Source: an uncultured Clostridia bacterium
GTDB lineage: Bacteria; Bacillota; Clostridia; Christensenellales; Borkfalkiaceae
Reading direction: 5' to 3'
Assembly (NCBI GenBank): GCA_947626105.1
Contig: CANQQY010000008.1
Span: 1 to 58,428 of the forward strand
DNA length: 58,428 nt
Below the pieces are notes generated by a model, which searched no databases, had not been told where the DNA came from, and saw nothing but the letters and a program-made list of their open reading frames with translations. Numbering within the stretch: the stretch's first letter is position 1; every line of letters begins with the position of its first letter. Positions 1 through 58,428 of this stretch are shown here, in pieces. The translations under genes were made by a program, and so were the position numbers.

Positions 1-2244
<2,244 letters not shown>

Positions 2245-2251
2245 AAAAACG

Positions 2252-2283
2252 CCTTCCGCGGAAACTTCCGCGGAAGGTTTTTT
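2252..2283. terminator. Rho-independent terminator, bidirectional
   Basis: An 11-12 bp perfect stem (CCTTCCGCGGA / TCCGCGGAAGG) with a tiny loop is followed by six T on the plus strand and preceded by seven A. It can therefore serve the collagen-like gene from the left and the minus-strand antiporter-MgtC transcript from the right. Confidence 0.9.
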
Positions 2284-2304
2284 ACCGATAGCTTGTCCCG
2301 TCCC

Positions 2305-2339
2305 ATCGGCGGAACCGACGGCGGTTCAGCCGATTTTTT
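2305..2339 (+). terminator. Second plus-strand terminator hairpin inside the end of the MgtC-like gene
   Basis: ATCGGCGGAACCG / CGGTTCAGCCGAT pair with a single mismatch around a 4-base loop and are followed by TTTTTT (2334-2339). The stem overlaps the last codons and stop of the convergent minus-strand gene, so it would act as a back-up terminator for plus-strand readthrough. Confidence 0.6.
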
Positions 2340-3042
2340 CCACATAGTACACGCAATCCAGCACGGAGAGCGCTTCGATGATGTCGCTGTGGCTCTTTTT
2401 GCCGAGCGCCTTATCGACGACGGTGAACCGCACGGTATACACGCTCAATCCCGAGTTGGCATAGGCGGGATTTACTTCGATATTGTCGACTTTCAGACCG
2501 AATTCCCGCGCCGCCGTGATAAACTCCTGCAAACTGCTCCTCGATTTGAGTTCCAGGTGGATCTCGAAGTGGTCGGACTTGGCTTTGATGTAATATTCGA
2601 GTTTGGAGAAGCCCAAAAGCCCGATCATGAGCGCCGCAAAGCCGATGAGGGCGGCGGTATAGAGCCCGAACCCGAGGATCGCCGAGACGATGGACATCGT
2701 CCAGACCCCGAAAGAAGTCGTGAGCCCCATGATCTGGTTCTTCGAGGAATAGATGATCGTATTCGCCGTGATGATCGAGATCCCGATGAGCACGGCGGCG
2801 GACATGAAGGGGAACCCCGTGCTGTATGTTTGAATGAAGTAGAGGTCGGCGACCCCCGCAAACATGGAGCCGATGGAGAGCACGATAAAAGTGCGGAGCC
2901 CCGCGGCATGGCGGTTCCGGGAACGTTCACAGCCCAAGACGACAGCCATAATGATGACGACCGCCGTTTTCAGCGCGGTCGACGCGATATTCACTTCGCC
3001 CGACCATTCGCCGAGCCATTTTACGATATAATCCGTAGGCAT
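2326..3042 (-). CDS. MgtC/SapB-family inner-membrane protein
   Basis: 238-residue protein with an N-terminal block of four to five membrane helices and a soluble C-terminal domain of about 90 residues (from roughly residue 150). The MgtC hallmark is present: a membrane helix ending GCERSRNRHAAGLRT, followed by FIVLSIGSMFAG. Family members affect magnesium homeostasis or modulate F-type ATPase and cation transport; the biochemical activity is not settled. The C-terminal domain (LKSRSSLQEF...VRFTVVDK) resembles the ACT-like tail of longer MgtC proteins. The gene starts 3 bp after the stop of the cation/proton antiporter, so the two are one transcript, suggesting a joint role in cation or pH balance. 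Confidence 0.88.
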   Translation of the reverse strand: MPTDYIVKWLGEWSGEVNIASTALKTAVVIIMAVVLGCERSRNRHAAGLRTFIVLSIGSMFAGVADLYFIQTYSTGFPFMSAAVLIGISIITANTIIYSSKNQIMGLTTSFGVWTMSIVSAILGFGLYTAALIGFAALMIGLLGFSKLEYYIKAKSDHFEIHLELKSRSSLQEFITAAREFGLKVDNIEVNPAYANSGLSVYTVRFTVVDKALGKKSHSDIIEALSVLDCVYYVEKIG

Positions 3043-3045
3043 ACC

Positions 3046-4518
3046 TTACCTCTTATTGATAAATTTCCGTCTGTTGTATTCGGAGCCCGTCGAGATCTCC
3101 TCGTCGCTTGGCGGAGGGGGCTCCGTCGCTTCCATAAATGCCTCTTCCTCTGGAGATCGGGCGTATTCCTTGACGGAGATCTCCTTTTGGATCAGCTGCA
3201 ACCGCTCTTTCAAGAGCTCCACTTCCTCCTCACGGGTGGGAGGTTTGGGGGGAGATGCGGCCTCTCCCGCCGCTTCGAGCGCTTCGGCGCGTTCCCCGTA
3301 GGAACAGGAAAGGTAAAGCGATAGCTTTGCGAGCGCGGGGCCGACCAGTTCGTACAGGATGCTCGAAGAGAGGACGATCGTTAAGAGCATATCGCCCGTT
3401 TCGCCGCCCAAGACCCTTGCGCCGAGCGCCGCAAGCCCGATGGCGACCCCCGCTTGCGGGGCGAGCGCCATGCCGAGGTAATTCCGCACACGCTTGTCTT
3501 TCTTCGTGATGGCGCAGCCGGCGAACGCGCCGACGTATTTCCCGACGAGCCGCACAACAAAGTACAGAATGCCGATGACGATGAGGGGAACGCTCCCGAG
3601 GCTTCCGCCGCTCCAAAGAGACCCGAGGTTGAACTCAACGCCCGACTTCACAAAGAACAGGAGCAGAATGGGGGGACTGAAATAATTGAGCTGTTTGAAC
3701 AGCTTGTCGTCGCCCGAGAGGTTGATATAGACTGTGCCCATTGCCATACAGCCGAGGAGCGGGGAGACGTCCACCGCCGCGCCGATGCCGCAGATGGCAA
3801 ACAGAAACGCGATGGATACGATGAGGCGGTTGTCGGTGGAGCGCTTCGCCATGAGGAATTTCAGGAGGAACCCGAAGATGATCCCGATGGCGACGAGCAT
3901 GACGTTCCAAAGAATAGGGAAGAGAACGTCACCCGCCGAGAATCCGTTGCCGAGCGTCGCGAGCGCGATGGAGACCGCGACGCTGTAAGCGAGCAGTCCC
4001 ACGACGTCGTCGAGCGCGACGACCGAAAAGAGGGTATCCACAAAATCGCCGTGCGCCTTTGTCTGGCGGATGGTCATGAGTGTGGAAGCGGGCGCGGTCG
4101 CGGAGGCGAGCGCCGCCAAGATGATGGAAAACGCCATTCCCAGCCGAAGGATAAAGAAGCACAGGATGAATACGAGGACGGACGCGGCGAGCGCTTCGAA
4201 CAGGGTGATCACTACCACCTTCGAGCCGTTCTTTTTCAGGGTGGAGAAGCGGAAATATTCCCCCACGCTGAAAGCGATGAAGGCGAGCGCGATGTCCGAG
4301 ATGAAGTCCATGCCCTCCGAAACGTATTCGGGGACGAGGTCGAGACAGTACGGACCGAGCAAAATGCCCACGAGGATATAGGCGGTCACATTCGGCAGTT
4401 TCAGCCGCTTTGTGATGCGCGTCCCCAGAAAGCCCGCAAGAAGCATGATCGCGATCGAGATGATGACAACGGGCACCGTCGAGGTCGCGGAGAGTTGTTC
4501 GTAAAATTTATCCAGCAT
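3046..4518 (-). CDS. Kef-type (CPA2) monovalent cation:proton antiporter
   Basis: 490-residue polytopic membrane protein with about 12-13 predicted helices across residues 15-395. Family features: LPNVTAYILVGILLGP near the N-terminus, the segment ALASATAPASTLM, and VVALDDVVGLLAYS, which carries the paired aspartates of the ion-binding site in NhaA/KefC-like exchangers. Residues 410-490 form a charged, Pro/Glu-rich cytosolic tail containing a short coiled coil (EEEVELLKERLQLIQKEI) instead of the TrkA-N/RCK domain of KefC, so nucleotide gating is not expected. It would exchange Na+ or K+ for H+. It is first gene of an operon with the MgtC-like protein and diverges from the calcium ATPase. Confidence 0.88.
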   Translation of the reverse strand: MLDKFYEQLSATSTVPVVIISIAIMLLAGFLGTRITKRLKLPNVTAYILVGILLGPYCLDLVPEYVSEGMDFISDIALAFIAFSVGEYFRFSTLKKNGSKVVVITLFEALAASVLVFILCFFILRLGMAFSIILAALASATAPASTLMTIRQTKAHGDFVDTLFSVVALDDVVGLLAYSVAVSIALATLGNGFSAGDVLFPILWNVMLVAIGIIFGFLLKFLMAKRSTDNRLIVSIAFLFAICGIGAAVDVSPLLGCMAMGTVYINLSGDDKLFKQLNYFSPPILLLFFVKSGVEFNLGSLWSGGSLGSVPLIVIGILYFVVRLVGKYVGAFAGCAITKKDKRVRNYLGMALAPQAGVAIGLAALGARVLGGETGDMLLTIVLSSSILYELVGPALAKLSLYLSCSYGERAEALEAAGEAASPPKPPTREEEVELLKERLQLIQKEISVKEYARSPEEEAFMEATEPPPPSDEEISTGSEYNRRKFINKR

Positions 4519-4586
4519 GATCTATGATCCGAAACCGAACGCATTATCGTATGAAGCATTCGGCTGAGCCGTGCAAATGTGTATGT

Positions 4587-4615
4587 ATTATAACAAACAA
4601 AAAAGGAAAAAACAA
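4587..4615 (-). promoter_or_regulatory. Predicted sigma-A promoter for the antiporter-MgtC operon
   Basis: Read on the minus strand: TTGTTT, 17 bp spacer, TATAAT, located 70-100 bp upstream of the antiporter start. The -10 box is perfect and the -35 box matches at 4 of 6 positions. Confidence 0.5.
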
Positions 4616-4760
4616 GACCATTCTGAAAAAAATTATAACGAAGTTCGAAAATTATTTCACGGAATGATAGAATTTTTCATACGTTCGGCGAACTCCGCGG
4701 GCTGTGCGGCGGCAAGGGAGAAAATTTTGAGGAAAGGTTTTCTTCTCCTTGCAGTTGTGG

Positions 4761-4766
4761 TATAAT
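4761..4766 (+). promoter_or_regulatory. Possible -10 box for the calcium ATPase gene
   Basis: TATAAT 34 bp upstream of the ATPase start, in an otherwise A/T-rich divergent intergenic region. No convincing -35 box is visible at the right spacing, so either it is weak or an activator is needed. Confidence 0.4.
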
Positions 4767-4800
4767 AATACCAAAACGGAAAAATTTCGGGAGCGAATGA

Positions 4801-7446
4801 ATGGAAACAAAGCATTGGCATACGCTGTCCGCCGATGAAACGCTGGGCGCGCTTTCGTCGGCAAAGGAGGGACTTTCCTCCGCGGAGGCGGCGGCGCGGC
4901 GGGCGACCTTCGGGAAAAACACTCTGAAACAGGTCAAAAAGAAGAGTCTTTGGAAAATGATCCTCGAACAGGTCATGGACGTCATGGTCGTCATTCTCAT
5001 TCTCGCCGCGGTTCTTTCCCTTGTCTTTCACGATTGGGCGGAGGCGGCGGTCATTTTCGTGATCGTCATCGTCAACGCCGTCATCGGCGTCGTGCAGGAG
5101 AAAAAGGCGGCGGACGCCCTTGCCGCGCTCTCCACCCTCACGGCTCCTACCGCCCGCGTCCTTCGGGACGGCAAGGAATGCACACTTCCCGCCGAGGAAC
5201 TCGTCCCGGGGGACGTCGTGATCCTTGCGGACGGCTGCGTCGTCCCCGCGGACGTGAGACTTCTGGAAGAGGCAAATCTCGCCGTGCAGGAATCCGCGCT
5301 GACGGGGGAGAGCGTTCCCGTCGAAAAGGACGCCTTTTCGGTCCTCAAAGAGGACGCGCCGCTCGGCGACAGGGTGAATATGGCATTTTCGTCCTCCGTC
5401 TGCACCGCGGGGACGGCGACGGGGGTCGTCGTCGAAACGGGCATGCGCACGCAGGTCGGGACGATCGCGGGCATGCTCGACGAGACGGATGAGCTCGCTA
5501 CTCCCATCAAACGCAAACTCAATAAAGTCGGGAAGATCCTCTCCCTCGTCGGGATCGCCGTAGCCCTTGTCATGTTCGGCGTGGGGCTCCTCTACGACAT
5601 GCATGCATGGCGCTCCTTGGCGCTTACCGCAATTTCGCTTGCGATCTCGGTCATTCCCGAAGGGCTCCCCGCGACGGCGACCGTCGTAATGGCGCTCGGC
5701 GTCCAGCGCATGGCGAAGCGGCAGGCGCTCGTACGATCCCTTCCCGCCGTCGAGACGCTCGGCTCGGCGACCGTCATCTGCTGCGACAAGACGGGCACCC
5801 TCACGCTCAACCGCATGACGGTCACCCGCTTTTCGGCAGCGGGGGAAATGACGGAGGCCGTCGGCGGGACGGCGGAGGGGGCAACGAAGTCTTTGCTCTA
5901 TGCCGCGGCGCTTTGCAACGACGCTGCCAAGGATCCCCAAAGAGAGGGAGAGTATCTCGGCGATCCGACGGAAGGCGCGCTCATCGCGCTTGCGGAAAAA
6001 TACGGCGTCGACTGCGAACGCCTCAAAGAAGAATTCCCGCGCCGCTTCGAACAGCCCTTCGATTCGGACAGAAAACGCATGTCCGTCGCCGTGGAAGAGG
6101 GGGAGACCCTCCGCGTCTATACCAAGGGGGCGATCGACGAGCTCCTTCCCTGCTGCGACAGTATTTTGACGGCGGAAGGCGTCCGTCCCATCACGGACGG
6201 GGACAGAGAGGGGATCCTGCAAAAGGCGGAGGAAATGTCCGCCGAGGCGCTCCGCGTGCTCGGCTATGCGACGCGCACGGTAAGTTTCGTCCCCAAAGAG
6301 GGGGACAACGTGGAGGAGTCGCTTGTCTTTGTCGGCTTCACCTGCATGATCGACCCGCCGCGGAAAGAGGTCGCAAGCGCGGTAGAGACCTGCCATCGGG
6401 CGGGCGTCCGCGTCGTCATGATCACGGGCGACCACAAGACGACCGCCGTTGCGATCGCAAAGGAGCTCAACATTTTCCGCGAAGGGGATACCGTCCTCTC
6501 GGGCGCGGAGCTTTCCGCCATGACGGACGAAGAGCTCGACAAGATCGTCGGCACGACTTCCGTCTACGCCCGCGTCTCGCCTTCCGACAAGCTCCGCATC
6601 GTCAGATCCTTGCAGAGAACGGGGGAAGTCGCCGCCATGACGGGGGACGGCGTGAACGATTCCCCCGCGCTCAAAGCGGCGGATATCGGCGTCGCCATGG
6701 GGGCGGGGACGGACGTCGCGAAAGAGGCTTCGGACGTCATTCTGCTCGACAACAATTTTATGACCATCGAGAGCGCGGTGCGCGAGGGACGCAGGGTGTA
6801 CGCCAACATTCAGAAGGTCATACAATTCCTTCTTGCGGGCAACATCGCCGAGATCCTCGTGCTCATCATCGCGACGCTCTTTCATCTTCCTGCGCCCATT
6901 CTGGCGGTGCACGTGCTCATCATCAATCTTGTGACGGATACCCTGCCCGCCTTAGGGCTGGGCGTGGATCCCGCCGCTTCGGATATTATGGATCACCCGC
7001 CCGTGAAATCGGGGACGCTGTTTGAGAGAGGGCTCGTCCTGCGCGTTCTCTTCCACGGACTCTTGCTCTCGGCGGTCTCGCTCTCCGCATATTTTATCGG
7101 ATTGTACGCCTTCAAGAGCGCGGCGGAAGCCATGACCATGACGTTTGCGACGGTCTCTCTTTCCCAGCTCGTCCACGTCGCCAACCAACGTTCGAACACG
7201 GCGTCCGTCTTTGCCAAGGGAAACGGGCACAACAAGGCGCTGTACGGGGCGATGGCGGGCTCGTTTGCGATCGTATTTTTCCTGCTCTTCGCGACGCCCT
7301 TCCTTCCCGCCGTGCGCGACGGCTTTTTCGGGCTCGTGCTCCTGTCGCCCGTGCAATATCTGATCGTCGCGGGGCTCTGCCTCGTCCCGCTTTTGGGGGT
7401 GGAGATCTCCAAATTCTTCCTGCGGCGGCGTGAGAGGCGGCCATGA
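4801..7446 (+). CDS. P-type Ca2+-transporting ATPase (type II)
   Basis: 881-residue ATP-driven cation pump. Visible domains: N-terminal cation ATPase domain (about 1-75, with [20 protein letters not shown]), M1-M2, actuator domain with [11 protein letters not shown]3-M4 with the calcium-site motif PEGLP, phosphorylation loop CDKTGTLT (Asp329), the nucleotide-binding domain, the hinge [18 protein letters not shown], then M5-M10. M6 carries [13 protein letters not shown], with the Asn and Asp used for calcium coordination in SERCA/PMCA-type bacterial pumps. Length and domain order are complete. Calcium is the likely substrate by family; Mn2+ or Na+/K+ cannot be excluded. Start chosen at the only ATG matching the family N-terminus. 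The stop overlaps the next gene's start by 4 bp. Confidence 0.93.
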
Positions 7447-8114
7447 AGTCCCGAAAGCCCGTGTTCGAACGGTTCAGACATGATTACACCTTCCGTTCCC
7501 TCGCGCTCTCCTGCGGTTCTCTTCTTCTGGGCGTGTTCATCACCTCTTACGATACGGTGATCGCGTCCCTCACGGGGTCGGTATGGTATATCGCGCTCGC
7601 GTTTTATTACGGCATGCTTCTTGCGATGCGCGGCGTGGTGCTGTATTCGCGGCGGAAGGCGATCCGCCTGAAAGAGGGGGCGAAGGAGCGGCAAAGGCGG
7701 GATCTTACCGCCTATCTCGCAACGGGAGCGTTGCTCGTGCCCCTCATGCTGCTCTTCTTCGGCGTCCTCGCCGTCATGGTCGCGCAGGACCGCTATACGC
7801 GGTACGAGGGGATCACTATCTATGTCGCCGCGCTCTATTCGTTTGCCAAGATCTCCCTTGCGGTCTACAACCTCGTCAAGGCAAACAAGCAAGACGACTA
7901 TGCGGTGCGCGCGCTCAGGAGCATCAACATCGCGGACGCGCTCGTGTCTGTCGTCTCTTTGCAGGCGGCAATGCTCGGTTTGTTCCGCGGCGAAGGGATC
8001 GATCCGCCGCTATTCAACGCCGTGACGGGCGGGGCGGCGGGCGCCGTCATCCTCGCGCTGGGCAGTTTTATGATCGTAAACGGCGCTAAAAAGTTACAGA
8101 ACAAGGATACATAA
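7443..8114 (+). CDS. Small polytopic membrane protein of unknown function
   Basis: 223 residues with about six hydrophobic segments (roughly 20-40, 45-65, 95-118, 127-147, 165-182 and 190-210) separated by basic loops (YSRRKAIRLKEGAKERQRR). I recognise no family motif. The ATG overlaps the stop of the calcium ATPase (ATGA), which indicates translational coupling and perhaps an accessory role for the pump. A terminator begins in its stop codon, so this is a two-gene transcript. Confidence 0.8.
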   Translation: MKSRKPVFERFRHDYTFRSLALSCGSLLLGVFITSYDTVIASLTGSVWYIALAFYYGMLLAMRGVVLYSRRKAIRLKEGAKERQRRDLTAYLATGALLVPLMLLFFGVLAVMVAQDRYTRYEGITIYVAALYSFAKISLAVYNLVKANKQDDYAVRALRSINIADALVSVVSLQAAMLGLFRGEGIDPPLFNAVTGGAAGAVILALGSFMIVNGAKKLQNKDT

Positions 8115-8145
8115 TCGGCGAAAGCGTTTTCGCCGATTATTTTTT
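8113..8145 (+). terminator. Rho-independent terminator after the ATPase operon
   Basis: AATCGGCGAAA / TTTCGCCGATT 11-bp stem with loop GCGT, followed by ATTTTTT. The first stem base lies inside the stop codon of the membrane protein. Confidence 0.88.
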
Positions 8146-8270
8146 CATGGAAAATTTCCCCATTCCGCGGGGCTATACTGAATAAATGCATAAAAATCTG
8201 TTAAAAGATACCACTTTTTTTGATATAAGCACATTTTATAAAATAATCACAAACTTATCATGTATTTTCC

Positions 8271-8299
8271 TTGACGAAAGGGGAGGCTTTGGGTATAAT
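8271..8299 (+). promoter_or_regulatory. Strong sigma-A promoter for the lipoprotein/peptide-uptake region
   Basis: TTGACG, 17 bp spacer, TATAAT. Transcription would start near 8306, leaving about an 80-nt leader before the first gene. It is the only clear promoter seen before the terminator at 40881. Confidence 0.78.
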
Positions 8300-8386
8300 G
8301 TTATATTGTAGAATTGTGTCATTTTATACTTTCCTCATCAATTTTCCCGATCCCGAGGAAAAAAGATGCGGCAAAGAGAGGTAATC

Positions 8387-9727
8387 ATGAAACGCAGAAG
8401 AATTATCATCCTTTGTATTTGCGCTTTGCTGGTTTGCATATTTGCAGGCATACTTACAGCATGCGGCGCGGAACAGGAATTCGAAGGAGTTCAGGTCGTC
8501 TACGAATTCGAAGGAGGGGTCTATAAAAACGGAGGGCGCGCAACGCATTACTATCATTTGAAGCCGGGCGCCGAATGCCTTCTCGTCTCTCCCGAATCGC
8601 TCGACGCCGACGAACTCAGGAGGCCCGGATTTACGTTCGCCGGCTGGTATCAGACCAGAACCGAGGATCCCGTGACGGGGAAGGTCACATATTCCGACCC
8701 GTGGGATTTCGAAAAGGATACCATTTCCTCGGATACGGAGCGCGTAACGCTTTATGCCGCATGGAAGGAGAATTTCAGGACGTATTACGAATTGTGCTAC
8801 CGCGACGGGGACGGGGAAGAGGTCTCCATTGCGAAGTACGACGTGCTCAACGGTTCCAAGTTCAACAGCTCCGCCAACTACAACAAGGTGGACGGACTGC
8901 CGGGCGTTCCCGACCAAGACGCCGCAGACAAAGCCTCCGAACTTCGGTGCACCGTCAAAAAGGAGTATGCGGACGGTGCGAGCCGCGTGTGCTACTACGA
9001 TGAAAACGGCAACGCATGGGATCCCGACTTCCTTCATCCCGGCGACGAAGGAGATCTGACGCACGTCGTCGAGACCACGGATCCCGAAACGGGCGAATCG
9101 CTCAGCAAAGAGTGCACGGTCAAAATTTTTGTCGAATTCGAAGAGGGGATCTTCTCCTACGCGTCGAACGTTACCGAATTGCAGAGGGCGATCACGAACA
9201 AAGAGAGCATCGTGCTCCTCGCCGACATCGACTTTGCGGGCGGGACGTTCAACGGATTCGCAGATACGACGACCCGTATCTACGGCGGGCTCAAAAATTT
9301 CGACGGATCCTACAAGGAACTCTACATCGACGGCAAGGATCATTCGATCAAGAATTTCGCCCTCGGCTACAATGTCAGTTCCCTCGTCACGGGGAACGAA
9401 ACGCTCGGGAACAATTCCTTGGTCGTCAGCCTCTTCGGCTTGATCGACCATGTGCGCATCAAGAACGTTTCCTTTACGGGCGTCACGATCGATCTTTCGG
9501 CGGATTACTCGCGGGTCGCGAATATCTACATCGCACCTCTTGCGCTCACGTCCGTCTCCTCCGAGATCGTAAATGTCTCCTTCACGGGGACATACAAGAC
9601 GACGAAGCTGCCGAGCGGATTTATTCAGGACAATCTGGTCGTGGAACGGACGAACCCCGTTCACTTCCCCGCGACGGAGACCGAGATCGGGGAAAACGTG
9701 ACCGTATCGCTCACCGATCCCGCGTAA
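8387..9727 (+). CDS. Secreted lipoprotein with one InlB-type repeat
   Basis: 446 residues if started at 8387, where GAGAGG lies 5 nt upstream of the ATG; an in-frame ATG at 8366 lacks such a site. A lipoprotein signal peptide ends at LTAC with Cys26. Residues about 70-145 form an InlB/Listeria-Bacteroides repeat (GFTFAGWYQT...VTLYAAWKE). The second half (from about 240) looks like a beta-helix or GLUG-type surface domain (VLLADIDFAGGTFNGFADT, KNVSFTGVTIDL). No enzyme motif is seen. It immediately precedes the oligopeptide-binding protein (49-bp gap), so it may help capture substrate at the surface. Confidence 0.8.
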   Translation: MKRRRIIILCICALLVCIFAGILTACGAEQEFEGVQVVYEFEGGVYKNGGRATHYYHLKPGAECLLVSPESLDADELRRPGFTFAGWYQTRTEDPVTGKVTYSDPWDFEKDTISSDTERVTLYAAWKENFRTYYELCYRDGDGEEVSIAKYDVLNGSKFNSSANYNKVDGLPGVPDQDAADKASELRCTVKKEYADGASRVCYYDENGNAWDPDFLHPGDEGDLTHVVETTDPETGESLSKECTVKIFVEFEEGIFSYASNVTELQRAITNKESIVLLADIDFAGGTFNGFADTTTRIYGGLKNFDGSYKELYIDGKDHSIKNFALGYNVSSLVTGNETLGNNSLVVSLFGLIDHVRIKNVSFTGVTIDLSADYSRVANIYIAPLALTSVSSEIVNVSFTGTYKTTKLPSGFIQDNLVVERTNPVHFPATETEIGENVTVSLTDPA

Positions 9728-9776
9728 AGCGGACGGAAACATCATAAACAGAAAAAATCGACAAGGAGTAATAAAG

Positions 9777-12437
9777 ATGAAAAAGAAAGTATTTCAGTAT
9801 GCGGCAACAGGTCTCGCTTGCGTCTTTGCATTGGGTATCTTTGCGGGATGCGGCGACGACAATGAAGGCGGCGGCGGTTCGGGCGAGGTTTTCGACAACG
9901 AGAACGATCCGCTCGTTCTCTCGACGCTCGCGCTCGACAGGGTGTTCAATCCCTTCTTCTCGACCTCCGCAACGGACGGCAACGTCGTCGGCATGACGCA
10001 GATCAGCATGCTCTCGAACGACGAGAACGGCAACCCCGTATGGGGCGACGACGAAACGGTCGTGGTAAAGGATCTCGAGATCACCACGACGGGAGAGGGG
10101 GAAGCGCAGAAGACGGAATATAAGTTTGTTCTTAAAAACAATATCCAGTTCTCCGACGGCAGCTACCTCTCGATGAAGGACGTGCTTTTCAACCTCTACG
10201 TCTATCTCGACCCGCAATATACGGGTTCGAGCACCATCTATTCGACGGATATCGTCGGTCTGAAAGAGTACCGCACGCAGGCGGAGACCGAGACGGAGCA
10301 GGACAGCTTCCGTGAAAAGTACGAACTCGCGGCGCGTACGAGGATCAACGATCTCATTTCCGCACACACAGAGATCTATGAGGACGACGCGAACAAGGGT
10401 CTCGACATCGACGGCTTCAAGGCGAAGTTAGAGTCCGATTACCTTTCCGATTTTCCGAATATCGTAAAGGACTACGAGAGGGCGCTCAAACTCTTCGACG
10501 AAGAACTCGAAAAAGACTGGTCGAATGCTCTCAATTCTTATGAGGATACCGTCTTTACGGATGCGCACGGCGAGATCCACAGAAATCTTCTGCAATCCGA
10601 CGTCGAGCAGTTCCTCTATAACGAGAACTATATCACATGGAACAAGAACGGTAATAACGGCAACGGTGAGTTGAGCTGCGCGGCGGGCAAGTTGGAGGAC
10701 GTCCGCATGTGGTCGAAGGCGCAGGCGATCGACTTCGTCAAGGGTATCAACGTACCCGAAAAACTCAACGAAGTCCTGCAATACTGGGTGACGGCGGATG
10801 ATCTCTTTACAGAACTCACCAACGAAGAGATGGAGAACGACAGGACCGAAGGCGATCTCAAATTCCCCAACGTCTCCGGCATCCGCTTCGCGAATATGTA
10901 TTCCTCCGTCACGGTCAACGGCAAGGAATACAAACAGCCCACTTATCTCGACGAAGCGCATACCCATGTCTCGCCCGAGAGCAACGAAGTCCTCTCCATC
11001 ACCATCAAAAAGATCGACCCCAAGGCGATCTGGAACTTCGCGTTCTCCGTCGCTCCCATGTACTACTATTCGGATGCGGAGCACATTGCAAAATTCGATT
11101 ACGAAAAGAACTTCGGCGTGGAATATAAGTCCCAGACGTTCTTGCAGAACGTTGTGAACTCTCCCGACAAAGTCGGCGTGCCCATGGGCGCAGGCCCCTA
11201 TGCGGCGAGCCGTGCTTCGGGCGGCATCGACAATGTCACGGCGGGCGAGTTCTACGATCTCGGCGGCGTCTATTTCGAGCGCAATCCTTACTTCAATCCC
11301 GACGGAAAGGGCCCCGCGAAGATCAAGAAGGTCCGTTTCAGCGTCGTTGCGGAAAACCAGATGGTCGACTCTCTCTATTCGGGCGCGATCGACTTTGTCG
11401 AACCCAACGCAAAGCCCAACACGATCGCAGAACTCAACGGCAAGAAGGACGAAGGGATCGGCAATAAGAGCGTCCAGACCGCGGGCTACGGCTATATCGG
11501 GATCAATGCGGGCAAGGTGCCTTCGCTGAACGTCCGCCGTGCGATCATGCACTGCATCAATACGCAGGAGACGGTCGACTACTACGGAACGACCGCAAAG
11601 CCCATCTACCGCTCCATGTCTCTTTCGAGCTGGGTCTCCACCCTTGCGCTCAAAGACGTTACGAGCTACTATCCCTATATCAACGGTCCCATCCCGAGCA
11701 ACCTGAACGTCGTCAATCCCGATTACGCAGCTTATGTCCGCGAACTCGGCAAGAAGGCGGGCGACAAACTTACGGAAGCGGAACAGGAAACCTTTATCCG
11801 CCATATTATCGAGGCGGACGGTTACAGCCTGAACGCAGAAGGCGTTTACTTCAAGGGGAACGATACCTGCAAGTATACCTTTACGGTCGTCGGCGACGAA
11901 ACGGATCACCCCGCATTCCAGGCTCTCTGGCACGCGCAGGAACTTCTGAACCGCTGGGGCTTCAATGTCGAAGTCAAGACGGATACCTACGGGCTCAACA
12001 AACTCGCCACGGGCGACCTCACCGTCTGGGCGGCGGCATGGGGCTCCACGATCGACCCCGATATGTATCAGGTCTATCACAGAGAGTCCACGGCGTCCTC
12101 CGTGCTCAACTGGGGTTACCGCCAGATCAACAATAACCCGGGCAAATATCCCCGCGAAGACGTGATGCTCAACGAGCTTGCGGATCTCATTGAGCGCGGG
12201 CGCGAATTTGACGATTCGACGGATGCGGGCAGATATTCGCGCGCACAGGTCTATAAGTTGGCGCTCGATAAGGTCATGGAGCTTGCGATCGAGCTTCCCA
12301 CCTATCAGAGGGACGACCTCTTCGCTTACAACACCAATAAGATCGACGTGAGCACCTTCACGCCCGACGACAGGCTCTCCGCATTCAAGGGTCTCACGTC
12401 GGATATGCATCTTGTCTCTCTCAACGTCGCAAAATAA
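9777..12437 (+). CDS. oppA: Oligopeptide-binding lipoprotein of an ABC importer (SBP family 5)
   Basis: 886-residue extracellular solute-binding protein, much longer than the usual 520-600. Lipobox FAGC gives Cys25, followed by an acidic/Gly-rich linker. Family 5 features include VLSTLALDRVFNPFF near the N-terminus, the segment FVLKNNIQFSDGSYLSMKDV (about 115-135), GAGPYAASRA and the C-terminal lobe with LNVRRAIMHCINTQ and WAAAWGSTIDPDMYQVYH. The extra length lies mainly between residues 155 and 340, a charged helical insertion not seen in standard OppA. A good ribosome site (AAGGAG) precedes the ATG. Permeases and ATPases follow at once, so it delivers peptides to this transporter. Confidence 0.9.
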   Translation: MKKKVFQYAATGLACVFALGIFAGCGDDNEGGGGSGEVFDNENDPLVLSTLALDRVFNPFFSTSATDGNVVGMTQISMLSNDENGNPVWGDDETVVVKDLEITTTGEGEAQKTEYKFVLKNNIQFSDGSYLSMKDVLFNLYVYLDPQYTGSSTIYSTDIVGLKEYRTQAETETEQDSFREKYELAARTRINDLISAHTEIYEDDANKGLDIDGFKAKLESDYLSDFPNIVKDYERALKLFDEELEKDWSNALNSYEDTVFTDAHGEIHRNLLQSDVEQFLYNENYITWNKNGNNGNGELSCAAGKLEDVRMWSKAQAIDFVKGINVPEKLNEVLQYWVTADDLFTELTNEEMENDRTEGDLKFPNVSGIRFANMYSSVTVNGKEYKQPTYLDEAHTHVSPESNEVLSITIKKIDPKAIWNFAFSVAPMYYYSDAEHIAKFDYEKNFGVEYKSQTFLQNVVNSPDKVGVPMGAGPYAASRASGGIDNVTAGEFYDLGGVYFERNPYFNPDGKGPAKIKKVRFSVVAENQMVDSLYSGAIDFVEPNAKPNTIAELNGKKDEGIGNKSVQTAGYGYIGINAGKVPSLNVRRAIMHCINTQETVDYYGTTAKPIYRSMSLSSWVSTLALKDVTSYYPYINGPIPSNLNVVNPDYAAYVRELGKKAGDKLTEAEQETFIRHIIEADGYSLNAEGVYFKGNDTCKYTFTVVGDETDHPAFQALWHAQELLNRWGFNVEVKTDTYGLNKLATGDLTVWAAAWGSTIDPDMYQVYHRESTASSVLNWGYRQINNNPGKYPREDVMLNELADLIERGREFDDSTDAGRYSRAQVYKLALDKVMELAIELPTYQRDDLFAYNTNKIDVSTFTPDDRLSAFKGLTSDMHLVSLNVAK

Positions 12438-12481
12438 GTATTCAAACGGAAACGATCAACTAACAAAACTCTGGTGAAGCC

Positions 12482-13486
12482 ATGTTCAAATACATTGTAA
12501 AAAGACTCCTCATCTCCATCGTGATCCTGCTCGGCGTTTCGATCATCATCTATGTCTTGGTGCGCATGATGCCGGCGGACTACGTCGATACGAAGTTTGC
12601 GTCGCAGCTCAGCACAGGTGCGATCAACCAGGATGACATCCAACGGTTCAAAGATCTGTACGGCATCGGCGACAACTCCTTTACGGGGATCCTGAACGGA
12701 TACTTCAAATGGCTCGGCAATATGGTCAGGGGAGATCTCGGCAATTCCTTCATCCATAACAAGCCCGTAGGGCAGGTCATCGGTGAAAACATGTGGATCT
12801 CGTTCGCGATCGCGGTCGTGGCGACCATCCTGCAATTCCTCATCGCGATCCCGCTCGGCATCACGAGCGCGACGCACCAATACTCCGTGCGCGACTATGT
12901 GACGACGGTATTCACGATGATCGGGATCGCCTTGCCGACGTACTTCTTTGCCTATATTGCGATACGGCTCTTTTCGACCGAGCTGGGCTGGCTTCCCAAT
13001 TCGGGTCTGCTCGATCTGTCGAAGAATTACGCGGACAATTTCGGAGGAGCGATGGAAAAGTTCGGCGACATTCTCATCCATCTCATCCTTCCCATCTTTG
13101 TTACGGTCATTCTTTCCATCGGCGGACTCATGCGCTATACGAGAACGAACACGCTCGAGGTGCTCAACGCGGATTATATCAGGACCGCGCGCGCGAAGGG
13201 ATTGAGCGAAAAACGCGTCATTTACAAGCACGCGTTCCGCAATACCTTGATCCCTCTCGCAACGCTCCTCGCAGGCATCCTGCCATCGCTCTTCGGCGGC
13301 ATGATGATCACCGAACAAGTGTTCTCCATCGACGGGATCGGGAATCTTGCCTACAATGCGTTGCGGCAGGGCGATATCCCCTTCATCATGGGGTATAACA
13401 TGTTCCTTGCCATCCTTACCGTCATCGGAACGCTGCTCTCGGATATCATGTATTCCATCGTAGACCCTCGGGTCAAGTTACAATAA
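12482..13486 (+). CDS. oppB: Oligopeptide ABC transporter permease, OppB type
   Basis: 334-residue inner-membrane permease with six predicted helices. N-terminal signature MFKYIVKRLLISIVILLGVS and IYVLVRMMPADY; the EAA cytosolic loop reads ADYIRTARAKGLSEKRVIYKH, and the protein ends DIMYSIVDPRVKLQ as in OppB/DppB. It pairs with the OppC-type permease 19 bp downstream to form the channel. Confidence 0.93.
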   Translation: MFKYIVKRLLISIVILLGVSIIIYVLVRMMPADYVDTKFASQLSTGAINQDDIQRFKDLYGIGDNSFTGILNGYFKWLGNMVRGDLGNSFIHNKPVGQVIGENMWISFAIAVVATILQFLIAIPLGITSATHQYSVRDYVTTVFTMIGIALPTYFFAYIAIRLFSTELGWLPNSGLLDLSKNYADNFGGAMEKFGDILIHLILPIFVTVILSIGGLMRYTRTNTLEVLNADYIRTARAKGLSEKRVIYKHAFRNTLIPLATLLAGILPSLFGGMMITEQVFSIDGIGNLAYNALRQGDIPFIMGYNMFLAILTVIGTLLSDIMYSIVDPRVKLQ

Positions 13487-13505
13487 ACAGGCAGGATAAG
13501 GCATT

Positions 13506-14705
13506 ATGAAAGAACAGGATAACAACATCTTGCAAGACGAAACAGAGCCCGGAACGGTGACAATGGATGAAGCGTCCGTCCATACGGACGCGGAGGTCGT
13601 CGTCGCCGACCACGAAGCGGCTGCCCTTCAAGAGGAAGGGGAGAAAGCGGACGTCGGCGCGGATATGGAGACCTATAAGGAGATGAGTCCCATGCGGCTC
13701 GTCCTCCGCAGATTCTTCCGTTCCAAACTCTCCATCGTGGGACTCGTCATGATCGTCGCGCTCTTCCTCTTCTCCTTCCTCGGACCCGTCGTCTACGGTT
13801 GGTTCGACAATGTGGAGTGGATCCATACGGCGCACGAGGACGGTCTGACCCTCGAGGAAGCGGTCGACAGAAGCTATCAGGTTTACAGCACGCAATCGGG
13901 CGTTATAGACGCGGAGGATCTCGACGGCGATTCCTTCACGATCCTCGAAGTCGTGGACGTGGAAAACACGTCGGGCAGGGCGAACGGACTTCTTTCTCCC
14001 GGCAACGGGCACCTTCTCGGCACGGACGACCAGGGCATGGACGTCTTTGCGCGTCTCATGTACGGCGGCAGGATCTCGCTCATCATCGGATTTATCGTCG
14101 TCATTCTCGAAACGCTCATCGGCATCGTGGTCGGCGGGATCTCGGGCTATTTCGGCGGATGGATCGACAACGTGCTCATGCGTATCGTCGATATCTTCAA
14201 CTGTATCCCGACCCTGCCCATTCTGCTCATTGCCTCGGCGGTCATCGACTCGTGGCATTTGGCGCCCGATGAACAAATTTACGTTTTGATGGTCATCATA
14301 ACCCTATTCGGTTGGAGCGGGACGGCGCGGCTCGTCCGCGGACAGATCCTCGGGCTACGGGAGCAGGAGTACATCACGGCGACCGAAGTCATGGGCTTCT
14401 CTCCTTGGCGGCGCATCTTCAAACACCTCGTGCCGAACGTCATGCCGCAGCTCATCGTCTCGATGACGCTCGGGCTCGGCTCCGTCATTCTGTATGAATC
14501 CAGCCTAAGCTATCTCGGGCTCGGCGTACAGCTTCCCAAGGCGGCGTGGGGGACGATGATCGCCCTCGCAAAGAGCCGCGAGGTTCTCATATACCATATG
14601 AATATATGGCTTCCCGCAGGTATCCTGATCGTGATCGCGGTGCTCGGGTTCAACTTTATCGGAGACGGATTGAGAGACGCTATGGATCCGAAAGCGAGGA
14701 AATAG
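13506..14705 (+). CDS. oppC: Oligopeptide ABC transporter permease, OppC type, with extended N-terminus and outer loop
   Basis: 399 residues, about 90-100 longer than typical OppC. Residues 1-60 are an acidic cytosolic extension, residues 61-75 (MRLVLRRFFRSKLSIVG) are the standard start, and after the first helix a long acidic external segment (about 95-165) precedes HLLGTDDQGMDVFARLMYGGR, the usual OppC hallmark. The EAA loop is QEYITATEVMGFSPWRRIFKH. The ending DGLRDAMDPKARK is typical. The extra external loop could contact the enlarged OppA. The gene is co-transcribed with oppB and oppD. Confidence 0.92.
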   Translation: MKEQDNNILQDETEPGTVTMDEASVHTDAEVVVADHEAAALQEEGEKADVGADMETYKEMSPMRLVLRRFFRSKLSIVGLVMIVALFLFSFLGPVVYGWFDNVEWIHTAHEDGLTLEEAVDRSYQVYSTQSGVIDAEDLDGDSFTILEVVDVENTSGRANGLLSPGNGHLLGTDDQGMDVFARLMYGGRISLIIGFIVVILETLIGIVVGGISGYFGGWIDNVLMRIVDIFNCIPTLPILLIASAVIDSWHLAPDEQIYVLMVIITLFGWSGTARLVRGQILGLREQEYITATEVMGFSPWRRIFKHLVPNVMPQLIVSMTLGLGSVILYESSLSYLGLGVQLPKAAWGTMIALAKSREVLIYHMNIWLPAGILIVIAVLGFNFIGDGLRDAMDPKARK

Positions 14706-14708
14706 GCA

Positions 14709-15863
14709 ATGGCAAAAAAATATTCCAATTATATCTCCATGAAGGAGAGCCGCCGTATCATCAAGTACAATCTGAAACAGATGAAGTACTACGAAAAGCT
14801 CAAACGGCGCAAGCTCGATCAAAGCGAGTATACGACGGTGATGCAGGATGAGAACAACCTCATCGAGATCGACAACTTAGAGACCTATTTCTTCACCGAT
14901 ACGGGGACGGTCAAGTCCGTCAACGGCGTTTCCTTCAATATTCCGAAGAACAAAGTGGTCGGCGTCGTCGGGGAATCGGGTTGCGGAAAGAGCGTCACGT
15001 CGCTCTCCATCATGCAGCTCGTGCAGGCGCCGCAGGGACAGGTCGTCGGCGGACAGATCCGCTTCAACTCCTCCGATCTCGGCTATGACGAAGAGGGGAG
15101 AAAGCTCGCTTACGACATCGTCAAGACGCCCACCAAGCAGATGTACAACATCCGCGGGAAAGACATCACCATGATCTTCCAGGAGCCCATGACGAGCCTC
15201 AACCCCGTGTTCACGATCGGATTCCAGCTCGACGAGGTCTCCTTCCTCCGCAATCCCTCGATCTCGAAGGAAGAGGCGAAGGAATACAGCATCGAGATGC
15301 TCAAAAAGGTAGGTATCTCCATGCCGGAACATTGCTATAAACGCTATCCGCACGAGCTGTCGGGCGGCATGCGCCAGCGCGTCATGATCGCAATGGCGCT
15401 CGCGGGCGATCCCAAACTCATCATCGCGGACGAGCCGACAACGGCGCTCGACGTCACCATTCAGGCGCAGATTTTGGAACTTTTGCGCGAACTCCAAAAA
15501 TCGCAGGGCTGTTCGATCATGCTCATCACGCACGATCTCGGCGTTATCGCCGAAATGGCGGACGAAGTCGTCGTCATGTACGCGGGCAGGATCATCGAAC
15601 GCGGGACGGTGCAGGAGATCTTCCGCAACCCGCTCCACCCCTATACGGTGGGGCTGCAAAAGAGCAAACCGCTCATCGGTTCCAGCGCGAAGGAGCCTCT
15701 CTACTCCATTCCCGGGCAGGTCCCCAACCCCATCAATCTGCCGAACCATTGCTATTTCCGCAACCGCTGTACGAGATGCACGGAGAAGTGCGGAGGAGAG
15801 TACCCGCAAGAATACAAAGTGAGCGATACGCACAGCGTGGCATGCTATCTCTATGAGGAGTGA
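14709..15863 (+). CDS. oppD: Oligopeptide ABC transporter ATP-binding protein, OppD type
   Basis: 384-residue ATPase. Walker A GESGCGKS (residues 88-95), Q-loop [12 protein letters not shown], signature LSGGMRQR, Walker [14 protein letters not shown]-loop ITHD, and a C-terminal oligopeptide-transporter domain with a Cys-rich segment ([14 protein letters not shown]). About 50 basic, helical residues precede the normal OppD start (residue 51 on); no internal start with a better ribosome site was seen, and GAGGA lies just before the chosen ATG. The gene starts 3 bp after oppC and 3 bp before oppF. Confidence 0.92.
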
Positions 15864-15866
15864 CAA

Positions 15867-17114
15867 ATGGAAGAAACTTTCGTTGAAAAGACCGAAGAAG
15901 AGCCCATTCTGAAAGTGGAGCATCTCAAAAAATACTTCCCCATCAAGCGCAACTTCTTCGGAAAACCGATCGAATTCCTTCACGCCGTGGACGATGTGAG
16001 CTTCAAGGTGAACGCGGGTACCGCGATCGGCGTGGTGGGGGAGTCCGGCTGCGGCAAGACGACGCTGGGAAGAACGATCCTCCGCCTCTACGATGTGGAC
16101 GGCGGGACGGTCGTGTTCGACGGGGTCGAGCTCAGCAGTCTCAAAAAGAGCGAGCTTAGGAAATACAGAACGGATATCCAGCTCATCTTTCAGGATCCTT
16201 ATTCCAGCCTTCCGCCCCGTATGACGGTCGGTTCGATCATCGCAGAGGCGGTCAAGGTGCACAAGATCGTGCCCGCGAATGAAGTCCACGACTATGTGCT
16301 CGGCGTCATGAAGCAGTGCGGCTTGCAACCCCAGTATTACGACCGCTATCCCCACGAATTCTCGGGCGGACAGCGCCAGAGGATCTGCATCGCCCGCGCG
16401 CTCGCCGTGAAGCCCAAGCTCGTCATCTGCGACGAACCCGTCTCCGCGCTCGACGTGTCTATCCAGGCGCAGATCATCAATTTGCTCAAAGATCTTCAAA
16501 AGACGATGGGGCTCACCTATGTGTTCATCTCTCACGATCTCTCCGTCGTCAAGTATATCACCGACCAGATCATGGTCATGTATCTCGGGAACGTCATGGA
16601 GCTCGGGAATACCGAGCGGATCTTCGAAAATCCCCAGCATCCATATACAAAGGCGCTCTTCTCGGCGGTGCCCGTGCCCGACCCCGATGCGAAGATGAAC
16701 CGCATCATTCTCGAAGGGGATATCCCTTCCCCCGCAAACCCGCCGCGCGGCTGCAAATTCCATACCCGCTGTTCGCAATGTATGAACGTCTGCCGCATGA
16801 TCCCGCCCGCCTATCTCGAGACGGAGGAAAACCACTTTGTCGCCTGCCATCTCTATAATGAAGAGATCATGCGCGAGTTGGATAAATACGACGCGATGTA
16901 CGAAGAAGAACTTCGCCTGCAAGCGGAGAAGGAAGCGGAGGAATATGCAAGAAAACACAGAAAGAGAACAAGGAACAGCGGCTCCGCAGACGGAAGCGCA
17001 GACGGAACAGAAAACAGCTCCGCAGACGCAGACGGAACAACCGACGGAACAGCCGACGGAACCGAACCCGCAAGCACAACCGCAGACACAACCGCAGAAG
17101 AAACGGAAGCGTAA
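15867..17114 (+). CDS. oppF: Oligopeptide ABC transporter ATP-binding protein, OppF type, with low-complexity tail
   Basis: 415-residue ATPase partner of OppD. Walker [20 protein letters not shown], signature FSGGQRQR, Walker [13 protein letters not shown] and ISHD are all intact, followed by the C-terminal domain with [12 protein letters not shown]. The core ends near residue 330. Residues about 330-370 are a charged helix and the last 45 are an Asp/Ala/Gly/Thr-rich low-complexity tail ([10 protein letters not shown]..., [11 protein letters not shown]). That tail is encoded by DNA that also carries the start of the next gene in another frame, which explains its odd composition. Confidence 0.92.
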
Positions 17115-17334
17115 ACGGAAGAAAGTCAAGTACGTTGACGACGGTCACACCGTTTACAGCATGGAAGGGCTTACGGGGAAGCACCGGGAGGACGACGAGG
17201 ACGCCTATCTCACCAAAAAGGAGAGGCGTGCGGCGATCCGTGCGGCGCTGGGGCACTATATGCCCATACTTCTGATGGTGCTTGCCTGTTTCACCCTGAC
17301 GGCGCTCATGATATATTTTTGGCTCATGCCATGA
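16945..17334 (+). CDS. Small single-pass membrane protein overlapping oppF out of frame
   Basis: 129 residues, not assigned to a family. A Gln/Pro/Thr/Glu-rich repeat segment (about 10-53) is followed by a very basic stretch ([12 protein letters not shown]), a conserved-looking motif (YVDDGHTVYSMEGL), a charged region (LTKKERRAAIRA) and one C-terminal transmembrane helix (about 105-127), so it is probably tail-anchored with a cytosolic N-terminus. The ATG at 16945 has GGAGG 3 nt upstream, a short spacing; an earlier in-frame ATG at 16837 would read antiparallel-looking sequence through the oppF core and is rejected. The first 170 nt overlap oppF in the +1 frame. It may regulate or anchor the ATPase complex (inference). 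Confidence 0.72.
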   Translation: MQENTEREQGTAAPQTEAQTEQKTAPQTQTEQPTEQPTEPNPQAQPQTQPQKKRKRKRKKVKYVDDGHTVYSMEGLTGKHREDDEDAYLTKKERRAAIRAALGHYMPILLMVLACFTLTALMIYFWLMP

Positions 17335-17368
17335 ATCAAGCAACAAGTAACAAGAAAAGAGGTCACCT

Positions 17369-20300
17369 ATGGCAAAGTTGAAAAAAATCTTATGTTTATT
17401 ATTGGTAGGCGTGATGGGATTCTCCGTCGCGGCGTGCGATACGGGCTCGTCTACCGCAGACCAAGGCAGCAGCAATGGTAGTAGCTCCTCCCAACCTTCG
17501 CAGGGGAATACGGAGGAGGGCAGCTCCAACGAGCTCAAACTCATCCAGAGCGACTTTCAGTTTACGCCCGAAGAGAGAATGTCCCGCATCAAGGCGGAAT
17601 ATCTCATCGAAAACAAGGGGTATTCGGAAAACGACGAGGTCGTCGCGATCCTCTCTCTCAACGGGGATGCGCTCATCGACACCTATCTTGCCGATGAAGA
17701 GCTCTCCGAAAAGATGTCCGTCGGCGAATTCGCCAAGACGCCCATGGGCATCCAGAGGAAAAATGCTATCGCTTTCAATCAGACCGACTTCCTCCGCAGG
17801 CTTGCCGCGCAGGGATTGTATACGTCTGTCAATTATACTTATACGACGATCGCAAACGCAGTCGCCGTCACTACGACATACGGAAACTTTTTGAAGATCG
17901 AACAGCTCAGCGGGGTGAAGAGCGCCTCGCTCGCCGAAACATACAGCCGTCCGCAGGAGTCGGACGTGATCGACGCGAGCGCGATCGTGAACGCCGTCGA
18001 CGTCTATGAGACGGGTATCTTCAATTCCGAAAGCGCGAAGGACAAAAACGGGCAGTCTTATACGGGTAAGGGGACGTCTGTCGCCGTGCTCGACTCCGGC
18101 TTTGCGCTCAGCCATCCTGCATTCAATACCCATGAGCCCCAAGGCGATCTCATGTTTGATACCGACGACATCAAGGGCTTCATTACGGATGGCGCAGGAG
18201 GGGAAAAACTCAACGCTGTCGAGACGACGCCGTCACTTTCCGTCGGCGACGTGTATTACAGCAAGAAGATCCCCTTCCACTACGACTATGCTGATAAGGA
18301 TCCCGACGTTTCGCCCTACGATTCCGAACATGGTACCCACGTCGCGGGGATCATCGGCGGTTATGCGGACTCTTATCAGGATAAGGACGGCAACACCGTC
18401 ACCGACGGAGAGGGGCACAATATTCCCTTCAAGGGCATCGCGGTCGACACGCAGCTCGTGCTCATGAAAGTGTTCCCGGATCTTAGCGAAGGCGCCGAAA
18501 CGGACGATATCCTTGCGGCGCTCGAGGACGCGGTCCTTCTCGAGGTCGACGCAATCAATATGTCCCTCGGCGCGGCTTGCGGCTTCGTGCGCGAGAAGGA
18601 CGGCGATCCCGTCAACGATGTGTACGACAAGATCAACGAGAGCGGCGTGAGCCTCGTCACTGCGGCGAGCAACAATTATAGCTCCGCTTTCGGCGGCGCG
18701 CAGGGCAACACGAGCTTTGTCACCAATCCCGACAACGGCACCGTCGGCTCTCCCTCGACCTATCCCGCGGCGCTCTCCGTCGCCTCGATCGACGGGATCA
18801 AGAGCAAATACATCGTCGGCAACGGTTCAAAGGTATTCTTCTTCAACGAATCCAACTCCATCTCGGGCGAAGAGAACAATTTCTTCGACGAACTCTTCTC
18901 CGACGTACAGAGCAAGGGCGAGAGATACAATTTTACGGAGAGCCAGCATCCCAACCGCTACAACAATGTTTCGGTGGGGGCGGATGGGACGCTCACCGTC
19001 AAATACGTCACCGTCCCCGGCTACGGCTACCGTGTCAATTATTCCACGGTCGACGTTGAGGGCAAGATCGCCCTTGTCAGCCGCGGCGACTCGACCTTTG
19101 AAGACAAGGCGCTTCAGGCAAAGAATGCGGGCGCCATCGGATGTATCATCTACAACAACATTGAAGGCGACATCCTCATGTCCATGGGGAAAACCGACCA
19201 CATCCCCACGATCTCCATCTCCAAGGAGGACGGCACGGCGCTTGCGCAGGTGAACGAGGGCACCATGACGTTCAGCTACAAGCAGGAGGCGGGTCCCTTC
19301 ATGTCCGACTTCTCGAGCTGGGGGCCTCTGCCCGATCTCACGCTCAAACCCGACATTACGGCGCACGGCGGCAACATCACTTCCTCCGTGCCCGGCGACA
19401 AGTACGACCAGATCAGCGGTACCTCGATGGCATGTCCCAACATGTGCGGGCTCGTCGTCCTCATCCGCCAGTTCATCAAGGATCAACCCCGTTACAGCAA
19501 AATGACGTGGAAGGAGATCTCCGTCCTTACCAACCAAATGCTCATGTCGACGGCGACCATCATTCTGAACCAGCAGGGCAATCCCTATTCGCCCAGAAAG
19601 CAGGGCGCGGGACTTGCGAGCCTCTATAACGTCGTCAATACCAAGGCATATCTCACCGTCGACGACAAGGACCGCAGTAAGCTCGAACTCATGGACGATC
19701 CCACACGCAAAGGCGTCTATGTCATGGAGTTCAATATCGTCAACGTTTCCGATGCAGACATGCAGTACGACCTCGGGCTCATCGGCATGACGGAGAGCGT
19801 CTCCACGGCGGACGAAAAGCATATCGCGGAGCGCGACCAGCTCCTTTCTAACAACTTTACGGCGGAAGTGAGCGGGAACGGCTCTTTGAGCGGCAACCGC
19901 GTGACCGTCAAGGCGGGCAAAACAGCCAAGATCAAACTCACCTACACCCTCTCGCAAGAGGATAAGAACACCATCGAATCCCTCTTCCCGTACGGCATGT
20001 ATGTCGAAGGGTTCGTGACGCTCGACGCCGTCGGAGAGAAAGAGATCGACCTCAATATTCCCTTCCTTGCCTTCTACGGCGACTGGACGCAGGCGCCCAT
20101 CTTCGATAAGACTTATTACGAAGTGGAGTCGGAAGCGCACAACGCGGGGATCGACGAAGAGGATAAGATCAAGGCGGATTACTTCGCGACGACCCCTTAC
20201 GGTTCCTATTACTACAACTATATCATTCCGCTCGGCACCTATCTCTACGACATCGACGAGAGCATCTACGATCCGATCCCCGCTTCGGAGGACCGCATCG

Positions 20301-23300
20301 CCGTCTCCAACGAGCTCAATAAGATCGACGGGATCGCTTCCGTCTATGCGGGGCTTCTCCGCGGCTGCAAGACGATGACGTATACCATTACCGACAAGGA
20401 TACGGGAGAAGTCGTCTACGAGTATGTTCTCACGAACGCGCATAAGGCGTTCTCGCAGGGCGGATCGCCCATTCCGAACTATGAGTTCCTGCGCATCAAC
20501 TCCGCGCAGATCGGGCTCATGAGCAACCGCAGGTATGAGTTCAAGATGGTGGGGCAGCTCGATTACGGCGAGGACGGCGGGCTCGACACGAACGTCCGCA
20601 ATACCTTCTCGTTCGACTTCACCCTCGATACCGAGGCGCCCATCATCAAGAGCGCGACTTACGAAAAGGTGTACGACAAGACCCTCAAAAAGGATCGCTA
20701 TTACGTCTATCTCACCGTTTACGACAACCAGTATGCAATGGCGCTTACGCCCATTGTGTTCTCCGTCAATCCCGATTACGACGGAACGCAGAATTCCAGC
20801 CAGTATTCTCCTTCCTATCTGTTGAAGGATCCCATTCCGCTGTACGGCGAGAAGGGGCAGGACAACCGAGTCCGCGTCGAGATCACGGATATTCTCGAAA
20901 ATCTCGAATACGACGAACTCATTCCCAGCGCGCTCGGCTTCACGATCGAGGACTACGCGCTCAACCAAAATCTCTATATCTGCCAGCTCCCCGGCACCAA
21001 TCCCGGCGAACGCGGCAAATTCAGCTTCACGAACGACGGAACGACGACGGGCGGCAAGAAGTCCATCATCTCCATCCAGGAGGGCGAGATCGTCGACCTC
21101 ACCCAATATCTTGCGACAACGGATCCGAGCGTGGACGAAAACAAGGATTATCTGCGCTACCTCATCTGGGAATCCAACAACGAAAATATCGCGTCGGTGA
21201 AAGAGGGGCAGGTTCTCGGCAAGTCGATAGGCAGGACGACCATCACCGTCAGGGAGAACTTCTTCGGCGATTCCGCGACCATTTCCGTCAACGTCCGCGC
21301 AAGGGAGTCGGGCGCAAGCGCCGTCAACACCGTTGTGCCGCTTTCGACGAACAACGTCGAGGATGTGACCAAGGAAAACATCAAGTCCATCCGCTTCTCC
21401 TACTTCGATACCCTCTTTGCCCATGCGCGTGCGGGGCAGACGAGCGATATCGGCTCCACGGGCGACAGGATCTTTTTGACCGCATTGAATGGCGGGATCT
21501 CCGTCTATCCGGGCGAGCAGATCCAACTTCACTACGACCTCGACCCTTGGTACGTCGCCGATAAGTACGAACTTACCTATGCCACCAACAGACCCGACGT
21601 CGTTACCGTAAATGACCAAGGCGTTGTGGCGGCTCTGAAAAAGGGCAGCGCGACCATTACGCTCAGCGTAGGGGGCTCCAACCTCATCGCTTCTCTCCGC
21701 GTCACGGTCAACAGCGAATTTGTCATTGATGAAGCGCGGACGCTCGTCGCCTACAAGGGCGTGGGCGGAGACGTCGAGATCCCCGACGACGAGGGCATCC
21801 TCTACATCGGCCCCAACGCGTTCAGCCTCTATGAGACGAACTACCAGTACGCGCAGGAACTTCCCGACGACGACATCTATGCAAACCGGATCCCGGGCGT
21901 GAACAATACGATCAAGAAGGTCGTCGTTCCCGACGGCGTGATGGAGATCCAGCAGTACGCATTCTATAACTGTACCGCTCTCGAGACCGTCGAGCTTCCC
22001 GATACGGTGAAATTCCTTCGACGGAACGCCTTCTACGGGGACGTTTCCCTCAAAAACATCAACCTCGACCATGTGGAAGTCGTCGGCGACTATGTCTTTA
22101 CGGGCTGCGCCGCGCTCGACAACATCGACATGCCGAATATGTACACGATCGGCACGGCGGGATTCATGAACTGCGTTGGGCTCACTTCCGTGGATCTCAC
22201 CACGTTGCGGAACGCGGGCGAAAATGCCTTTGCGGGCTGCACGAAGCTCAAAGAAGTTACGCTCGGCAACCTTACAAAGCTCTCCGTCGGCATCTTCCGA
22301 AATTGCGGGCTCGAAAGCGTGGATATTTATGAAACAAAATTTATCCCCGCAAACGCCTTCTCGGGGAACGAGTCGCTTACAAGCGTGACCTTCCATAACG
22401 GCCTCAACGCCATTCACGACAGCGCGTTCAGCGGCGATACGACGCTCCAAAAAGTCACCCTTCCGAACAGCGCGTTTACGCTCGGCGCGAACGTATTCCA
22501 GGATTGCGCCGCGCTCGCGACCATCGAATTCCAGGAAAATACCCAAATCGACGTCACGGCGGGGAATCTCTTCAAGGGCACCGCGCTCACGACGATCACC
22601 GTCCCCGACAATAGCGAATTCTATTCCATGTCGGAAGATAAGCACCAGCTCCTCAATAAGACGGGGGATACGATCATTCTTGCGGCGATCAACGCCTATA
22701 CAGGATCGACCGAACTCACGATCCCCGCGACCGTCAAGTACATCAAGAGCAGCGCATTCAGCGGCGCGCCGATTACCTCCGTAACCTTTGCCGGCGCGGT
22801 CGAGATCGGAAGCTATGCGTTTGCGGGGTGCGAATCGCTCGCCAAAGTCACCTTTGCCGAGGCAGAGGGGACGACGATCGGCCTTCGTGCTTTCAATAAT
22901 TGCCAGGCTCTTGCGGCGGTCGAACATCTCGACAGCGTGAAAACGATCGGCGATTATGCCTTTACGCAGGCGAGGGCGCTTACGACTGCGTCGATCGGCG
23001 CAAATGCGCAGGTCGGCGAAGGGGCATTCCTCAATTCCGGTCTTACAAGCGTCACGCTCGGCGCGAATGTAAAACTCGGGCTCGGCGTTTTCCAGCGCTG
23101 CGTCTCTCTCCAAACCGTCACGATGCCCGAGAATGGCGGGGTCGAGATCGGAGCTCTGTGCTTCTCGAATGACAGTAAGCTCTCTACGATCGATTTGAGC
23201 AAGGCAACGGGGGAACTCGGGAACGAAGCGTTCTTCGGCTGCACCTCTCTCGAAAAGGCACAGCTTACCAATATCGAATCCATCGGGAATTTCGCCTTTG

Positions 23301-25153
23301 CGAATTGCAGCCGTCTTTCGGATCTTACGTTCGGCGAGGGGCTCACATGGATCGGCTATGGCGCCTTCATGGACTATTCCGTCATCGACGGTAGAACAGG
23401 CGGCGCGCCCATTATCACAACCCTTGAATTCCCCGCATCTCTCGAAAAGATGGATACGGACGCTTTCTACGGCTGCGACAGCCTGACCACCGTGACCTTC
23501 AAAGGCAACATCGCGGTGATCCCGACCGAAACCTTTGCCGAATGCGTCGCGCTCGCGACGGTTACCTTGCCCGAAACCTGCAAGGAGATCGGCGACTACG
23601 CCTTCGTCGGATGCTCCGCACTCACGACGATCAATCTTGGCCATGTAGAGAAAATCGGCAGATACGCTTTCACCTCGGCGGGGCATTACGATAACGGGAC
23701 GACGGCAGGCGGATATCATTTCTCCGAACAAACCATCGATCTTTCGGCGGCAAAAGAGATCGGCGACGCCGCCTTTGCGGATACCCATATCGGCGGAACG
23801 ATCTCCGTACCCAACCTTACCACGGTAGGCGCGTATGCCTTCCAGAGCTCCACGTTCACATCCTTCGACGCTCCTCATCTCGCCCACATCGGCGACGCGG
23901 CATTCCAGGGGAACACAGCGCTTACGGGCTTCAATTTCTCGGCGGAGCTTGAAGAGATCGGAAGCTATGTGTTCCTGAACTGCGAAGGCATTCAGGGCTA
24001 CACCTTCGGGACGGAGAAGAAGTCGGACGGCGCGATCAACGATTACGCAAAACTTATAGACGGCGTGCTCTATACCAATATGGCGAACGGCAAACAGCTT
24101 CTCTCGTCCGTTCCCGCAGGGTTGAACGTCCAAAACCTCGAAGTCGAAGAGGGAACGTACCGGATCGACAGTTATGCGGGCAGTGCGAACACCCACATTT
24201 CCTCGCTCGTGCTTCCCGATTCCCTCGTCTCGATCGGCGACCATGCCTTCTTCGGCTATGTATCTTTGAAGTCGGTGGAATTCCGTTCCGCGACGGCTCC
24301 CACGCTCGAAAGTTCTTACGATCCGAACGGAAGCGAATTGCTTGAATCGACCGATCCCGGCTATGCGATCCTGCACAACCAGCAGAGCATGTACGGGTGG
24401 CTGGAACTCACCTACTTCAACTTTATCGACCTTGTCGGCAGGAACAATCCCATTCAGATGATCCTTCCCGCGAACGAGGTCTCGGGTTATGACAACGTGA
24501 TCTATCTCGTCTACTTCGGTTCGGTGGAAAACGCACAGCGCAGCAGTTACGTTGCGATGGAGCAAGCGATGAAGGATTTCCTCGAATATGCCGCCGAGAT
24601 CCAAAAGATCGGCAAGATCACGATGGCGCACGAGAAGCTCATCTCCGACGCAGTCGTCGCGCTCAACGCGGTCAAGCAGGATCCGACGGCGCACGGCGTC
24701 TCCGCGGAGGAATGGGACGCACTCAAAACCACCGTCACGAACGCGAGAAATACGATCGTCCGTCTTAAAATCGCCAACTCTACCAAAGAAGTGCGCGACA
24801 TTCAGGCCGCGATCGACGCTCTGCCCGAGACGTATGTCCAATCGCAGGAGCTCGACAGCAAGATCGAGGCGCTCCGCGACGCGATCTCCCATCTCGAGAT
24901 CGACGAAAGGGGACTTCTCGTGCAGGATAAATACACGAGCCTTCTCAACGCGTACGAAGCGGCGCACCCGAGCGACGATCCCAACCCGCCCGATACTCCT
25001 TCCGGTCCCGACGACAATCAAGGACAGCAGGGCGGAGAGCCCGAAGAGGAGGGCTGCGGCAGCGTCATCGGCGTCGGCGGCGCGATCCTCGCGGCGGTCG
25101 TGCTCTTGTCTGCGGCATGCGTGGTTCTCGTAAAGAAGAAGGAAAATAAATAA
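17369..25153 (+). CDS. Giant cell-surface subtilisin-like protease with PA, Ig-like and leucine-rich-repeat domains
   Basis: 2594 residues. Lipobox SVAAC (Cys23), an I9-like propeptide (about 50-190), then a lactocepin-type S8 protease with a complete triad: Asp242 (VLDSG), His321 (HGTHVAG) and Ser686 (GTSMACP). A PA insert sits at about 550-640. Fn3-like domains follow (to about 1210), then two Big_2-type Ig domains (about 1215-1310 and 1370-1450), a BspA-type leucine-rich-repeat array (about 1460-2320, recurring AFSGC, LTSVTLP and IGDYAF), a helical FIVAR-like region (about 2390-2530), a Pro/Asp linker and a C-terminal membrane helix with a KKKENK stop-transfer. It should degrade proteins outside the cell; the adjacent Opp system could import the peptides. 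Having both a lipid anchor and a C-terminal helix is unusual. Confidence 0.9.
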   Translation: MAKLKKILCLLLVGVMGFSVAACDTGSSTADQGSSNGSSSSQPSQGNTEEGSSNELKLIQSDFQFTPEERMSRIKAEYLIENKGYSENDEVVAILSLNGDALIDTYLADEELSEKMSVGEFAKTPMGIQRKNAIAFNQTDFLRRLAAQGLYTSVNYTYTTIANAVAVTTTYGNFLKIEQLSGVKSASLAETYSRPQESDVIDASAIVNAVDVYETGIFNSESAKDKNGQSYTGKGTSVAVLDSGFALSHPAFNTHEPQGDLMFDTDDIKGFITDGAGGEKLNAVETTPSLSVGDVYYSKKIPFHYDYADKDPDVSPYDSEHGTHVAGIIGGYADSYQDKDGNTVTDGEGHNIPFKGIAVDTQLVLMKVFPDLSEGAETDDILAALEDAVLLEVDAINMSLGAACGFVREKDGDPVNDVYDKINESGVSLVTAASNNYSSAFGGAQGNTSFVTNPDNGTVGSPSTYPAALSVASIDGIKSKYIVGNGSKVFFFNESNSISGEENNFFDELFSDVQSKGERYNFTESQHPNRYNNVSVGADGTLTVKYVTVPGYGYRVNYSTVDVEGKIALVSRGDSTFEDKALQAKNAGAIGCIIYNNIEGDILMSMGKTDHIPTISISKEDGTALAQVNEGTMTFSYKQEAGPFMSDFSSWGPLPDLTLKPDITAHGGNITSSVPGDKYDQISGTSMACPNMCGLVVLIRQFIKDQPRYSKMTWKEISVLTNQMLMSTATIILNQQGNPYSPRKQGAGLASLYNVVNTKAYLTVDDKDRSKLELMDDPTRKGVYVMEFNIVNVSDADMQYDLGLIGMTESVSTADEKHIAERDQLLSNNFTAEVSGNGSLSGNRVTVKAGKTAKIKLTYTLSQEDKNTIESLFPYGMYVEGFVTLDAVGEKEIDLNIPFLAFYGDWTQAPIFDKTYYEVESEAHNAGIDEEDKIKADYFATTPYGSYYYNYIIPLGTYLYDIDESIYDPIPASEDRIAVSNELNKIDGIASVYAGLLRGCKTMTYTITDKDTGEVVYEYVLTNAHKAFSQGGSPIPNYEFLRINSAQIGLMSNRRYEFKMVGQLDYGEDGGLDTNVRNTFSFDFTLDTEAPIIKSATYEKVYDKTLKKDRYYVYLTVYDNQYAMALTPIVFSVNPDYDGTQNSSQYSPSYLLKDPIPLYGEKGQDNRVRVEITDILENLEYDELIPSALGFTIEDYALNQNLYICQLPGTNPGERGKFSFTNDGTTTGGKKSIISIQEGEIVDLTQYLATTDPSVDENKDYLRYLIWESNNENIASVKEGQVLGKSIGRTTITVRENFFGDSATISVNVRARESGASAVNTVVPLSTNNVEDVTKENIKSIRFSYFDTLFAHARAGQTSDIGSTGDRIFLTALNGGISVYPGEQIQLHYDLDPWYVADKYELTYATNRPDVVTVNDQGVVAALKKGSATITLSVGGSNLIASLRVTVNSEFVIDEARTLVAYKGVGGDVEIPDDEGILYIGPNAFSLYETNYQYAQELPDDDIYANRIPGVNNTIKKVVVPDGVMEIQQYAFYNCTALETVELPDTVKFLRRNAFYGDVSLKNINLDHVEVVGDYVFTGCAALDNIDMPNMYTIGTAGFMNCVGLTSVDLTTLRNAGENAFAGCTKLKEVTLGNLTKLSVGIFRNCGLESVDIYETKFIPANAFSGNESLTSVTFHNGLNAIHDSAFSGDTTLQKVTLPNSAFTLGANVFQDCAALATIEFQENTQIDVTAGNLFKGTALTTITVPDNSEFYSMSEDKHQLLNKTGDTIILAAINAYTGSTELTIPATVKYIKSSAFSGAPITSVTFAGAVEIGSYAFAGCESLAKVTFAEAEGTTIGLRAFNNCQALAAVEHLDSVKTIGDYAFTQARALTTASIGANAQVGEGAFLNSGLTSVTLGANVKLGLGVFQRCVSLQTVTMPENGGVEIGALCFSNDSKLSTIDLSKATGELGNEAFFGCTSLEKAQLTNIESIGNFAFANCSRLSDLTFGEGLTWIGYGAFMDYSVIDGRTGGAPIITTLEFPASLEKMDTDAFYGCDSLTTVTFKGNIAVIPTETFAECVALATVTLPETCKEIGDYAFVGCSALTTINLGHVEKIGRYAFTSAGHYDNGTTAGGYHFSEQTIDLSAAKEIGDAAFADTHIGGTISVPNLTTVGAYAFQSSTFTSFDAPHLAHIGDAAFQGNTALTGFNFSAELEEIGSYVFLNCEGIQGYTFGTEKKSDGAINDYAKLIDGVLYTNMANGKQLLSSVPAGLNVQNLEVEEGTYRIDSYAGSANTHISSLVLPDSLVSIGDHAFFGYVSLKSVEFRSATAPTLESSYDPNGSELLESTDPGYAILHNQQSMYGWLELTYFNFIDLVGRNNPIQMILPANEVSGYDNVIYLVYFGSVENAQRSSYVAMEQAMKDFLEYAAEIQKIGKITMAHEKLISDAVVALNAVKQDPTAHGVSAEEWDALKTTVTNARNTIVRLKIANSTKEVRDIQAAIDALPETYVQSQELDSKIEALRDAISHLEIDERGLLVQDKYTSLLNAYEAAHPSDDPNPPDTPSGPDDNQGQQGGEPEEEGCGSVIGVGGAILAAVVLLSAACVVLVKKKENK

Positions 25154-25202
25154 CTTCGGAAGGCAAAACCCAAAAATTTTGTTTTTTCAAAAAAAACAGC
25201 CT

Positions 25203-25228
25203 CTGTGGCGCATTGAAATGCGCCACAG
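25203..25228. other. Perfect hairpin between the protease and the next lipoprotein gene
   Basis: CTGTGGCGCAT / ATGCGCCACAG, 11 bp with loop TGAA. It lacks a downstream T run on the plus strand, so it is more likely an RNA-processing or stability element, or an attenuator, than a classical terminator. It is the only strong hairpin noticed inside the 8.3-40.9 kb gene run. Confidence 0.6.
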
Positions 25229-25279
25229 AAAAACAATTCACAGACGGTTTTCAGTCCGTCGGTCAAAGAGGAGAAAACC

Positions 25280-27655
25280 ATGAAGAAATTTATCAGTATC
25301 TTTCTTGCGCTGATCATGATCCTCGCCTTTGCGGGGTGCGACAGCGATACTCCCGACGCCCCGGGGACGGGGGATACGGGAGAGAACGGCGGCAACGAGC
25401 AAAACGGCGAACCCGAACAGCTCGCCCAGCCCCTCGACCTCAATCTCTCGGGAGACGGGCTCATCAGTTGGAGCTATGTGCCGCACGCGACCTCCTACCT
25501 TGTCACCGCGGACGGCGCGAGCGCGACCGTGACGACGACTTCCTACCAAATGAACGGGGTCCCCGCGCACGACTTTACATACAGCGTGATTGCAAAGGCG
25601 GAAGGATATCTCGATTCGCCCGAAGCGACGGGTACCTATACCGCGCCCGACGTCTCCGTGTCCATCCTCGGCGCGCAGAACGTGGCAAGCGGCGCGACGG
25701 CGCAATACAACGCGACCGTTTCGGGAGCCGTCTCGGATAAGACGGTCACATGGTCGGTAACGAGCGGCGGCGAGTACGCTTCCATCAGCTCTGCGGGGCT
25801 CCTTACCGCAAAGGATGTGACGGGGGACCAGATCGTCACCATCCGCGCGACGAGCAACGGCAACGACACAAAGTATGCCGAAAAGACGGTCACGATCCGC
25901 GCCTATACCGAATTGACGCAGGAGATGCTCGACGAGCTTGCCGCAAAGACGACGATCGAATTCCTCGGGACGATCGACATTGATATCTATACCGTCGGTT
26001 CCCGTCCCGAATATCTCGGGAGCTCGCAACTCACCTCCGAGACCGCGATGGACGGCACCCATTGGTATGCAAGTTATCAGATAAACGACGGTTCGGGCGT
26101 TCCGCACGATATGTACGTCACAAAGCAGAACGGCGTCGCGAATCTCGTGAGCGTCAGCCTCATGAACGAGGAAGAGCTCATTCCCATGCTCGACGATGAG
26201 GGCAACGAACTCAACTGGGAAGAAGCGGGAATGTATAACTGTTTCTCCGGTTCCCTCGAGCATCCCTCCAAACTTCTCAAATCCGATTTTGAGTTCGACG
26301 ATGAGACGTTTGCGTGGACATATAAGGGGGGAGACAAGGCGCTCATGCAGCGCATGATCAGCTCCGCGATCCCTTACAGCTTTACGCCGAAGAGCATCTC
26401 TCTGATCGTGGAAGAGGGCGAAGTGCTCGGGTTCACCGCGGTGAGCGAGAACGATACGCAGGTCTCTCCCGGGAACAATGCGACGATGACCCTGAGCGCG
26501 ATCGTCAACTTCGAGGACGTGACGGTGCCGACGATCGGCAAGTTCGCATTCGATGAAGAGATCCACACTCCCTTGAAGGAAGCCCTCGACCATATGCACG
26601 CTCTCGACAGCTACACGATGATCTATCGGAATCTCGAACAGAACGCGCTCACGGGCTCCTCGATGTCTTACACGGGCTATAAGGAGACGGTCACGGCGGA
26701 AGCCTGCCTCTATGAGGACTTTGATTGGGAGTTCGGGAGCAGTGCGACCGATATCAAATACACCTATACGGGATACAAGTACGGCTTCAAACAGGTCGAA
26801 GATGGGCTTTACGACCAGTTCACGCAGGGTCAAGACGGGTATATTGCGACCCGCGCCTTTGCGGGAAACGTCAAGGACGCGCGTCCCGGCTTGAAGTTCG
26901 CGCCCGAACTCTTCACCTATTACGCGAAGGGGGCGGAAGGGGACGACTACGACATGTATTACGAAGTCGATTCCAGCATGAACATCGTCGCAACGGAGTT
27001 CTACCGCTACGTCGACGTTCTCGACCAGCTCTACGGCATGTATGCGTCGGTCGGGAACACGGGTTCGGGGTATATCCGCCCGAGTGTCACGGTCAAAGAC
27101 GGCTATATCACGGAGATGCAGTTCTATTACTATATGGGCTACGTCTCGGGCGTGATCGAGATCGAATTCAGCGATTTCAACACGGCGACGATCGAAGAGG
27201 ACATCACATTCACAACGCGTGAAGTCCCTACCTCTTGGGACGGGATCCCCTTCAACGAGTATGACGATGGGGAATCGGGCGGCGCTATGTTCCTGCCTTA
27301 CGCGCAGAATTATCTCCAAACGAAAGAGGAGATCCCCTTCTTCGGGGCGGCGCTCGGCGATTGCTTCGCTTGGGCAAGAGATACCTTCTATTCGAGCGCA
27401 GGCAGGGCGCGCCGCGCGATCTGCATCTGGTACGACATTCCGACCGATCTCGACTATACGATCGGAAGTTCTTTGAAGAAGGTCCGCGATTGGCTTGTAG
27501 GGCAGGGTTATGAGCAGACCGACATGAAGGAAGGCTCCGCAGGAAATACCTATGAGTATTCCAACGGCACGCTGGGGATCGCAGTGGAAGATTCACAGAC
27601 GCTCCTTTATATCTACGTTTGGGTGGAGGCCTCCGCGGCGGAACCCGCAGAATAA
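25280..27655 (+). CDS. Surface lipoprotein with Fn3- and Big_2-like domains
   Basis: 791 residues. Signal peptide with lipobox FAGC (Cys20), then a Gly/Glu/Asn-rich linker, a fibronectin-III-like domain (about 50-115, ISWSYVPHATSYLV), a Big_2-like domain (about 118-205, VTWSVTSGGEYASISSAGLLTAKD) and a large uncharacterised domain from about 210 that contains NVKDARPGLKFAPELF and ends in an aromatic beta-rich segment. The domain plan, and the C-terminal pattern TLGIAVEDSQTLLYIYV versus TLGIMLVVENNHTKNFFF, match the next gene, so the two are paralogues. No catalytic motif was recognised. Ribosome site AGAGGAG. Confidence 0.8.
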   Translation: MKKFISIFLALIMILAFAGCDSDTPDAPGTGDTGENGGNEQNGEPEQLAQPLDLNLSGDGLISWSYVPHATSYLVTADGASATVTTTSYQMNGVPAHDFTYSVIAKAEGYLDSPEATGTYTAPDVSVSILGAQNVASGATAQYNATVSGAVSDKTVTWSVTSGGEYASISSAGLLTAKDVTGDQIVTIRATSNGNDTKYAEKTVTIRAYTELTQEMLDELAAKTTIEFLGTIDIDIYTVGSRPEYLGSSQLTSETAMDGTHWYASYQINDGSGVPHDMYVTKQNGVANLVSVSLMNEEELIPMLDDEGNELNWEEAGMYNCFSGSLEHPSKLLKSDFEFDDETFAWTYKGGDKALMQRMISSAIPYSFTPKSISLIVEEGEVLGFTAVSENDTQVSPGNNATMTLSAIVNFEDVTVPTIGKFAFDEEIHTPLKEALDHMHALDSYTMIYRNLEQNALTGSSMSYTGYKETVTAEACLYEDFDWEFGSSATDIKYTYTGYKYGFKQVEDGLYDQFTQGQDGYIATRAFAGNVKDARPGLKFAPELFTYYAKGAEGDDYDMYYEVDSSMNIVATEFYRYVDVLDQLYGMYASVGNTGSGYIRPSVTVKDGYITEMQFYYYMGYVSGVIEIEFSDFNTATIEEDITFTTREVPTSWDGIPFNEYDDGESGGAMFLPYAQNYLQTKEEIPFFGAALGDCFAWARDTFYSSAGRARRAICIWYDIPTDLDYTIGSSLKKVRDWLVGQGYEQTDMKEGSAGNTYEYSNGTLGIAVEDSQTLLYIYVWVEASAAEPAE

Positions 27656-27687
27656 ATCGGAAAAAATTTTTATAAGAGGTAAAAGAT

Positions 27688-30204
27688 ATGAAAAAGGCAA
27701 AATTGTTCAGCAGCATCCTTGCCACAGCGCTTGCGGGAATTCTGTGCTTTTCCGTAGCCGCATGCGACGACGATCCCGAACCCTCACAAGACGTTCCCGG
27801 ACAGTCCCAAGAGGGACCCGGCAACCCGAGCCAAGGCGAAACGAATCCCCCTGCACCCGCCGTATCGATCTCGATCGGCGCAGGCGTACCCATGGAGATC
27901 AAAAAGGGCGAACAGGTCACGCTTACCGTCACCGTGACGAATACGGACAATAAGAAATACACATGGTCGGTTACGGACAGCACGGGCGCGGCGAGCGACA
28001 TCCTCGCCGTCAGCGCGGAAAATGTGGTCACCGTCGAAAAGGACGTTCAGCTCGACACCGCCGTCACGGTCACGGCGACGTCGGAAGCGGATCCGACGAA
28101 GAAGGCTTCCCACACCTTTACCGTAAAGCCCAATATCACAGGGCAGGTAGGGGAGCTTACCGCCGAAGCGCTCCAAGCGATCTCGGGACCCAACCTTACG
28201 GTTACCGGTACGGTCACAGATTACTACGAAGATCTGCAATATTCCGCAAACGACCAAACGACTGTATACGACAGCGTCGTTAAAATGAGTCAAGACGCAT
28301 GGTACGGCGAGTTCAGCGCGCAGGGAGAGGGAGACGTCATTTCCAGCAACTACCGCGCGGGCGAGCAGTACGGCAATCAGGGGCATGCCTTGATGAGCGT
28401 GTACATTGATAAAGACAACAAGGTCGCCGAACGCGCCGAAACCGACTACCAGAGCATTCCCCTGCTTTGGGAGAACCAGCACTTGTACAACCATCTGGGA
28501 AGTCTTGGGACGGATATTTCCAAGAAGTTCACCTACGATGCGACCAACGGCGAGTATATCTACGATATCGAACCGAGCGGCCCCTACGACACCGATTATA
28601 GCGCGGATGAATATCTCATGATTTATCTTGCCGTGTCGCTCACGCCCATGCTCGACGAAAACTTCACGCAGTTCCGTCTCAAAATGACGGACGGCGCCGT
28701 CACGGGCATCTGGGCGCAGACAGCAGTCGCTACCGTTACCGCAGGCGACGGCGAGACCGTGCTCGAGCGCTCGTATACCGAAGTCGAGCTCACGATCTCC
28801 GAAGTCGGCACGACCGTCGTTCCCCAGCCCGCTCCTTACGAAGTGCCCGACGGGGAAGCGGAATATTATGGTTATCTCACAGAAGCCGTAAGCGCCATGA
28901 AGGCCGCTAAGAACTATACGTTTAAGGCGATCGAGACTTCTGTCGCAGCTCCCAGCTACGACGAGGGCGACTATGAGATGGAATCGGCCGGCGGCGGCGT
29001 TGCTGCGATCGCGGCTGCGGTTCCGCTTGCGGATGCCGACCAGTATTATCATAGGCACACCGCGTCGAAGAGCCCTATCGGCGGCACAGGCACCATCGGC
29101 TATGTGACGGAGGATGCCGCGGTCTTTGAAACGATCGGCAAATATTCCGCCTCCATGGACGGACAGGATTACAACTTCAATTACAGCGGATATAAGCAGT
29201 ACTCCGGCTACTACGAAGTTTTGGACGACCAACAGGTCTATACCACGGTAAAGGGACTCATCGGCGTGGAGCGCAAGAGCGGCAACTTCTTCGAAAAAGC
29301 AATGCCGCAGTGGGATTTTGCTCCCGAGATCTTTGAGTTCACCGGCAGCAACATCGTTGTTTCGGGCAGTACCCGTACAACTGTGTATAATTTCGTTCTG
29401 CGCGACGGCTTCATCACCAATGATGTTTCCCGCCAGATCTCCGCGCACGACTTTGCCGAAGACGGCGAAGCGATGGCGTTCTCCACCCTTACCATTTCCG
29501 TTGCGGTAGACGAAGATGGGCATGCCTACATTTATTCTACGGAGTTTCCCTATGACGTGAGCGACGGCCTCTACACCGGGTTTATCACCACGACGTTCAA
29601 AAACTTCGGTACGACGACGCTCTTGAAGGACGCCTTCGATACGGAGAAAGGATACTATATCGAGAGAGTTTGGAGAGATACGTGGGACAAATACACCGCG
29701 CACGACTACAATCCCGACCACGTTTACGGACAGAGCCGCGATGAGAATGCAGAGACCGTGCTCCGTCATATGTTCCCCGCGATCACCGATATCAGCCAGC
29801 TTCCCGCTCCTTCGATCCTCATGGAGCTCATTAGCGACGATGTGAACGGACCTTGGTTCGATTACGACCTGAACGATGACGGCACCCTCAAACGTGAGGA
29901 GTTCTCCTTCAACTGCGCGATGAGCGACGACGATCCCCGTCTCGACAGAAACGGCGTCGTCATCGACATTGAGGCGCTTCTCGGAGCGAATGGCGCGCTT
30001 ACCGAAGAGATCTTGAAGGTCAGCGGCTGGACTTACAGCCCCGCGAATTCGGGATACCGCACGGAAGGCAATCCCACGTCCAGCTATTTTGCAACGTATG
30101 TCAATCAGACGCTCGGCATCATGCTCGTCGTCGAAAACAACCACACGAAGAACTTCTTCTTCGACTTCTACAAGATGGGCGATTGGTCTTTGAACAGAAG
30201 CTGA
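27688..30204 (+). CDS. Surface lipoprotein with Big_2-like domain, paralogue of the preceding gene
   Basis: 838 residues. Lipobox SVAAC (Cys26), a Pro/Ser/Gln/Gly linker, a Big-type Ig domain (about 55-155, KYTWSVTDSTGAASDILAVSAENVV within it) and a large domain of unknown function beginning TAEALQAISGPNLTVTGTV. Shared features with the preceding protein (central NFFEKAMPQWDFAPEIF versus DARPGLKFAPELF, and similar endings) support a tandem duplication followed by divergence. The gap is 32 bp, with GAGGTAAAAG before the ATG. The function is unknown; surface binding is the simplest guess. Confidence 0.8.
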   Translation: MKKAKLFSSILATALAGILCFSVAACDDDPEPSQDVPGQSQEGPGNPSQGETNPPAPAVSISIGAGVPMEIKKGEQVTLTVTVTNTDNKKYTWSVTDSTGAASDILAVSAENVVTVEKDVQLDTAVTVTATSEADPTKKASHTFTVKPNITGQVGELTAEALQAISGPNLTVTGTVTDYYEDLQYSANDQTTVYDSVVKMSQDAWYGEFSAQGEGDVISSNYRAGEQYGNQGHALMSVYIDKDNKVAERAETDYQSIPLLWENQHLYNHLGSLGTDISKKFTYDATNGEYIYDIEPSGPYDTDYSADEYLMIYLAVSLTPMLDENFTQFRLKMTDGAVTGIWAQTAVATVTAGDGETVLERSYTEVELTISEVGTTVVPQPAPYEVPDGEAEYYGYLTEAVSAMKAAKNYTFKAIETSVAAPSYDEGDYEMESAGGGVAAIAAAVPLADADQYYHRHTASKSPIGGTGTIGYVTEDAAVFETIGKYSASMDGQDYNFNYSGYKQYSGYYEVLDDQQVYTTVKGLIGVERKSGNFFEKAMPQWDFAPEIFEFTGSNIVVSGSTRTTVYNFVLRDGFITNDVSRQISAHDFAEDGEAMAFSTLTISVAVDEDGHAYIYSTEFPYDVSDGLYTGFITTTFKNFGTTTLLKDAFDTEKGYYIERVWRDTWDKYTAHDYNPDHVYGQSRDENAETVLRHMFPAITDISQLPAPSILMELISDDVNGPWFDYDLNDDGTLKREEFSFNCAMSDDDPRLDRNGVVIDIEALLGANGALTEEILKVSGWTYSPANSGYRTEGNPTSSYFATYVNQTLGIMLVVENNHTKNFFFDFYKMGDWSLNRS

Positions 30205-30230
30205 TCGGTCCGTAATAAGGAGGCAAGCGC

Positions 30231-33200
30231 ATGAAACGCCTTATAAAACTTCTATCTCTTCTGTGCGTCATGCTTGCTCTCGTATTTTCTGCCTGCGGGG
30301 GAGATCCTTCCCCCGCCACGGGCGATGAGCCCGGGGATCAACAGGGTAGCGGAAACGGACAGGAAGAAGGAAAAGAAAAAGAAGTTGTTGTCGCTGCCGT
30401 CGAAAGCAGCGTTCAGATCAAAGATGAAGAGGTTTCCTCTTACGACTTTACAAGCCTCTTCACAATTACCGTAGACGGTGAGAAAAAGGACGTTTTGGCG
30501 TCTTATCTCGACCTTTCCGCTCTCAGCGAGGCGGCGGGAACGTATACGGTCACCTGCAACTATGAAGGAAAGAACGCCAGCGTATCCGTGACGGTCGTTG
30601 CGACGGTCTATACGCTCACTCTCTCGGTGGAAGAAGTTACGCTCAAAGTTTCCGCGGTGGAGGGGACGGACTTTCTGAACTATTTCACGGCGCAAAAGGA
30701 CGGCGTGAAGGATACGATCACGCAGGACATGGTCGAAAATACCGTCCGAGCGGAGGTCGGCGACTATGCCGTCACGGTAACCTACCACGGCGAGAGCAAA
30801 ACCCTTACCGTTCACGTCGTGTCCGACCATAGCGTCGAGGTTGTCCTCTCCTACGAACATCCCGAAGTCCCCGAGAACGCTCTCGAAGATTTCGACGCAG
30901 CCTCGCTCTTCTCCCTCTATATCGACGGAGTTGCTGTCGAGGTGACGGGGGAGATGCTCACCGTCGAAGGGCTTGACGGAGCCTCCGCGGGCGGCACGTT
31001 CACCGTAGAACTGAACTATTCGGCAAACAGGATCACCGCGGCAAAGAGCGTGACTGTCTCGGTCACCGAAGCGCGGCAGATCGTCATCACGCCGAAGAAT
31101 ATCGAAACTTATCCCAACGCGGAGGAGATCGACCTCACGACGCTCTTCACCATCCGTCAGGGTGACGAGGAGATCCCCGTCACCATCGACATGATCGAAG
31201 GCGTCATCGACTACTCCAAGGCGGGCGAGAACAACATCGTCCTGACGTACGGCGGCGTGAGCGCGACGGCGGTCGTCACAGTCAGAATGGGCGTGATCAT
31301 TGATTATGCGCATTCCGACGCCGTGCAGGTCAAGGTCGGTACGGACATGGAGACATACCCGTTTGCAGACGACTTCATCGTCGTGATCAACGGCGCGCGG
31401 TATCTCCGCATCCCCGATTCCTGCTTCGATCTTTCGGAGGTCAATTTCGCGGAAGAGGGGACGTATACAGCGACGCTCACGATCCGCTATGGCGACCAGC
31501 CGAGCGGGAACACCTTCCCGCCCAAATTCCCCGAACCGCAGCTCGTCACAAAGACGATCACCTATGTCGTCGTTGCGGCGCAGTACGACCTCTCGGTGAA
31601 AGAGGAGTTCGTGAAACTCCCCAAGGGGACGACCTCTTACGATCCCACCTCGAACCTTGCTCTTACGATCGACGGATACAAACAGAGCTTCACAACGAGA
31701 AGGGACTATGCCGACGGAATCACCGTCTACTATGAGGCGCTCACGGAGATCGACTTCTCCTCGCCCGAAGTGCAGACGGTGCGCCTTGCCCTCTATATCA
31801 ATGGAACCGGCAGCGAGCCCGTCGAGGTAGAATATGAGCTGCAAGTCGAGACGGAGATCGTCATCGAAGCAAAGGACGGCATCGCTTTCACGGGTGAAAC
31901 GCTGTATACGAGAGACCTCTTCACCGTCACCGAAAACGGCGAGGCGGTCGAGGATGTGCAGGAGTACATCAGCGGGAAAGTCGATACGTTCAAACCCGGC
32001 GTCTATTTTGTCTCGATCAATTACAAGGGACTTACCGCAGAGTGCAAGGTCGTCGTGTACAGGCGCGACTTTATCGGGACGTATAGAACTTCTCTTACGA
32101 CGATCCCCGTCGAGGAAGAGGAGGAGGACGACGGAGAAGGCGGCGGCTGGGGCGACGAGTACGATACCGACTGGACGTCTGCGCCCGCCGACGTCATGCC
32201 CATTGCCGAGACTGCGCCGACGCCGCTCGGCGGACTCACGATCAACGCGGACGGCTCCATCCGTTTCAACGGGATCAGCGTCGATTCGATCACGGGTATC
32301 GACGAGAACACGATGATCCTCCATACGGGCACAAACGGGACCGGCAGAGACTATACGCTCCACTATGAGAACGGTATTGTGGTGCTCGAAGTCGAAAATT
32401 CCATCCGTCTGAAATACAGCGATTACGCCCGTCCGCTCGTCTACTTCCATGAGGATCTTTGGGCGATGCAGGAGAAACTTACCGTCAACGATACTTCTTC
32501 CTATATCCTGCAATCGCACTCTGCGGGGCACTTCTCCATGGATATGACCCGTTTGAAGTCAAAAACAGACGGTTCGGAACTTTGGTTCGCACTCTATGTC
32601 AAGGTGCTCGAAAACCTCTCTTCCAACACGTCCTATGCGGTCGAATGGGGCGAAGTGACCTTCGAAGGCGACTATTCCAAGGAGATCGGCGCGGAAAACA
32701 CGATTTTCTTTAACGGAACGGCATATCATTTCGCGATGAAGGACGCCACGACGGGGCAGACAGTCGCCGTCAATTCGCAGCCTTACCGCAATACCACCTT
32801 TACGGGAAGCATCGACGGAAAAGAGGCGACTCTCGTCGTCAATGCCTCGAATTGGTATCAACTCTATGTCGGAACGGGGCTTATACTGCAAGTTCTGCCC
32901 AACGACCTCGGCAATATGAAGCACGGCGGCGAGCGTGCGGACGGCAAAGTGCATCTGTATAAGCTGAACGACGAAACATACGGCACCTATTCCTATCTGT
33001 TTACGCTGGATCCCGAGGCAAAGACGTTTGTTCTCGAAGAACGGGACAGCGTCTACGGCGTCTATCGGCGGGGGAACATGCTCCTCTTCCTCGACGGATA
33101 CGGAACGGGAAACTTCTACGAAAATTACAGCACGACGAGCTTTTCGAGCACAGAAGTCACTTACACCCTGAAAAACGGGGAGCTTCATCTCGGATTCGAA

Positions 33201-34064
33201 ACCTACGACCCGAAGAGCGTCTACGGATACGAGGCGACCTTCTACGTCTCCCGCCTTCTGAACGTTCTCACGGCGAAGAGCTCCAAAAACGACATTTTCT
33301 CGGGCGAAGATTTCGAGAACACGATGATCTCCGACGGCGCGATCGTCAAGGTAAACGTGACGATGTGCACCGCGCGCGACCAGATCATCGAGGGCGTGAG
33401 CATCACGACCAAGGACGGGGAGCTCTCCAAGGAAGAAAAGAACGCGCTCATCAATACGAATTGCGTGAATTTCACCCAGGCGGGATTCTATCTGTTCACC
33501 GTCACCGTTACGGTGGGTGGCGAAAGCGTCGAATCCAGCTATGCTATCCAAACATTCGTCTCGTCCTATAAGGGGAACTCCCTTATCGCGAACTATGGGC
33601 AGGGCGTGATCAACGGCGCGGGCTTCGGGCTCCGCCTCGATGAGTACGGCAGAGCGTATCTCTCTTCCGGAGAAGTGATTTACAGCGGCACGTTTACGAT
33701 CGCCCAAGACAACCGTTCTTTCATTGTCAAGGCGTATAACGAAAACGGCGGATATGTGAGCGCGAAGGGGACCGTCCTCGCGGAAGGGATCATCCGCGTG
33801 GATTGCTCGGGCACCCTCCACTATTCCGATTACTTTGTGATCGGTTCGAGCTCCGTCGCAGGGACGAGCGGATATGTGCTCCGCAGATTTGTTTCGGGAA
33901 GCAATACCGTCTATGTCGCCTGCACGAGCGACAAGACAGTCGGCGAAGTCGTTACCGTTACGGCGGAAGGCGACATCTACACCATCACGCAGGGCGACAG
34001 CGTGCGCCGTGCGCGGATCGTTTGGGGCAGCGCCTCAAGCGGGATCACCTTCCTCGAAGGTTGA
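30231..34064 (+). CDS. Large surface lipoprotein with tandem bacterial Ig-like domains
   Basis: 1277 residues. Lipobox FSAC (Cys22) and a polar linker with KEKEVVVAAVE. Residues about 45-620 contain at least six Ig-like units of 75-90 residues, each with a pattern like DLTTLFTIRQGDEEIPVTIDM ending in a Gly-Thr-Tyr-Thr-Val strand. An acidic linker (EEEEEDDGEGGGWGDEYD, about 627-645) is followed by repeated beta-rich modules of about 100-150 residues that share the pattern Y-x-G-x-(I/L)-x-A with the next, larger lipoprotein. No enzyme motif is visible. Ribosome site AAGGAGG. It probably extends from the cell surface and binds a substrate or partner (inference). Confidence 0.8.
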   Translation: MKRLIKLLSLLCVMLALVFSACGGDPSPATGDEPGDQQGSGNGQEEGKEKEVVVAAVESSVQIKDEEVSSYDFTSLFTITVDGEKKDVLASYLDLSALSEAAGTYTVTCNYEGKNASVSVTVVATVYTLTLSVEEVTLKVSAVEGTDFLNYFTAQKDGVKDTITQDMVENTVRAEVGDYAVTVTYHGESKTLTVHVVSDHSVEVVLSYEHPEVPENALEDFDAASLFSLYIDGVAVEVTGEMLTVEGLDGASAGGTFTVELNYSANRITAAKSVTVSVTEARQIVITPKNIETYPNAEEIDLTTLFTIRQGDEEIPVTIDMIEGVIDYSKAGENNIVLTYGGVSATAVVTVRMGVIIDYAHSDAVQVKVGTDMETYPFADDFIVVINGARYLRIPDSCFDLSEVNFAEEGTYTATLTIRYGDQPSGNTFPPKFPEPQLVTKTITYVVVAAQYDLSVKEEFVKLPKGTTSYDPTSNLALTIDGYKQSFTTRRDYADGITVYYEALTEIDFSSPEVQTVRLALYINGTGSEPVEVEYELQVETEIVIEAKDGIAFTGETLYTRDLFTVTENGEAVEDVQEYISGKVDTFKPGVYFVSINYKGLTAECKVVVYRRDFIGTYRTSLTTIPVEEEEEDDGEGGGWGDEYDTDWTSAPADVMPIAETAPTPLGGLTINADGSIRFNGISVDSITGIDENTMILHTGTNGTGRDYTLHYENGIVVLEVENSIRLKYSDYARPLVYFHEDLWAMQEKLTVNDTSSYILQSHSAGHFSMDMTRLKSKTDGSELWFALYVKVLENLSSNTSYAVEWGEVTFEGDYSKEIGAENTIFFNGTAYHFAMKDATTGQTVAVNSQPYRNTTFTGSIDGKEATLVVNASNWYQLYVGTGLILQVLPNDLGNMKHGGERADGKVHLYKLNDETYGTYSYLFTLDPEAKTFVLEERDSVYGVYRRGNMLLFLDGYGTGNFYENYSTTSFSSTEVTYTLKNGELHLGFETYDPKSVYGYEATFYVSRLLNVLTAKSSKNDIFSGEDFENTMISDGAIVKVNVTMCTARDQIIEGVSITTKDGELSKEEKNALINTNCVNFTQAGFYLFTVTVTVGGESVESSYAIQTFVSSYKGNSLIANYGQGVINGAGFGLRLDEYGRAYLSSGEVIYSGTFTIAQDNRSFIVKAYNENGGYVSAKGTVLAEGIIRVDCSGTLHYSDYFVIGSSSVAGTSGYVLRRFVSGSNTVYVACTSDKTVGEVVTVTAEGDIYTITQGDSVRRARIVWGSASSGITFLEG

Positions 34065-34164
34065 TCAATTTGTGTCGAAACGGATAGCGTCTTTCAGCGC
34101 GGAAAAGTGTGACATGCCCTACCCGTCACGATAAATTCGTAAAATTTTTATAAGGAGTTGTATT

Positions 34165-37100
34165 ATGAAAAAGAGGAGAGTACTTGCCCTTATCGCAATG
34201 CTCTGCATGCTGGTTGCCGCGATCTGCGGCGTTGCGGCGTGCGACAGCGATGAGCACACCCACTCCTACGGCGAATGGACGATCACCCAAGAGCCTACGT
34301 TGGAGTCGGGAGGAAAGGCAACGCACAAGTGCACGGAAGACGACTATTCCGAAGAAGTCGACATTCCCGCACTCAGCGACGCGCTTTGGACAAAGAGCGT
34401 CAAGACTCCCGCGACGCACGCGAGCGGAGGCGTAGATACCTACACCTCGGCGTACGGCAGCGTGGATGTTGATTCCGCGAAGCTCACCGAGCACACGTGG
34501 GGCGCATGGTCGATCACCCAAGATCCCACGCTCACGGCGGGCGGCAAGGCGAAGCACACCTGCACGTTGAACGACGGCGGCGAAGATGAGATCGACATCC
34601 CCGCCCTCAACGACGCTTCCGTCTGGACGAAGGACGAGGAGGCTTCCACGCCCGCAACGCACACCGTGCCCGGTACCGACGTTTACACTTCCGTCTACGG
34701 CGAAGTGGAAGTTGAGGTTCCCGTGACCGGCGAGCACAGCTACGGCGCATGGACGATCACCCAGGATCCCACGCTCACCACGGGCGGCAAGGCGAAGCAC
34801 ACCTGCACCCTCGGCGACAACCATGAGGAGGAGATCGACATCCCCGCCCTCAATGACGCAGAGGTCTGGACGAAGGACGAGGAGGCTTCCACGCCCGCAA
34901 CGCACGCCGCGACGGGCACAGACGTCTATACGTCCGTTTACGGCAGCGTGAACGTCACGACCGATAAGCTCGCCGAGCACACATGGGGCGCATGGGAAAT
35001 CACCCAAGATCCCACGCTCGAAGCAGGCGGCAAGGCGAAGCACACCTGCACGTTGAACGACGGCGGCGAGGAGGAAAAAGATATCCCCGCCCTCAACGAT
35101 GCAGATGTTTGGACGAAGGATACGGAAAATTCCCACCCCGCAACGCATACCGCACCCGGCACCGACGTCTACAAGTCCGAGTACGGCACTGTGGAAGTCG
35201 AGATCCCCGCGAAGAGCGACGAACATCAGTGGAGCGCATGGAGCTGGAAGGACGGAACGGAGCCTACCGAGGAAACGGGGGCTACCGCGACGCGTTCCTG
35301 CGAGATCGCAGAGTGCAACGAAACAGAAGAAAAGACTGTTCCCAATTTGAAGGATGCTTCCGTTTGGGAATGCGACGAGACCCCCGCGACCTACAACGGG
35401 AAGGGCAGCAAAGTCTATACCTCGGAGTACGGCACGGTCACGGTGGAGACCGCAAAACTTGTCGCCCCTTACGACGGCAAAACCTATCATCAAATCGATA
35501 TCAAGGTTCAGGAGAATCAGTTCAACGGAACGCTCTCCGTCGGCAACAACTGGCAGCAAGCCTCCCTCACGCTTGACGAAAACGGCGTCGGCCTCGGGAC
35601 GGCATATCCTTTCAGCAACAACACCAAGATCGCCTTTACGATGGTCGATCCGGAGACGGGCAAGATCTCGATCTCCTTTACGAGCAAGGCGGCAGAGGAT
35701 GCAGAGGACGCAGAGGACGCTTTCACGGGCGAAGTCAAGACCGTGACGGGTTATGTCGATATGGCAACCGGATTTGTCCTCATGGCATACAACGGTGAGG
35801 ACTTCACCGAATGCTATCTTCTTACCCCTTACGGGCAATACAGCAGCGGGGCAACCGCTTCCGTCTGGGGCGAGAGCGCGCTCAACTATGGCATTGCGCT
35901 TTCCTATACCTACACGGATACGACCGAAAAGACCGAGACCCTCTACATTTCCGACAGCGGCGTCGCTTTCGGCGTCACGTTCACCGATCTTGCGGGAGCA
36001 GCCGTCAAGGCGGAGAATTGCTACAATGCCGCACAGCTCTACATCAAGAAGGGCGAAACCGTTTTGGCGAGCCTCGGCTATAACGGTGAAACGATGGTCG
36101 CCCTCGACGGCTATGAAGGCGAATATGAGGATGCAACGCTTGGCAAGGTCACCCTTTCGGGCGTCGGAACATTGACGGCCTCCAAGGACGACGTTCAGTC
36201 CACGGGTACTTATACGATCGCGGGCGAGAATACCCTCGATCTCCTTGTGACGACGGAAGGCGCAACGAAGTCTTATACAGCCACCGTCGTAAAGGCAGAT
36301 AAGTCCATGACTGCAACCGAGGCAAAAGTCACCGTCTCCTTCAATATGAATGATCACGGGACGCAGGAAGCGCAGGAAGGCTATAAGAACGTCGAAATGA
36401 CTCTGCCCGAACCCGCAGAAACGGATGGAATGCTCTTCCGCGGCTGGTTCCTCGAAGAGGGTTGCACGACGCCCGTTCCCGATCCCTTCAAACCCTCGGA
36501 GGACGTCACGCTCTACGCAAAGTGGGTCGAGAAGCTCACCGTCAAAGTGCATGCGCTTCCCGATCAAAGCACATCCGAGGAACTTGAAGTCGGCGTCGGC
36601 GACAATATCCTCGAATCCTTGCAGAAGTATGATACTTCCGTGAAGGACGGCAAGGTGTTCAAGGATTGGTATACGTTGAGCGGCGAGGATAAAGTCTATC
36701 TTAGCAGTTATCCCGAGTCCGTGTATTCCGCCGAAAACGACAATATGGATCTGTACTCCGAATGGGAAAGCGCTCCCTACGCGGGCGACTATAAAGGATC
36801 CGAAATTTACAATGCGGGCTACGGTTCATCGGCAGTCAACATTACGATCGGCGAAGATGGTAAGATCTCCGGATCCAAGACCGGTACTGTCGATGATTAC
36901 AATGAAGAGACGCAGATCATCACATGGACGGATTCGAACCAGAAAACCAATTACTTCTTCTTTGACGCGAAGAGCGGCGTTCTCGCGTATAATGAGAGCG
37001 GCTCAACGTACCAGTATTTGGGCAACGATATGTATGTGTTGAGCAAGTACGCTACCGCAAACGACATCAAAGATAAGTTTGGCGTTCAGGCGAGCTCGAA

Positions 37101-40100
37101 GCACGATAGCAGCAGAGGTTGGTACGCTCAATTCGTCGAGATCGAAACGAGCTCCGGCAAAAAGAGTGTTTTCATCTACGATACGCACATTTATTCGGAT
37201 GTGACGATCACAGACGCATTCGGTTCCCCGCTTGCAGTCAGTGCGATCGCAGGATCCAAGACGGTCGTCGTAAAGGATTCGGACGAAGAGATCTTGCTGA
37301 AAGTTGCCTCTCAGGGCGAAACTTTCAAAGCACAAAGCAGTACCGTCGACCTCGATGAGTATTTCGGCACCTACACCAAAGCGGATTCCGACGATCTTAC
37401 GCTCGACGGCATCGGCAATCTTGTTTTGGGCGACAAGAACGGTACCTACAAGGCGGCTCCCGAGGGCTCCTCGTACACCTTCGACGCATACATCACCGAG
37501 GGCGAAACGCAGGTCTATTATGAACTGACGGTCGATCTCGTCGAGAAGAACTACACGCTCGATAAAATCATGGTCAACGTGACGCTCAATAAGGGCGGCC
37601 ACGGCGGCGACAACGAGACGAAGTCTTACAATAAGAATGTTGAGTTCACCTTGCCCGTCCTTTCGGACGAAGCAGGCGAATATCTCTTCCGCGGCTGGTT
37701 CTCCAATGAGGACTGCACGCTCGAACTTGAAAAGGACGGCGATAACTACGTCTATGCGCCTGCGGAAGACGGCACGACCGTCTATGCAAAGTGGGTGAAG
37801 AAGGTCACGATCACCGTTCATCTCGGCGACGCGACCCTTCCCGAGGGCTCGCTCGGCGCAGACGGCAAGATCGATACTTTCGGACAGGGCGAAGAAGTCA
37901 CGCTTGCCCGTCCTTCCAAGGAAGGCAGCAAGTTCGAAGGCTGGTTCAAGGATGATTCGTTTGAGAACCCTTGGGGCGAAATGGACGGAGAAGGCAATAC
38001 CGCCGTTACGCTCGGCGACGACGTCACAACGCTCGATCTCTATCCGAAGTGGGGCGAAGCTCCCGCTTATACCGGCGAGTATCATGTCTACTTCTACGAA
38101 GGCTCCAATGCAAACGGTGGCGCTGCAAACGGCAAGATCCAGAGCGGCACCTACAAGATCGATGCCGAGGGCTTCGCGCCCGCACCTTCGGGCGTTGCAT
38201 GGCCTCTCAACATGGATGCGACGGTCGGCTACACTTCCGAAGCGGATGCCGAGGACTCCGTCCGTGCGCTCACCCTTACCCGCTCCAACGGAACCAACGA
38301 AGCATTCATCGACCTCACGTCGAAGATCATCGTCATCAACCTGAGAGGAACCGGCTTTACAACTGTTGTTGTTCTTGTCCCCGTAGACAAGGAAGTCACC
38401 GAAGCAGACTCCTATTGGAATGAGGGCAACCAGCGTGCGATTACGTTCAGCGGCGAGGAGACCACGTCGATCTTCATCAACAACGGAACGATCCACTTCG
38501 GCGTAACCCTCGAGGATAAGGACGGCGGCACAGTCGCAGCCGACCAGGCATATCAGGCAGAACGTCTCTATGTCAAGAAGGATGGCGCGAATGTGGAAGG
38601 GATCAAGGGCTTCGGCTTCAACGGCACCACCATGAAGGAGCTCGACGGCAAGGAAGGCGACTACACCTACGCAGGCGATGCGGGCGGCGAGCTCGACTTC
38701 GGCAAACTCACGGTCAATGGCGTCGGCGGCGTTACGACCGAGAAGAAGGGCAAGGGTACCTATACGCTCGTCAGCGGTCAATCCTACACGGCAGAACTTC
38801 GTCTTGAAGGTTTGTTCTACTACCTCACCCTCACGTTGAACCCCGAAAACTATACCTATACCGTTGAAAAGCCCATGGCGACGGTCACATTTGAATTGGT
38901 CGACGGCACCGACGATCAAAAGAACGGAAAGACGCTCACAAGCTCGAACGACTTCCCTGAAAGTGCACAGTATAACCTTAATACTGAATTCACGCTTGAA
39001 CAAGTTCCCGAAGTCGATGGCTATGTATTCCGCGGCTGGTATACCGCCAAGGGCAATTGGTATTCGAGCGAAGAGCTCAACAAGGACGGCGACGGCAACT
39101 ACGTCTATACGCCTACCGCCAAGACCGTTACCCTCTATGCGAAGTTCGAACAGAAGATCACGATCACCATCCACTACGGCGCAGATATGGGCGGCGATGT
39201 TGTGATCGAGCTTGCCAAGGGTGAATCTGTCGACGATATCCGCGACACATGGCCCGGCGAACCCGGTATTACAAACGGCAAGCGCTTTGTCGGCTGGTAC
39301 AAGGATGCTTCCTATGAGACCGAGTGGAACGATGATTACCCTGTCCAGGAGAGCATCGAAATCTACGTGAAGTGGGAAGAAATTCCCGAAATCGACTACG
39401 TCACGAGCGGAAGCAACAAGTGGACGTACGACGAAGCAAGCACAACTTGGAAGAGCGCAACTCCGTCGAGCTATCCCTATGAATCCAAGATGACGATCAC
39501 TTTCGCTTATAGCGGAACCTACTCCTTCGATTGGACGCTCGATTGCGATACCGATGCAGGCGCTACGATCAAGTGGCAGCATGCCGACGGTACTTCGACG
39601 ACGACGATTTTGAGCGAAAAAGGCTCGGGGTCTGCAAGTTCAAAGAAGACGGGCAATATCTCCAAGGAAGTCAAGGCGGGCGATTCGTTTGTCCTGACAT
39701 ACACGAGAGATTCTAACTCTTGGGATGTCGGCGAAGACTGCATGAAGATCAGTAACATCGTCTGGACAAAGGACGTTCTCGATGGGTTCGAAGGCACCTA
39801 TGCGGGCGAAAAATCGGATGAATCTATCAAAAATCAAGAGCTTGAGCTGGACGGCAAGGGCGGCGCTTCGTGGGTAGGCAGGACGGGCAAATATACCGTC
39901 AAAGAGTCTCCCGAAAACACCATCGAACTTTACCTTGACGCAGAAGGCGAAAAACCCGCAGAGTACTGGGTCATCACCCTCACCAAGGGCGAATCTACCT
40001 ACACGGCCGAAAAGCCCATGGTGAAGATCACCTTCGAAACGGACAACGAAGCGGTTAAGGTGGATCCCGTTGAGTACAACAAGAACATTCCCGTAAAACT

Positions 40101-40848
40101 TCCCGTGCCCGAGAGTGACGTCGGCGTATACACCGGTTGGTACACGAACAATGCCTGCACCGAGGAATATGCGGTCGAACTCGATGAGCAGGGCATGTAC
40201 ACGCCCACGGAAGAGACGACCCTCTACACGAAGATCACTTCGGAAGAAGTGACGCTTACGATCGACTACGGCGAACACGGCCCCGAGCAGAACAAGACGG
40301 TGAAATTGGCAAAGGGCGAGACCCCGGAACTTACCGAGTATGAACCCGAACCCGATAACGGATTTGTCTTTGACGGTTGGTACGAGGATGAGGATTGCCT
40401 GACGCCCTATACTCCCGCTCCCCTGAACGAGAGCAAGACGATCTACGCTAAGTGGAAGGCGGAAGAGGAAAAACCGTATACGATCGAGGCAACCCATACT
40501 CCCGGTCGTAGCGACATCACTTGGGTAGAGGGCCCGAGCGGCACTTGGAGAATCGACACGAGCAGGAGCAGTGTCTACGGGATCCTCAAGATCACATTCA
40601 CAAAAGCGGGGACGTTCTCGTTCGATTATGAAGCTCAGATCAGCGATCCTGGTGAGTGGGGTGACTGTGCGGAGGCACTGTTGAATGCGGATCCTACGGC
40701 GCAGGGATGGCATTCCAGTGCCATAAGAACAGGTTCGGGAAGCAAGTCTTTCACCGTGAATGAAGGCGATACGGTTTATATCGCAACAATCGTTATAAGC
40801 GGCGGTTCCGGTGACTTCATGCAGGTTTCCAACTTCCAGCTTGTATAA
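34165..40848 (+). CDS. Giant repeat lipoprotein with five N-terminal repeats and InlB-type repeats
   Basis: 2227 residues. Lipobox GVAAC (Cys26). Residues about 33-435 hold five copies of an approximately 81-residue repeat (GAWTITQDPTL...KHTCTL...DIPALNDA...TGTDVYTS). The rest alternates beta-rich modules with at least eight InlB B-repeat-like units (for example FRGWFLEEGCTTPVP...LYAKW), mostly in pairs, and ends with two related C-terminal domains (about 1745-1875 and 2105-2227) that resemble carbohydrate-binding jelly rolls by their aromatic/Gly pattern only. No anchor besides the lipid is seen, and there is no LPXTG. AAGGAG precedes the ATG and a strong terminator follows. Adhesion or substrate binding is likely. 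Confidence 0.83.
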   Translation: MKKRRVLALIAMLCMLVAAICGVAACDSDEHTHSYGEWTITQEPTLESGGKATHKCTEDDYSEEVDIPALSDALWTKSVKTPATHASGGVDTYTSAYGSVDVDSAKLTEHTWGAWSITQDPTLTAGGKAKHTCTLNDGGEDEIDIPALNDASVWTKDEEASTPATHTVPGTDVYTSVYGEVEVEVPVTGEHSYGAWTITQDPTLTTGGKAKHTCTLGDNHEEEIDIPALNDAEVWTKDEEASTPATHAATGTDVYTSVYGSVNVTTDKLAEHTWGAWEITQDPTLEAGGKAKHTCTLNDGGEEEKDIPALNDADVWTKDTENSHPATHTAPGTDVYKSEYGTVEVEIPAKSDEHQWSAWSWKDGTEPTEETGATATRSCEIAECNETEEKTVPNLKDASVWECDETPATYNGKGSKVYTSEYGTVTVETAKLVAPYDGKTYHQIDIKVQENQFNGTLSVGNNWQQASLTLDENGVGLGTAYPFSNNTKIAFTMVDPETGKISISFTSKAAEDAEDAEDAFTGEVKTVTGYVDMATGFVLMAYNGEDFTECYLLTPYGQYSSGATASVWGESALNYGIALSYTYTDTTEKTETLYISDSGVAFGVTFTDLAGAAVKAENCYNAAQLYIKKGETVLASLGYNGETMVALDGYEGEYEDATLGKVTLSGVGTLTASKDDVQSTGTYTIAGENTLDLLVTTEGATKSYTATVVKADKSMTATEAKVTVSFNMNDHGTQEAQEGYKNVEMTLPEPAETDGMLFRGWFLEEGCTTPVPDPFKPSEDVTLYAKWVEKLTVKVHALPDQSTSEELEVGVGDNILESLQKYDTSVKDGKVFKDWYTLSGEDKVYLSSYPESVYSAENDNMDLYSEWESAPYAGDYKGSEIYNAGYGSSAVNITIGEDGKISGSKTGTVDDYNEETQIITWTDSNQKTNYFFFDAKSGVLAYNESGSTYQYLGNDMYVLSKYATANDIKDKFGVQASSKHDSSRGWYAQFVEIETSSGKKSVFIYDTHIYSDVTITDAFGSPLAVSAIAGSKTVVVKDSDEEILLKVASQGETFKAQSSTVDLDEYFGTYTKADSDDLTLDGIGNLVLGDKNGTYKAAPEGSSYTFDAYITEGETQVYYELTVDLVEKNYTLDKIMVNVTLNKGGHGGDNETKSYNKNVEFTLPVLSDEAGEYLFRGWFSNEDCTLELEKDGDNYVYAPAEDGTTVYAKWVKKVTITVHLGDATLPEGSLGADGKIDTFGQGEEVTLARPSKEGSKFEGWFKDDSFENPWGEMDGEGNTAVTLGDDVTTLDLYPKWGEAPAYTGEYHVYFYEGSNANGGAANGKIQSGTYKIDAEGFAPAPSGVAWPLNMDATVGYTSEADAEDSVRALTLTRSNGTNEAFIDLTSKIIVINLRGTGFTTVVVLVPVDKEVTEADSYWNEGNQRAITFSGEETTSIFINNGTIHFGVTLEDKDGGTVAADQAYQAERLYVKKDGANVEGIKGFGFNGTTMKELDGKEGDYTYAGDAGGELDFGKLTVNGVGGVTTEKKGKGTYTLVSGQSYTAELRLEGLFYYLTLTLNPENYTYTVEKPMATVTFELVDGTDDQKNGKTLTSSNDFPESAQYNLNTEFTLEQVPEVDGYVFRGWYTAKGNWYSSEELNKDGDGNYVYTPTAKTVTLYAKFEQKITITIHYGADMGGDVVIELAKGESVDDIRDTWPGEPGITNGKRFVGWYKDASYETEWNDDYPVQESIEIYVKWEEIPEIDYVTSGSNKWTYDEASTTWKSATPSSYPYESKMTITFAYSGTYSFDWTLDCDTDAGATIKWQHADGTSTTTILSEKGSGSASSKKTGNISKEVKAGDSFVLTYTRDSNSWDVGEDCMKISNIVWTKDVLDGFEGTYAGEKSDESIKNQELELDGKGGASWVGRTGKYTVKESPENTIELYLDAEGEKPAEYWVITLTKGESTYTAEKPMVKITFETDNEAVKVDPVEYNKNIPVKLPVPESDVGVYTGWYTNNACTEEYAVELDEQGMYTPTEETTLYTKITSEEVTLTIDYGEHGPEQNKTVKLAKGETPELTEYEPEPDNGFVFDGWYEDEDCLTPYTPAPLNESKTIYAKWKAEEEKPYTIEATHTPGRSDITWVEGPSGTWRIDTSRSSVYGILKITFTKAGTFSFDYEAQISDPGEWGDCAEALLNADPTAQGWHSSAIRTGSGSKSFTVNEGDTVYIATIVISGGSGDFMQVSNFQLV
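34261..35224 (+). repeat. Five-copy direct repeat of about 243 nt within the 2227-residue lipoprotein
   Basis: Units begin at the His codon preceding (T/S)-(W/Y)-G-(A/E)-W at 34261, 34492, 34735, 34978 and 35224 (spacings 231, 243, 243 and 246 nt). Units 2-4 share long stretches of nearly identical DNA (for example GGCAAGGCGAAGCACACCTG), which indicates recent unit duplication; the first and last units are diverged. Confidence 0.88.
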
Positions 40849-40880
40849 CTGGGTTAATTCCTGTCTCACAGACAAAAAAA

Positions 40881-40906
40881 ACAGACGCTTCGGCGTCTGT
40901 TTTTTT
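40881..40906 (+). terminator. Rho-independent terminator ending the 8.3-40.9 kb gene run
   Basis: ACAGACGC-TTCG-GCGTCTGT with a stable UUCG-type tetraloop, followed by six T. It lies 32 bp after the stop of the giant repeat lipoprotein. Confidence 0.93.
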
Positions 40907-40926
40907 GTCGCTTTCGCTCTGCAAGA

Positions 40927-40977
40927 CCTGCCCCCGTTTACGGGGGCGGGTGGCGCGCGAAGCGCGACAGGTGGGGG
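40927..40977. repeat. Dispersed intergenic repeat, copy 1
   Basis: CCTGCCCCCG...CGGGGGCGGG is palindromic and is followed by a 27-bp segment (40951-40977) containing the inner palindrome CGCGCGAAGCGCG. That 27-bp segment recurs exactly at 43491-43517, so this is a mobile or REP-like intergenic element rather than a gene-specific site. Confidence 0.8.
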
Positions 40978-41030
40978 ATGTAGTCGGGGGCGCGCTCCCG
41001 CCTCCCTCATACTCTTTCGGAATGCGTTCA

Positions 41031-41059
41031 TTGACACTTGCGGCTTTTTCTGTTATAAT
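41031..41059 (+). promoter_or_regulatory. Consensus sigma-A promoter for the GH55-like gene
   Basis: TTGACA, 17 bp, TATAAT; both boxes are perfect. The predicted start near 41066 gives a leader of about 48 nt. Confidence 0.88.
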
Positions 41060-41113
41060 AAAATGGGTGGGAATCGGGGAACCCGCCCGAACGGTCCTTA
41101 ACGGAGAAAAAAC

Positions 41114-43216
41114 ATGAAAAAAAGAGTCGCTATTTTTGCGTGCGCGCTGTCTGCGCTTTTCACAATGCAGCTTCTTTCGGGATGTGACCTTTCCTCTGAA
41201 AAGGGAAAAGGGGACGCGGACGCTCCGCACGGTTCAGACTCGCCGCTGATCGGCGAAACCTACCTCGACGCCTTTAATGGCGCAGAACTTTCGGGGAGCG
41301 ACGTCCTTGTCAAAGCCGACGGCGACGCGGTCCACATTCGCTGGGCGGCGCAGGAAGGCGCGCTCGGCTATACGATCTACCGTGCCGAGAGCACGTTCGG
41401 CGTCTTTTCGAAGGTCGCCGACCTTGATGCCGACGTTTTGTCTTACGAAACGGATACTTTTCCCTACGATGTATACAAAGTCTGCGCTTTGACGGAGAAC
41501 GGGGAGCGGGAGATCGGCGCGTCGAGCGCATTCTCCCCGAATGCCTTTTTGTTCTCCCCGTATGACGACGCCGAGGCCGTCCAAAGCGCCATTGACGAAG
41601 TGCATTCGAGCCTCGAAACGGGAAGCACGGGGCAATTTTCCTCCCGCAGAGCCGCGTTGATGTTCCTCCCGGGCAGTCATGAAGTGACAGCCAGAGTCGG
41701 ATATTATACTTCCGTCAACGGGTTGGGCGAAGTCCCGACGGACGTCTCTTTGAAAGAGGTGTACGTCTCGGACAAGGTGCTTTCAGGCAGGAATGCGACG
41801 TGCACTTTTTGGCGGAGCGTCGAAAACGTCTCCGTCCGTTCGAGCGTCACGTGGGCTGTCTCGCAGGCGACGAGTTTCCGCCGCAGTCAGATCCGCGGGA
41901 GTCTTTCTCTCTCCTACGGCGGCTGGGCGTCGGGCGGATTCATCGCAAATTGTGAGATCACCGGCCGCGTCGCGGCGGGTACCCAACAGCAGTGGTATAC
42001 CCGCAATACCACCGCCGAGGCATATAACGGCGGCTCCTTCAACATGGTTTACAGCGGCTGCATCGGGGAGACGGGCAGCGGCGTCTGGACGGCGGACGGG
42101 GGGAGCGTTACCAACCTGGATACGACGGAAAAGGTCGCCGAAAAGCCTTTTCTCTACCAAAGCGGGACGGGATATCAGGTGTTTGTCCCGCTCGTCCGCG
42201 AGAACACGCGCGGGATCACGTGGGGGGAGAATCTCGGGCAGGAGCTCGGGGTGTCGTACGACCTGGACGAATTTTATATCGCCGACGCCCGCTACGATAC
42301 GGCGGATTCCATCAACGAAGCGCTCGAAGCGGGACGGCACTTGCTCCTCACGCCGGGGATCTACGAGCTCGACAAGCCCATTGAAGTCACTTGGGAGAAT
42401 ACCGTCGTCCTCGGGCTCGGCTATGCGACGCTCAAAATCGGCGGCGGGAACGGGGAAGCGGCGCTCAAAGTCGCCGATGTGTCCGGAGTGCGCGTGGCGG
42501 ATATTCTCGTCGACGCGGGAGGATACAGCAAAAATATGGTCGTCATCGGGGAAGAGGGGAGCGAACAGGACAACAGCGAGAACCCCGTAGTCCTCTCCGA
42601 TCTCTACTTCCGCATCGGCGGCGTTGAAAACGTCCACACCGAGACGGATACCGCGCTTCTCATCTATGCGAACGACGTCATCGGCGATAATTTTTGGGTC
42701 TGGCGTGCCGATCATACGAACGGCGTAGCATGGAACGACGAGAATGCAGGAGATCATACCGACTACGGCAACCCCGCAAAGACGGGGGTGGAAGTGCAGG
42801 GCGACCGCGTGCGTTGCTATGCGCTCATGGTGGAACACTTCGAAGAATATCAGACGCTTTGGAAGGGCGAGGACGGTCTCACCGTAATGTACCAGTCCGA
42901 AACGCCTTACCGCGTGCCCGATCAGAGCGCGTGGATGTCCCATGATGGCGCAAAACGCGGCTATGCGAGCTACAAGGTGGACGACGCCGTCACGCGCCAC
43001 AGAGCGGTCGGGATCGGCGTTTATCTCGTAAATCCCACGGGCATGACGCTCGATTCCGCAATCGAAGTACCCGTGTGCGAGGGGATCTTGATGGAACATC
43101 TCATCACTTGCCACTTCTTGGGCAGCGGCAGGATCGAGAACGTGATCAACGACTATGGCGGCGCTGTCGGAAACAACGCCGCAGGTCAGCGCCGCGTCCC
43201 CAAGTTCCCGCTTTGA
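41114..43216 (+). CDS. GH55-like right-handed beta-helix glycan hydrolase, lipoprotein
   Basis: 700 residues. Signal peptide with lipobox LSGC (Cys24), a short Fn3-like domain (about 58-135, AVHIRWAAQEGALGYTIYR), then a double beta-helix domain to the end. Motifs shared with actinobacterial proteins often labelled adenylyl cyclase or factor 5/8 (RSVENVSVRSSVTWAVSQA, WASGGFIANCEI, QQQWYTRN, NTVVLGLGYATL) and the GH55-type signature EHFEEYQ...YQSETPYRVPDQSAW are all present; Glu596 of SETPY sits where GH55 beta-1,3-glucanases have their catalytic acid. Neighbouring GH3 and GH5 genes support a role in beta-1,3-glucan breakdown. Family assignment is from motif recall, so the substrate is inference. 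Confidence 0.75.
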   Translation: MKKRVAIFACALSALFTMQLLSGCDLSSEKGKGDADAPHGSDSPLIGETYLDAFNGAELSGSDVLVKADGDAVHIRWAAQEGALGYTIYRAESTFGVFSKVADLDADVLSYETDTFPYDVYKVCALTENGEREIGASSAFSPNAFLFSPYDDAEAVQSAIDEVHSSLETGSTGQFSSRRAALMFLPGSHEVTARVGYYTSVNGLGEVPTDVSLKEVYVSDKVLSGRNATCTFWRSVENVSVRSSVTWAVSQATSFRRSQIRGSLSLSYGGWASGGFIANCEITGRVAAGTQQQWYTRNTTAEAYNGGSFNMVYSGCIGETGSGVWTADGGSVTNLDTTEKVAEKPFLYQSGTGYQVFVPLVRENTRGITWGENLGQELGVSYDLDEFYIADARYDTADSINEALEAGRHLLLTPGIYELDKPIEVTWENTVVLGLGYATLKIGGGNGEAALKVADVSGVRVADILVDAGGYSKNMVVIGEEGSEQDNSENPVVLSDLYFRIGGVENVHTETDTALLIYANDVIGDNFWVWRADHTNGVAWNDENAGDHTDYGNPAKTGVEVQGDRVRCYALMVEHFEEYQTLWKGEDGLTVMYQSETPYRVPDQSAWMSHDGAKRGYASYKVDDAVTRHRAVGIGVYLVNPTGMTLDSAIEVPVCEGILMEHLITCHFLGSGRIENVINDYGGAVGNNAAGQRRVPKFPL

Positions 43217-43271
43217 AGAGCCCTTTGGCGCCTTTTGGTGGGGGGGAACCTGCCCCCTTTGAAGGGGTGGA

Positions 43272-43313
43272 GCAACGCGTTCTGCCAAAGATTGATAATC
43301 TTTGGCGCGTTGC
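43272..43313. other. Long imperfect hairpin in the convergent intergenic region
   Basis: CAACGC plus GCCAAAGATT pair with AATCTTTGGC plus GCGTTG, with a 5-nt bulge on the left arm and a 3-nt loop. There is no T run, so it is not a typical terminator. It lies between the GH55-like gene and the GC-rich repeat units and probably belongs to the same dispersed element. Confidence 0.65.
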
Positions 43314-43322
43314 GACATGAGT

Positions 43323-43385
43323 GCCCCGCGCGCATTCTTATTTTTTCTAAGCGCGGTACGAGGAGCGTCAGCGACGAAGTAGCGC
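43323..43385. repeat. GC-rich intergenic repeat unit A
   Basis: Starts GCCCCGCGCGCATTCT and ends GACGAAGTAGCGC; the arms CCGCGC and GCGCGG form a stem. It is a diverged copy of the unit at 43409. Confidence 0.72.
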
Positions 43386-43408
43386 ATTATTTCGCGCGAA
43401 CGGTGACC

Positions 43409-43467
43409 GCCCCGCGCGCATTCTATTGCACTAAGCGCGGCACGAGCCCGCAAGGGCGAAGTAGGGC
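43409..43467. repeat. GC-rich intergenic repeat unit B
   Basis: Starts with the same GCCCCGCGCGCATTCTAT, continues AAGCGCGGCACGAG and ends GGCGAAGTAGGGC, matching unit A except in the inner loops. Two direct copies 86 bp apart in non-coding DNA suggest a REP- or MITE-like element. Confidence 0.72.
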
Positions 43468-43476
43468 AGGACGCTA

Positions 43477-43517
43477 CCTGCCCGAGAAGGTGGCGCGCGA
43501 AGCGCGACAGGTGGGGG
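43477..43517. repeat. Dispersed intergenic repeat, copy 2
   Basis: The 27 bases 43491-43517 are identical to 40951-40977; the preceding CCTGCCCG half-palindrome is shortened compared with copy 1. Confidence 0.8.
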
Positions 43518-43548
43518 TTGTCCCCATTTAGTCACATTCAAGTACATA

Positions 43549-43578
43549 AAAAGGGAGAGAATTGCTTCTCTCCCTTTT
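43549..43578 (-). terminator. Rho-independent terminator of the GH3 gene
   Basis: AAAAGGGAGAGAA / TTCTCTCCCTTTT, 13-bp stem with a 4-base loop. On the minus strand it is followed by a short T run (TTTTTA). It lies 11 bp beyond the GH3 stop codon. Confidence 0.85.
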
Positions 43579-43589
43579 CGCATGCTTGT

Positions 43590-46500
43590 TTATTCGGGCG
43601 AACCGTCTTGCGGCGGCTCATCCGCTTTGCTCTCTGCCTCGGAAGGCTCGTCTTTAACGGTCTCCGCGAGCGTTTCGGGGCTGTCCGCAACAGGTTCCGC
43701 GGGCGTTTCGGAAGGATCTTCCGTCACGTTCCCGTCTGTCTCTTCGCCGTCTACGGGAACGGGCTTTGCCTTGTTCTTTTTGAGGATCGCAAACACGACC
43801 CAAACGATGCACCCTGCGATGATGACGCCGTCCGCCACGCCGATGATCGTCCAAAGCGGGAAGTTCGCCGCGCCTTCCTTGTTGATCGGAATGCTGTCGT
43901 CCGCTTTGTTGTAATTCTCGTTGACGTAAGCCGCATTGCAGATCGTATAGAGGACGTGGTGCGCGCCTTCGCGGAGTTGGGCGATAAATGCGTTGGAATT
44001 TTGCTCAAAGGCAAATGTACCGGGGTCGCCGAAGCCGTCCATCCAAAGATCTCCCGTCGCACGCACCATCTGGTCGCCGTTCATGAACTCCTTATGATCC
44101 GCATAGTCCGAGAGGATCGCGCCGTTATAGTTCCATTCTTCGCGAAGCATGGATTTGAGCAGCGCCTGGCTTCCGCCCGCCCATACGGCGCCGATGCGCC
44201 CGTAGGAAGTCATGATGCCGACGGTACCGTTGATGACTTGTTCTTCCCCGTCGATCTTCATCTTGATATGGCTGACTTTATCGAGAATGATCTTGAAGGG
44301 GCGGAGATATGTTTCGCGGAGATTCTGTTCGGTCATCCAGCAGTAGAGGGAGTCGCGCATCGTCTCCTGATCATATCCGATCATGTGCTTGACATAGACG
44401 TAAACGCCTGCGTCGAGCGAGCCCTCTGCGACCTTTGCGCCGAGAATGCCCGAGAGAACGGAATCTTCGGAGAAGTACTCATAGTTTCTTCCGCCGAATG
44501 CGGAGCGGTGCAGATTGACGCCCGGAGCGTACCAACCTTCGCGTTTGCTGTCGTTGGCTTCTTTCCCGACTGCGAGCCCGAAGGACTTGCAAAGCTCCGC
44601 ATTCCACGTTTGGGCGAGCACGGAGGGGTTCGGATAACCGACGCAAGGGAACGATGCGTTGAAGGAGGCATACTGGGAAGGACCGTCGAGGGAAGTCGTC
44701 TGCTCTTTGCCGACGGAGGGAAGCGCCGCTTCTTTGATATAGCCGTGAAGCGCAAGGTTCTTCAATTCACTCACGGAGAGCTGGTCGAGCGCCGTATCCC
44801 AGGTTGAATCATAGAAATCCGACCCGAGGGCTTTGCCGATATCGTTCGGGACCTTGCCGGTGTCGTCAAAGAGCGTCAAGCCGTTGTTGGCGCCCGTTGT
44901 CGGCATTGCGACGTCCCTGTTTGCCGCTTCCCACGCTTCGACGTCGCTCTGTTTGTAGAGGTTGGTATTTTTGAGCTTTTGATCCATCGAACGGTGCTTC
45001 GTGGAGGCCGTTCTGTCTGTTCCCTCGGCAACGACGGGGAAAGTTCCCTCGAAGTTTGCGCGGGAAACATAGGTGATGTTCGCGCCCGTGTTGCTTCCGT
45101 CAAGGGAGATGCCGTAATCGACGGCGCTGTCTCCCGTGAAGAGGTTGCGCGCGTATTCGGGCGTATCCTTCATCTCGTCATAGTACTGAATATCGCTCGG
45201 AAGGGTGAAGGAGATGGTCGCATCCTCCGGTTTATTTGCGTCGAAAGTGTTATTTTGGGTCACCGCAAGGTTGTGTGCGTCGGTGCGGAGGGTGAGATCG
45301 TATTTGCCGCTCTCGAGGATCCAGCCGCCGTCCGGAAGGACTTTACCCTGTGAATCGTAGGAGCCCATGTCGGCGAGGGTGAAGGTGAGGGTAACGTCTA
45401 CTACCTCCCCGGGCTGCACCGGGATGGGCGTCTTGGCAAACGCAAGCAGGTTGACAGACGATTTTTCGATGCCGCCGGGCGTGTAGGGAGGGGTATAGTA
45501 GAGCTCGACGACCTCCTGTGCGGGGAACTCTCCGACGTTCTTGACGGCGACGACGATGGAATATTCTTTGTAGGGATCGGTCAGAGCGGCGCTCGGATCG
45601 ATTTCGGGCTTTTCTTTGACGCTCCACTTGAATTCCGTATAAGTAAGACCGTAGCCGAAAGGATATTGGACGACGTCCTGATAGCCGTTTTGGATCCCGA
45701 AGGTATTCTTGGCGAATTGGGAATCCCAGAAGCCCATCTCGTCCGCCGTCTCGTACCATTTGTAGCCGACATAGATGTCCTCGGAATAGTCGAGATAGCT
45801 CACCTGATCGAATTTAGGATTATCGTGGAAGTTCCCGTTTGATTGACCGATGGGATAGAGCCCGCTCGCGTCATCATACTTTCCGACGCCGAGAATACCC
45901 GTATTCGACCAGGAAGCTGCCGTGCGGAAATCGTATGCATAGGTATCCGCAAGTCTCCCGGAGGGACTGACGGGCTCTTGATAGTGGCTCGTTTCGCCTC
46001 TCTGCACGCCCTCGTACATGCCCTGTCCGTAGAGCACGTTCACGAGACCGGTCGTTGAATTGTCACCCGTGCCGCCCGCAACAAGGCAGGCGTCAAGCCC
46101 TTGGATCTCGTCCAAAAAGTCGAGATTCATGCGGTTCGTCGCGTTGATGATCACAACGACTTTGCCGAAATTCGCGCCGACGTATTCGAGAAGCGCAAGC
46201 TCTTCGGTCGAAGCGTCGAGATATGTCCTCGTCGTATCGGCGGGTCTGTTGCTCGGGTTATCGATGCTGCCCGAATACTTATACTGAACGAGGGGAGCGT
46301 CCGTGCTCTCGCCCGAGACCCTGCTCAAAACAACGATCGCCGTGTCCGAATAGGCTTTGAGATCGTCTACATTCGGGTATTGGGAGAGATCCGGCTCGAT
46401 GAGAAGACAGGATTCGTAATCGTAACCTTTCAGGGTATTATACGCATACTGATTTCTGTCGGAGCAGTAATTTTCATACATATCCGTGAGCGCGGTATTG

Positions 46501-46874
46501 TACTCGATCCCCGCCTTTTCCAGAGCGGACAGGAAGTCCGTCCCGATCTCTTTTTGGTTTGCGGTGGAGTTGCCCGAGCCGCTTCCCGTCGCGATCCACG
46601 CGGTCGACGACCAGCCGAACACATTCACCTTTTTTGTCTGCGGATCGAGGGGAAGCGTTTCGTTGTCGTTTTTTACGAGGACGGTGCCTTCCTCCACGAT
46701 CTGTTCCGCGAGCACTTCGCCTGCTTCGCGCGTCGCTTCGCCGATCTCGCTTCCGCCGATCAGAGCGATCAGTGAATCGCCGTAGATCGAGGCGGCGACG
46801 TTGACCGCAATGACGAGCGCGAGCAGGAATCCCACAATGCTGAATGTGAGGATGCGGAATGATTTTGCCTTCAT
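43590..46874 (-). CDS. Membrane-anchored, domain-permuted GH3 beta-glucosidase
   Basis: 1094 residues from the ATG at 46874, which has a perfect AAGGAGG site; an upstream in-frame start at 46928 does not. Order: N-terminal membrane helix (about 6-30), GH3 C-terminal alpha/beta domain (about 45-350, beginning EEGTVLVKNDNETLPL), Fn3-like domain (about 400-530, after QYPFGYGLTYTEFKW), then the (beta/alpha) barrel (about 590-1000) with PGVNLHRSAFGGRNYEYFSED, VKHMIGYDQE and the nucleophile Asp923 in GAILSDYADHKE. A second membrane helix (about 1005-1032) and an acidic cytosolic tail follow. The C-domain-first order is known from Ruminococcus/Butyrivibrio-type GH3 enzymes. It likely trims oligosaccharides released by the neighbouring glucanases at the membrane. 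Confidence 0.88.
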   Translation of the reverse strand: MKAKSFRILTFSIVGFLLALVIAVNVAASIYGDSLIALIGGSEIGEATREAGEVLAEQIVEEGTVLVKNDNETLPLDPQTKKVNVFGWSSTAWIATGSGSGNSTANQKEIGTDFLSALEKAGIEYNTALTDMYENYCSDRNQYAYNTLKGYDYESCLLIEPDLSQYPNVDDLKAYSDTAIVVLSRVSGESTDAPLVQYKYSGSIDNPSNRPADTTRTYLDASTEELALLEYVGANFGKVVVIINATNRMNLDFLDEIQGLDACLVAGGTGDNSTTGLVNVLYGQGMYEGVQRGETSHYQEPVSPSGRLADTYAYDFRTAASWSNTGILGVGKYDDASGLYPIGQSNGNFHDNPKFDQVSYLDYSEDIYVGYKWYETADEMGFWDSQFAKNTFGIQNGYQDVVQYPFGYGLTYTEFKWSVKEKPEIDPSAALTDPYKEYSIVVAVKNVGEFPAQEVVELYYTPPYTPGGIEKSSVNLLAFAKTPIPVQPGEVVDVTLTFTLADMGSYDSQGKVLPDGGWILESGKYDLTLRTDAHNLAVTQNNTFDANKPEDATISFTLPSDIQYYDEMKDTPEYARNLFTGDSAVDYGISLDGSNTGANITYVSRANFEGTFPVVAEGTDRTASTKHRSMDQKLKNTNLYKQSDVEAWEAANRDVAMPTTGANNGLTLFDDTGKVPNDIGKALGSDFYDSTWDTALDQLSVSELKNLALHGYIKEAALPSVGKEQTTSLDGPSQYASFNASFPCVGYPNPSVLAQTWNAELCKSFGLAVGKEANDSKREGWYAPGVNLHRSAFGGRNYEYFSEDSVLSGILGAKVAEGSLDAGVYVYVKHMIGYDQETMRDSLYCWMTEQNLRETYLRPFKIILDKVSHIKMKIDGEEQVINGTVGIMTSYGRIGAVWAGGSQALLKSMLREEWNYNGAILSDYADHKEFMNGDQMVRATGDLWMDGFGDPGTFAFEQNSNAFIAQLREGAHHVLYTICNAAYVNENYNKADDSIPINKEGAANFPLWTIIGVADGVIIAGCIVWVVFAILKKNKAKPVPVDGEETDGNVTEDPSETPAEPVADSPETLAETVKDEPSEAESKADEPPQDGSPE

Positions 46875-47001
46875 CAATTTCCTCCTTGTGCGGCTTCCGT
46901 ATCTCATTTTGTACGCACGTACGCACACGCGCGCGCAAAAAGAAAAACGCGCAAAAACTGTGCGAACTTTTGTTACGGAATTACCGCATGATCTTGTTTT
47001 T

Positions 47002-47030
47002 ATCTTACATTACCTGTGAACGTTTGTCAA
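47002..47030 (-). promoter_or_regulatory. Sigma-A promoter for the GH3 gene
   Basis: On the minus strand: TTGACA, 17 bp, TAAGAT. The -35 box is perfect and the -10 box matches 5 of 6. The start would be near 46995, leaving about a 120-nt leader. Confidence 0.75.
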
Positions 47031-47168
47031 GCGCAAAGATAGGAAAAAAGCAAGAAATAAAACTTTAAGATAGAATCGTCTAATTATGATACTTAATATA
47101 TTTAATGTTCACCACAAATTACTGAAAATATGATATGATAGAAATACGAAAATATGGGGAAAAATAGA

Positions 47169-48929
47169 ATGAAACATCGAATTCCGGGGGGGATTCGGTT
47201 CGTCTTTGCCGTGGCGCTGGTTGTTGTCATGGCTTTTTGTCTTGCTTCTTGCAATTTCAGGCTGAACCTCGGGAAAGATAAAGACGGGGACGGCTCCCTT
47301 GAAGGCGGCGGGACGGAAGAGGACGAACACGGCGCTTCGGAGAAAACGGATCCCGCTTCCGACTTTCTGCATGTCGAAGGAGAATCCGTCGTCACGGACG
47401 ACGGACGGGAAGTCATGCTCCGCGGCGTCAACGCGGGCGGGCTCTTTGTCATCGAGCAGTGGATGAACGGATTCCGTGAGAGCGGTCCCGCCAACGGGAT
47501 CGATATCGTCGCCCGCGACCACAGGACGACGACGGAAGTCTTTCTCGAACGGTTTGGCGAGGAAAAGACGAAGGCGCTCTGGGACGCTTACCGCGAAAAT
47601 TGGTGGAGCGAGGCGGATTTTGCAAACTGCGCCGCAATGGGCATGAACGTCATCCGTCTGCCCTTCACTTATATGACGGTGGACTTTGCCGCCGTGGAGA
47701 GCTACGATCTTGCGGGCGAGCATTTCGATTTTACCGCCCTCGACGCGTTTGTCGACGCGGCGGCGGCGCACGGGATGTATACCATTCTCGACCTGCACGG
47801 CGCATACGGCTCGCAGAACGGGCAGGATCACAGCGGGGAGACCATTGACAACGCCTCCGACGTGGATTATTATTCGAACGAGCGGATGATCGGGCTTACC
47901 GCAAAACTCTGGCGGGCTGTTGCGGAGCACTATAAGGACGATCCCGCTGTTGCGGGGTATGATATCCTCAACGAACCGGGCGAAAAGGCGGCGAGCACCG
48001 GGGAAAGGCATTTCCGGGTTTTCGACGTCCTCTATGACGCCATCCGGGAAGTGGATCCCGATCATATCGTCATCTTCGAATCCTGCTGGGAAGGGGAAAA
48101 TCTGCCGCAACCCTCCGAGTATGGTTGGGAGAACTGCATGTACTCTTTCCATCATTATACGAACATGGCAAGCGGCGGGCAGTATACGCAGCACGGCGTG
48201 AGCTTCAACGATAAGATCGCAAACGTTTCCCGCCAACACTTCGGCGTACCGCTCTTCATGGGCGAGTTCAACTGCTATAACGACGAGGAACAATGGGAAT
48301 ACACCCTCGACCTTCTCAACCGCTGCGGCTGGCACTGGACGAGCTGGACGTATAAGATCAACAATACGTGGGGCAATTCCGCGTGGGGGATCGTTTCCGT
48401 CCCCGCGGATGAAAAGGTAAACGCCCATACCGACGGATACGATACGATCCTAAGGAAATTTTCCGCACTCAAAACGGACGCGGGGATCCGCCGCACCATG
48501 TTGCAGACGCGTACGTTGGAAAGCGTCATGAAGGAATTTTGTACCGCCCATGTCCGCGAACCCCTTTCAGAGGGCTCCTATCTCTTTGCAGATTCGATCA
48601 CCGACCGTCTGCTCACGATGAAGGGGAACGCGCCCGTTCTTGAAGAGAGCGGCGGGCTCGGCACGATGTTCACGGTCGAGATGCACGCGGACGGCGACGG
48701 GAGCATTCTGCTCCGCCCCGGCTCGGACGGGGGAACGCTCGGCGTCGTCGGGGGCGTCCTGACGCTCGGCGGAGAGGGGAACAGTACACGGTTCTATGCC
48801 GTCGGAACGGAGTACGGCTACGCCCTGATCTCCTATACGACCTGCCGCTATCTGCGCTTCGGGGAGGACGGCAGGCTCTATGCGGACGGTACCGTGCTTG
48901 AAGATAGCGCAATTTTTTACCTGAGATGA
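47169..48929 (+). CDS. GH5-family endo/exo-glucanase lipoprotein with C-terminal beta-trefoil-like domain
   Basis: 586 residues from 47169, where GGGGAA precedes the ATG; an in-frame ATG at 47154 lacks a ribosome site. Lipobox LASC (Cys28). The GH5 barrel spans about 70-450: DGREVMLRGVNAGGLFVIEQW at the start of the barrel, acid/base Glu269 in DILNEPGE and nucleophile Glu366 in FMGEFNCY, with SFHHYTN between. Residues about 470-586 resemble a fascin/beta-trefoil-like module (GSYLFADSITDRLLTMKG). This layout is reminiscent of exo-beta-1,3-glucanases, which fits the neighbours; a cellulase is the alternative. It diverges from the GH3 gene and probably shares a transcript with the TetR gene. Confidence 0.85.
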   Translation: MKHRIPGGIRFVFAVALVVVMAFCLASCNFRLNLGKDKDGDGSLEGGGTEEDEHGASEKTDPASDFLHVEGESVVTDDGREVMLRGVNAGGLFVIEQWMNGFRESGPANGIDIVARDHRTTTEVFLERFGEEKTKALWDAYRENWWSEADFANCAAMGMNVIRLPFTYMTVDFAAVESYDLAGEHFDFTALDAFVDAAAAHGMYTILDLHGAYGSQNGQDHSGETIDNASDVDYYSNERMIGLTAKLWRAVAEHYKDDPAVAGYDILNEPGEKAASTGERHFRVFDVLYDAIREVDPDHIVIFESCWEGENLPQPSEYGWENCMYSFHHYTNMASGGQYTQHGVSFNDKIANVSRQHFGVPLFMGEFNCYNDEEQWEYTLDLLNRCGWHWTSWTYKINNTWGNSAWGIVSVPADEKVNAHTDGYDTILRKFSALKTDAGIRRTMLQTRTLESVMKEFCTAHVREPLSEGSYLFADSITDRLLTMKGNAPVLEESGGLGTMFTVEMHADGDGSILLRPGSDGGTLGVVGGVLTLGGEGNSTRFYAVGTEYGYALISYTTCRYLRFGEDGRLYADGTVLEDSAIFYLR

Positions 48930-48951
48930 TCATGCCGAAAGGAGACTTGCA

Positions 48952-49485
48952 ATGAAGATCGAATTTTTTCTCGAAAGCACACTCATGAACGAACTTAAAA
49001 CAAAGTCCATTGATAATATCCATGTCAAGGATCTTATCGAAGAATTGGGCATCTGTAAGGGAACGTTCTACAAATATTATCAGGATAAGTACGATCTCGT
49101 CGTGCATGTTTTCGAAAATAAATTCTACCGTAACGTCGCGGCGGAAGGATCTTGGGAGAACTTCGTCGTCGGCAGCATGAAAGCCTTCCGCACCGCGCCC
49201 GACGCAGTCTATAACGCCTTTTTGTCGAACGACATCAATTCCATCGCGCATTATCACAAAGAGCGGATCAAAAAACTGTTTTTGGCGGAACGCGCGGCGA
49301 ACAAACTTCCCGTGGAGGGGATCGAGATCGAGTATGCGGTCAATATTCTCACATGGCTCATCAACGAGACGACGCTCGCATGGTTGAAAGGCGGATGCGC
49401 AGAGACAGAAGAAGAGGCGCTCGCCATGATCAAACGCCTCATGCCGTACGCGATCGTCGAAGAAAACAGGACAAAAAACCAATAA
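48952..49485 (+). CDS. TetR-family transcriptional regulator
   Basis: 177 residues. N-terminal helix-turn-helix: SIDNIHVKDLIEELGICKGTFYKYYQDKYDLV has the TetR recognition-helix pattern (GTFYKYYxxKxDL). The C-terminal ligand domain (about 60-170) is helical with LINETTLAWLKGG near its end. It starts 22 bp after the GH5 gene with AAAGGAG before the ATG, so it is probably co-transcribed and may control the glucanase genes; no operator was identified. This placement suggests the regulator senses a glucan fragment or related metabolite (inference). Confidence 0.88.
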   Translation: MKIEFFLESTLMNELKTKSIDNIHVKDLIEELGICKGTFYKYYQDKYDLVVHVFENKFYRNVAAEGSWENFVVGSMKAFRTAPDAVYNAFLSNDINSIAHYHKERIKKLFLAERAANKLPVEGIEIEYAVNILTWLINETTLAWLKGGCAETEEEALAMIKRLMPYAIVEENRTKNQ

Positions 49486-49553
49486 GGTATTTTTGTTGAC
49501 AAATTTCGGAAGCGTCTACGAAAATACGGCTTATGCGAATATTTTCGCAAAAG

Positions 49554-49669
49554 TTATCCACATTTTCCCGAAGAAATTCCACAATTCGACATATTTATAC
49601 CGTATATACATAAGATTGAATGAAAAAATCAAAAAAAGTTATCCACAGCGCGCCGAATGTTGTGGATAA
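49554..49669. other. Cluster of three perfect DnaA boxes in an AT-rich intergenic region
   Basis: TTATCCACA occurs at 49554-49562 and 49639-49647 (plus) and 49661-49669 (minus, as TGTGGATAA). Between them lies an AT-rich tract (49583-49631, including ATATTTATACCGTATATACA). No dnaA, dnaN or gidA homologue is nearby. It could be a DnaA-binding/titration site or part of a replication origin; the inner two boxes also form a hairpin. Confidence 0.5.
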
Positions 49670-49676
49670 CTTTTTT
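49632..49676. terminator. Long A/T-flanked hairpin, possible terminator
   Basis: AAAAAAGTTATCCACA pairs perfectly over 16 bp with TGTGGATAACTTTTTT around a 13-nt loop. The arms contain the inverted DnaA boxes. The flanking A and T runs would make it a bidirectional terminator for the TetR gene transcript; distance from the TetR stop is about 150 bp. Confidence 0.55.
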
Positions 49677-49743
49677 CGTTTCGTCCTTCCGCTCAACCCG
49701 CTTGTCTTTCCGCCCCGGCCGTCTTGTCCTTCCTCCGCCGCTC

Positions 49744-49830
49744 TGCCATTTCAACCAACGGATTTTTGTCTTTTCGACCAACCCTTTTTTGTCTTTTCGA
49801 TTGCTCTTTTTTGTCATTTCGACCAAGCGC
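49744..49830 (+). repeat. Degenerate tandem repeat of a T-rich 22-24 nt unit
   Basis: Four successive units follow the pattern (T)TTTTGTC(T/A)TTTCGACCAAC (near 49744, 49764, 49786 and 49808). Weaker TTGTCYTTCC units continue upstream to about 49680. The last unit runs into CGCAGCGCGTGGAGAAATCT, resembling a dispersed intergenic repeat seen in many bacterial genomes. It is not coding: the downstream promoter and start codon lie beyond it. Confidence 0.6.
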
Positions 49831-49869
49831 AGCGCGTGGAGAAATCTCAAAAAATTTTCGGGATTTCTA

Positions 49870-49898
49870 TTGACATCTCTGCCCCAAGATTGTATAAT
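49870..49898 (+). promoter_or_regulatory. Consensus sigma-A promoter for the MarR gene
   Basis: TTGACA, 17 bp, TATAAT, both boxes perfect, 49 bp upstream of the MarR start. This supports starting the gene at 49947 rather than at in-frame codons further upstream. Confidence 0.88.
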
Positions 49899-49946
49899 GG
49901 TAAACAGTTCGGAGCCGAACGAATTTCGGGCGGGAGGAGGCCAAGC

Positions 49947-50396
49947 ATGGGACAGAGAGACGTAATACTGGATTTTGCGCTCAACGCCTTTCAGTTGAGG
50001 AGAGGGATCAACGAAAGGGCCGCAAAGCGGTTTGGTCTTTCCTCCGTCGAGATCGACATTCTCTCCTATCTCTGCCTCTATCCCGATTATGCGACGGCTG
50101 CGGACATCGTGCGGGAGAGGAACATCAAGAAAAATACGCTCTCCGATCATGTGGAAAACCTTGTGCAGCGCGGGCTGTTGGAGCGCGTCGACCGACAGGA
50201 CGACCGCAGAAAGGTGACGCTCAAACTCACCGAAGAGGGGGAGAAGATCGCCGCGAAGTGCCTGAAAGAGCATGACGCCCTCAAACGGGAGTTGCTTGCG
50301 GGGCTCGACGGTGCGGAGATCGATCATATCTATCTCTGTCTCGATAAAATCTATGAAAATTCCCAGCGGCTTTTGGAACATACGGGCGGACAGTGA
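49947..50396 (+). CDS. MarR-family transcriptional regulator
   Basis: 149 residues from the ATG preceded by GGGAGGAGG. A winged helix-turn-helix occupies about 30-115: GLSSVEIDILSYLCLYPDY, the recognition helix (KKNTLSDHVENLVQRGLLE) and the wing RQDDRRKVTLKLTEEGE, as in MarR. Long N- and C-terminal helices form the dimer interface. It lies before, and on the same strand as, a small membrane protein gene, which it may control. Ligand unknown. Confidence 0.9.
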   Translation: MGQRDVILDFALNAFQLRRGINERAAKRFGLSSVEIDILSYLCLYPDYATAADIVRERNIKKNTLSDHVENLVQRGLLERVDRQDDRRKVTLKLTEEGEKIAAKCLKEHDALKRELLAGLDGAEIDHIYLCLDKIYENSQRLLEHTGGQ

Positions 50397-50505
50397 GTAT
50401 CCGGATCCGCAGCGCATAATTTGGAATGATTCGGATATAGAAAGGATAGATTCGGGTATATAATAAATGGGGAAACGATTTATCGGCAGAAAGGAAGAGG
50501 GGCAT

Positions 50506-51141
50506 ATGGAAGAGGCGAAAAGCGAAAAATCGGAAGCGCTCCGCGCATATCTTCCCGCGATCGTAGCGGGCTTGCTCACGCTTACCACGGTAATACTATA
50601 TTCAACCGTCATCGAATGGCGGTGGTGGAGCGTATATCTGGCAATGGCGATCATGACGCTCGTCCCGTTTGCCATTATATTTGTCAACCGTAAGTGGGCA
50701 TTGGGGCTTCCTCAATATCTCATCATACTGTTTTGCGTGCATACGGTGCTGTCCGTCGATATGGGGACGGCTTTGGGCTTTTACGGAAAGTGGAAGTGGT
50801 GGGATACCGCCGTGCACTGCTTTTTCGGATTTTTGGCTTGCGCAACGCTGTATTACCTCTACTTCCGTCTCAAAGACGACCGTCCGAAGGCGGTCGATTA
50901 TATCGTCATGGTGCTTCTCGTGATCTCCTTTGCGGCGATCTGGGAGGTCTATGAGTTTGTCGCCGGAGCGATCCTCGACAGCGATATGCAGGACGTAAGA
51001 GCATTGATGGAGCAGGGACTCAACCCTATTACCGACACGATGGTCGATATCGTCGTCGCATTCGTCGGCTCTCTTCTCTTTTTGCTGTTTCTGTATTTGA
51101 AATATCTGTTTGTCAAGAGAAAGAATCGGCAAAACCGTTGA
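50506..51141 (+). CDS. Small polytopic membrane protein, YjdF/DUF2238-like
   Basis: 211 residues from 50506, where GAGGGG lies just before the ATG; an in-frame ATG at 50467 has no ribosome site. Six hydrophobic segments. The motifs GFYGKWKWWDTAVHCFFGFLACATL, split by helices, then AIWEVYEF and DTMVDIVVAFVGS recall the conserved Asp/His/Glu pattern of DUF2238 (E. coli YjdF), whose function is unknown. Recognition is by motif only. It is followed by a good terminator, so it likely forms a two-gene unit with the MarR regulator. Confidence 0.72.
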   Translation: MEEAKSEKSEALRAYLPAIVAGLLTLTTVILYSTVIEWRWWSVYLAMAIMTLVPFAIIFVNRKWALGLPQYLIILFCVHTVLSVDMGTALGFYGKWKWWDTAVHCFFGFLACATLYYLYFRLKDDRPKAVDYIVMVLLVISFAAIWEVYEFVAGAILDSDMQDVRALMEQGLNPITDTMVDIVVAFVGSLLFLLFLYLKYLFVKRKNRQNR

Positions 51142-51212
51142 GCCGATTGTGCGGCGATTTGTTCTGCTTAAAGAAAGCAAAATACTTTAATCTTTTGGAA
51201 TACATTGAAAGC

Positions 51213-51238
51213 GGGGACGATTAGTCCCCGTTTTTTTC
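51213..51238 (+). terminator. Rho-independent terminator upstream of the ESCRT-like operon
   Basis: CGGGGAC-GATTA-GTCCCCG followed by seven T. It insulates the downstream operon from readthrough. Confidence 0.93.
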
Positions 51239-51313
51239 GTAGAAAAACATTTAACTCAATCTGGTAATAAGGTCGAAAACAAAAAAATCCACCGGTGACT
51301 TTTTCCCGAAAGA

Positions 51314-51343
51314 TTGACATAAACAGATGGGTTGTGTTATAAT
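51314..51343 (+). promoter_or_regulatory. Sigma-A promoter for the ESCRT-like operon
   Basis: TTGACA, 18 bp, TATAAT, both boxes perfect. The transcript would start near 51350, giving a roughly 97-nt, very A/T-rich leader before the first gene. No operator or attenuator hairpin was recognised in it. Confidence 0.85.
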
Positions 51344-51446
51344 TATTTTGGAATATTCAGTAAGAATTTGTCGCTTTTCATAATACCAAATAAATAGAGA
51401 AAAAATTAAAATATATTTATATTATAGTTTGGGAGGAAAACAAAAA

Positions 51447-52049
51447 ATGCAGCAACAGAAATTTATCACATCCCACAGAGAACGTGTCGAGAGGGCGAAA
51501 CGGCTGATTGAACCGTTGCCCGAACATATTTCGATCTTCGACAGGGAAGCGTTCGTCGAATTTTTCTTACTGGAAGATATCGAGCGTCTGTACCGCTACC
51601 GCTACGAAAAGGTAAAAAGCAGGAATCCGACGACGCGCGAGGGAATTTTTTCCCAAAAGAAACAGCTTGAGAAAATGCACTACCTCATCTATATGTTAAC
51701 TAGCTGCATTGAGGTATTGAATGGAAAAATCGACGTGGGCGCCTATTCCGATGTTTGGAAAGCGATCCACGAACATCAGCTCAAAGTTGCGGCGGGGAAC
51801 ATGAAATACCTCGATCAGCTTGTCAAGATGACAGAGTCCATGCTCAAAGATGTGGATGAAGAGGCGCTCGATGCGGCGCATAAGATGTTGGAAGCGGGGG
51901 AGTTCATGAATGAACTTGAAGCACATGACGCCAACGTCCGTAGTTTGAGAGGCATCCCCGAATATGAGGAGGTCAATGTCGTCATTGATCCTGCGGATGC
52001 GGACAAGAGTAACAAAAATAGTACAAAGTACAAGCCCGATTTGAACTGA
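51447..52049 (+). CDS. ESCRT-III-like (Snf7/CHMP-like) helical protein A
   Basis: 200 residues, almost all predicted helical. The ATG at 51447 has GGGAGG 10 nt upstream; a TTG at 51429 in the same frame overlaps the ribosome site and is rejected. Residues about 20-130 give long amphipathic helices (SQKKQLEKMHYLIYML, then GKIDVGAYSDVWKAI) and a fourth helix LVKMTESMLKDVDEEALDAA; the C-terminal 40 residues are disordered and charged. It shares GAY(S/T) and KDxD spacings with the next protein. Length and helix order fit ESCRT-III subunits, which polymerise on membranes and present a C-terminal MIT-interacting tail, but this is remote similarity judged by eye. No signal peptide or membrane helix. 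First gene of the operon. Confidence 0.6.
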   Translation: MQQQKFITSHRERVERAKRLIEPLPEHISIFDREAFVEFFLLEDIERLYRYRYEKVKSRNPTTREGIFSQKKQLEKMHYLIYMLTSCIEVLNGKIDVGAYSDVWKAIHEHQLKVAAGNMKYLDQLVKMTESMLKDVDEEALDAAHKMLEAGEFMNELEAHDANVRSLRGIPEYEEVNVVIDPADADKSNKNSTKYKPDLN

Positions 52050-52075
52050 AAAAATATTAAAGGAGAAAATAAATT

Positions 52076-52687
52076 ATGGCAAAGAAAACGAACGACGAAA
52101 AAATCATTGCGGCGATGGACTCGCTTGATAGTGCGGTGAGAATGCTCGAAAAGTACGGCGTAATGTATAATGAGTATATTGACAGCGCCGCACTTCGCGG
52201 CAATGACGCAAAGGCAAAGCAACTCATCAAGCAGAAACACCGGGTAGATGCACTTGCGGAACAGCTTGGTACGTTAAAAGAAAATATCAGGCTCGGCGCA
52301 TATACCGCGCAGGCCATTTCGCAACTCGGGAAGCTTCCCGAAGCAATCGCGGGATGTAAGGGACTTCTTGCCGAAACCCCCGATTTCACGAAACTCGGAA
52401 AGAGCATCACGGCGATCTTCAAAGACATGGACAAGTCAGAATCTGAGATTGCCAAACTCAACGAAATTCTCAATCCTCAGCCCGTGGACACCATCGCAAG
52501 CCGTCTCGACGGCACAAACAGCTCCGAAGAGGAGAACACCGATTGGTTTAAGGCCGAATATGCGGCAATGCTCGAGCGGATCAAGCCGAAGATCGCTCCC
52601 GAGACGGTGGCCAAACCCGACTTCGACGGCTTGACGGGCGATATCGACTACGAGGGTATCATCCAAGACGAAAAGAAGAAGAAATAA
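52076..52687 (+). CDS. ESCRT-III-like (Snf7/CHMP-like) helical protein B
   Basis: 203 residues, start preceded by AAAGGAG. Predicted helices: about 8-40 (IIAAMDSLDSAVRMLEKYG), 44-105 (GNDAKAKQLIKQKHRVDALA and GAYTAQAISQLGKLPEAIA) and 108-135 (KLGKSITAIFKDMDKSESEI), then an acidic tail with TDWFKAEYAAMLERIKPK and a basic end. The order short basic start, long helical hairpin, central helices, acidic C-terminal tail is that of CHMP1/Vps24-like ESCRT-III proteins, and the hairpin tip (RGNDAKAKQL) resembles the KGDYEGAR-type tip of CHMP1. Its stop is 3 bp from the AAA ATPase start. PspA/Vipp1-type ESCRT-III proteins are alternatives but are longer in helix 1-2 and have no ATPase partner. Confidence 0.62.
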   Translation: MAKKTNDEKIIAAMDSLDSAVRMLEKYGVMYNEYIDSAALRGNDAKAKQLIKQKHRVDALAEQLGTLKENIRLGAYTAQAISQLGKLPEAIAGCKGLLAETPDFTKLGKSITAIFKDMDKSESEIAKLNEILNPQPVDTIASRLDGTNSSEEENTDWFKAEYAAMLERIKPKIAPETVAKPDFDGLTGDIDYEGIIQDEKKKK

Positions 52688-52690
52688 GCT

Positions 52691-53896
52691 ATGGCAGAAG
52701 CTAGCATGATGGGAGTATTCAACTCCAAAGTTTCCTCTTTCAATGAGGCGGTCAGAGCGCAGGACGCGGAGACCATTTCCGAGATCGGTGCGGAGTTGCT
52801 TCGCATCGGGTTTGATGAATGCGTCAAGCCGAACGTCGGGACAGGCCTGAAAGAGACCTATCGCAAGCAGTGTCTCTCCGTGATATCCTATCTTGCGAAA
52901 CTCACCCGTACCCCCGCCGTGCCCATACATTCGGGCGCGGCGAATGAGGGGAGCGATCCTTACTATGCCCCGCAGCAGTGGTTTTCGGATGAAGCGCCCG
53001 ATCTTGGCTTCAAGGACATCATCGGCGTACAGGAGGTAAAGGACGCTTTCATGGTGGACGTTGTTGCGCCTCTCCGTCCCGAATTCCGCGATATCTACCG
53101 CAAATTCAGGGGGGAGCAGCTCGGTGCACAGCTTCTCCTTTATGGCCCTCCCGGCACGGGCAAGACGCATATCGTCAAATGCCTCGCAGGCGCCCTCAAT
53201 TGCAAGATCGCAGTCGTTCAGACGAGTGAAGTGCTCGCATCTGTCGTCGGAGTCGCGGAGAAGAATATCCGCGACATCTTCGCACAGGCAGCTGAGCTCA
53301 ACCGCTGCATCATCTTTTTCGATGAGATCGACAGCATCTGCGCCGACCGCGATTCAGAGGACAGCCGCCACACAAAATCCATTCTGACGACTCTGCTCAC
53401 TTGCATGGACGGGTTCATGAAGACCAAAAGAGAAGGACAGCTGCGCATCATTGTCGCGGCGACCAATCTTCCCTGGAAGCTCGACGCCGCCCTGAAACGC
53501 GGTGGCAGATTTGAAACACAGATTTATGTCCCTCTTCCCGATGAGAATGCAGTCAAGAAGTTCGTCGGCATGTATCTCGGGAAACTTCCCCATGACGATA
53601 ACGTCACCGTCGATGCTTTGGCGGCAAAGCTTGAGGGATATTCCGGCGCCGATATCAAGGCCGTCATGAAACAAGTCGCAAACCGCCCTCTTGAGAGAGA
53701 GGTCAAAAATGTTCTGAACGAGAGGATCGGAAGACCTCTTGGAGAGCGAGTGACGATGCGCGACTGCGACGAAGTCATAAAAAAATACATAAACAGCGTG
53801 ACTCCGGAGATGCTTCTCCGCTTTGAAGCATATAACCGCGGCATGCCTTTCGAGACATTTCTCGAACTTTTGAAGCAAACAAAATCCGATCAATGA
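52691..53896 (+). CDS. Vps4-clade AAA ATPase with MIT-like N-terminus
   Basis: 401 residues. N-terminal helical domain (about 8-75): ends in LKETYRKQCLSVISYLAKL, matching the third helix of MIT domains (KESIRAKCxxYLxxAxKL type). AAA core: Walker A GPPGTGKT (152-159), Walker B FFDEID (Asp211, Glu212), pore-like segment VLASVVGVAEKNIRDIF, and the meiotic-clade sensor segment ATNLPWKLDAALKR followed by IYVPLPDENA. The arginine-finger region reads R270-GG-R273-F instead of the usual RRF of Vps4. The C-terminal helix VTPEMLLRFEAYNRGM also fits Vps4-like enzymes. Vps4 remodels ESCRT-III polymers; the two genes just upstream are the natural substrates. Overlaps the protease start by 4 bp. Confidence 0.82.
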   Translation: MAEASMMGVFNSKVSSFNEAVRAQDAETISEIGAELLRIGFDECVKPNVGTGLKETYRKQCLSVISYLAKLTRTPAVPIHSGAANEGSDPYYAPQQWFSDEAPDLGFKDIIGVQEVKDAFMVDVVAPLRPEFRDIYRKFRGEQLGAQLLLYGPPGTGKTHIVKCLAGALNCKIAVVQTSEVLASVVGVAEKNIRDIFAQAAELNRCIIFFDEIDSICADRDSEDSRHTKSILTTLLTCMDGFMKTKREGQLRIIVAATNLPWKLDAALKRGGRFETQIYVPLPDENAVKKFVGMYLGKLPHDDNVTVDALAAKLEGYSGADIKAVMKQVANRPLEREVKNVLNERIGRPLGERVTMRDCDEVIKKYINSVTPEMLLRFEAYNRGMPFETFLELLKQTKSDQ

Positions 53897-54939
53897 TGCT
53901 TACGAAAAAACAGATCACAACATTATTTTATAACGCGAGGGAACTCGTGCGGTTGAACAGACCGCGCGACGCGCGTTCTTATGTCTTGATTTTACTCGAT
54001 AGTGCACTTGAAAGCTATAAAAGGGCTTCGACGATTCTCGCAAAAGCGAAGATGGGGGCCTTTCTCGACCGCTGGATCGCCGTCTCACGGGAACTGTATG
54101 CCAAAGGGGTTACGGATTTTGTGCGCGAAAGTTTCGGTCTCCCTATAACAAATGATGCGCAGAAGACGGAACCCGTTCCCGTTGCGCCGCCCAAGCCCGC
54201 ACCGTCGGATAACGCTCCGCCGCTTCCCGGAACATTGTCCGAGCGTCCGAAAGAACTTCCCAAAGGCGAGAACGATATTGATTATTCCGGTCTGATCGAG
54301 GAGACGAAAGAGACGCAGGGTCTGTGTGCGGAAGTGTTCGAAAGAAACAAAGGCGCGGTTGCGGAGATCCATGTGATCGGAAACGGAAAGGCCGCAAGCG
54401 GCACCGGATTCGTCATTTCCGAGAAAGGATATCTCCTTACGAACGATCATGTGGTTTTTGACGAAGACAACGGAGGCTACTTTCCCAAAATTTCGATGAA
54501 ACTTTGCGGCGGGGAGAAAGGGCATCGGCTCGAAGTGTTGTTTTCCGATAAAAAAACCGATATCGCGCTCTGCAAATTCGATCCCGAGGAAGTCGGCAAG
54601 TGTGCTTGTGTAAAGCGCATTGCCGACTATTCGTCGTTAAAACAGGGCGCCGATTGCATTTTGATCGGAAACGGCTTCGGCATGGGGCTCGCTCCGTTTT
54701 CCGGCGAGGTGCGGTATACGAGGGATGACGACGGAAATTTGGTCCATACTGCGCCTTCCAACCCCGGCGATTCCGGTGCACCCGTATTCAACCGCAAGGG
54801 GGAGTGCATCGGCATAAACAAATCCAAGACGGTGCGCGTCAACGAAGAGACCGCCGACGGGATCGCCAACGCGACCCCGATAGATACCGTAGAAGAACTC
54901 CTGGCCAAATGGTGCAGCCATAATAAGATCGAACTGTAA
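53893..54939 (+). CDS. Trypsin-like serine protease with MIT-like N-terminus, cytosolic
   Basis: 348 residues, no signal peptide or membrane helix. N-terminal domain (about 5-85) is helical (NARELVRLNRPRDARSYVLI, then LDSALESYKRASTILAKA) and resembles an MIT domain in helix spacing. A Pro-rich linker (VPVAPPKPAPSDNAPPLPG) separates it from a trypsin/HtrA-type protease (about 140-345) with triad His186 (TNDHVV), Asp223 (KTDIALCKF) and Ser294 (NPGDSGAP) and the oxyanion sequence GDSGAPVFNRKGECIG. No PDZ domain. MIT-plus-protease is the layout of eukaryotic calpain-7, whose MIT domains bind ESCRT-III. Starts inside the stop of the ATPase (ATGA). It may be recruited to, and activated on, the ESCRT-like polymer (inference). 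Confidence 0.8.
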   Translation: MMLTKKQITTLFYNARELVRLNRPRDARSYVLILLDSALESYKRASTILAKAKMGAFLDRWIAVSRELYAKGVTDFVRESFGLPITNDAQKTEPVPVAPPKPAPSDNAPPLPGTLSERPKELPKGENDIDYSGLIEETKETQGLCAEVFERNKGAVAEIHVIGNGKAASGTGFVISEKGYLLTNDHVVFDEDNGGYFPKISMKLCGGEKGHRLEVLFSDKKTDIALCKFDPEEVGKCACVKRIADYSSLKQGADCILIGNGFGMGLAPFSGEVRYTRDDDGNLVHTAPSNPGDSGAPVFNRKGECIGINKSKTVRVNEETADGIANATPIDTVEELLAKWCSHNKIEL

Positions 54940-54950
54940 GAGGGAAAAAC

Positions 54951-57900
54951 ATGAAGATCCAAGAGGCAATCAATAGAATCGAAAATGTTCTGCATAGAGA
55001 AACTTCGAAATATCCGCAACTGAACGACGACGAGGCGAAGTCACGCCTTGTATCGGCGAAAAAGGGTCTCGAAGCGATCAAGGAGTCGTCTCTTGAGAAG
55101 GGGGAGCTCTTAGTCCCTCAAGCACTCGCAAATCTTCTTAACGACATGAGCGCAGTTACTCCTGAAAGAGCAACCGATATTGATTTTGCCGTTACCGCAT
55201 GGCGGAGAAACAGGGATATAGATCTCGGAAAGGATAGAGGTGCCGACATGAAAGGGAAATCAAAGAAACCCATTCGGAAGAATCCATTTTTTTGGGTAAT
55301 TTTCTGTATTTTTGTTCTGATGATCGTCTTTGCTTTTGTGGCGGCATTTATCCCCGAAGACAAAATCCCGAAATGGGTCACGTTTGTGTTTTCTCCTATT
55401 GGGATCGTTGCGGGTCTTATTCAATTGGCTCTTGCTCTTCGTGAATGGAAGAGCGATATGCGGCACGGGGAAGAGGGATCGAAGATACAAGACGGGGTCT
55501 CTTCTGACATTTCGGTTCAGATAGACGACCATAGAAAGTTTGATGACCATAGCAAGCATGACGATCATTCAAAGAGGGTCACCATCAATGGGAACGTTTA
55601 TATTAATAAAGGTTTTTTAATATTAGCTATCGTTGCCATTTTATGCGTTACCGCATTAGGGATCGTCGCTATGGTAATCTCTGCGAACAGAGAAAAGTTC
55701 GCCCCGGCAAGTACGCCCGGCACAACGAACGGATCGCAGTTTCCCGACGATTCTTCCGCAGGGAAGACACCGGACAACCCCCTGATCGAATATGAAGGGT
55801 TTGACGTCATCATCAATGACGATGGGGAAACCGTGACCGTAAGCATAAACACGCAGAAAGACGGAACAGAAGTTGAATTTCCAACTTATATCCAAAAGAA
55901 CGGAAAGGTGTATCGTGTGACGGCAGTCGGAAAAGCGGGGCTTACAAGAAATGATAAAATACGATCTGTCAACCTTTCCACATCGATCGAAAGAATAGAG
56001 AGCGGAGCCTTTGCCAATTTTTCGGCTCTCAAGGAAATTTCCGTTCCCGACAGCGTGACTTATATCGGGCAAAGCGCCTTTTTGGGCTGCACAGCTCTGA
56101 AAACGGTCAATGCAGACAGTCTCAAAGCATGGTATGAAATCGAATTCGACGGGGAAAACAGCAATCCTCTTTCTCCGAATGTCGATTCGGCCTTAACAAT
56201 CGCAGGCAAACCGATCACGGGAGAGCAGACCATAGAAGGCGTCAGTATCATCCCCGCTTATACCTTCCAAAATTCCGCAATCACCCAAGTGACCCTTGAG
56301 AGCGGCGTGACCAAGATCGGGAAGAACGCTTTTTTCAACTGCACACAGCTTACGACGGTGTGGAATAAAAGCGAACTCAATATTGAAAAGAGCAGTACGG
56401 AAAACGGATACGCCGGCTATTACGCAGAACATATTTATAAGGTCGATTTGGAGACGGGACGGATCGCAACGGACGACGGCTTCCTCTTTGATGAAGGCGA
56501 TGAGCCGACTCTTGTCGGATACAGCGGTTCCGCCGAAACGTTGATTCTCCCTGCCGCTGCCCCGCATGGGTCGACTTATGTAATTGCCAATGACGTCTTT
56601 CGGGACAATGCAAGCATTAAAAGCGTCACAATTCCCGAAAGTGTGACGGGTATCGGATACGCCGTGTTTCACGGTTGTGCAAACATAGAGAGTATGACGT
56701 TACCCTTTATAGGATTTTCTACTACCGGTGGGGTTCAAGGATATAGCGGTACAGCCGAGTTCATTGATCCGATAGGTTATTTATTTGGCTTATGGTCTTA
56801 TGATGGAGGGGTCGCTGTCGAGCAGAGTCATTGGGGTAAGTATATCAGTGGCGATAAGGCGGGCAAGGAAGGGCATTTCTCTCAAACTTACTTTATTCCC
56901 GCATCTCTTAAGAACGTAACGGTACTTGGGGGAGAGATATGTGACGGTGCATTTTATGAGTGTGAAAATATTGAGAGCGTGACTATTGGAAACGCCGTGA
57001 CTTCGATTGGAGATCATGCGTTCTATGATTGTAGCTCGCTTGAAAATGTAACATTCGGAGAGAATATCACATTGACTGAAATCAAAAACTCTGCGTTCTC
57101 GAATTGCAGTTCGCTTGCAAGCATAGAGATCCCCGCAGGCGTGACCTCAATTGGGACTGATGTGTTCCATGGTTGCAGTTCACTTACAAGCATTGAGATT
57201 CCCGAGGGCGTGACATTGATTGGCGACTTCGCGTTTTATGACTGCGAATCATTGGTGAGTATCGTGATCCCTGAGAGTGTGGCATCGATTGGAAGATGGG
57301 CGTTCTCTTGTTGCTATCACCTTATGGAAGTATGGAATTATTCCGATCTACCGATTGAAAAAGGAAAGTCAGACTATGGTTATGTAGCATATTACGCAAA
57401 GCAAGTTTACACAACGAATGAAGCGAGTAAGCAGACGGTGACAAACGATGGATATATCTTCTACGAAGACAGCGAAGGATCCTATTTGATTGGCTATCAA
57501 GGAGACAAAACATCTCTTACGCTTCCCGCAACAAGCCCGAGCGGGAAAGCCTACGCGATCAATGAATATGTGTTCTATGGTTGCAGTTCACTTACAAGCA
57601 TAGAGATTCCCGAGGGCGTGACATTGATTGGCGACTTCGCGTTTCATGACTGCGAATCATTGGTGAGTATCGTGATCCCTGAGAGTGTGACATCGATTAG
57701 AAGATGGGCGTTCTCTTTTTGCAGTTCACTTACGAATATTGTGATTTCAGAGGGCGTGACTTCGATTGGGAGTTTTGCGTTTGAGGGTTGCAGTTCACTT
57801 GAAAGGATTGAAGTAGAGCCCGGGAATGCCAAATATCACGCAACGGGGAATTGTTTGATTGAGACGGAGAGTGGGATCTTACTTTTGGGTTGTAAATCAA

Positions 57901-58428
57901 GCACGATTCCAAAAGATGGCAGCGTGACCTCGATTGGGGATCATGCATTCTCTGGTTGCAGTGCGCTCACAAGCATTGTGATTCCAGAGGGCGTGACTTC
58001 GATTGGAGATCATGCGTTCTATGATTGTAGCTCGCTTGAAAATGTAACATTCAGAGAGGGTAGCACATTGACCTCGATTGGAGATTATGCGTTCTCGAAT
58101 TGCCGTTCGCTTACAAGCATAGAGATCCCCGCAGGCGTGACCTCAATTGGGACTAGTGCGTTCGATGGTTGCCGTTCGCTTACAAGCATTGAGATTCCCG
58201 AGGGCGTGACATTGATTGGAGAAGGGGCGTTCTATGGGTGCAGTTCGCTTACGGATATTGAGATATCCGCGAGCGTGACATCGATTGGAGAAGGGGCGTT
58301 CTATGGGTGCAGTTCGCTTACGAATATTGAGATTCCCGAGGGCGTGACATCGATTGGAGAAGGGGCGTTCTATGGGTGCAGTTCGCTTACGGATATTGAG
58401 ATATCCGCGAGCGTGACATCGATTGGAG
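54951..58428 (+). CDS. Three-pass membrane protein with large extracellular BspA-type leucine-rich repeats, 3' end outside the window
   Basis: At least 1159 residues, no stop before base 58428. Start ATG 54951 with GAGGG upstream, 11 bp after the protease. Residues 1-105: cytosolic, helical (INRIENVLHRETSKYPQLND), no family recognised. Membrane helices at about 113-134, 142-163 and 220-243. Between the second and third is a cytosolic loop rich in His/Asp (DDHRKFDDHSKHDDHSK). From about 270 a BspA/LRR_5 array runs off the window (AFYGCSSLTSIEIPEGVTSIG type, 23-residue units), interrupted twice by an LRR-associated module (NIEKSSTENGYAGYYAEHIY; LPIEKGKSDYGYVAYYAKQ). Hence the LRRs should face outwards and the N-terminus inwards. 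It could link surface recognition to the cytosolic ESCRT-like/protease complex (inference). Confidence 0.85.
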   Translation, partial: MKIQEAINRIENVLHRETSKYPQLNDDEAKSRLVSAKKGLEAIKESSLEKGELLVPQALANLLNDMSAVTPERATDIDFAVTAWRRNRDIDLGKDRGADMKGKSKKPIRKNPFFWVIFCIFVLMIVFAFVAAFIPEDKIPKWVTFVFSPIGIVAGLIQLALALREWKSDMRHGEEGSKIQDGVSSDISVQIDDHRKFDDHSKHDDHSKRVTINGNVYINKGFLILAIVAILCVTALGIVAMVISANREKFAPASTPGTTNGSQFPDDSSAGKTPDNPLIEYEGFDVIINDDGETVTVSINTQKDGTEVEFPTYIQKNGKVYRVTAVGKAGLTRNDKIRSVNLSTSIERIESGAFANFSALKEISVPDSVTYIGQSAFLGCTALKTVNADSLKAWYEIEFDGENSNPLSPNVDSALTIAGKPITGEQTIEGVSIIPAYTFQNSAITQVTLESGVTKIGKNAFFNCTQLTTVWNKSELNIEKSSTENGYAGYYAEHIYKVDLETGRIATDDGFLFDEGDEPTLVGYSGSAETLILPAAAPHGSTYVIANDVFRDNASIKSVTIPESVTGIGYAVFHGCANIESMTLPFIGFSTTGGVQGYSGTAEFIDPIGYLFGLWSYDGGVAVEQSHWGKYISGDKAGKEGHFSQTYFIPASLKNVTVLGGEICDGAFYECENIESVTIGNAVTSIGDHAFYDCSSLENVTFGENITLTEIKNSAFSNCSSLASIEIPAGVTSIGTDVFHGCSSLTSIEIPEGVTLIGDFAFYDCESLVSIVIPESVASIGRWAFSCCYHLMEVWNYSDLPIEKGKSDYGYVAYYAKQVYTTNEASKQTVTNDGYIFYEDSEGSYLIGYQGDKTSLTLPATSPSGKAYAINEYVFYGCSSLTSIEIPEGVTLIGDFAFHDCESLVSIVIPESVTSIRRWAFSFCSSLTNIVISEGVTSIGSFAFEGCSSLERIEVEPGNAKYHATGNCLIETESGILLLGCKSSTIPKDGSVTSIGDHAFSGCSALTSIVIPEGVTSIGDHAFYDCSSLENVTFREGSTLTSIGDYAFSNCRSLTSIEIPAGVTSIGTSAFDGCRSLTSIEIPEGVTLIGEGAFYGCSSLTDIEISASVTSIGEGAFYGCSSLTNIEIPEGVTSIGEGAFYGCSSLTDIEISASVTSIG
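57171..57717 (+). repeat. 139-nt near-identical direct repeat within the LRR region
   Basis: 57171-57309 and 57579-57717 differ at about four positions (offset 408 nt). They encode two LRR units (GCSSLTSIEIPEGVTLIGDF and the following unit). Intervening sequence encodes the LRR-associated module. The near identity indicates recent duplication or gene conversion. Confidence 0.85.
58215..58421 (+). repeat. Three exact-phase 69-nt LRR repeats at the window edge
   Basis: Units at 58215, 58284 and 58353 each encode 23 residues (IGEGAFYGCSSLT...). The first and third are identical over all 69 nt and the second differs at only a few positions. A fourth unit begins at 58422. This points to active expansion and contraction of the array. 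Confidence 0.9.

Follow-up and report, generated by a model that had tools for sequence, protein, structure and literature searches.

A gene cassette resembling a small ESCRT machine in uncultured gut Clostridia

The genomes of some uncultured bacteria from the gut contain a set of genes similar in appearance to a reduced form of ESCRT, the membrane-shaping machine of archaea and eukaryotes. This cassette was analyzed in a stretch of 58,428 nucleotides from an uncultured Clostridia bacterium (contig CANQQY010000008.1), hereafter the window, and compared with related loci in other genomes. We favor, with modest confidence, a cytosolic, membrane-proximal machine of the ESCRT-III/Vps4 type, with effectors that bear a tag and a membrane module that varies between genomes. 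An ESCRT-like system had been proposed here in the initial annotation, whose observations are confirmed and whose interpretation is partly supported.

Layout and distribution of the cassette

In the frame listing of the window, five frames follow each other on the same strand between 51447 and 58428, with gaps of 26, 3, -4 and 11 nt, and encode 200, 203, 401, 348 and 1159 amino acids, the last frame being open. The contig stops at 58428, so that gene 5 and anything beyond it are cut off.

51314..51343, + strand: sigma-70-type promoter, TTGACA-18-TATAAT, matching all 12 consensus positions, the second hexamer preceded by TG
51447..52049, + strand: gene 1, all-helical protein of 200 aa, unknown family (homologues in all 15 loci)
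52076..52687, + strand: gene 2, putative ESCRT-III-like subunit of 203 aa (Pfam Snf7, PF03357, E 0.0037 for the window copy; predicted model)
52691..53896, + strand: gene 3, predicted Vps4/katanin-like ATPase of 401 aa with one AAA domain (Pfam AAA 4e-36, PDB, NCBIfam, residues)
53893..54939, + strand: gene 4, trypsin/HtrA-like serine protease of 348 aa (Pfam Trypsin_2 9e-19, NCBIfam Do/HtrA)
54951..58428, + strand: gene 5, truncated where the contig stops, BspA-type leucine-rich repeats (Pfam LRR_5 2.9e-154, hydropathy)
55296..55670, + strand: three hydrophobic segments in the gene-5 product, near residues 116, 145 and 222 (hydropathy)

The promoter is the best among six promoter-like sites within 51000-55000; dinucleotide shuffles of this region contain on average 3.4 such sites, irrespective of quality. 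The five genes, their gaps and the consensus promoter described in the initial annotation are thus borne out by the frame listing and the promoter scan. The gene upstream of the cassette reaches at most 50% identity within the genus, and the flanks are too distant for an empty-site comparison.

Fifteen distinct loci were compared (the window, L013-L023 and L025-L027). Genes 1-3 are present in the same order in all of them, the protease gene in 14, a gene for a RuvB-like ATPase in 12 and the LRR gene in 10. The block is more than a chance arrangement, since it recurs in other genomes, as the neighbourhood check suggested with the initial annotation has confirmed. The downstream membrane genes vary between genomes and encode LRR and two-TM proteins. 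By hydropathy, gene 5 begins with a cytosolic part of about 100 aa, which is followed by three hydrophobic segments and then by the repeats. The LRR membrane protein of the initial annotation is one of several variable downstream products and not a constant member.

The cassette is patchy: of 396 genomes sampled from the order, 12 have it, and one more from the same order (G323) gave a match at E 3.4e-5. Outside the order, the Snf7-like model matched three further genomes among 391 of the class and one among 398 of the phylum, all at E about 2e-4 and over part of the model. Judged by eye, these matches lie in short loci without an ATPase neighbour, and they were rejected as cassette members and taken for chance coiled coils. 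The plasmids searched with gene 2 and the viral contigs searched gave no match. Gene 3 matches 48 phage records at identities below 60%, the best reaching 33-35% among the 20 rows listed; several of these phage matches are annotated as FtsH.

The helical proteins and the ATPase

The predicted helices of gene 2 cover residues 6-40, 44-84, 87-95, 105-131 and 156-173, with a tail helix at 192-202. Pfam Snf7 is matched in register by 11 of the 15 gene-2 members (best E 2e-5), while none of six reversed-sequence controls match; all members lie under the curated cut-off of the family (best 24.7 bits vs. 27.3). The AlphaFold model (mean pLDDT 67.8) has an alpha1-alpha2 hairpin, alpha3, alpha4 and a C-terminal regulatory or tail helix, and 19 of 50 rows of the fold comparison are ESCRT-III proteins, tied with BAR and bMERB rows. 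A profile comparison with yeast Snf7 and fly Shrub aligned out of register at a probability of 1.2%, and 1 of 60 shuffles did equally well. Taken together, the family match and the model point to gene 2 as an ESCRT-III-like protein.

For gene 1 the outcome was different. Its helices span residues 10-21, 30-57, 64-96, 100-106, 109-117, 119-136, 138-149 and 152-168; the protein has 200 aa from the ATG and would have 206 aa from an upstream TTG at 51429. The homologues of four divergent loci were assigned by position and group profile comparison. The search with 17 gene-1 members listed 25 of 32 families, and Snf7 was not one of those 25; the hhalign comparison of gene 1 with gene 2 gave a probability of 0.5%, so gene 1 was not accepted as an ESCRT-III protein. 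The initial annotation had read both small proteins as ESCRT-III subunits, a reading that is supported for gene 2 but not for gene 1.

PspA and Vipp1 are bacterial relatives of ESCRT-III. The locus could belong to PspA-type envelope repair as already known from bacteria, supplemented by an ATPase, and the accessible text of one study describes PspA and Snf7 as one superfamily and some bacterial PspA/Snf7 genes as adjoining AAA+ genes (PMC11237479). We hold this to be very improbable: among the matches listed, no member of the gene-1 or gene-2 families matched a PspA family, and no classical Psp partner appeared among the 10 downstream proteins tested.

Gene 3 carries the signature PW.LD.A.KRGGRFETQIY(V/I)PLPD in all 15 homologues, and the Vps4/katanin/spastin-type signature noted in the initial annotation is as described there. 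The Walker motif GPPGTGKT is kept in 14 of 15 homologues (GPPGCGKT in L022), and DEID, the sensor Asn and both Arg residues in all 15. In pairwise comparison with PDB entries, gene 3 resembles single-domain Vps4/katanin more closely than single Cdc48 domains among the matches listed, although the top NCBIfam model is CDC48, above CdvC. Two hallmarks of Vps4 are an aromatic residue in pore loop 1 and a beta-domain insertion before the C-terminal helix. The aromatic was not found in any of the 15 homologues, which have SVVG, SIVG or NLVG, and about 15 residues stand at the place of the beta domain, which is absent. An MIT head on this ATPase, as proposed in the initial annotation, was recovered neither in the PDB profile search nor by Pfam, where a search with 40 N-terminal pieces listed 25 of 28 families and PF04212 was not one of those 25. 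The only likeness is a weak one, a gapless 68-column alignment with the MIT domains of human VPS4A/B, which scores above 60 of 60 column shuffles at an hhalign probability of 3%. Judged by its residues and profiles, gene 3 appears to encode a Vps4/katanin-like AAA ATPase that is no proper Vps4.

A shared head and a shared peptide motif

52640..52672, + strand: motif DIDYEGIIQDE in the C-terminal tail of gene 2 (tail model, alignment)
52709..52912, + strand: helical domain at the N terminus of gene 3 (residues 7-74), at best MIT-like (profile alignment with the MIT domains of human VPS4A/B)
53896..54141, + strand: helical head at the N terminus of gene 4, a homologue of the RuvB-like ATPase head in other loci
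54274..54306, + strand: linker motif DIDYSGLIEET between the head and protease of gene 4 (rank 12 of 259)

Gene 4, which overlaps gene 3 by 4 nt, keeps its catalytic triad (His186, Asp223 and Ser294) in 14 of 14 homologues; neither a signal peptide nor a PDZ match was found, nor a TM segment by hydropathy. The head of this protease had been called MIT-like. It turned out to be homologous instead to the head of the RuvB-like ATPase (hhalign 97.8%, E 7.5e-13); MIT is missing both from the Pfam families listed for the N-terminal pieces and from its PDB profile search list, and its local profile score against MIT was reached by 8 of 60 shuffles. The head of gene 3 was also tried as its equivalent and rejected (profile comparison, 2.2%). 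In the assembly of the window, a RuvB-like cassette gene was not found elsewhere with either the full model or the head model: the best match of the full model is a headless stretch (model positions 168-490), and the head model matched gene 4 alone.

The motif DIDYxGI(I/V)xEE on the tail of gene 2 recurs in the linkers of the protease and the RuvB-like ATPase. When a model trained on gene-2 tails was run over 259 proteins, ranks 12-25 went only to protease and RuvB-like linkers. Apparently, this common peptide tag links gene 2, the protease and the second motor. New here are the RuvB-like ATPase gene whose N-terminal domain is homologous to that of the protease, and the motif common to tail and linkers.

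An AAA ATPase beside a serine protease, with a 4-nt overlap, also recalls IetAS-like defence, in which the ATPase unfolds a target for the protease and genes 1 and 2 would be coiled-coil adaptors, not polymer subunits. The best PADLOC match of gene 3 is indeed IetA (2.5e-38), and the distribution is patchy, with integrases adjoining 4 of 15 loci. However, the IetA match is limited to the AAA domain, CDC48, CdvC and FtsH all outscore IteA in NCBIfam, gene 4 is trypsin-like rather than subtilisin-like, and the in-register Snf7 match of gene 2 is not reproduced by reversed controls; we regard this explanation as unlikely. Somewhat less probable still is a general chaperone-protease or stress cassette, with a Cdc48-like ATPase, an HtrA-like protease, coiled-coil adaptors and quality control of surface LRR proteins. 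It would agree with the top NCBIfam models of genes 3 and 4 (CDC48 and Do/HtrA) and with ClpP in L027 and Hsp70 in L019 close to the cassette, but by clustering ClpP-like and Hsp70-like genes occur in two loci each, against 15 of 15 for genes 1-3, and this reading explains neither the Snf7 signal nor the tail motif.

Proposed role and relation to known systems

For the ESCRT-III/Vps4-type machine, we infer that subunits polymerise, that tail and ATPase dock, that remodelling ensues, and what the cellular role may be. Gene 2, possibly together with gene 1, would form a polymer, and the gene-3 ATPase would dock on the gene-2 tail and pull subunits out. The protease and, in other loci, the RuvB-like ATPase may act as effectors recruited to this gene-3 ATPase or to the polymer, because both carry the gene-2 tail motif and a common helical head. 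Downstream membrane proteins (LRR, two-TM) would hold the machine in place and probably act as sensors at the envelope. The whole is most likely a horizontally moving defence or envelope-stress cassette, defence being somewhat ahead of envelope stress. More tentatively, and with some doubt on our side, it may be a bacterial ESCRT with its own recruitment code: a polymer, a Vps4-like ATPase that reads the DIDYxGI tag, a tagged protease and RuvB-like motor, horizontal spread among gut Clostridia and variable surface sensors, with proteolysis set off when the polymer assembles at the membrane. If true, it would offer a small, genetically movable model of effector recruitment by ESCRT-type machines, and a test of whether ESCRT-type polymers act in bacterial defence or envelope repair.

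The partner protease of IetA is subtilisin-like. The cassette shares with the IetAS anti-phage system an AAA ATPase beside a serine protease, whereas its protease is trypsin-like and it adds genes 1 and 2 and the RuvB-like gene. Calpain-7 and spastin are eukaryotic MIT-domain effectors, and the cassette resembles them in the idea of several enzymes on one polymer via a common helical head and peptide tails; its heads, however, are not detectable MIT domains, and its motif is, we assume, not a canonical MIM. Like archaeal Cdv/ESCRT (CdvB-CdvC) and eukaryotic ESCRT-III/Vps4, it combines a helical Snf7-like subunit, whose tail bears a conserved motif, with an adjacent single-domain Vps4/katanin-like ATPase. 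It differs from them in being bacterial, in an ATPase without the pore-loop aromatic, beta domain or detected MIT, in the added protease and RuvB-like ATPase, in a gene 2 below the Snf7 cut-off and in a second small subunit that did not match Snf7 among the families listed. One study, in its accessible part, regards the pairing of ESCRT-III with Vps4 as archaeal and eukaryotic (PMC10936438). The bacterial PspA/Vipp1 proteins and Snf7/Vps4 homologues of another, as far as its accessible text goes, likewise are bacterial members of the ESCRT-III superfamily, some of them next to AAA+ ATPases; the text also mentions transfers of Vps4 from archaea to bacteria, in which a TPR/6TM protein replaces snf7 as the companion of the transferred Vps4, and Snf7-AAA+ operons that contain transporter genes (PMC11237479). 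The word trypsin has no occurrence in the main text of that study, and, compared with the systems described in this text, the cassette pairs a Vps4-like ATPase with a Snf7-like subunit and a trypsin-like protease.

Conservation and distribution of the cassette

The draft genome containing the window sums to 1.64 Mb in 32 contigs, and gene 5, which encodes a leucine-rich-repeat membrane protein, is cut because the window is one entire contig. The five frames that the initial annotation had proposed as an ESCRT-like system, with their gaps and promoter, were borne out by re-reading of the window sequence. Gene 2, the ESCRT-III-like (Snf7-like) subunit, was detected by protein search in 12 of the 396 sampled genomes of the order Christensenellales (the window's own counted), spread over 8 of 142 genera and 7 families; within the window's genus it occurs in 2 of 14 listed genomes. 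A profile search over the same 396 genomes returned the same 12 and one extra weak match, in genome G323. This gene-2-like match (locus L041, E 3.4e-5) lies in a genome of the window's own family. Outside the order, sampling of the class (391 genomes) and of the phylum (398) yielded short partial gene-2 matches alone (~2e-4), which we take for chance. Close gene-2 relatives were present in the named collection on four contigs (uncultured Clostridia bacterium, Lapin isolates).

With three more named contigs included, 15 distinct loci were compared (the window, L013-L023 and L025-L027). Genes 1, 2 and 3 occur in this order in all of them, and gene 4 in 14 (absent from L023). Gene 1 of L020-L023 was assigned by position; profile comparison of this group with the closer gene-1 group gave 94.2%. 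A second gene-1-like frame is found in L014, L018 and L023. A further cassette gene, RuvB-like, follows in 12/15 loci, encoding a product of ~460 to 660 residues (Pfam, copy tested: RuvB_N 1.8e-16, RuvB_C 1.2e-14), and the three loci lacking it all reach the contig edge after the protease (window, 3.5 kb; L016, 0.2 kb; L020, 3.2 kb).

Variable neighbouring genes

The genes downstream of the cassette differ between loci. The leucine-rich-repeat family is present in 10/15 loci, and related two-TM segments, called by hydropathy only, in eight (L013, L014, L015, L018, L019, L025, L026 and L027). By the same measure, genes 1-4 and the RuvB-like gene have no TM stretch, except that the L015 copy of gene 1 gave one weak call. 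Hsp70 was identified by Pfam in L019 and by clustering in L023, and ClpP likewise in L027 and L018. Upstream of gene 1, four genes of an integrase-like family (L014, L015, L016 and L022; Pfam run on the L022 copy only) give a hint of cassette mobility.

Small proteins made up of ~100 aa, two TM stretches and a common FFIYE-like end were also observed (L013 4483-5187, L014 5827-6462, L025 12809-13438, L027 12886-13593); the window has a comparable arrangement joined to the leucine-rich repeats. A family of 233-291 aa lies near five loci (L015 17213-17914, L018 16151-16855, L019 1477-2352, L025 17746-18618, L027 17939-18805), and a Pfam search at E 0.01 found no match for the copy in L027. The window also holds very large frames at 17369-25153 (2594 aa), 34165-40848 (2227 aa) and 30231-34064 (1277 aa), the first of which clusters with the cassette's leucine-rich-repeat family.

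The gene 3 ATPase

The AAA domain of gene 3 aligned to a Vps4 chain in a single stretch (131.1 bits), and to the two domains of a Cdc48 chain among the matches listed at 108.6 and 122.5 bits. Its C-terminal 160 residues scored 65.3 with Vps4 and 64.6 with katanin mei-1, above the best single Cdc48-type domain among the matches listed (48.8), whereas NCBIfam ranked CDC48 (176 bits) over CdvC (156). Comparison with homologues showed the ATPase residues to be intact. Pore loop 1 has the sequence SVVG, SIVG or NLVG and lacks an aromatic in 15/15 copies, and there is no space for a beta domain. The first 75 residues aligned with the human Vps4 MIT domain without gaps and outscored 60/60 column shuffles in local and global modes, but with a probability of 3.0% (local) or 0.6% (global). 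Vps4 proper was rejected on the pore loop and the beta domain, and we call gene 3 Vps4/katanin-like from its sequence.

A shared tail motif and comparison with known systems

Gene 4 is HtrA/trypsin-like, with the catalytic triad in 14/14 copies. Judged by profile alignment, the protease and the RuvB-like protein have homologous N-terminal domains (hhalign 97.8%, E 7.5e-13, 82 columns). Scoring 259 proteins from the window and the other loci with a position-specific model that had been trained only on eleven gene-2 tails put the training proteins at ranks 1-11 and nothing but protease or RuvB-like linkers at ranks 12-25 (a RuvB-like protein at 14). Unrelated proteins started at rank 26 with 10.8 bits; the window's protease scored 21.3. 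Of the 14 proteases, ten scored higher than any of 200 shuffled ones (maximum 10.9). The top 28 included 11/14 proteases and 5/12 RuvB-like proteins, occurrences that are not independent because the loci are related; the remaining proteases ranked 58 (L020), 182 (L021) and 185 (L022). One tail motif is common to the polymer candidate and to two enzymes sharing a head.

MIT domains are what Vps4 and other enzymes use to read the tails of known ESCRT-III proteins. In the simplest reading, gene 2, the protease and the RuvB-like ATPase would all be brought to one reader, which we infer; the likeliest would be the gene 3 ATPase, present in every locus. Direction and trigger we likewise infer.

In searches of the full-text literature, which covered neither bioRxiv nor most subscription papers, no article describing these genes together was listed. 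PMC11237479 describes Snf7 or PspA genes of bacteria that adjoin AAA+ ATPases, together with Vps4 transfers; the kind of system is therefore already known, and the present variant is new.
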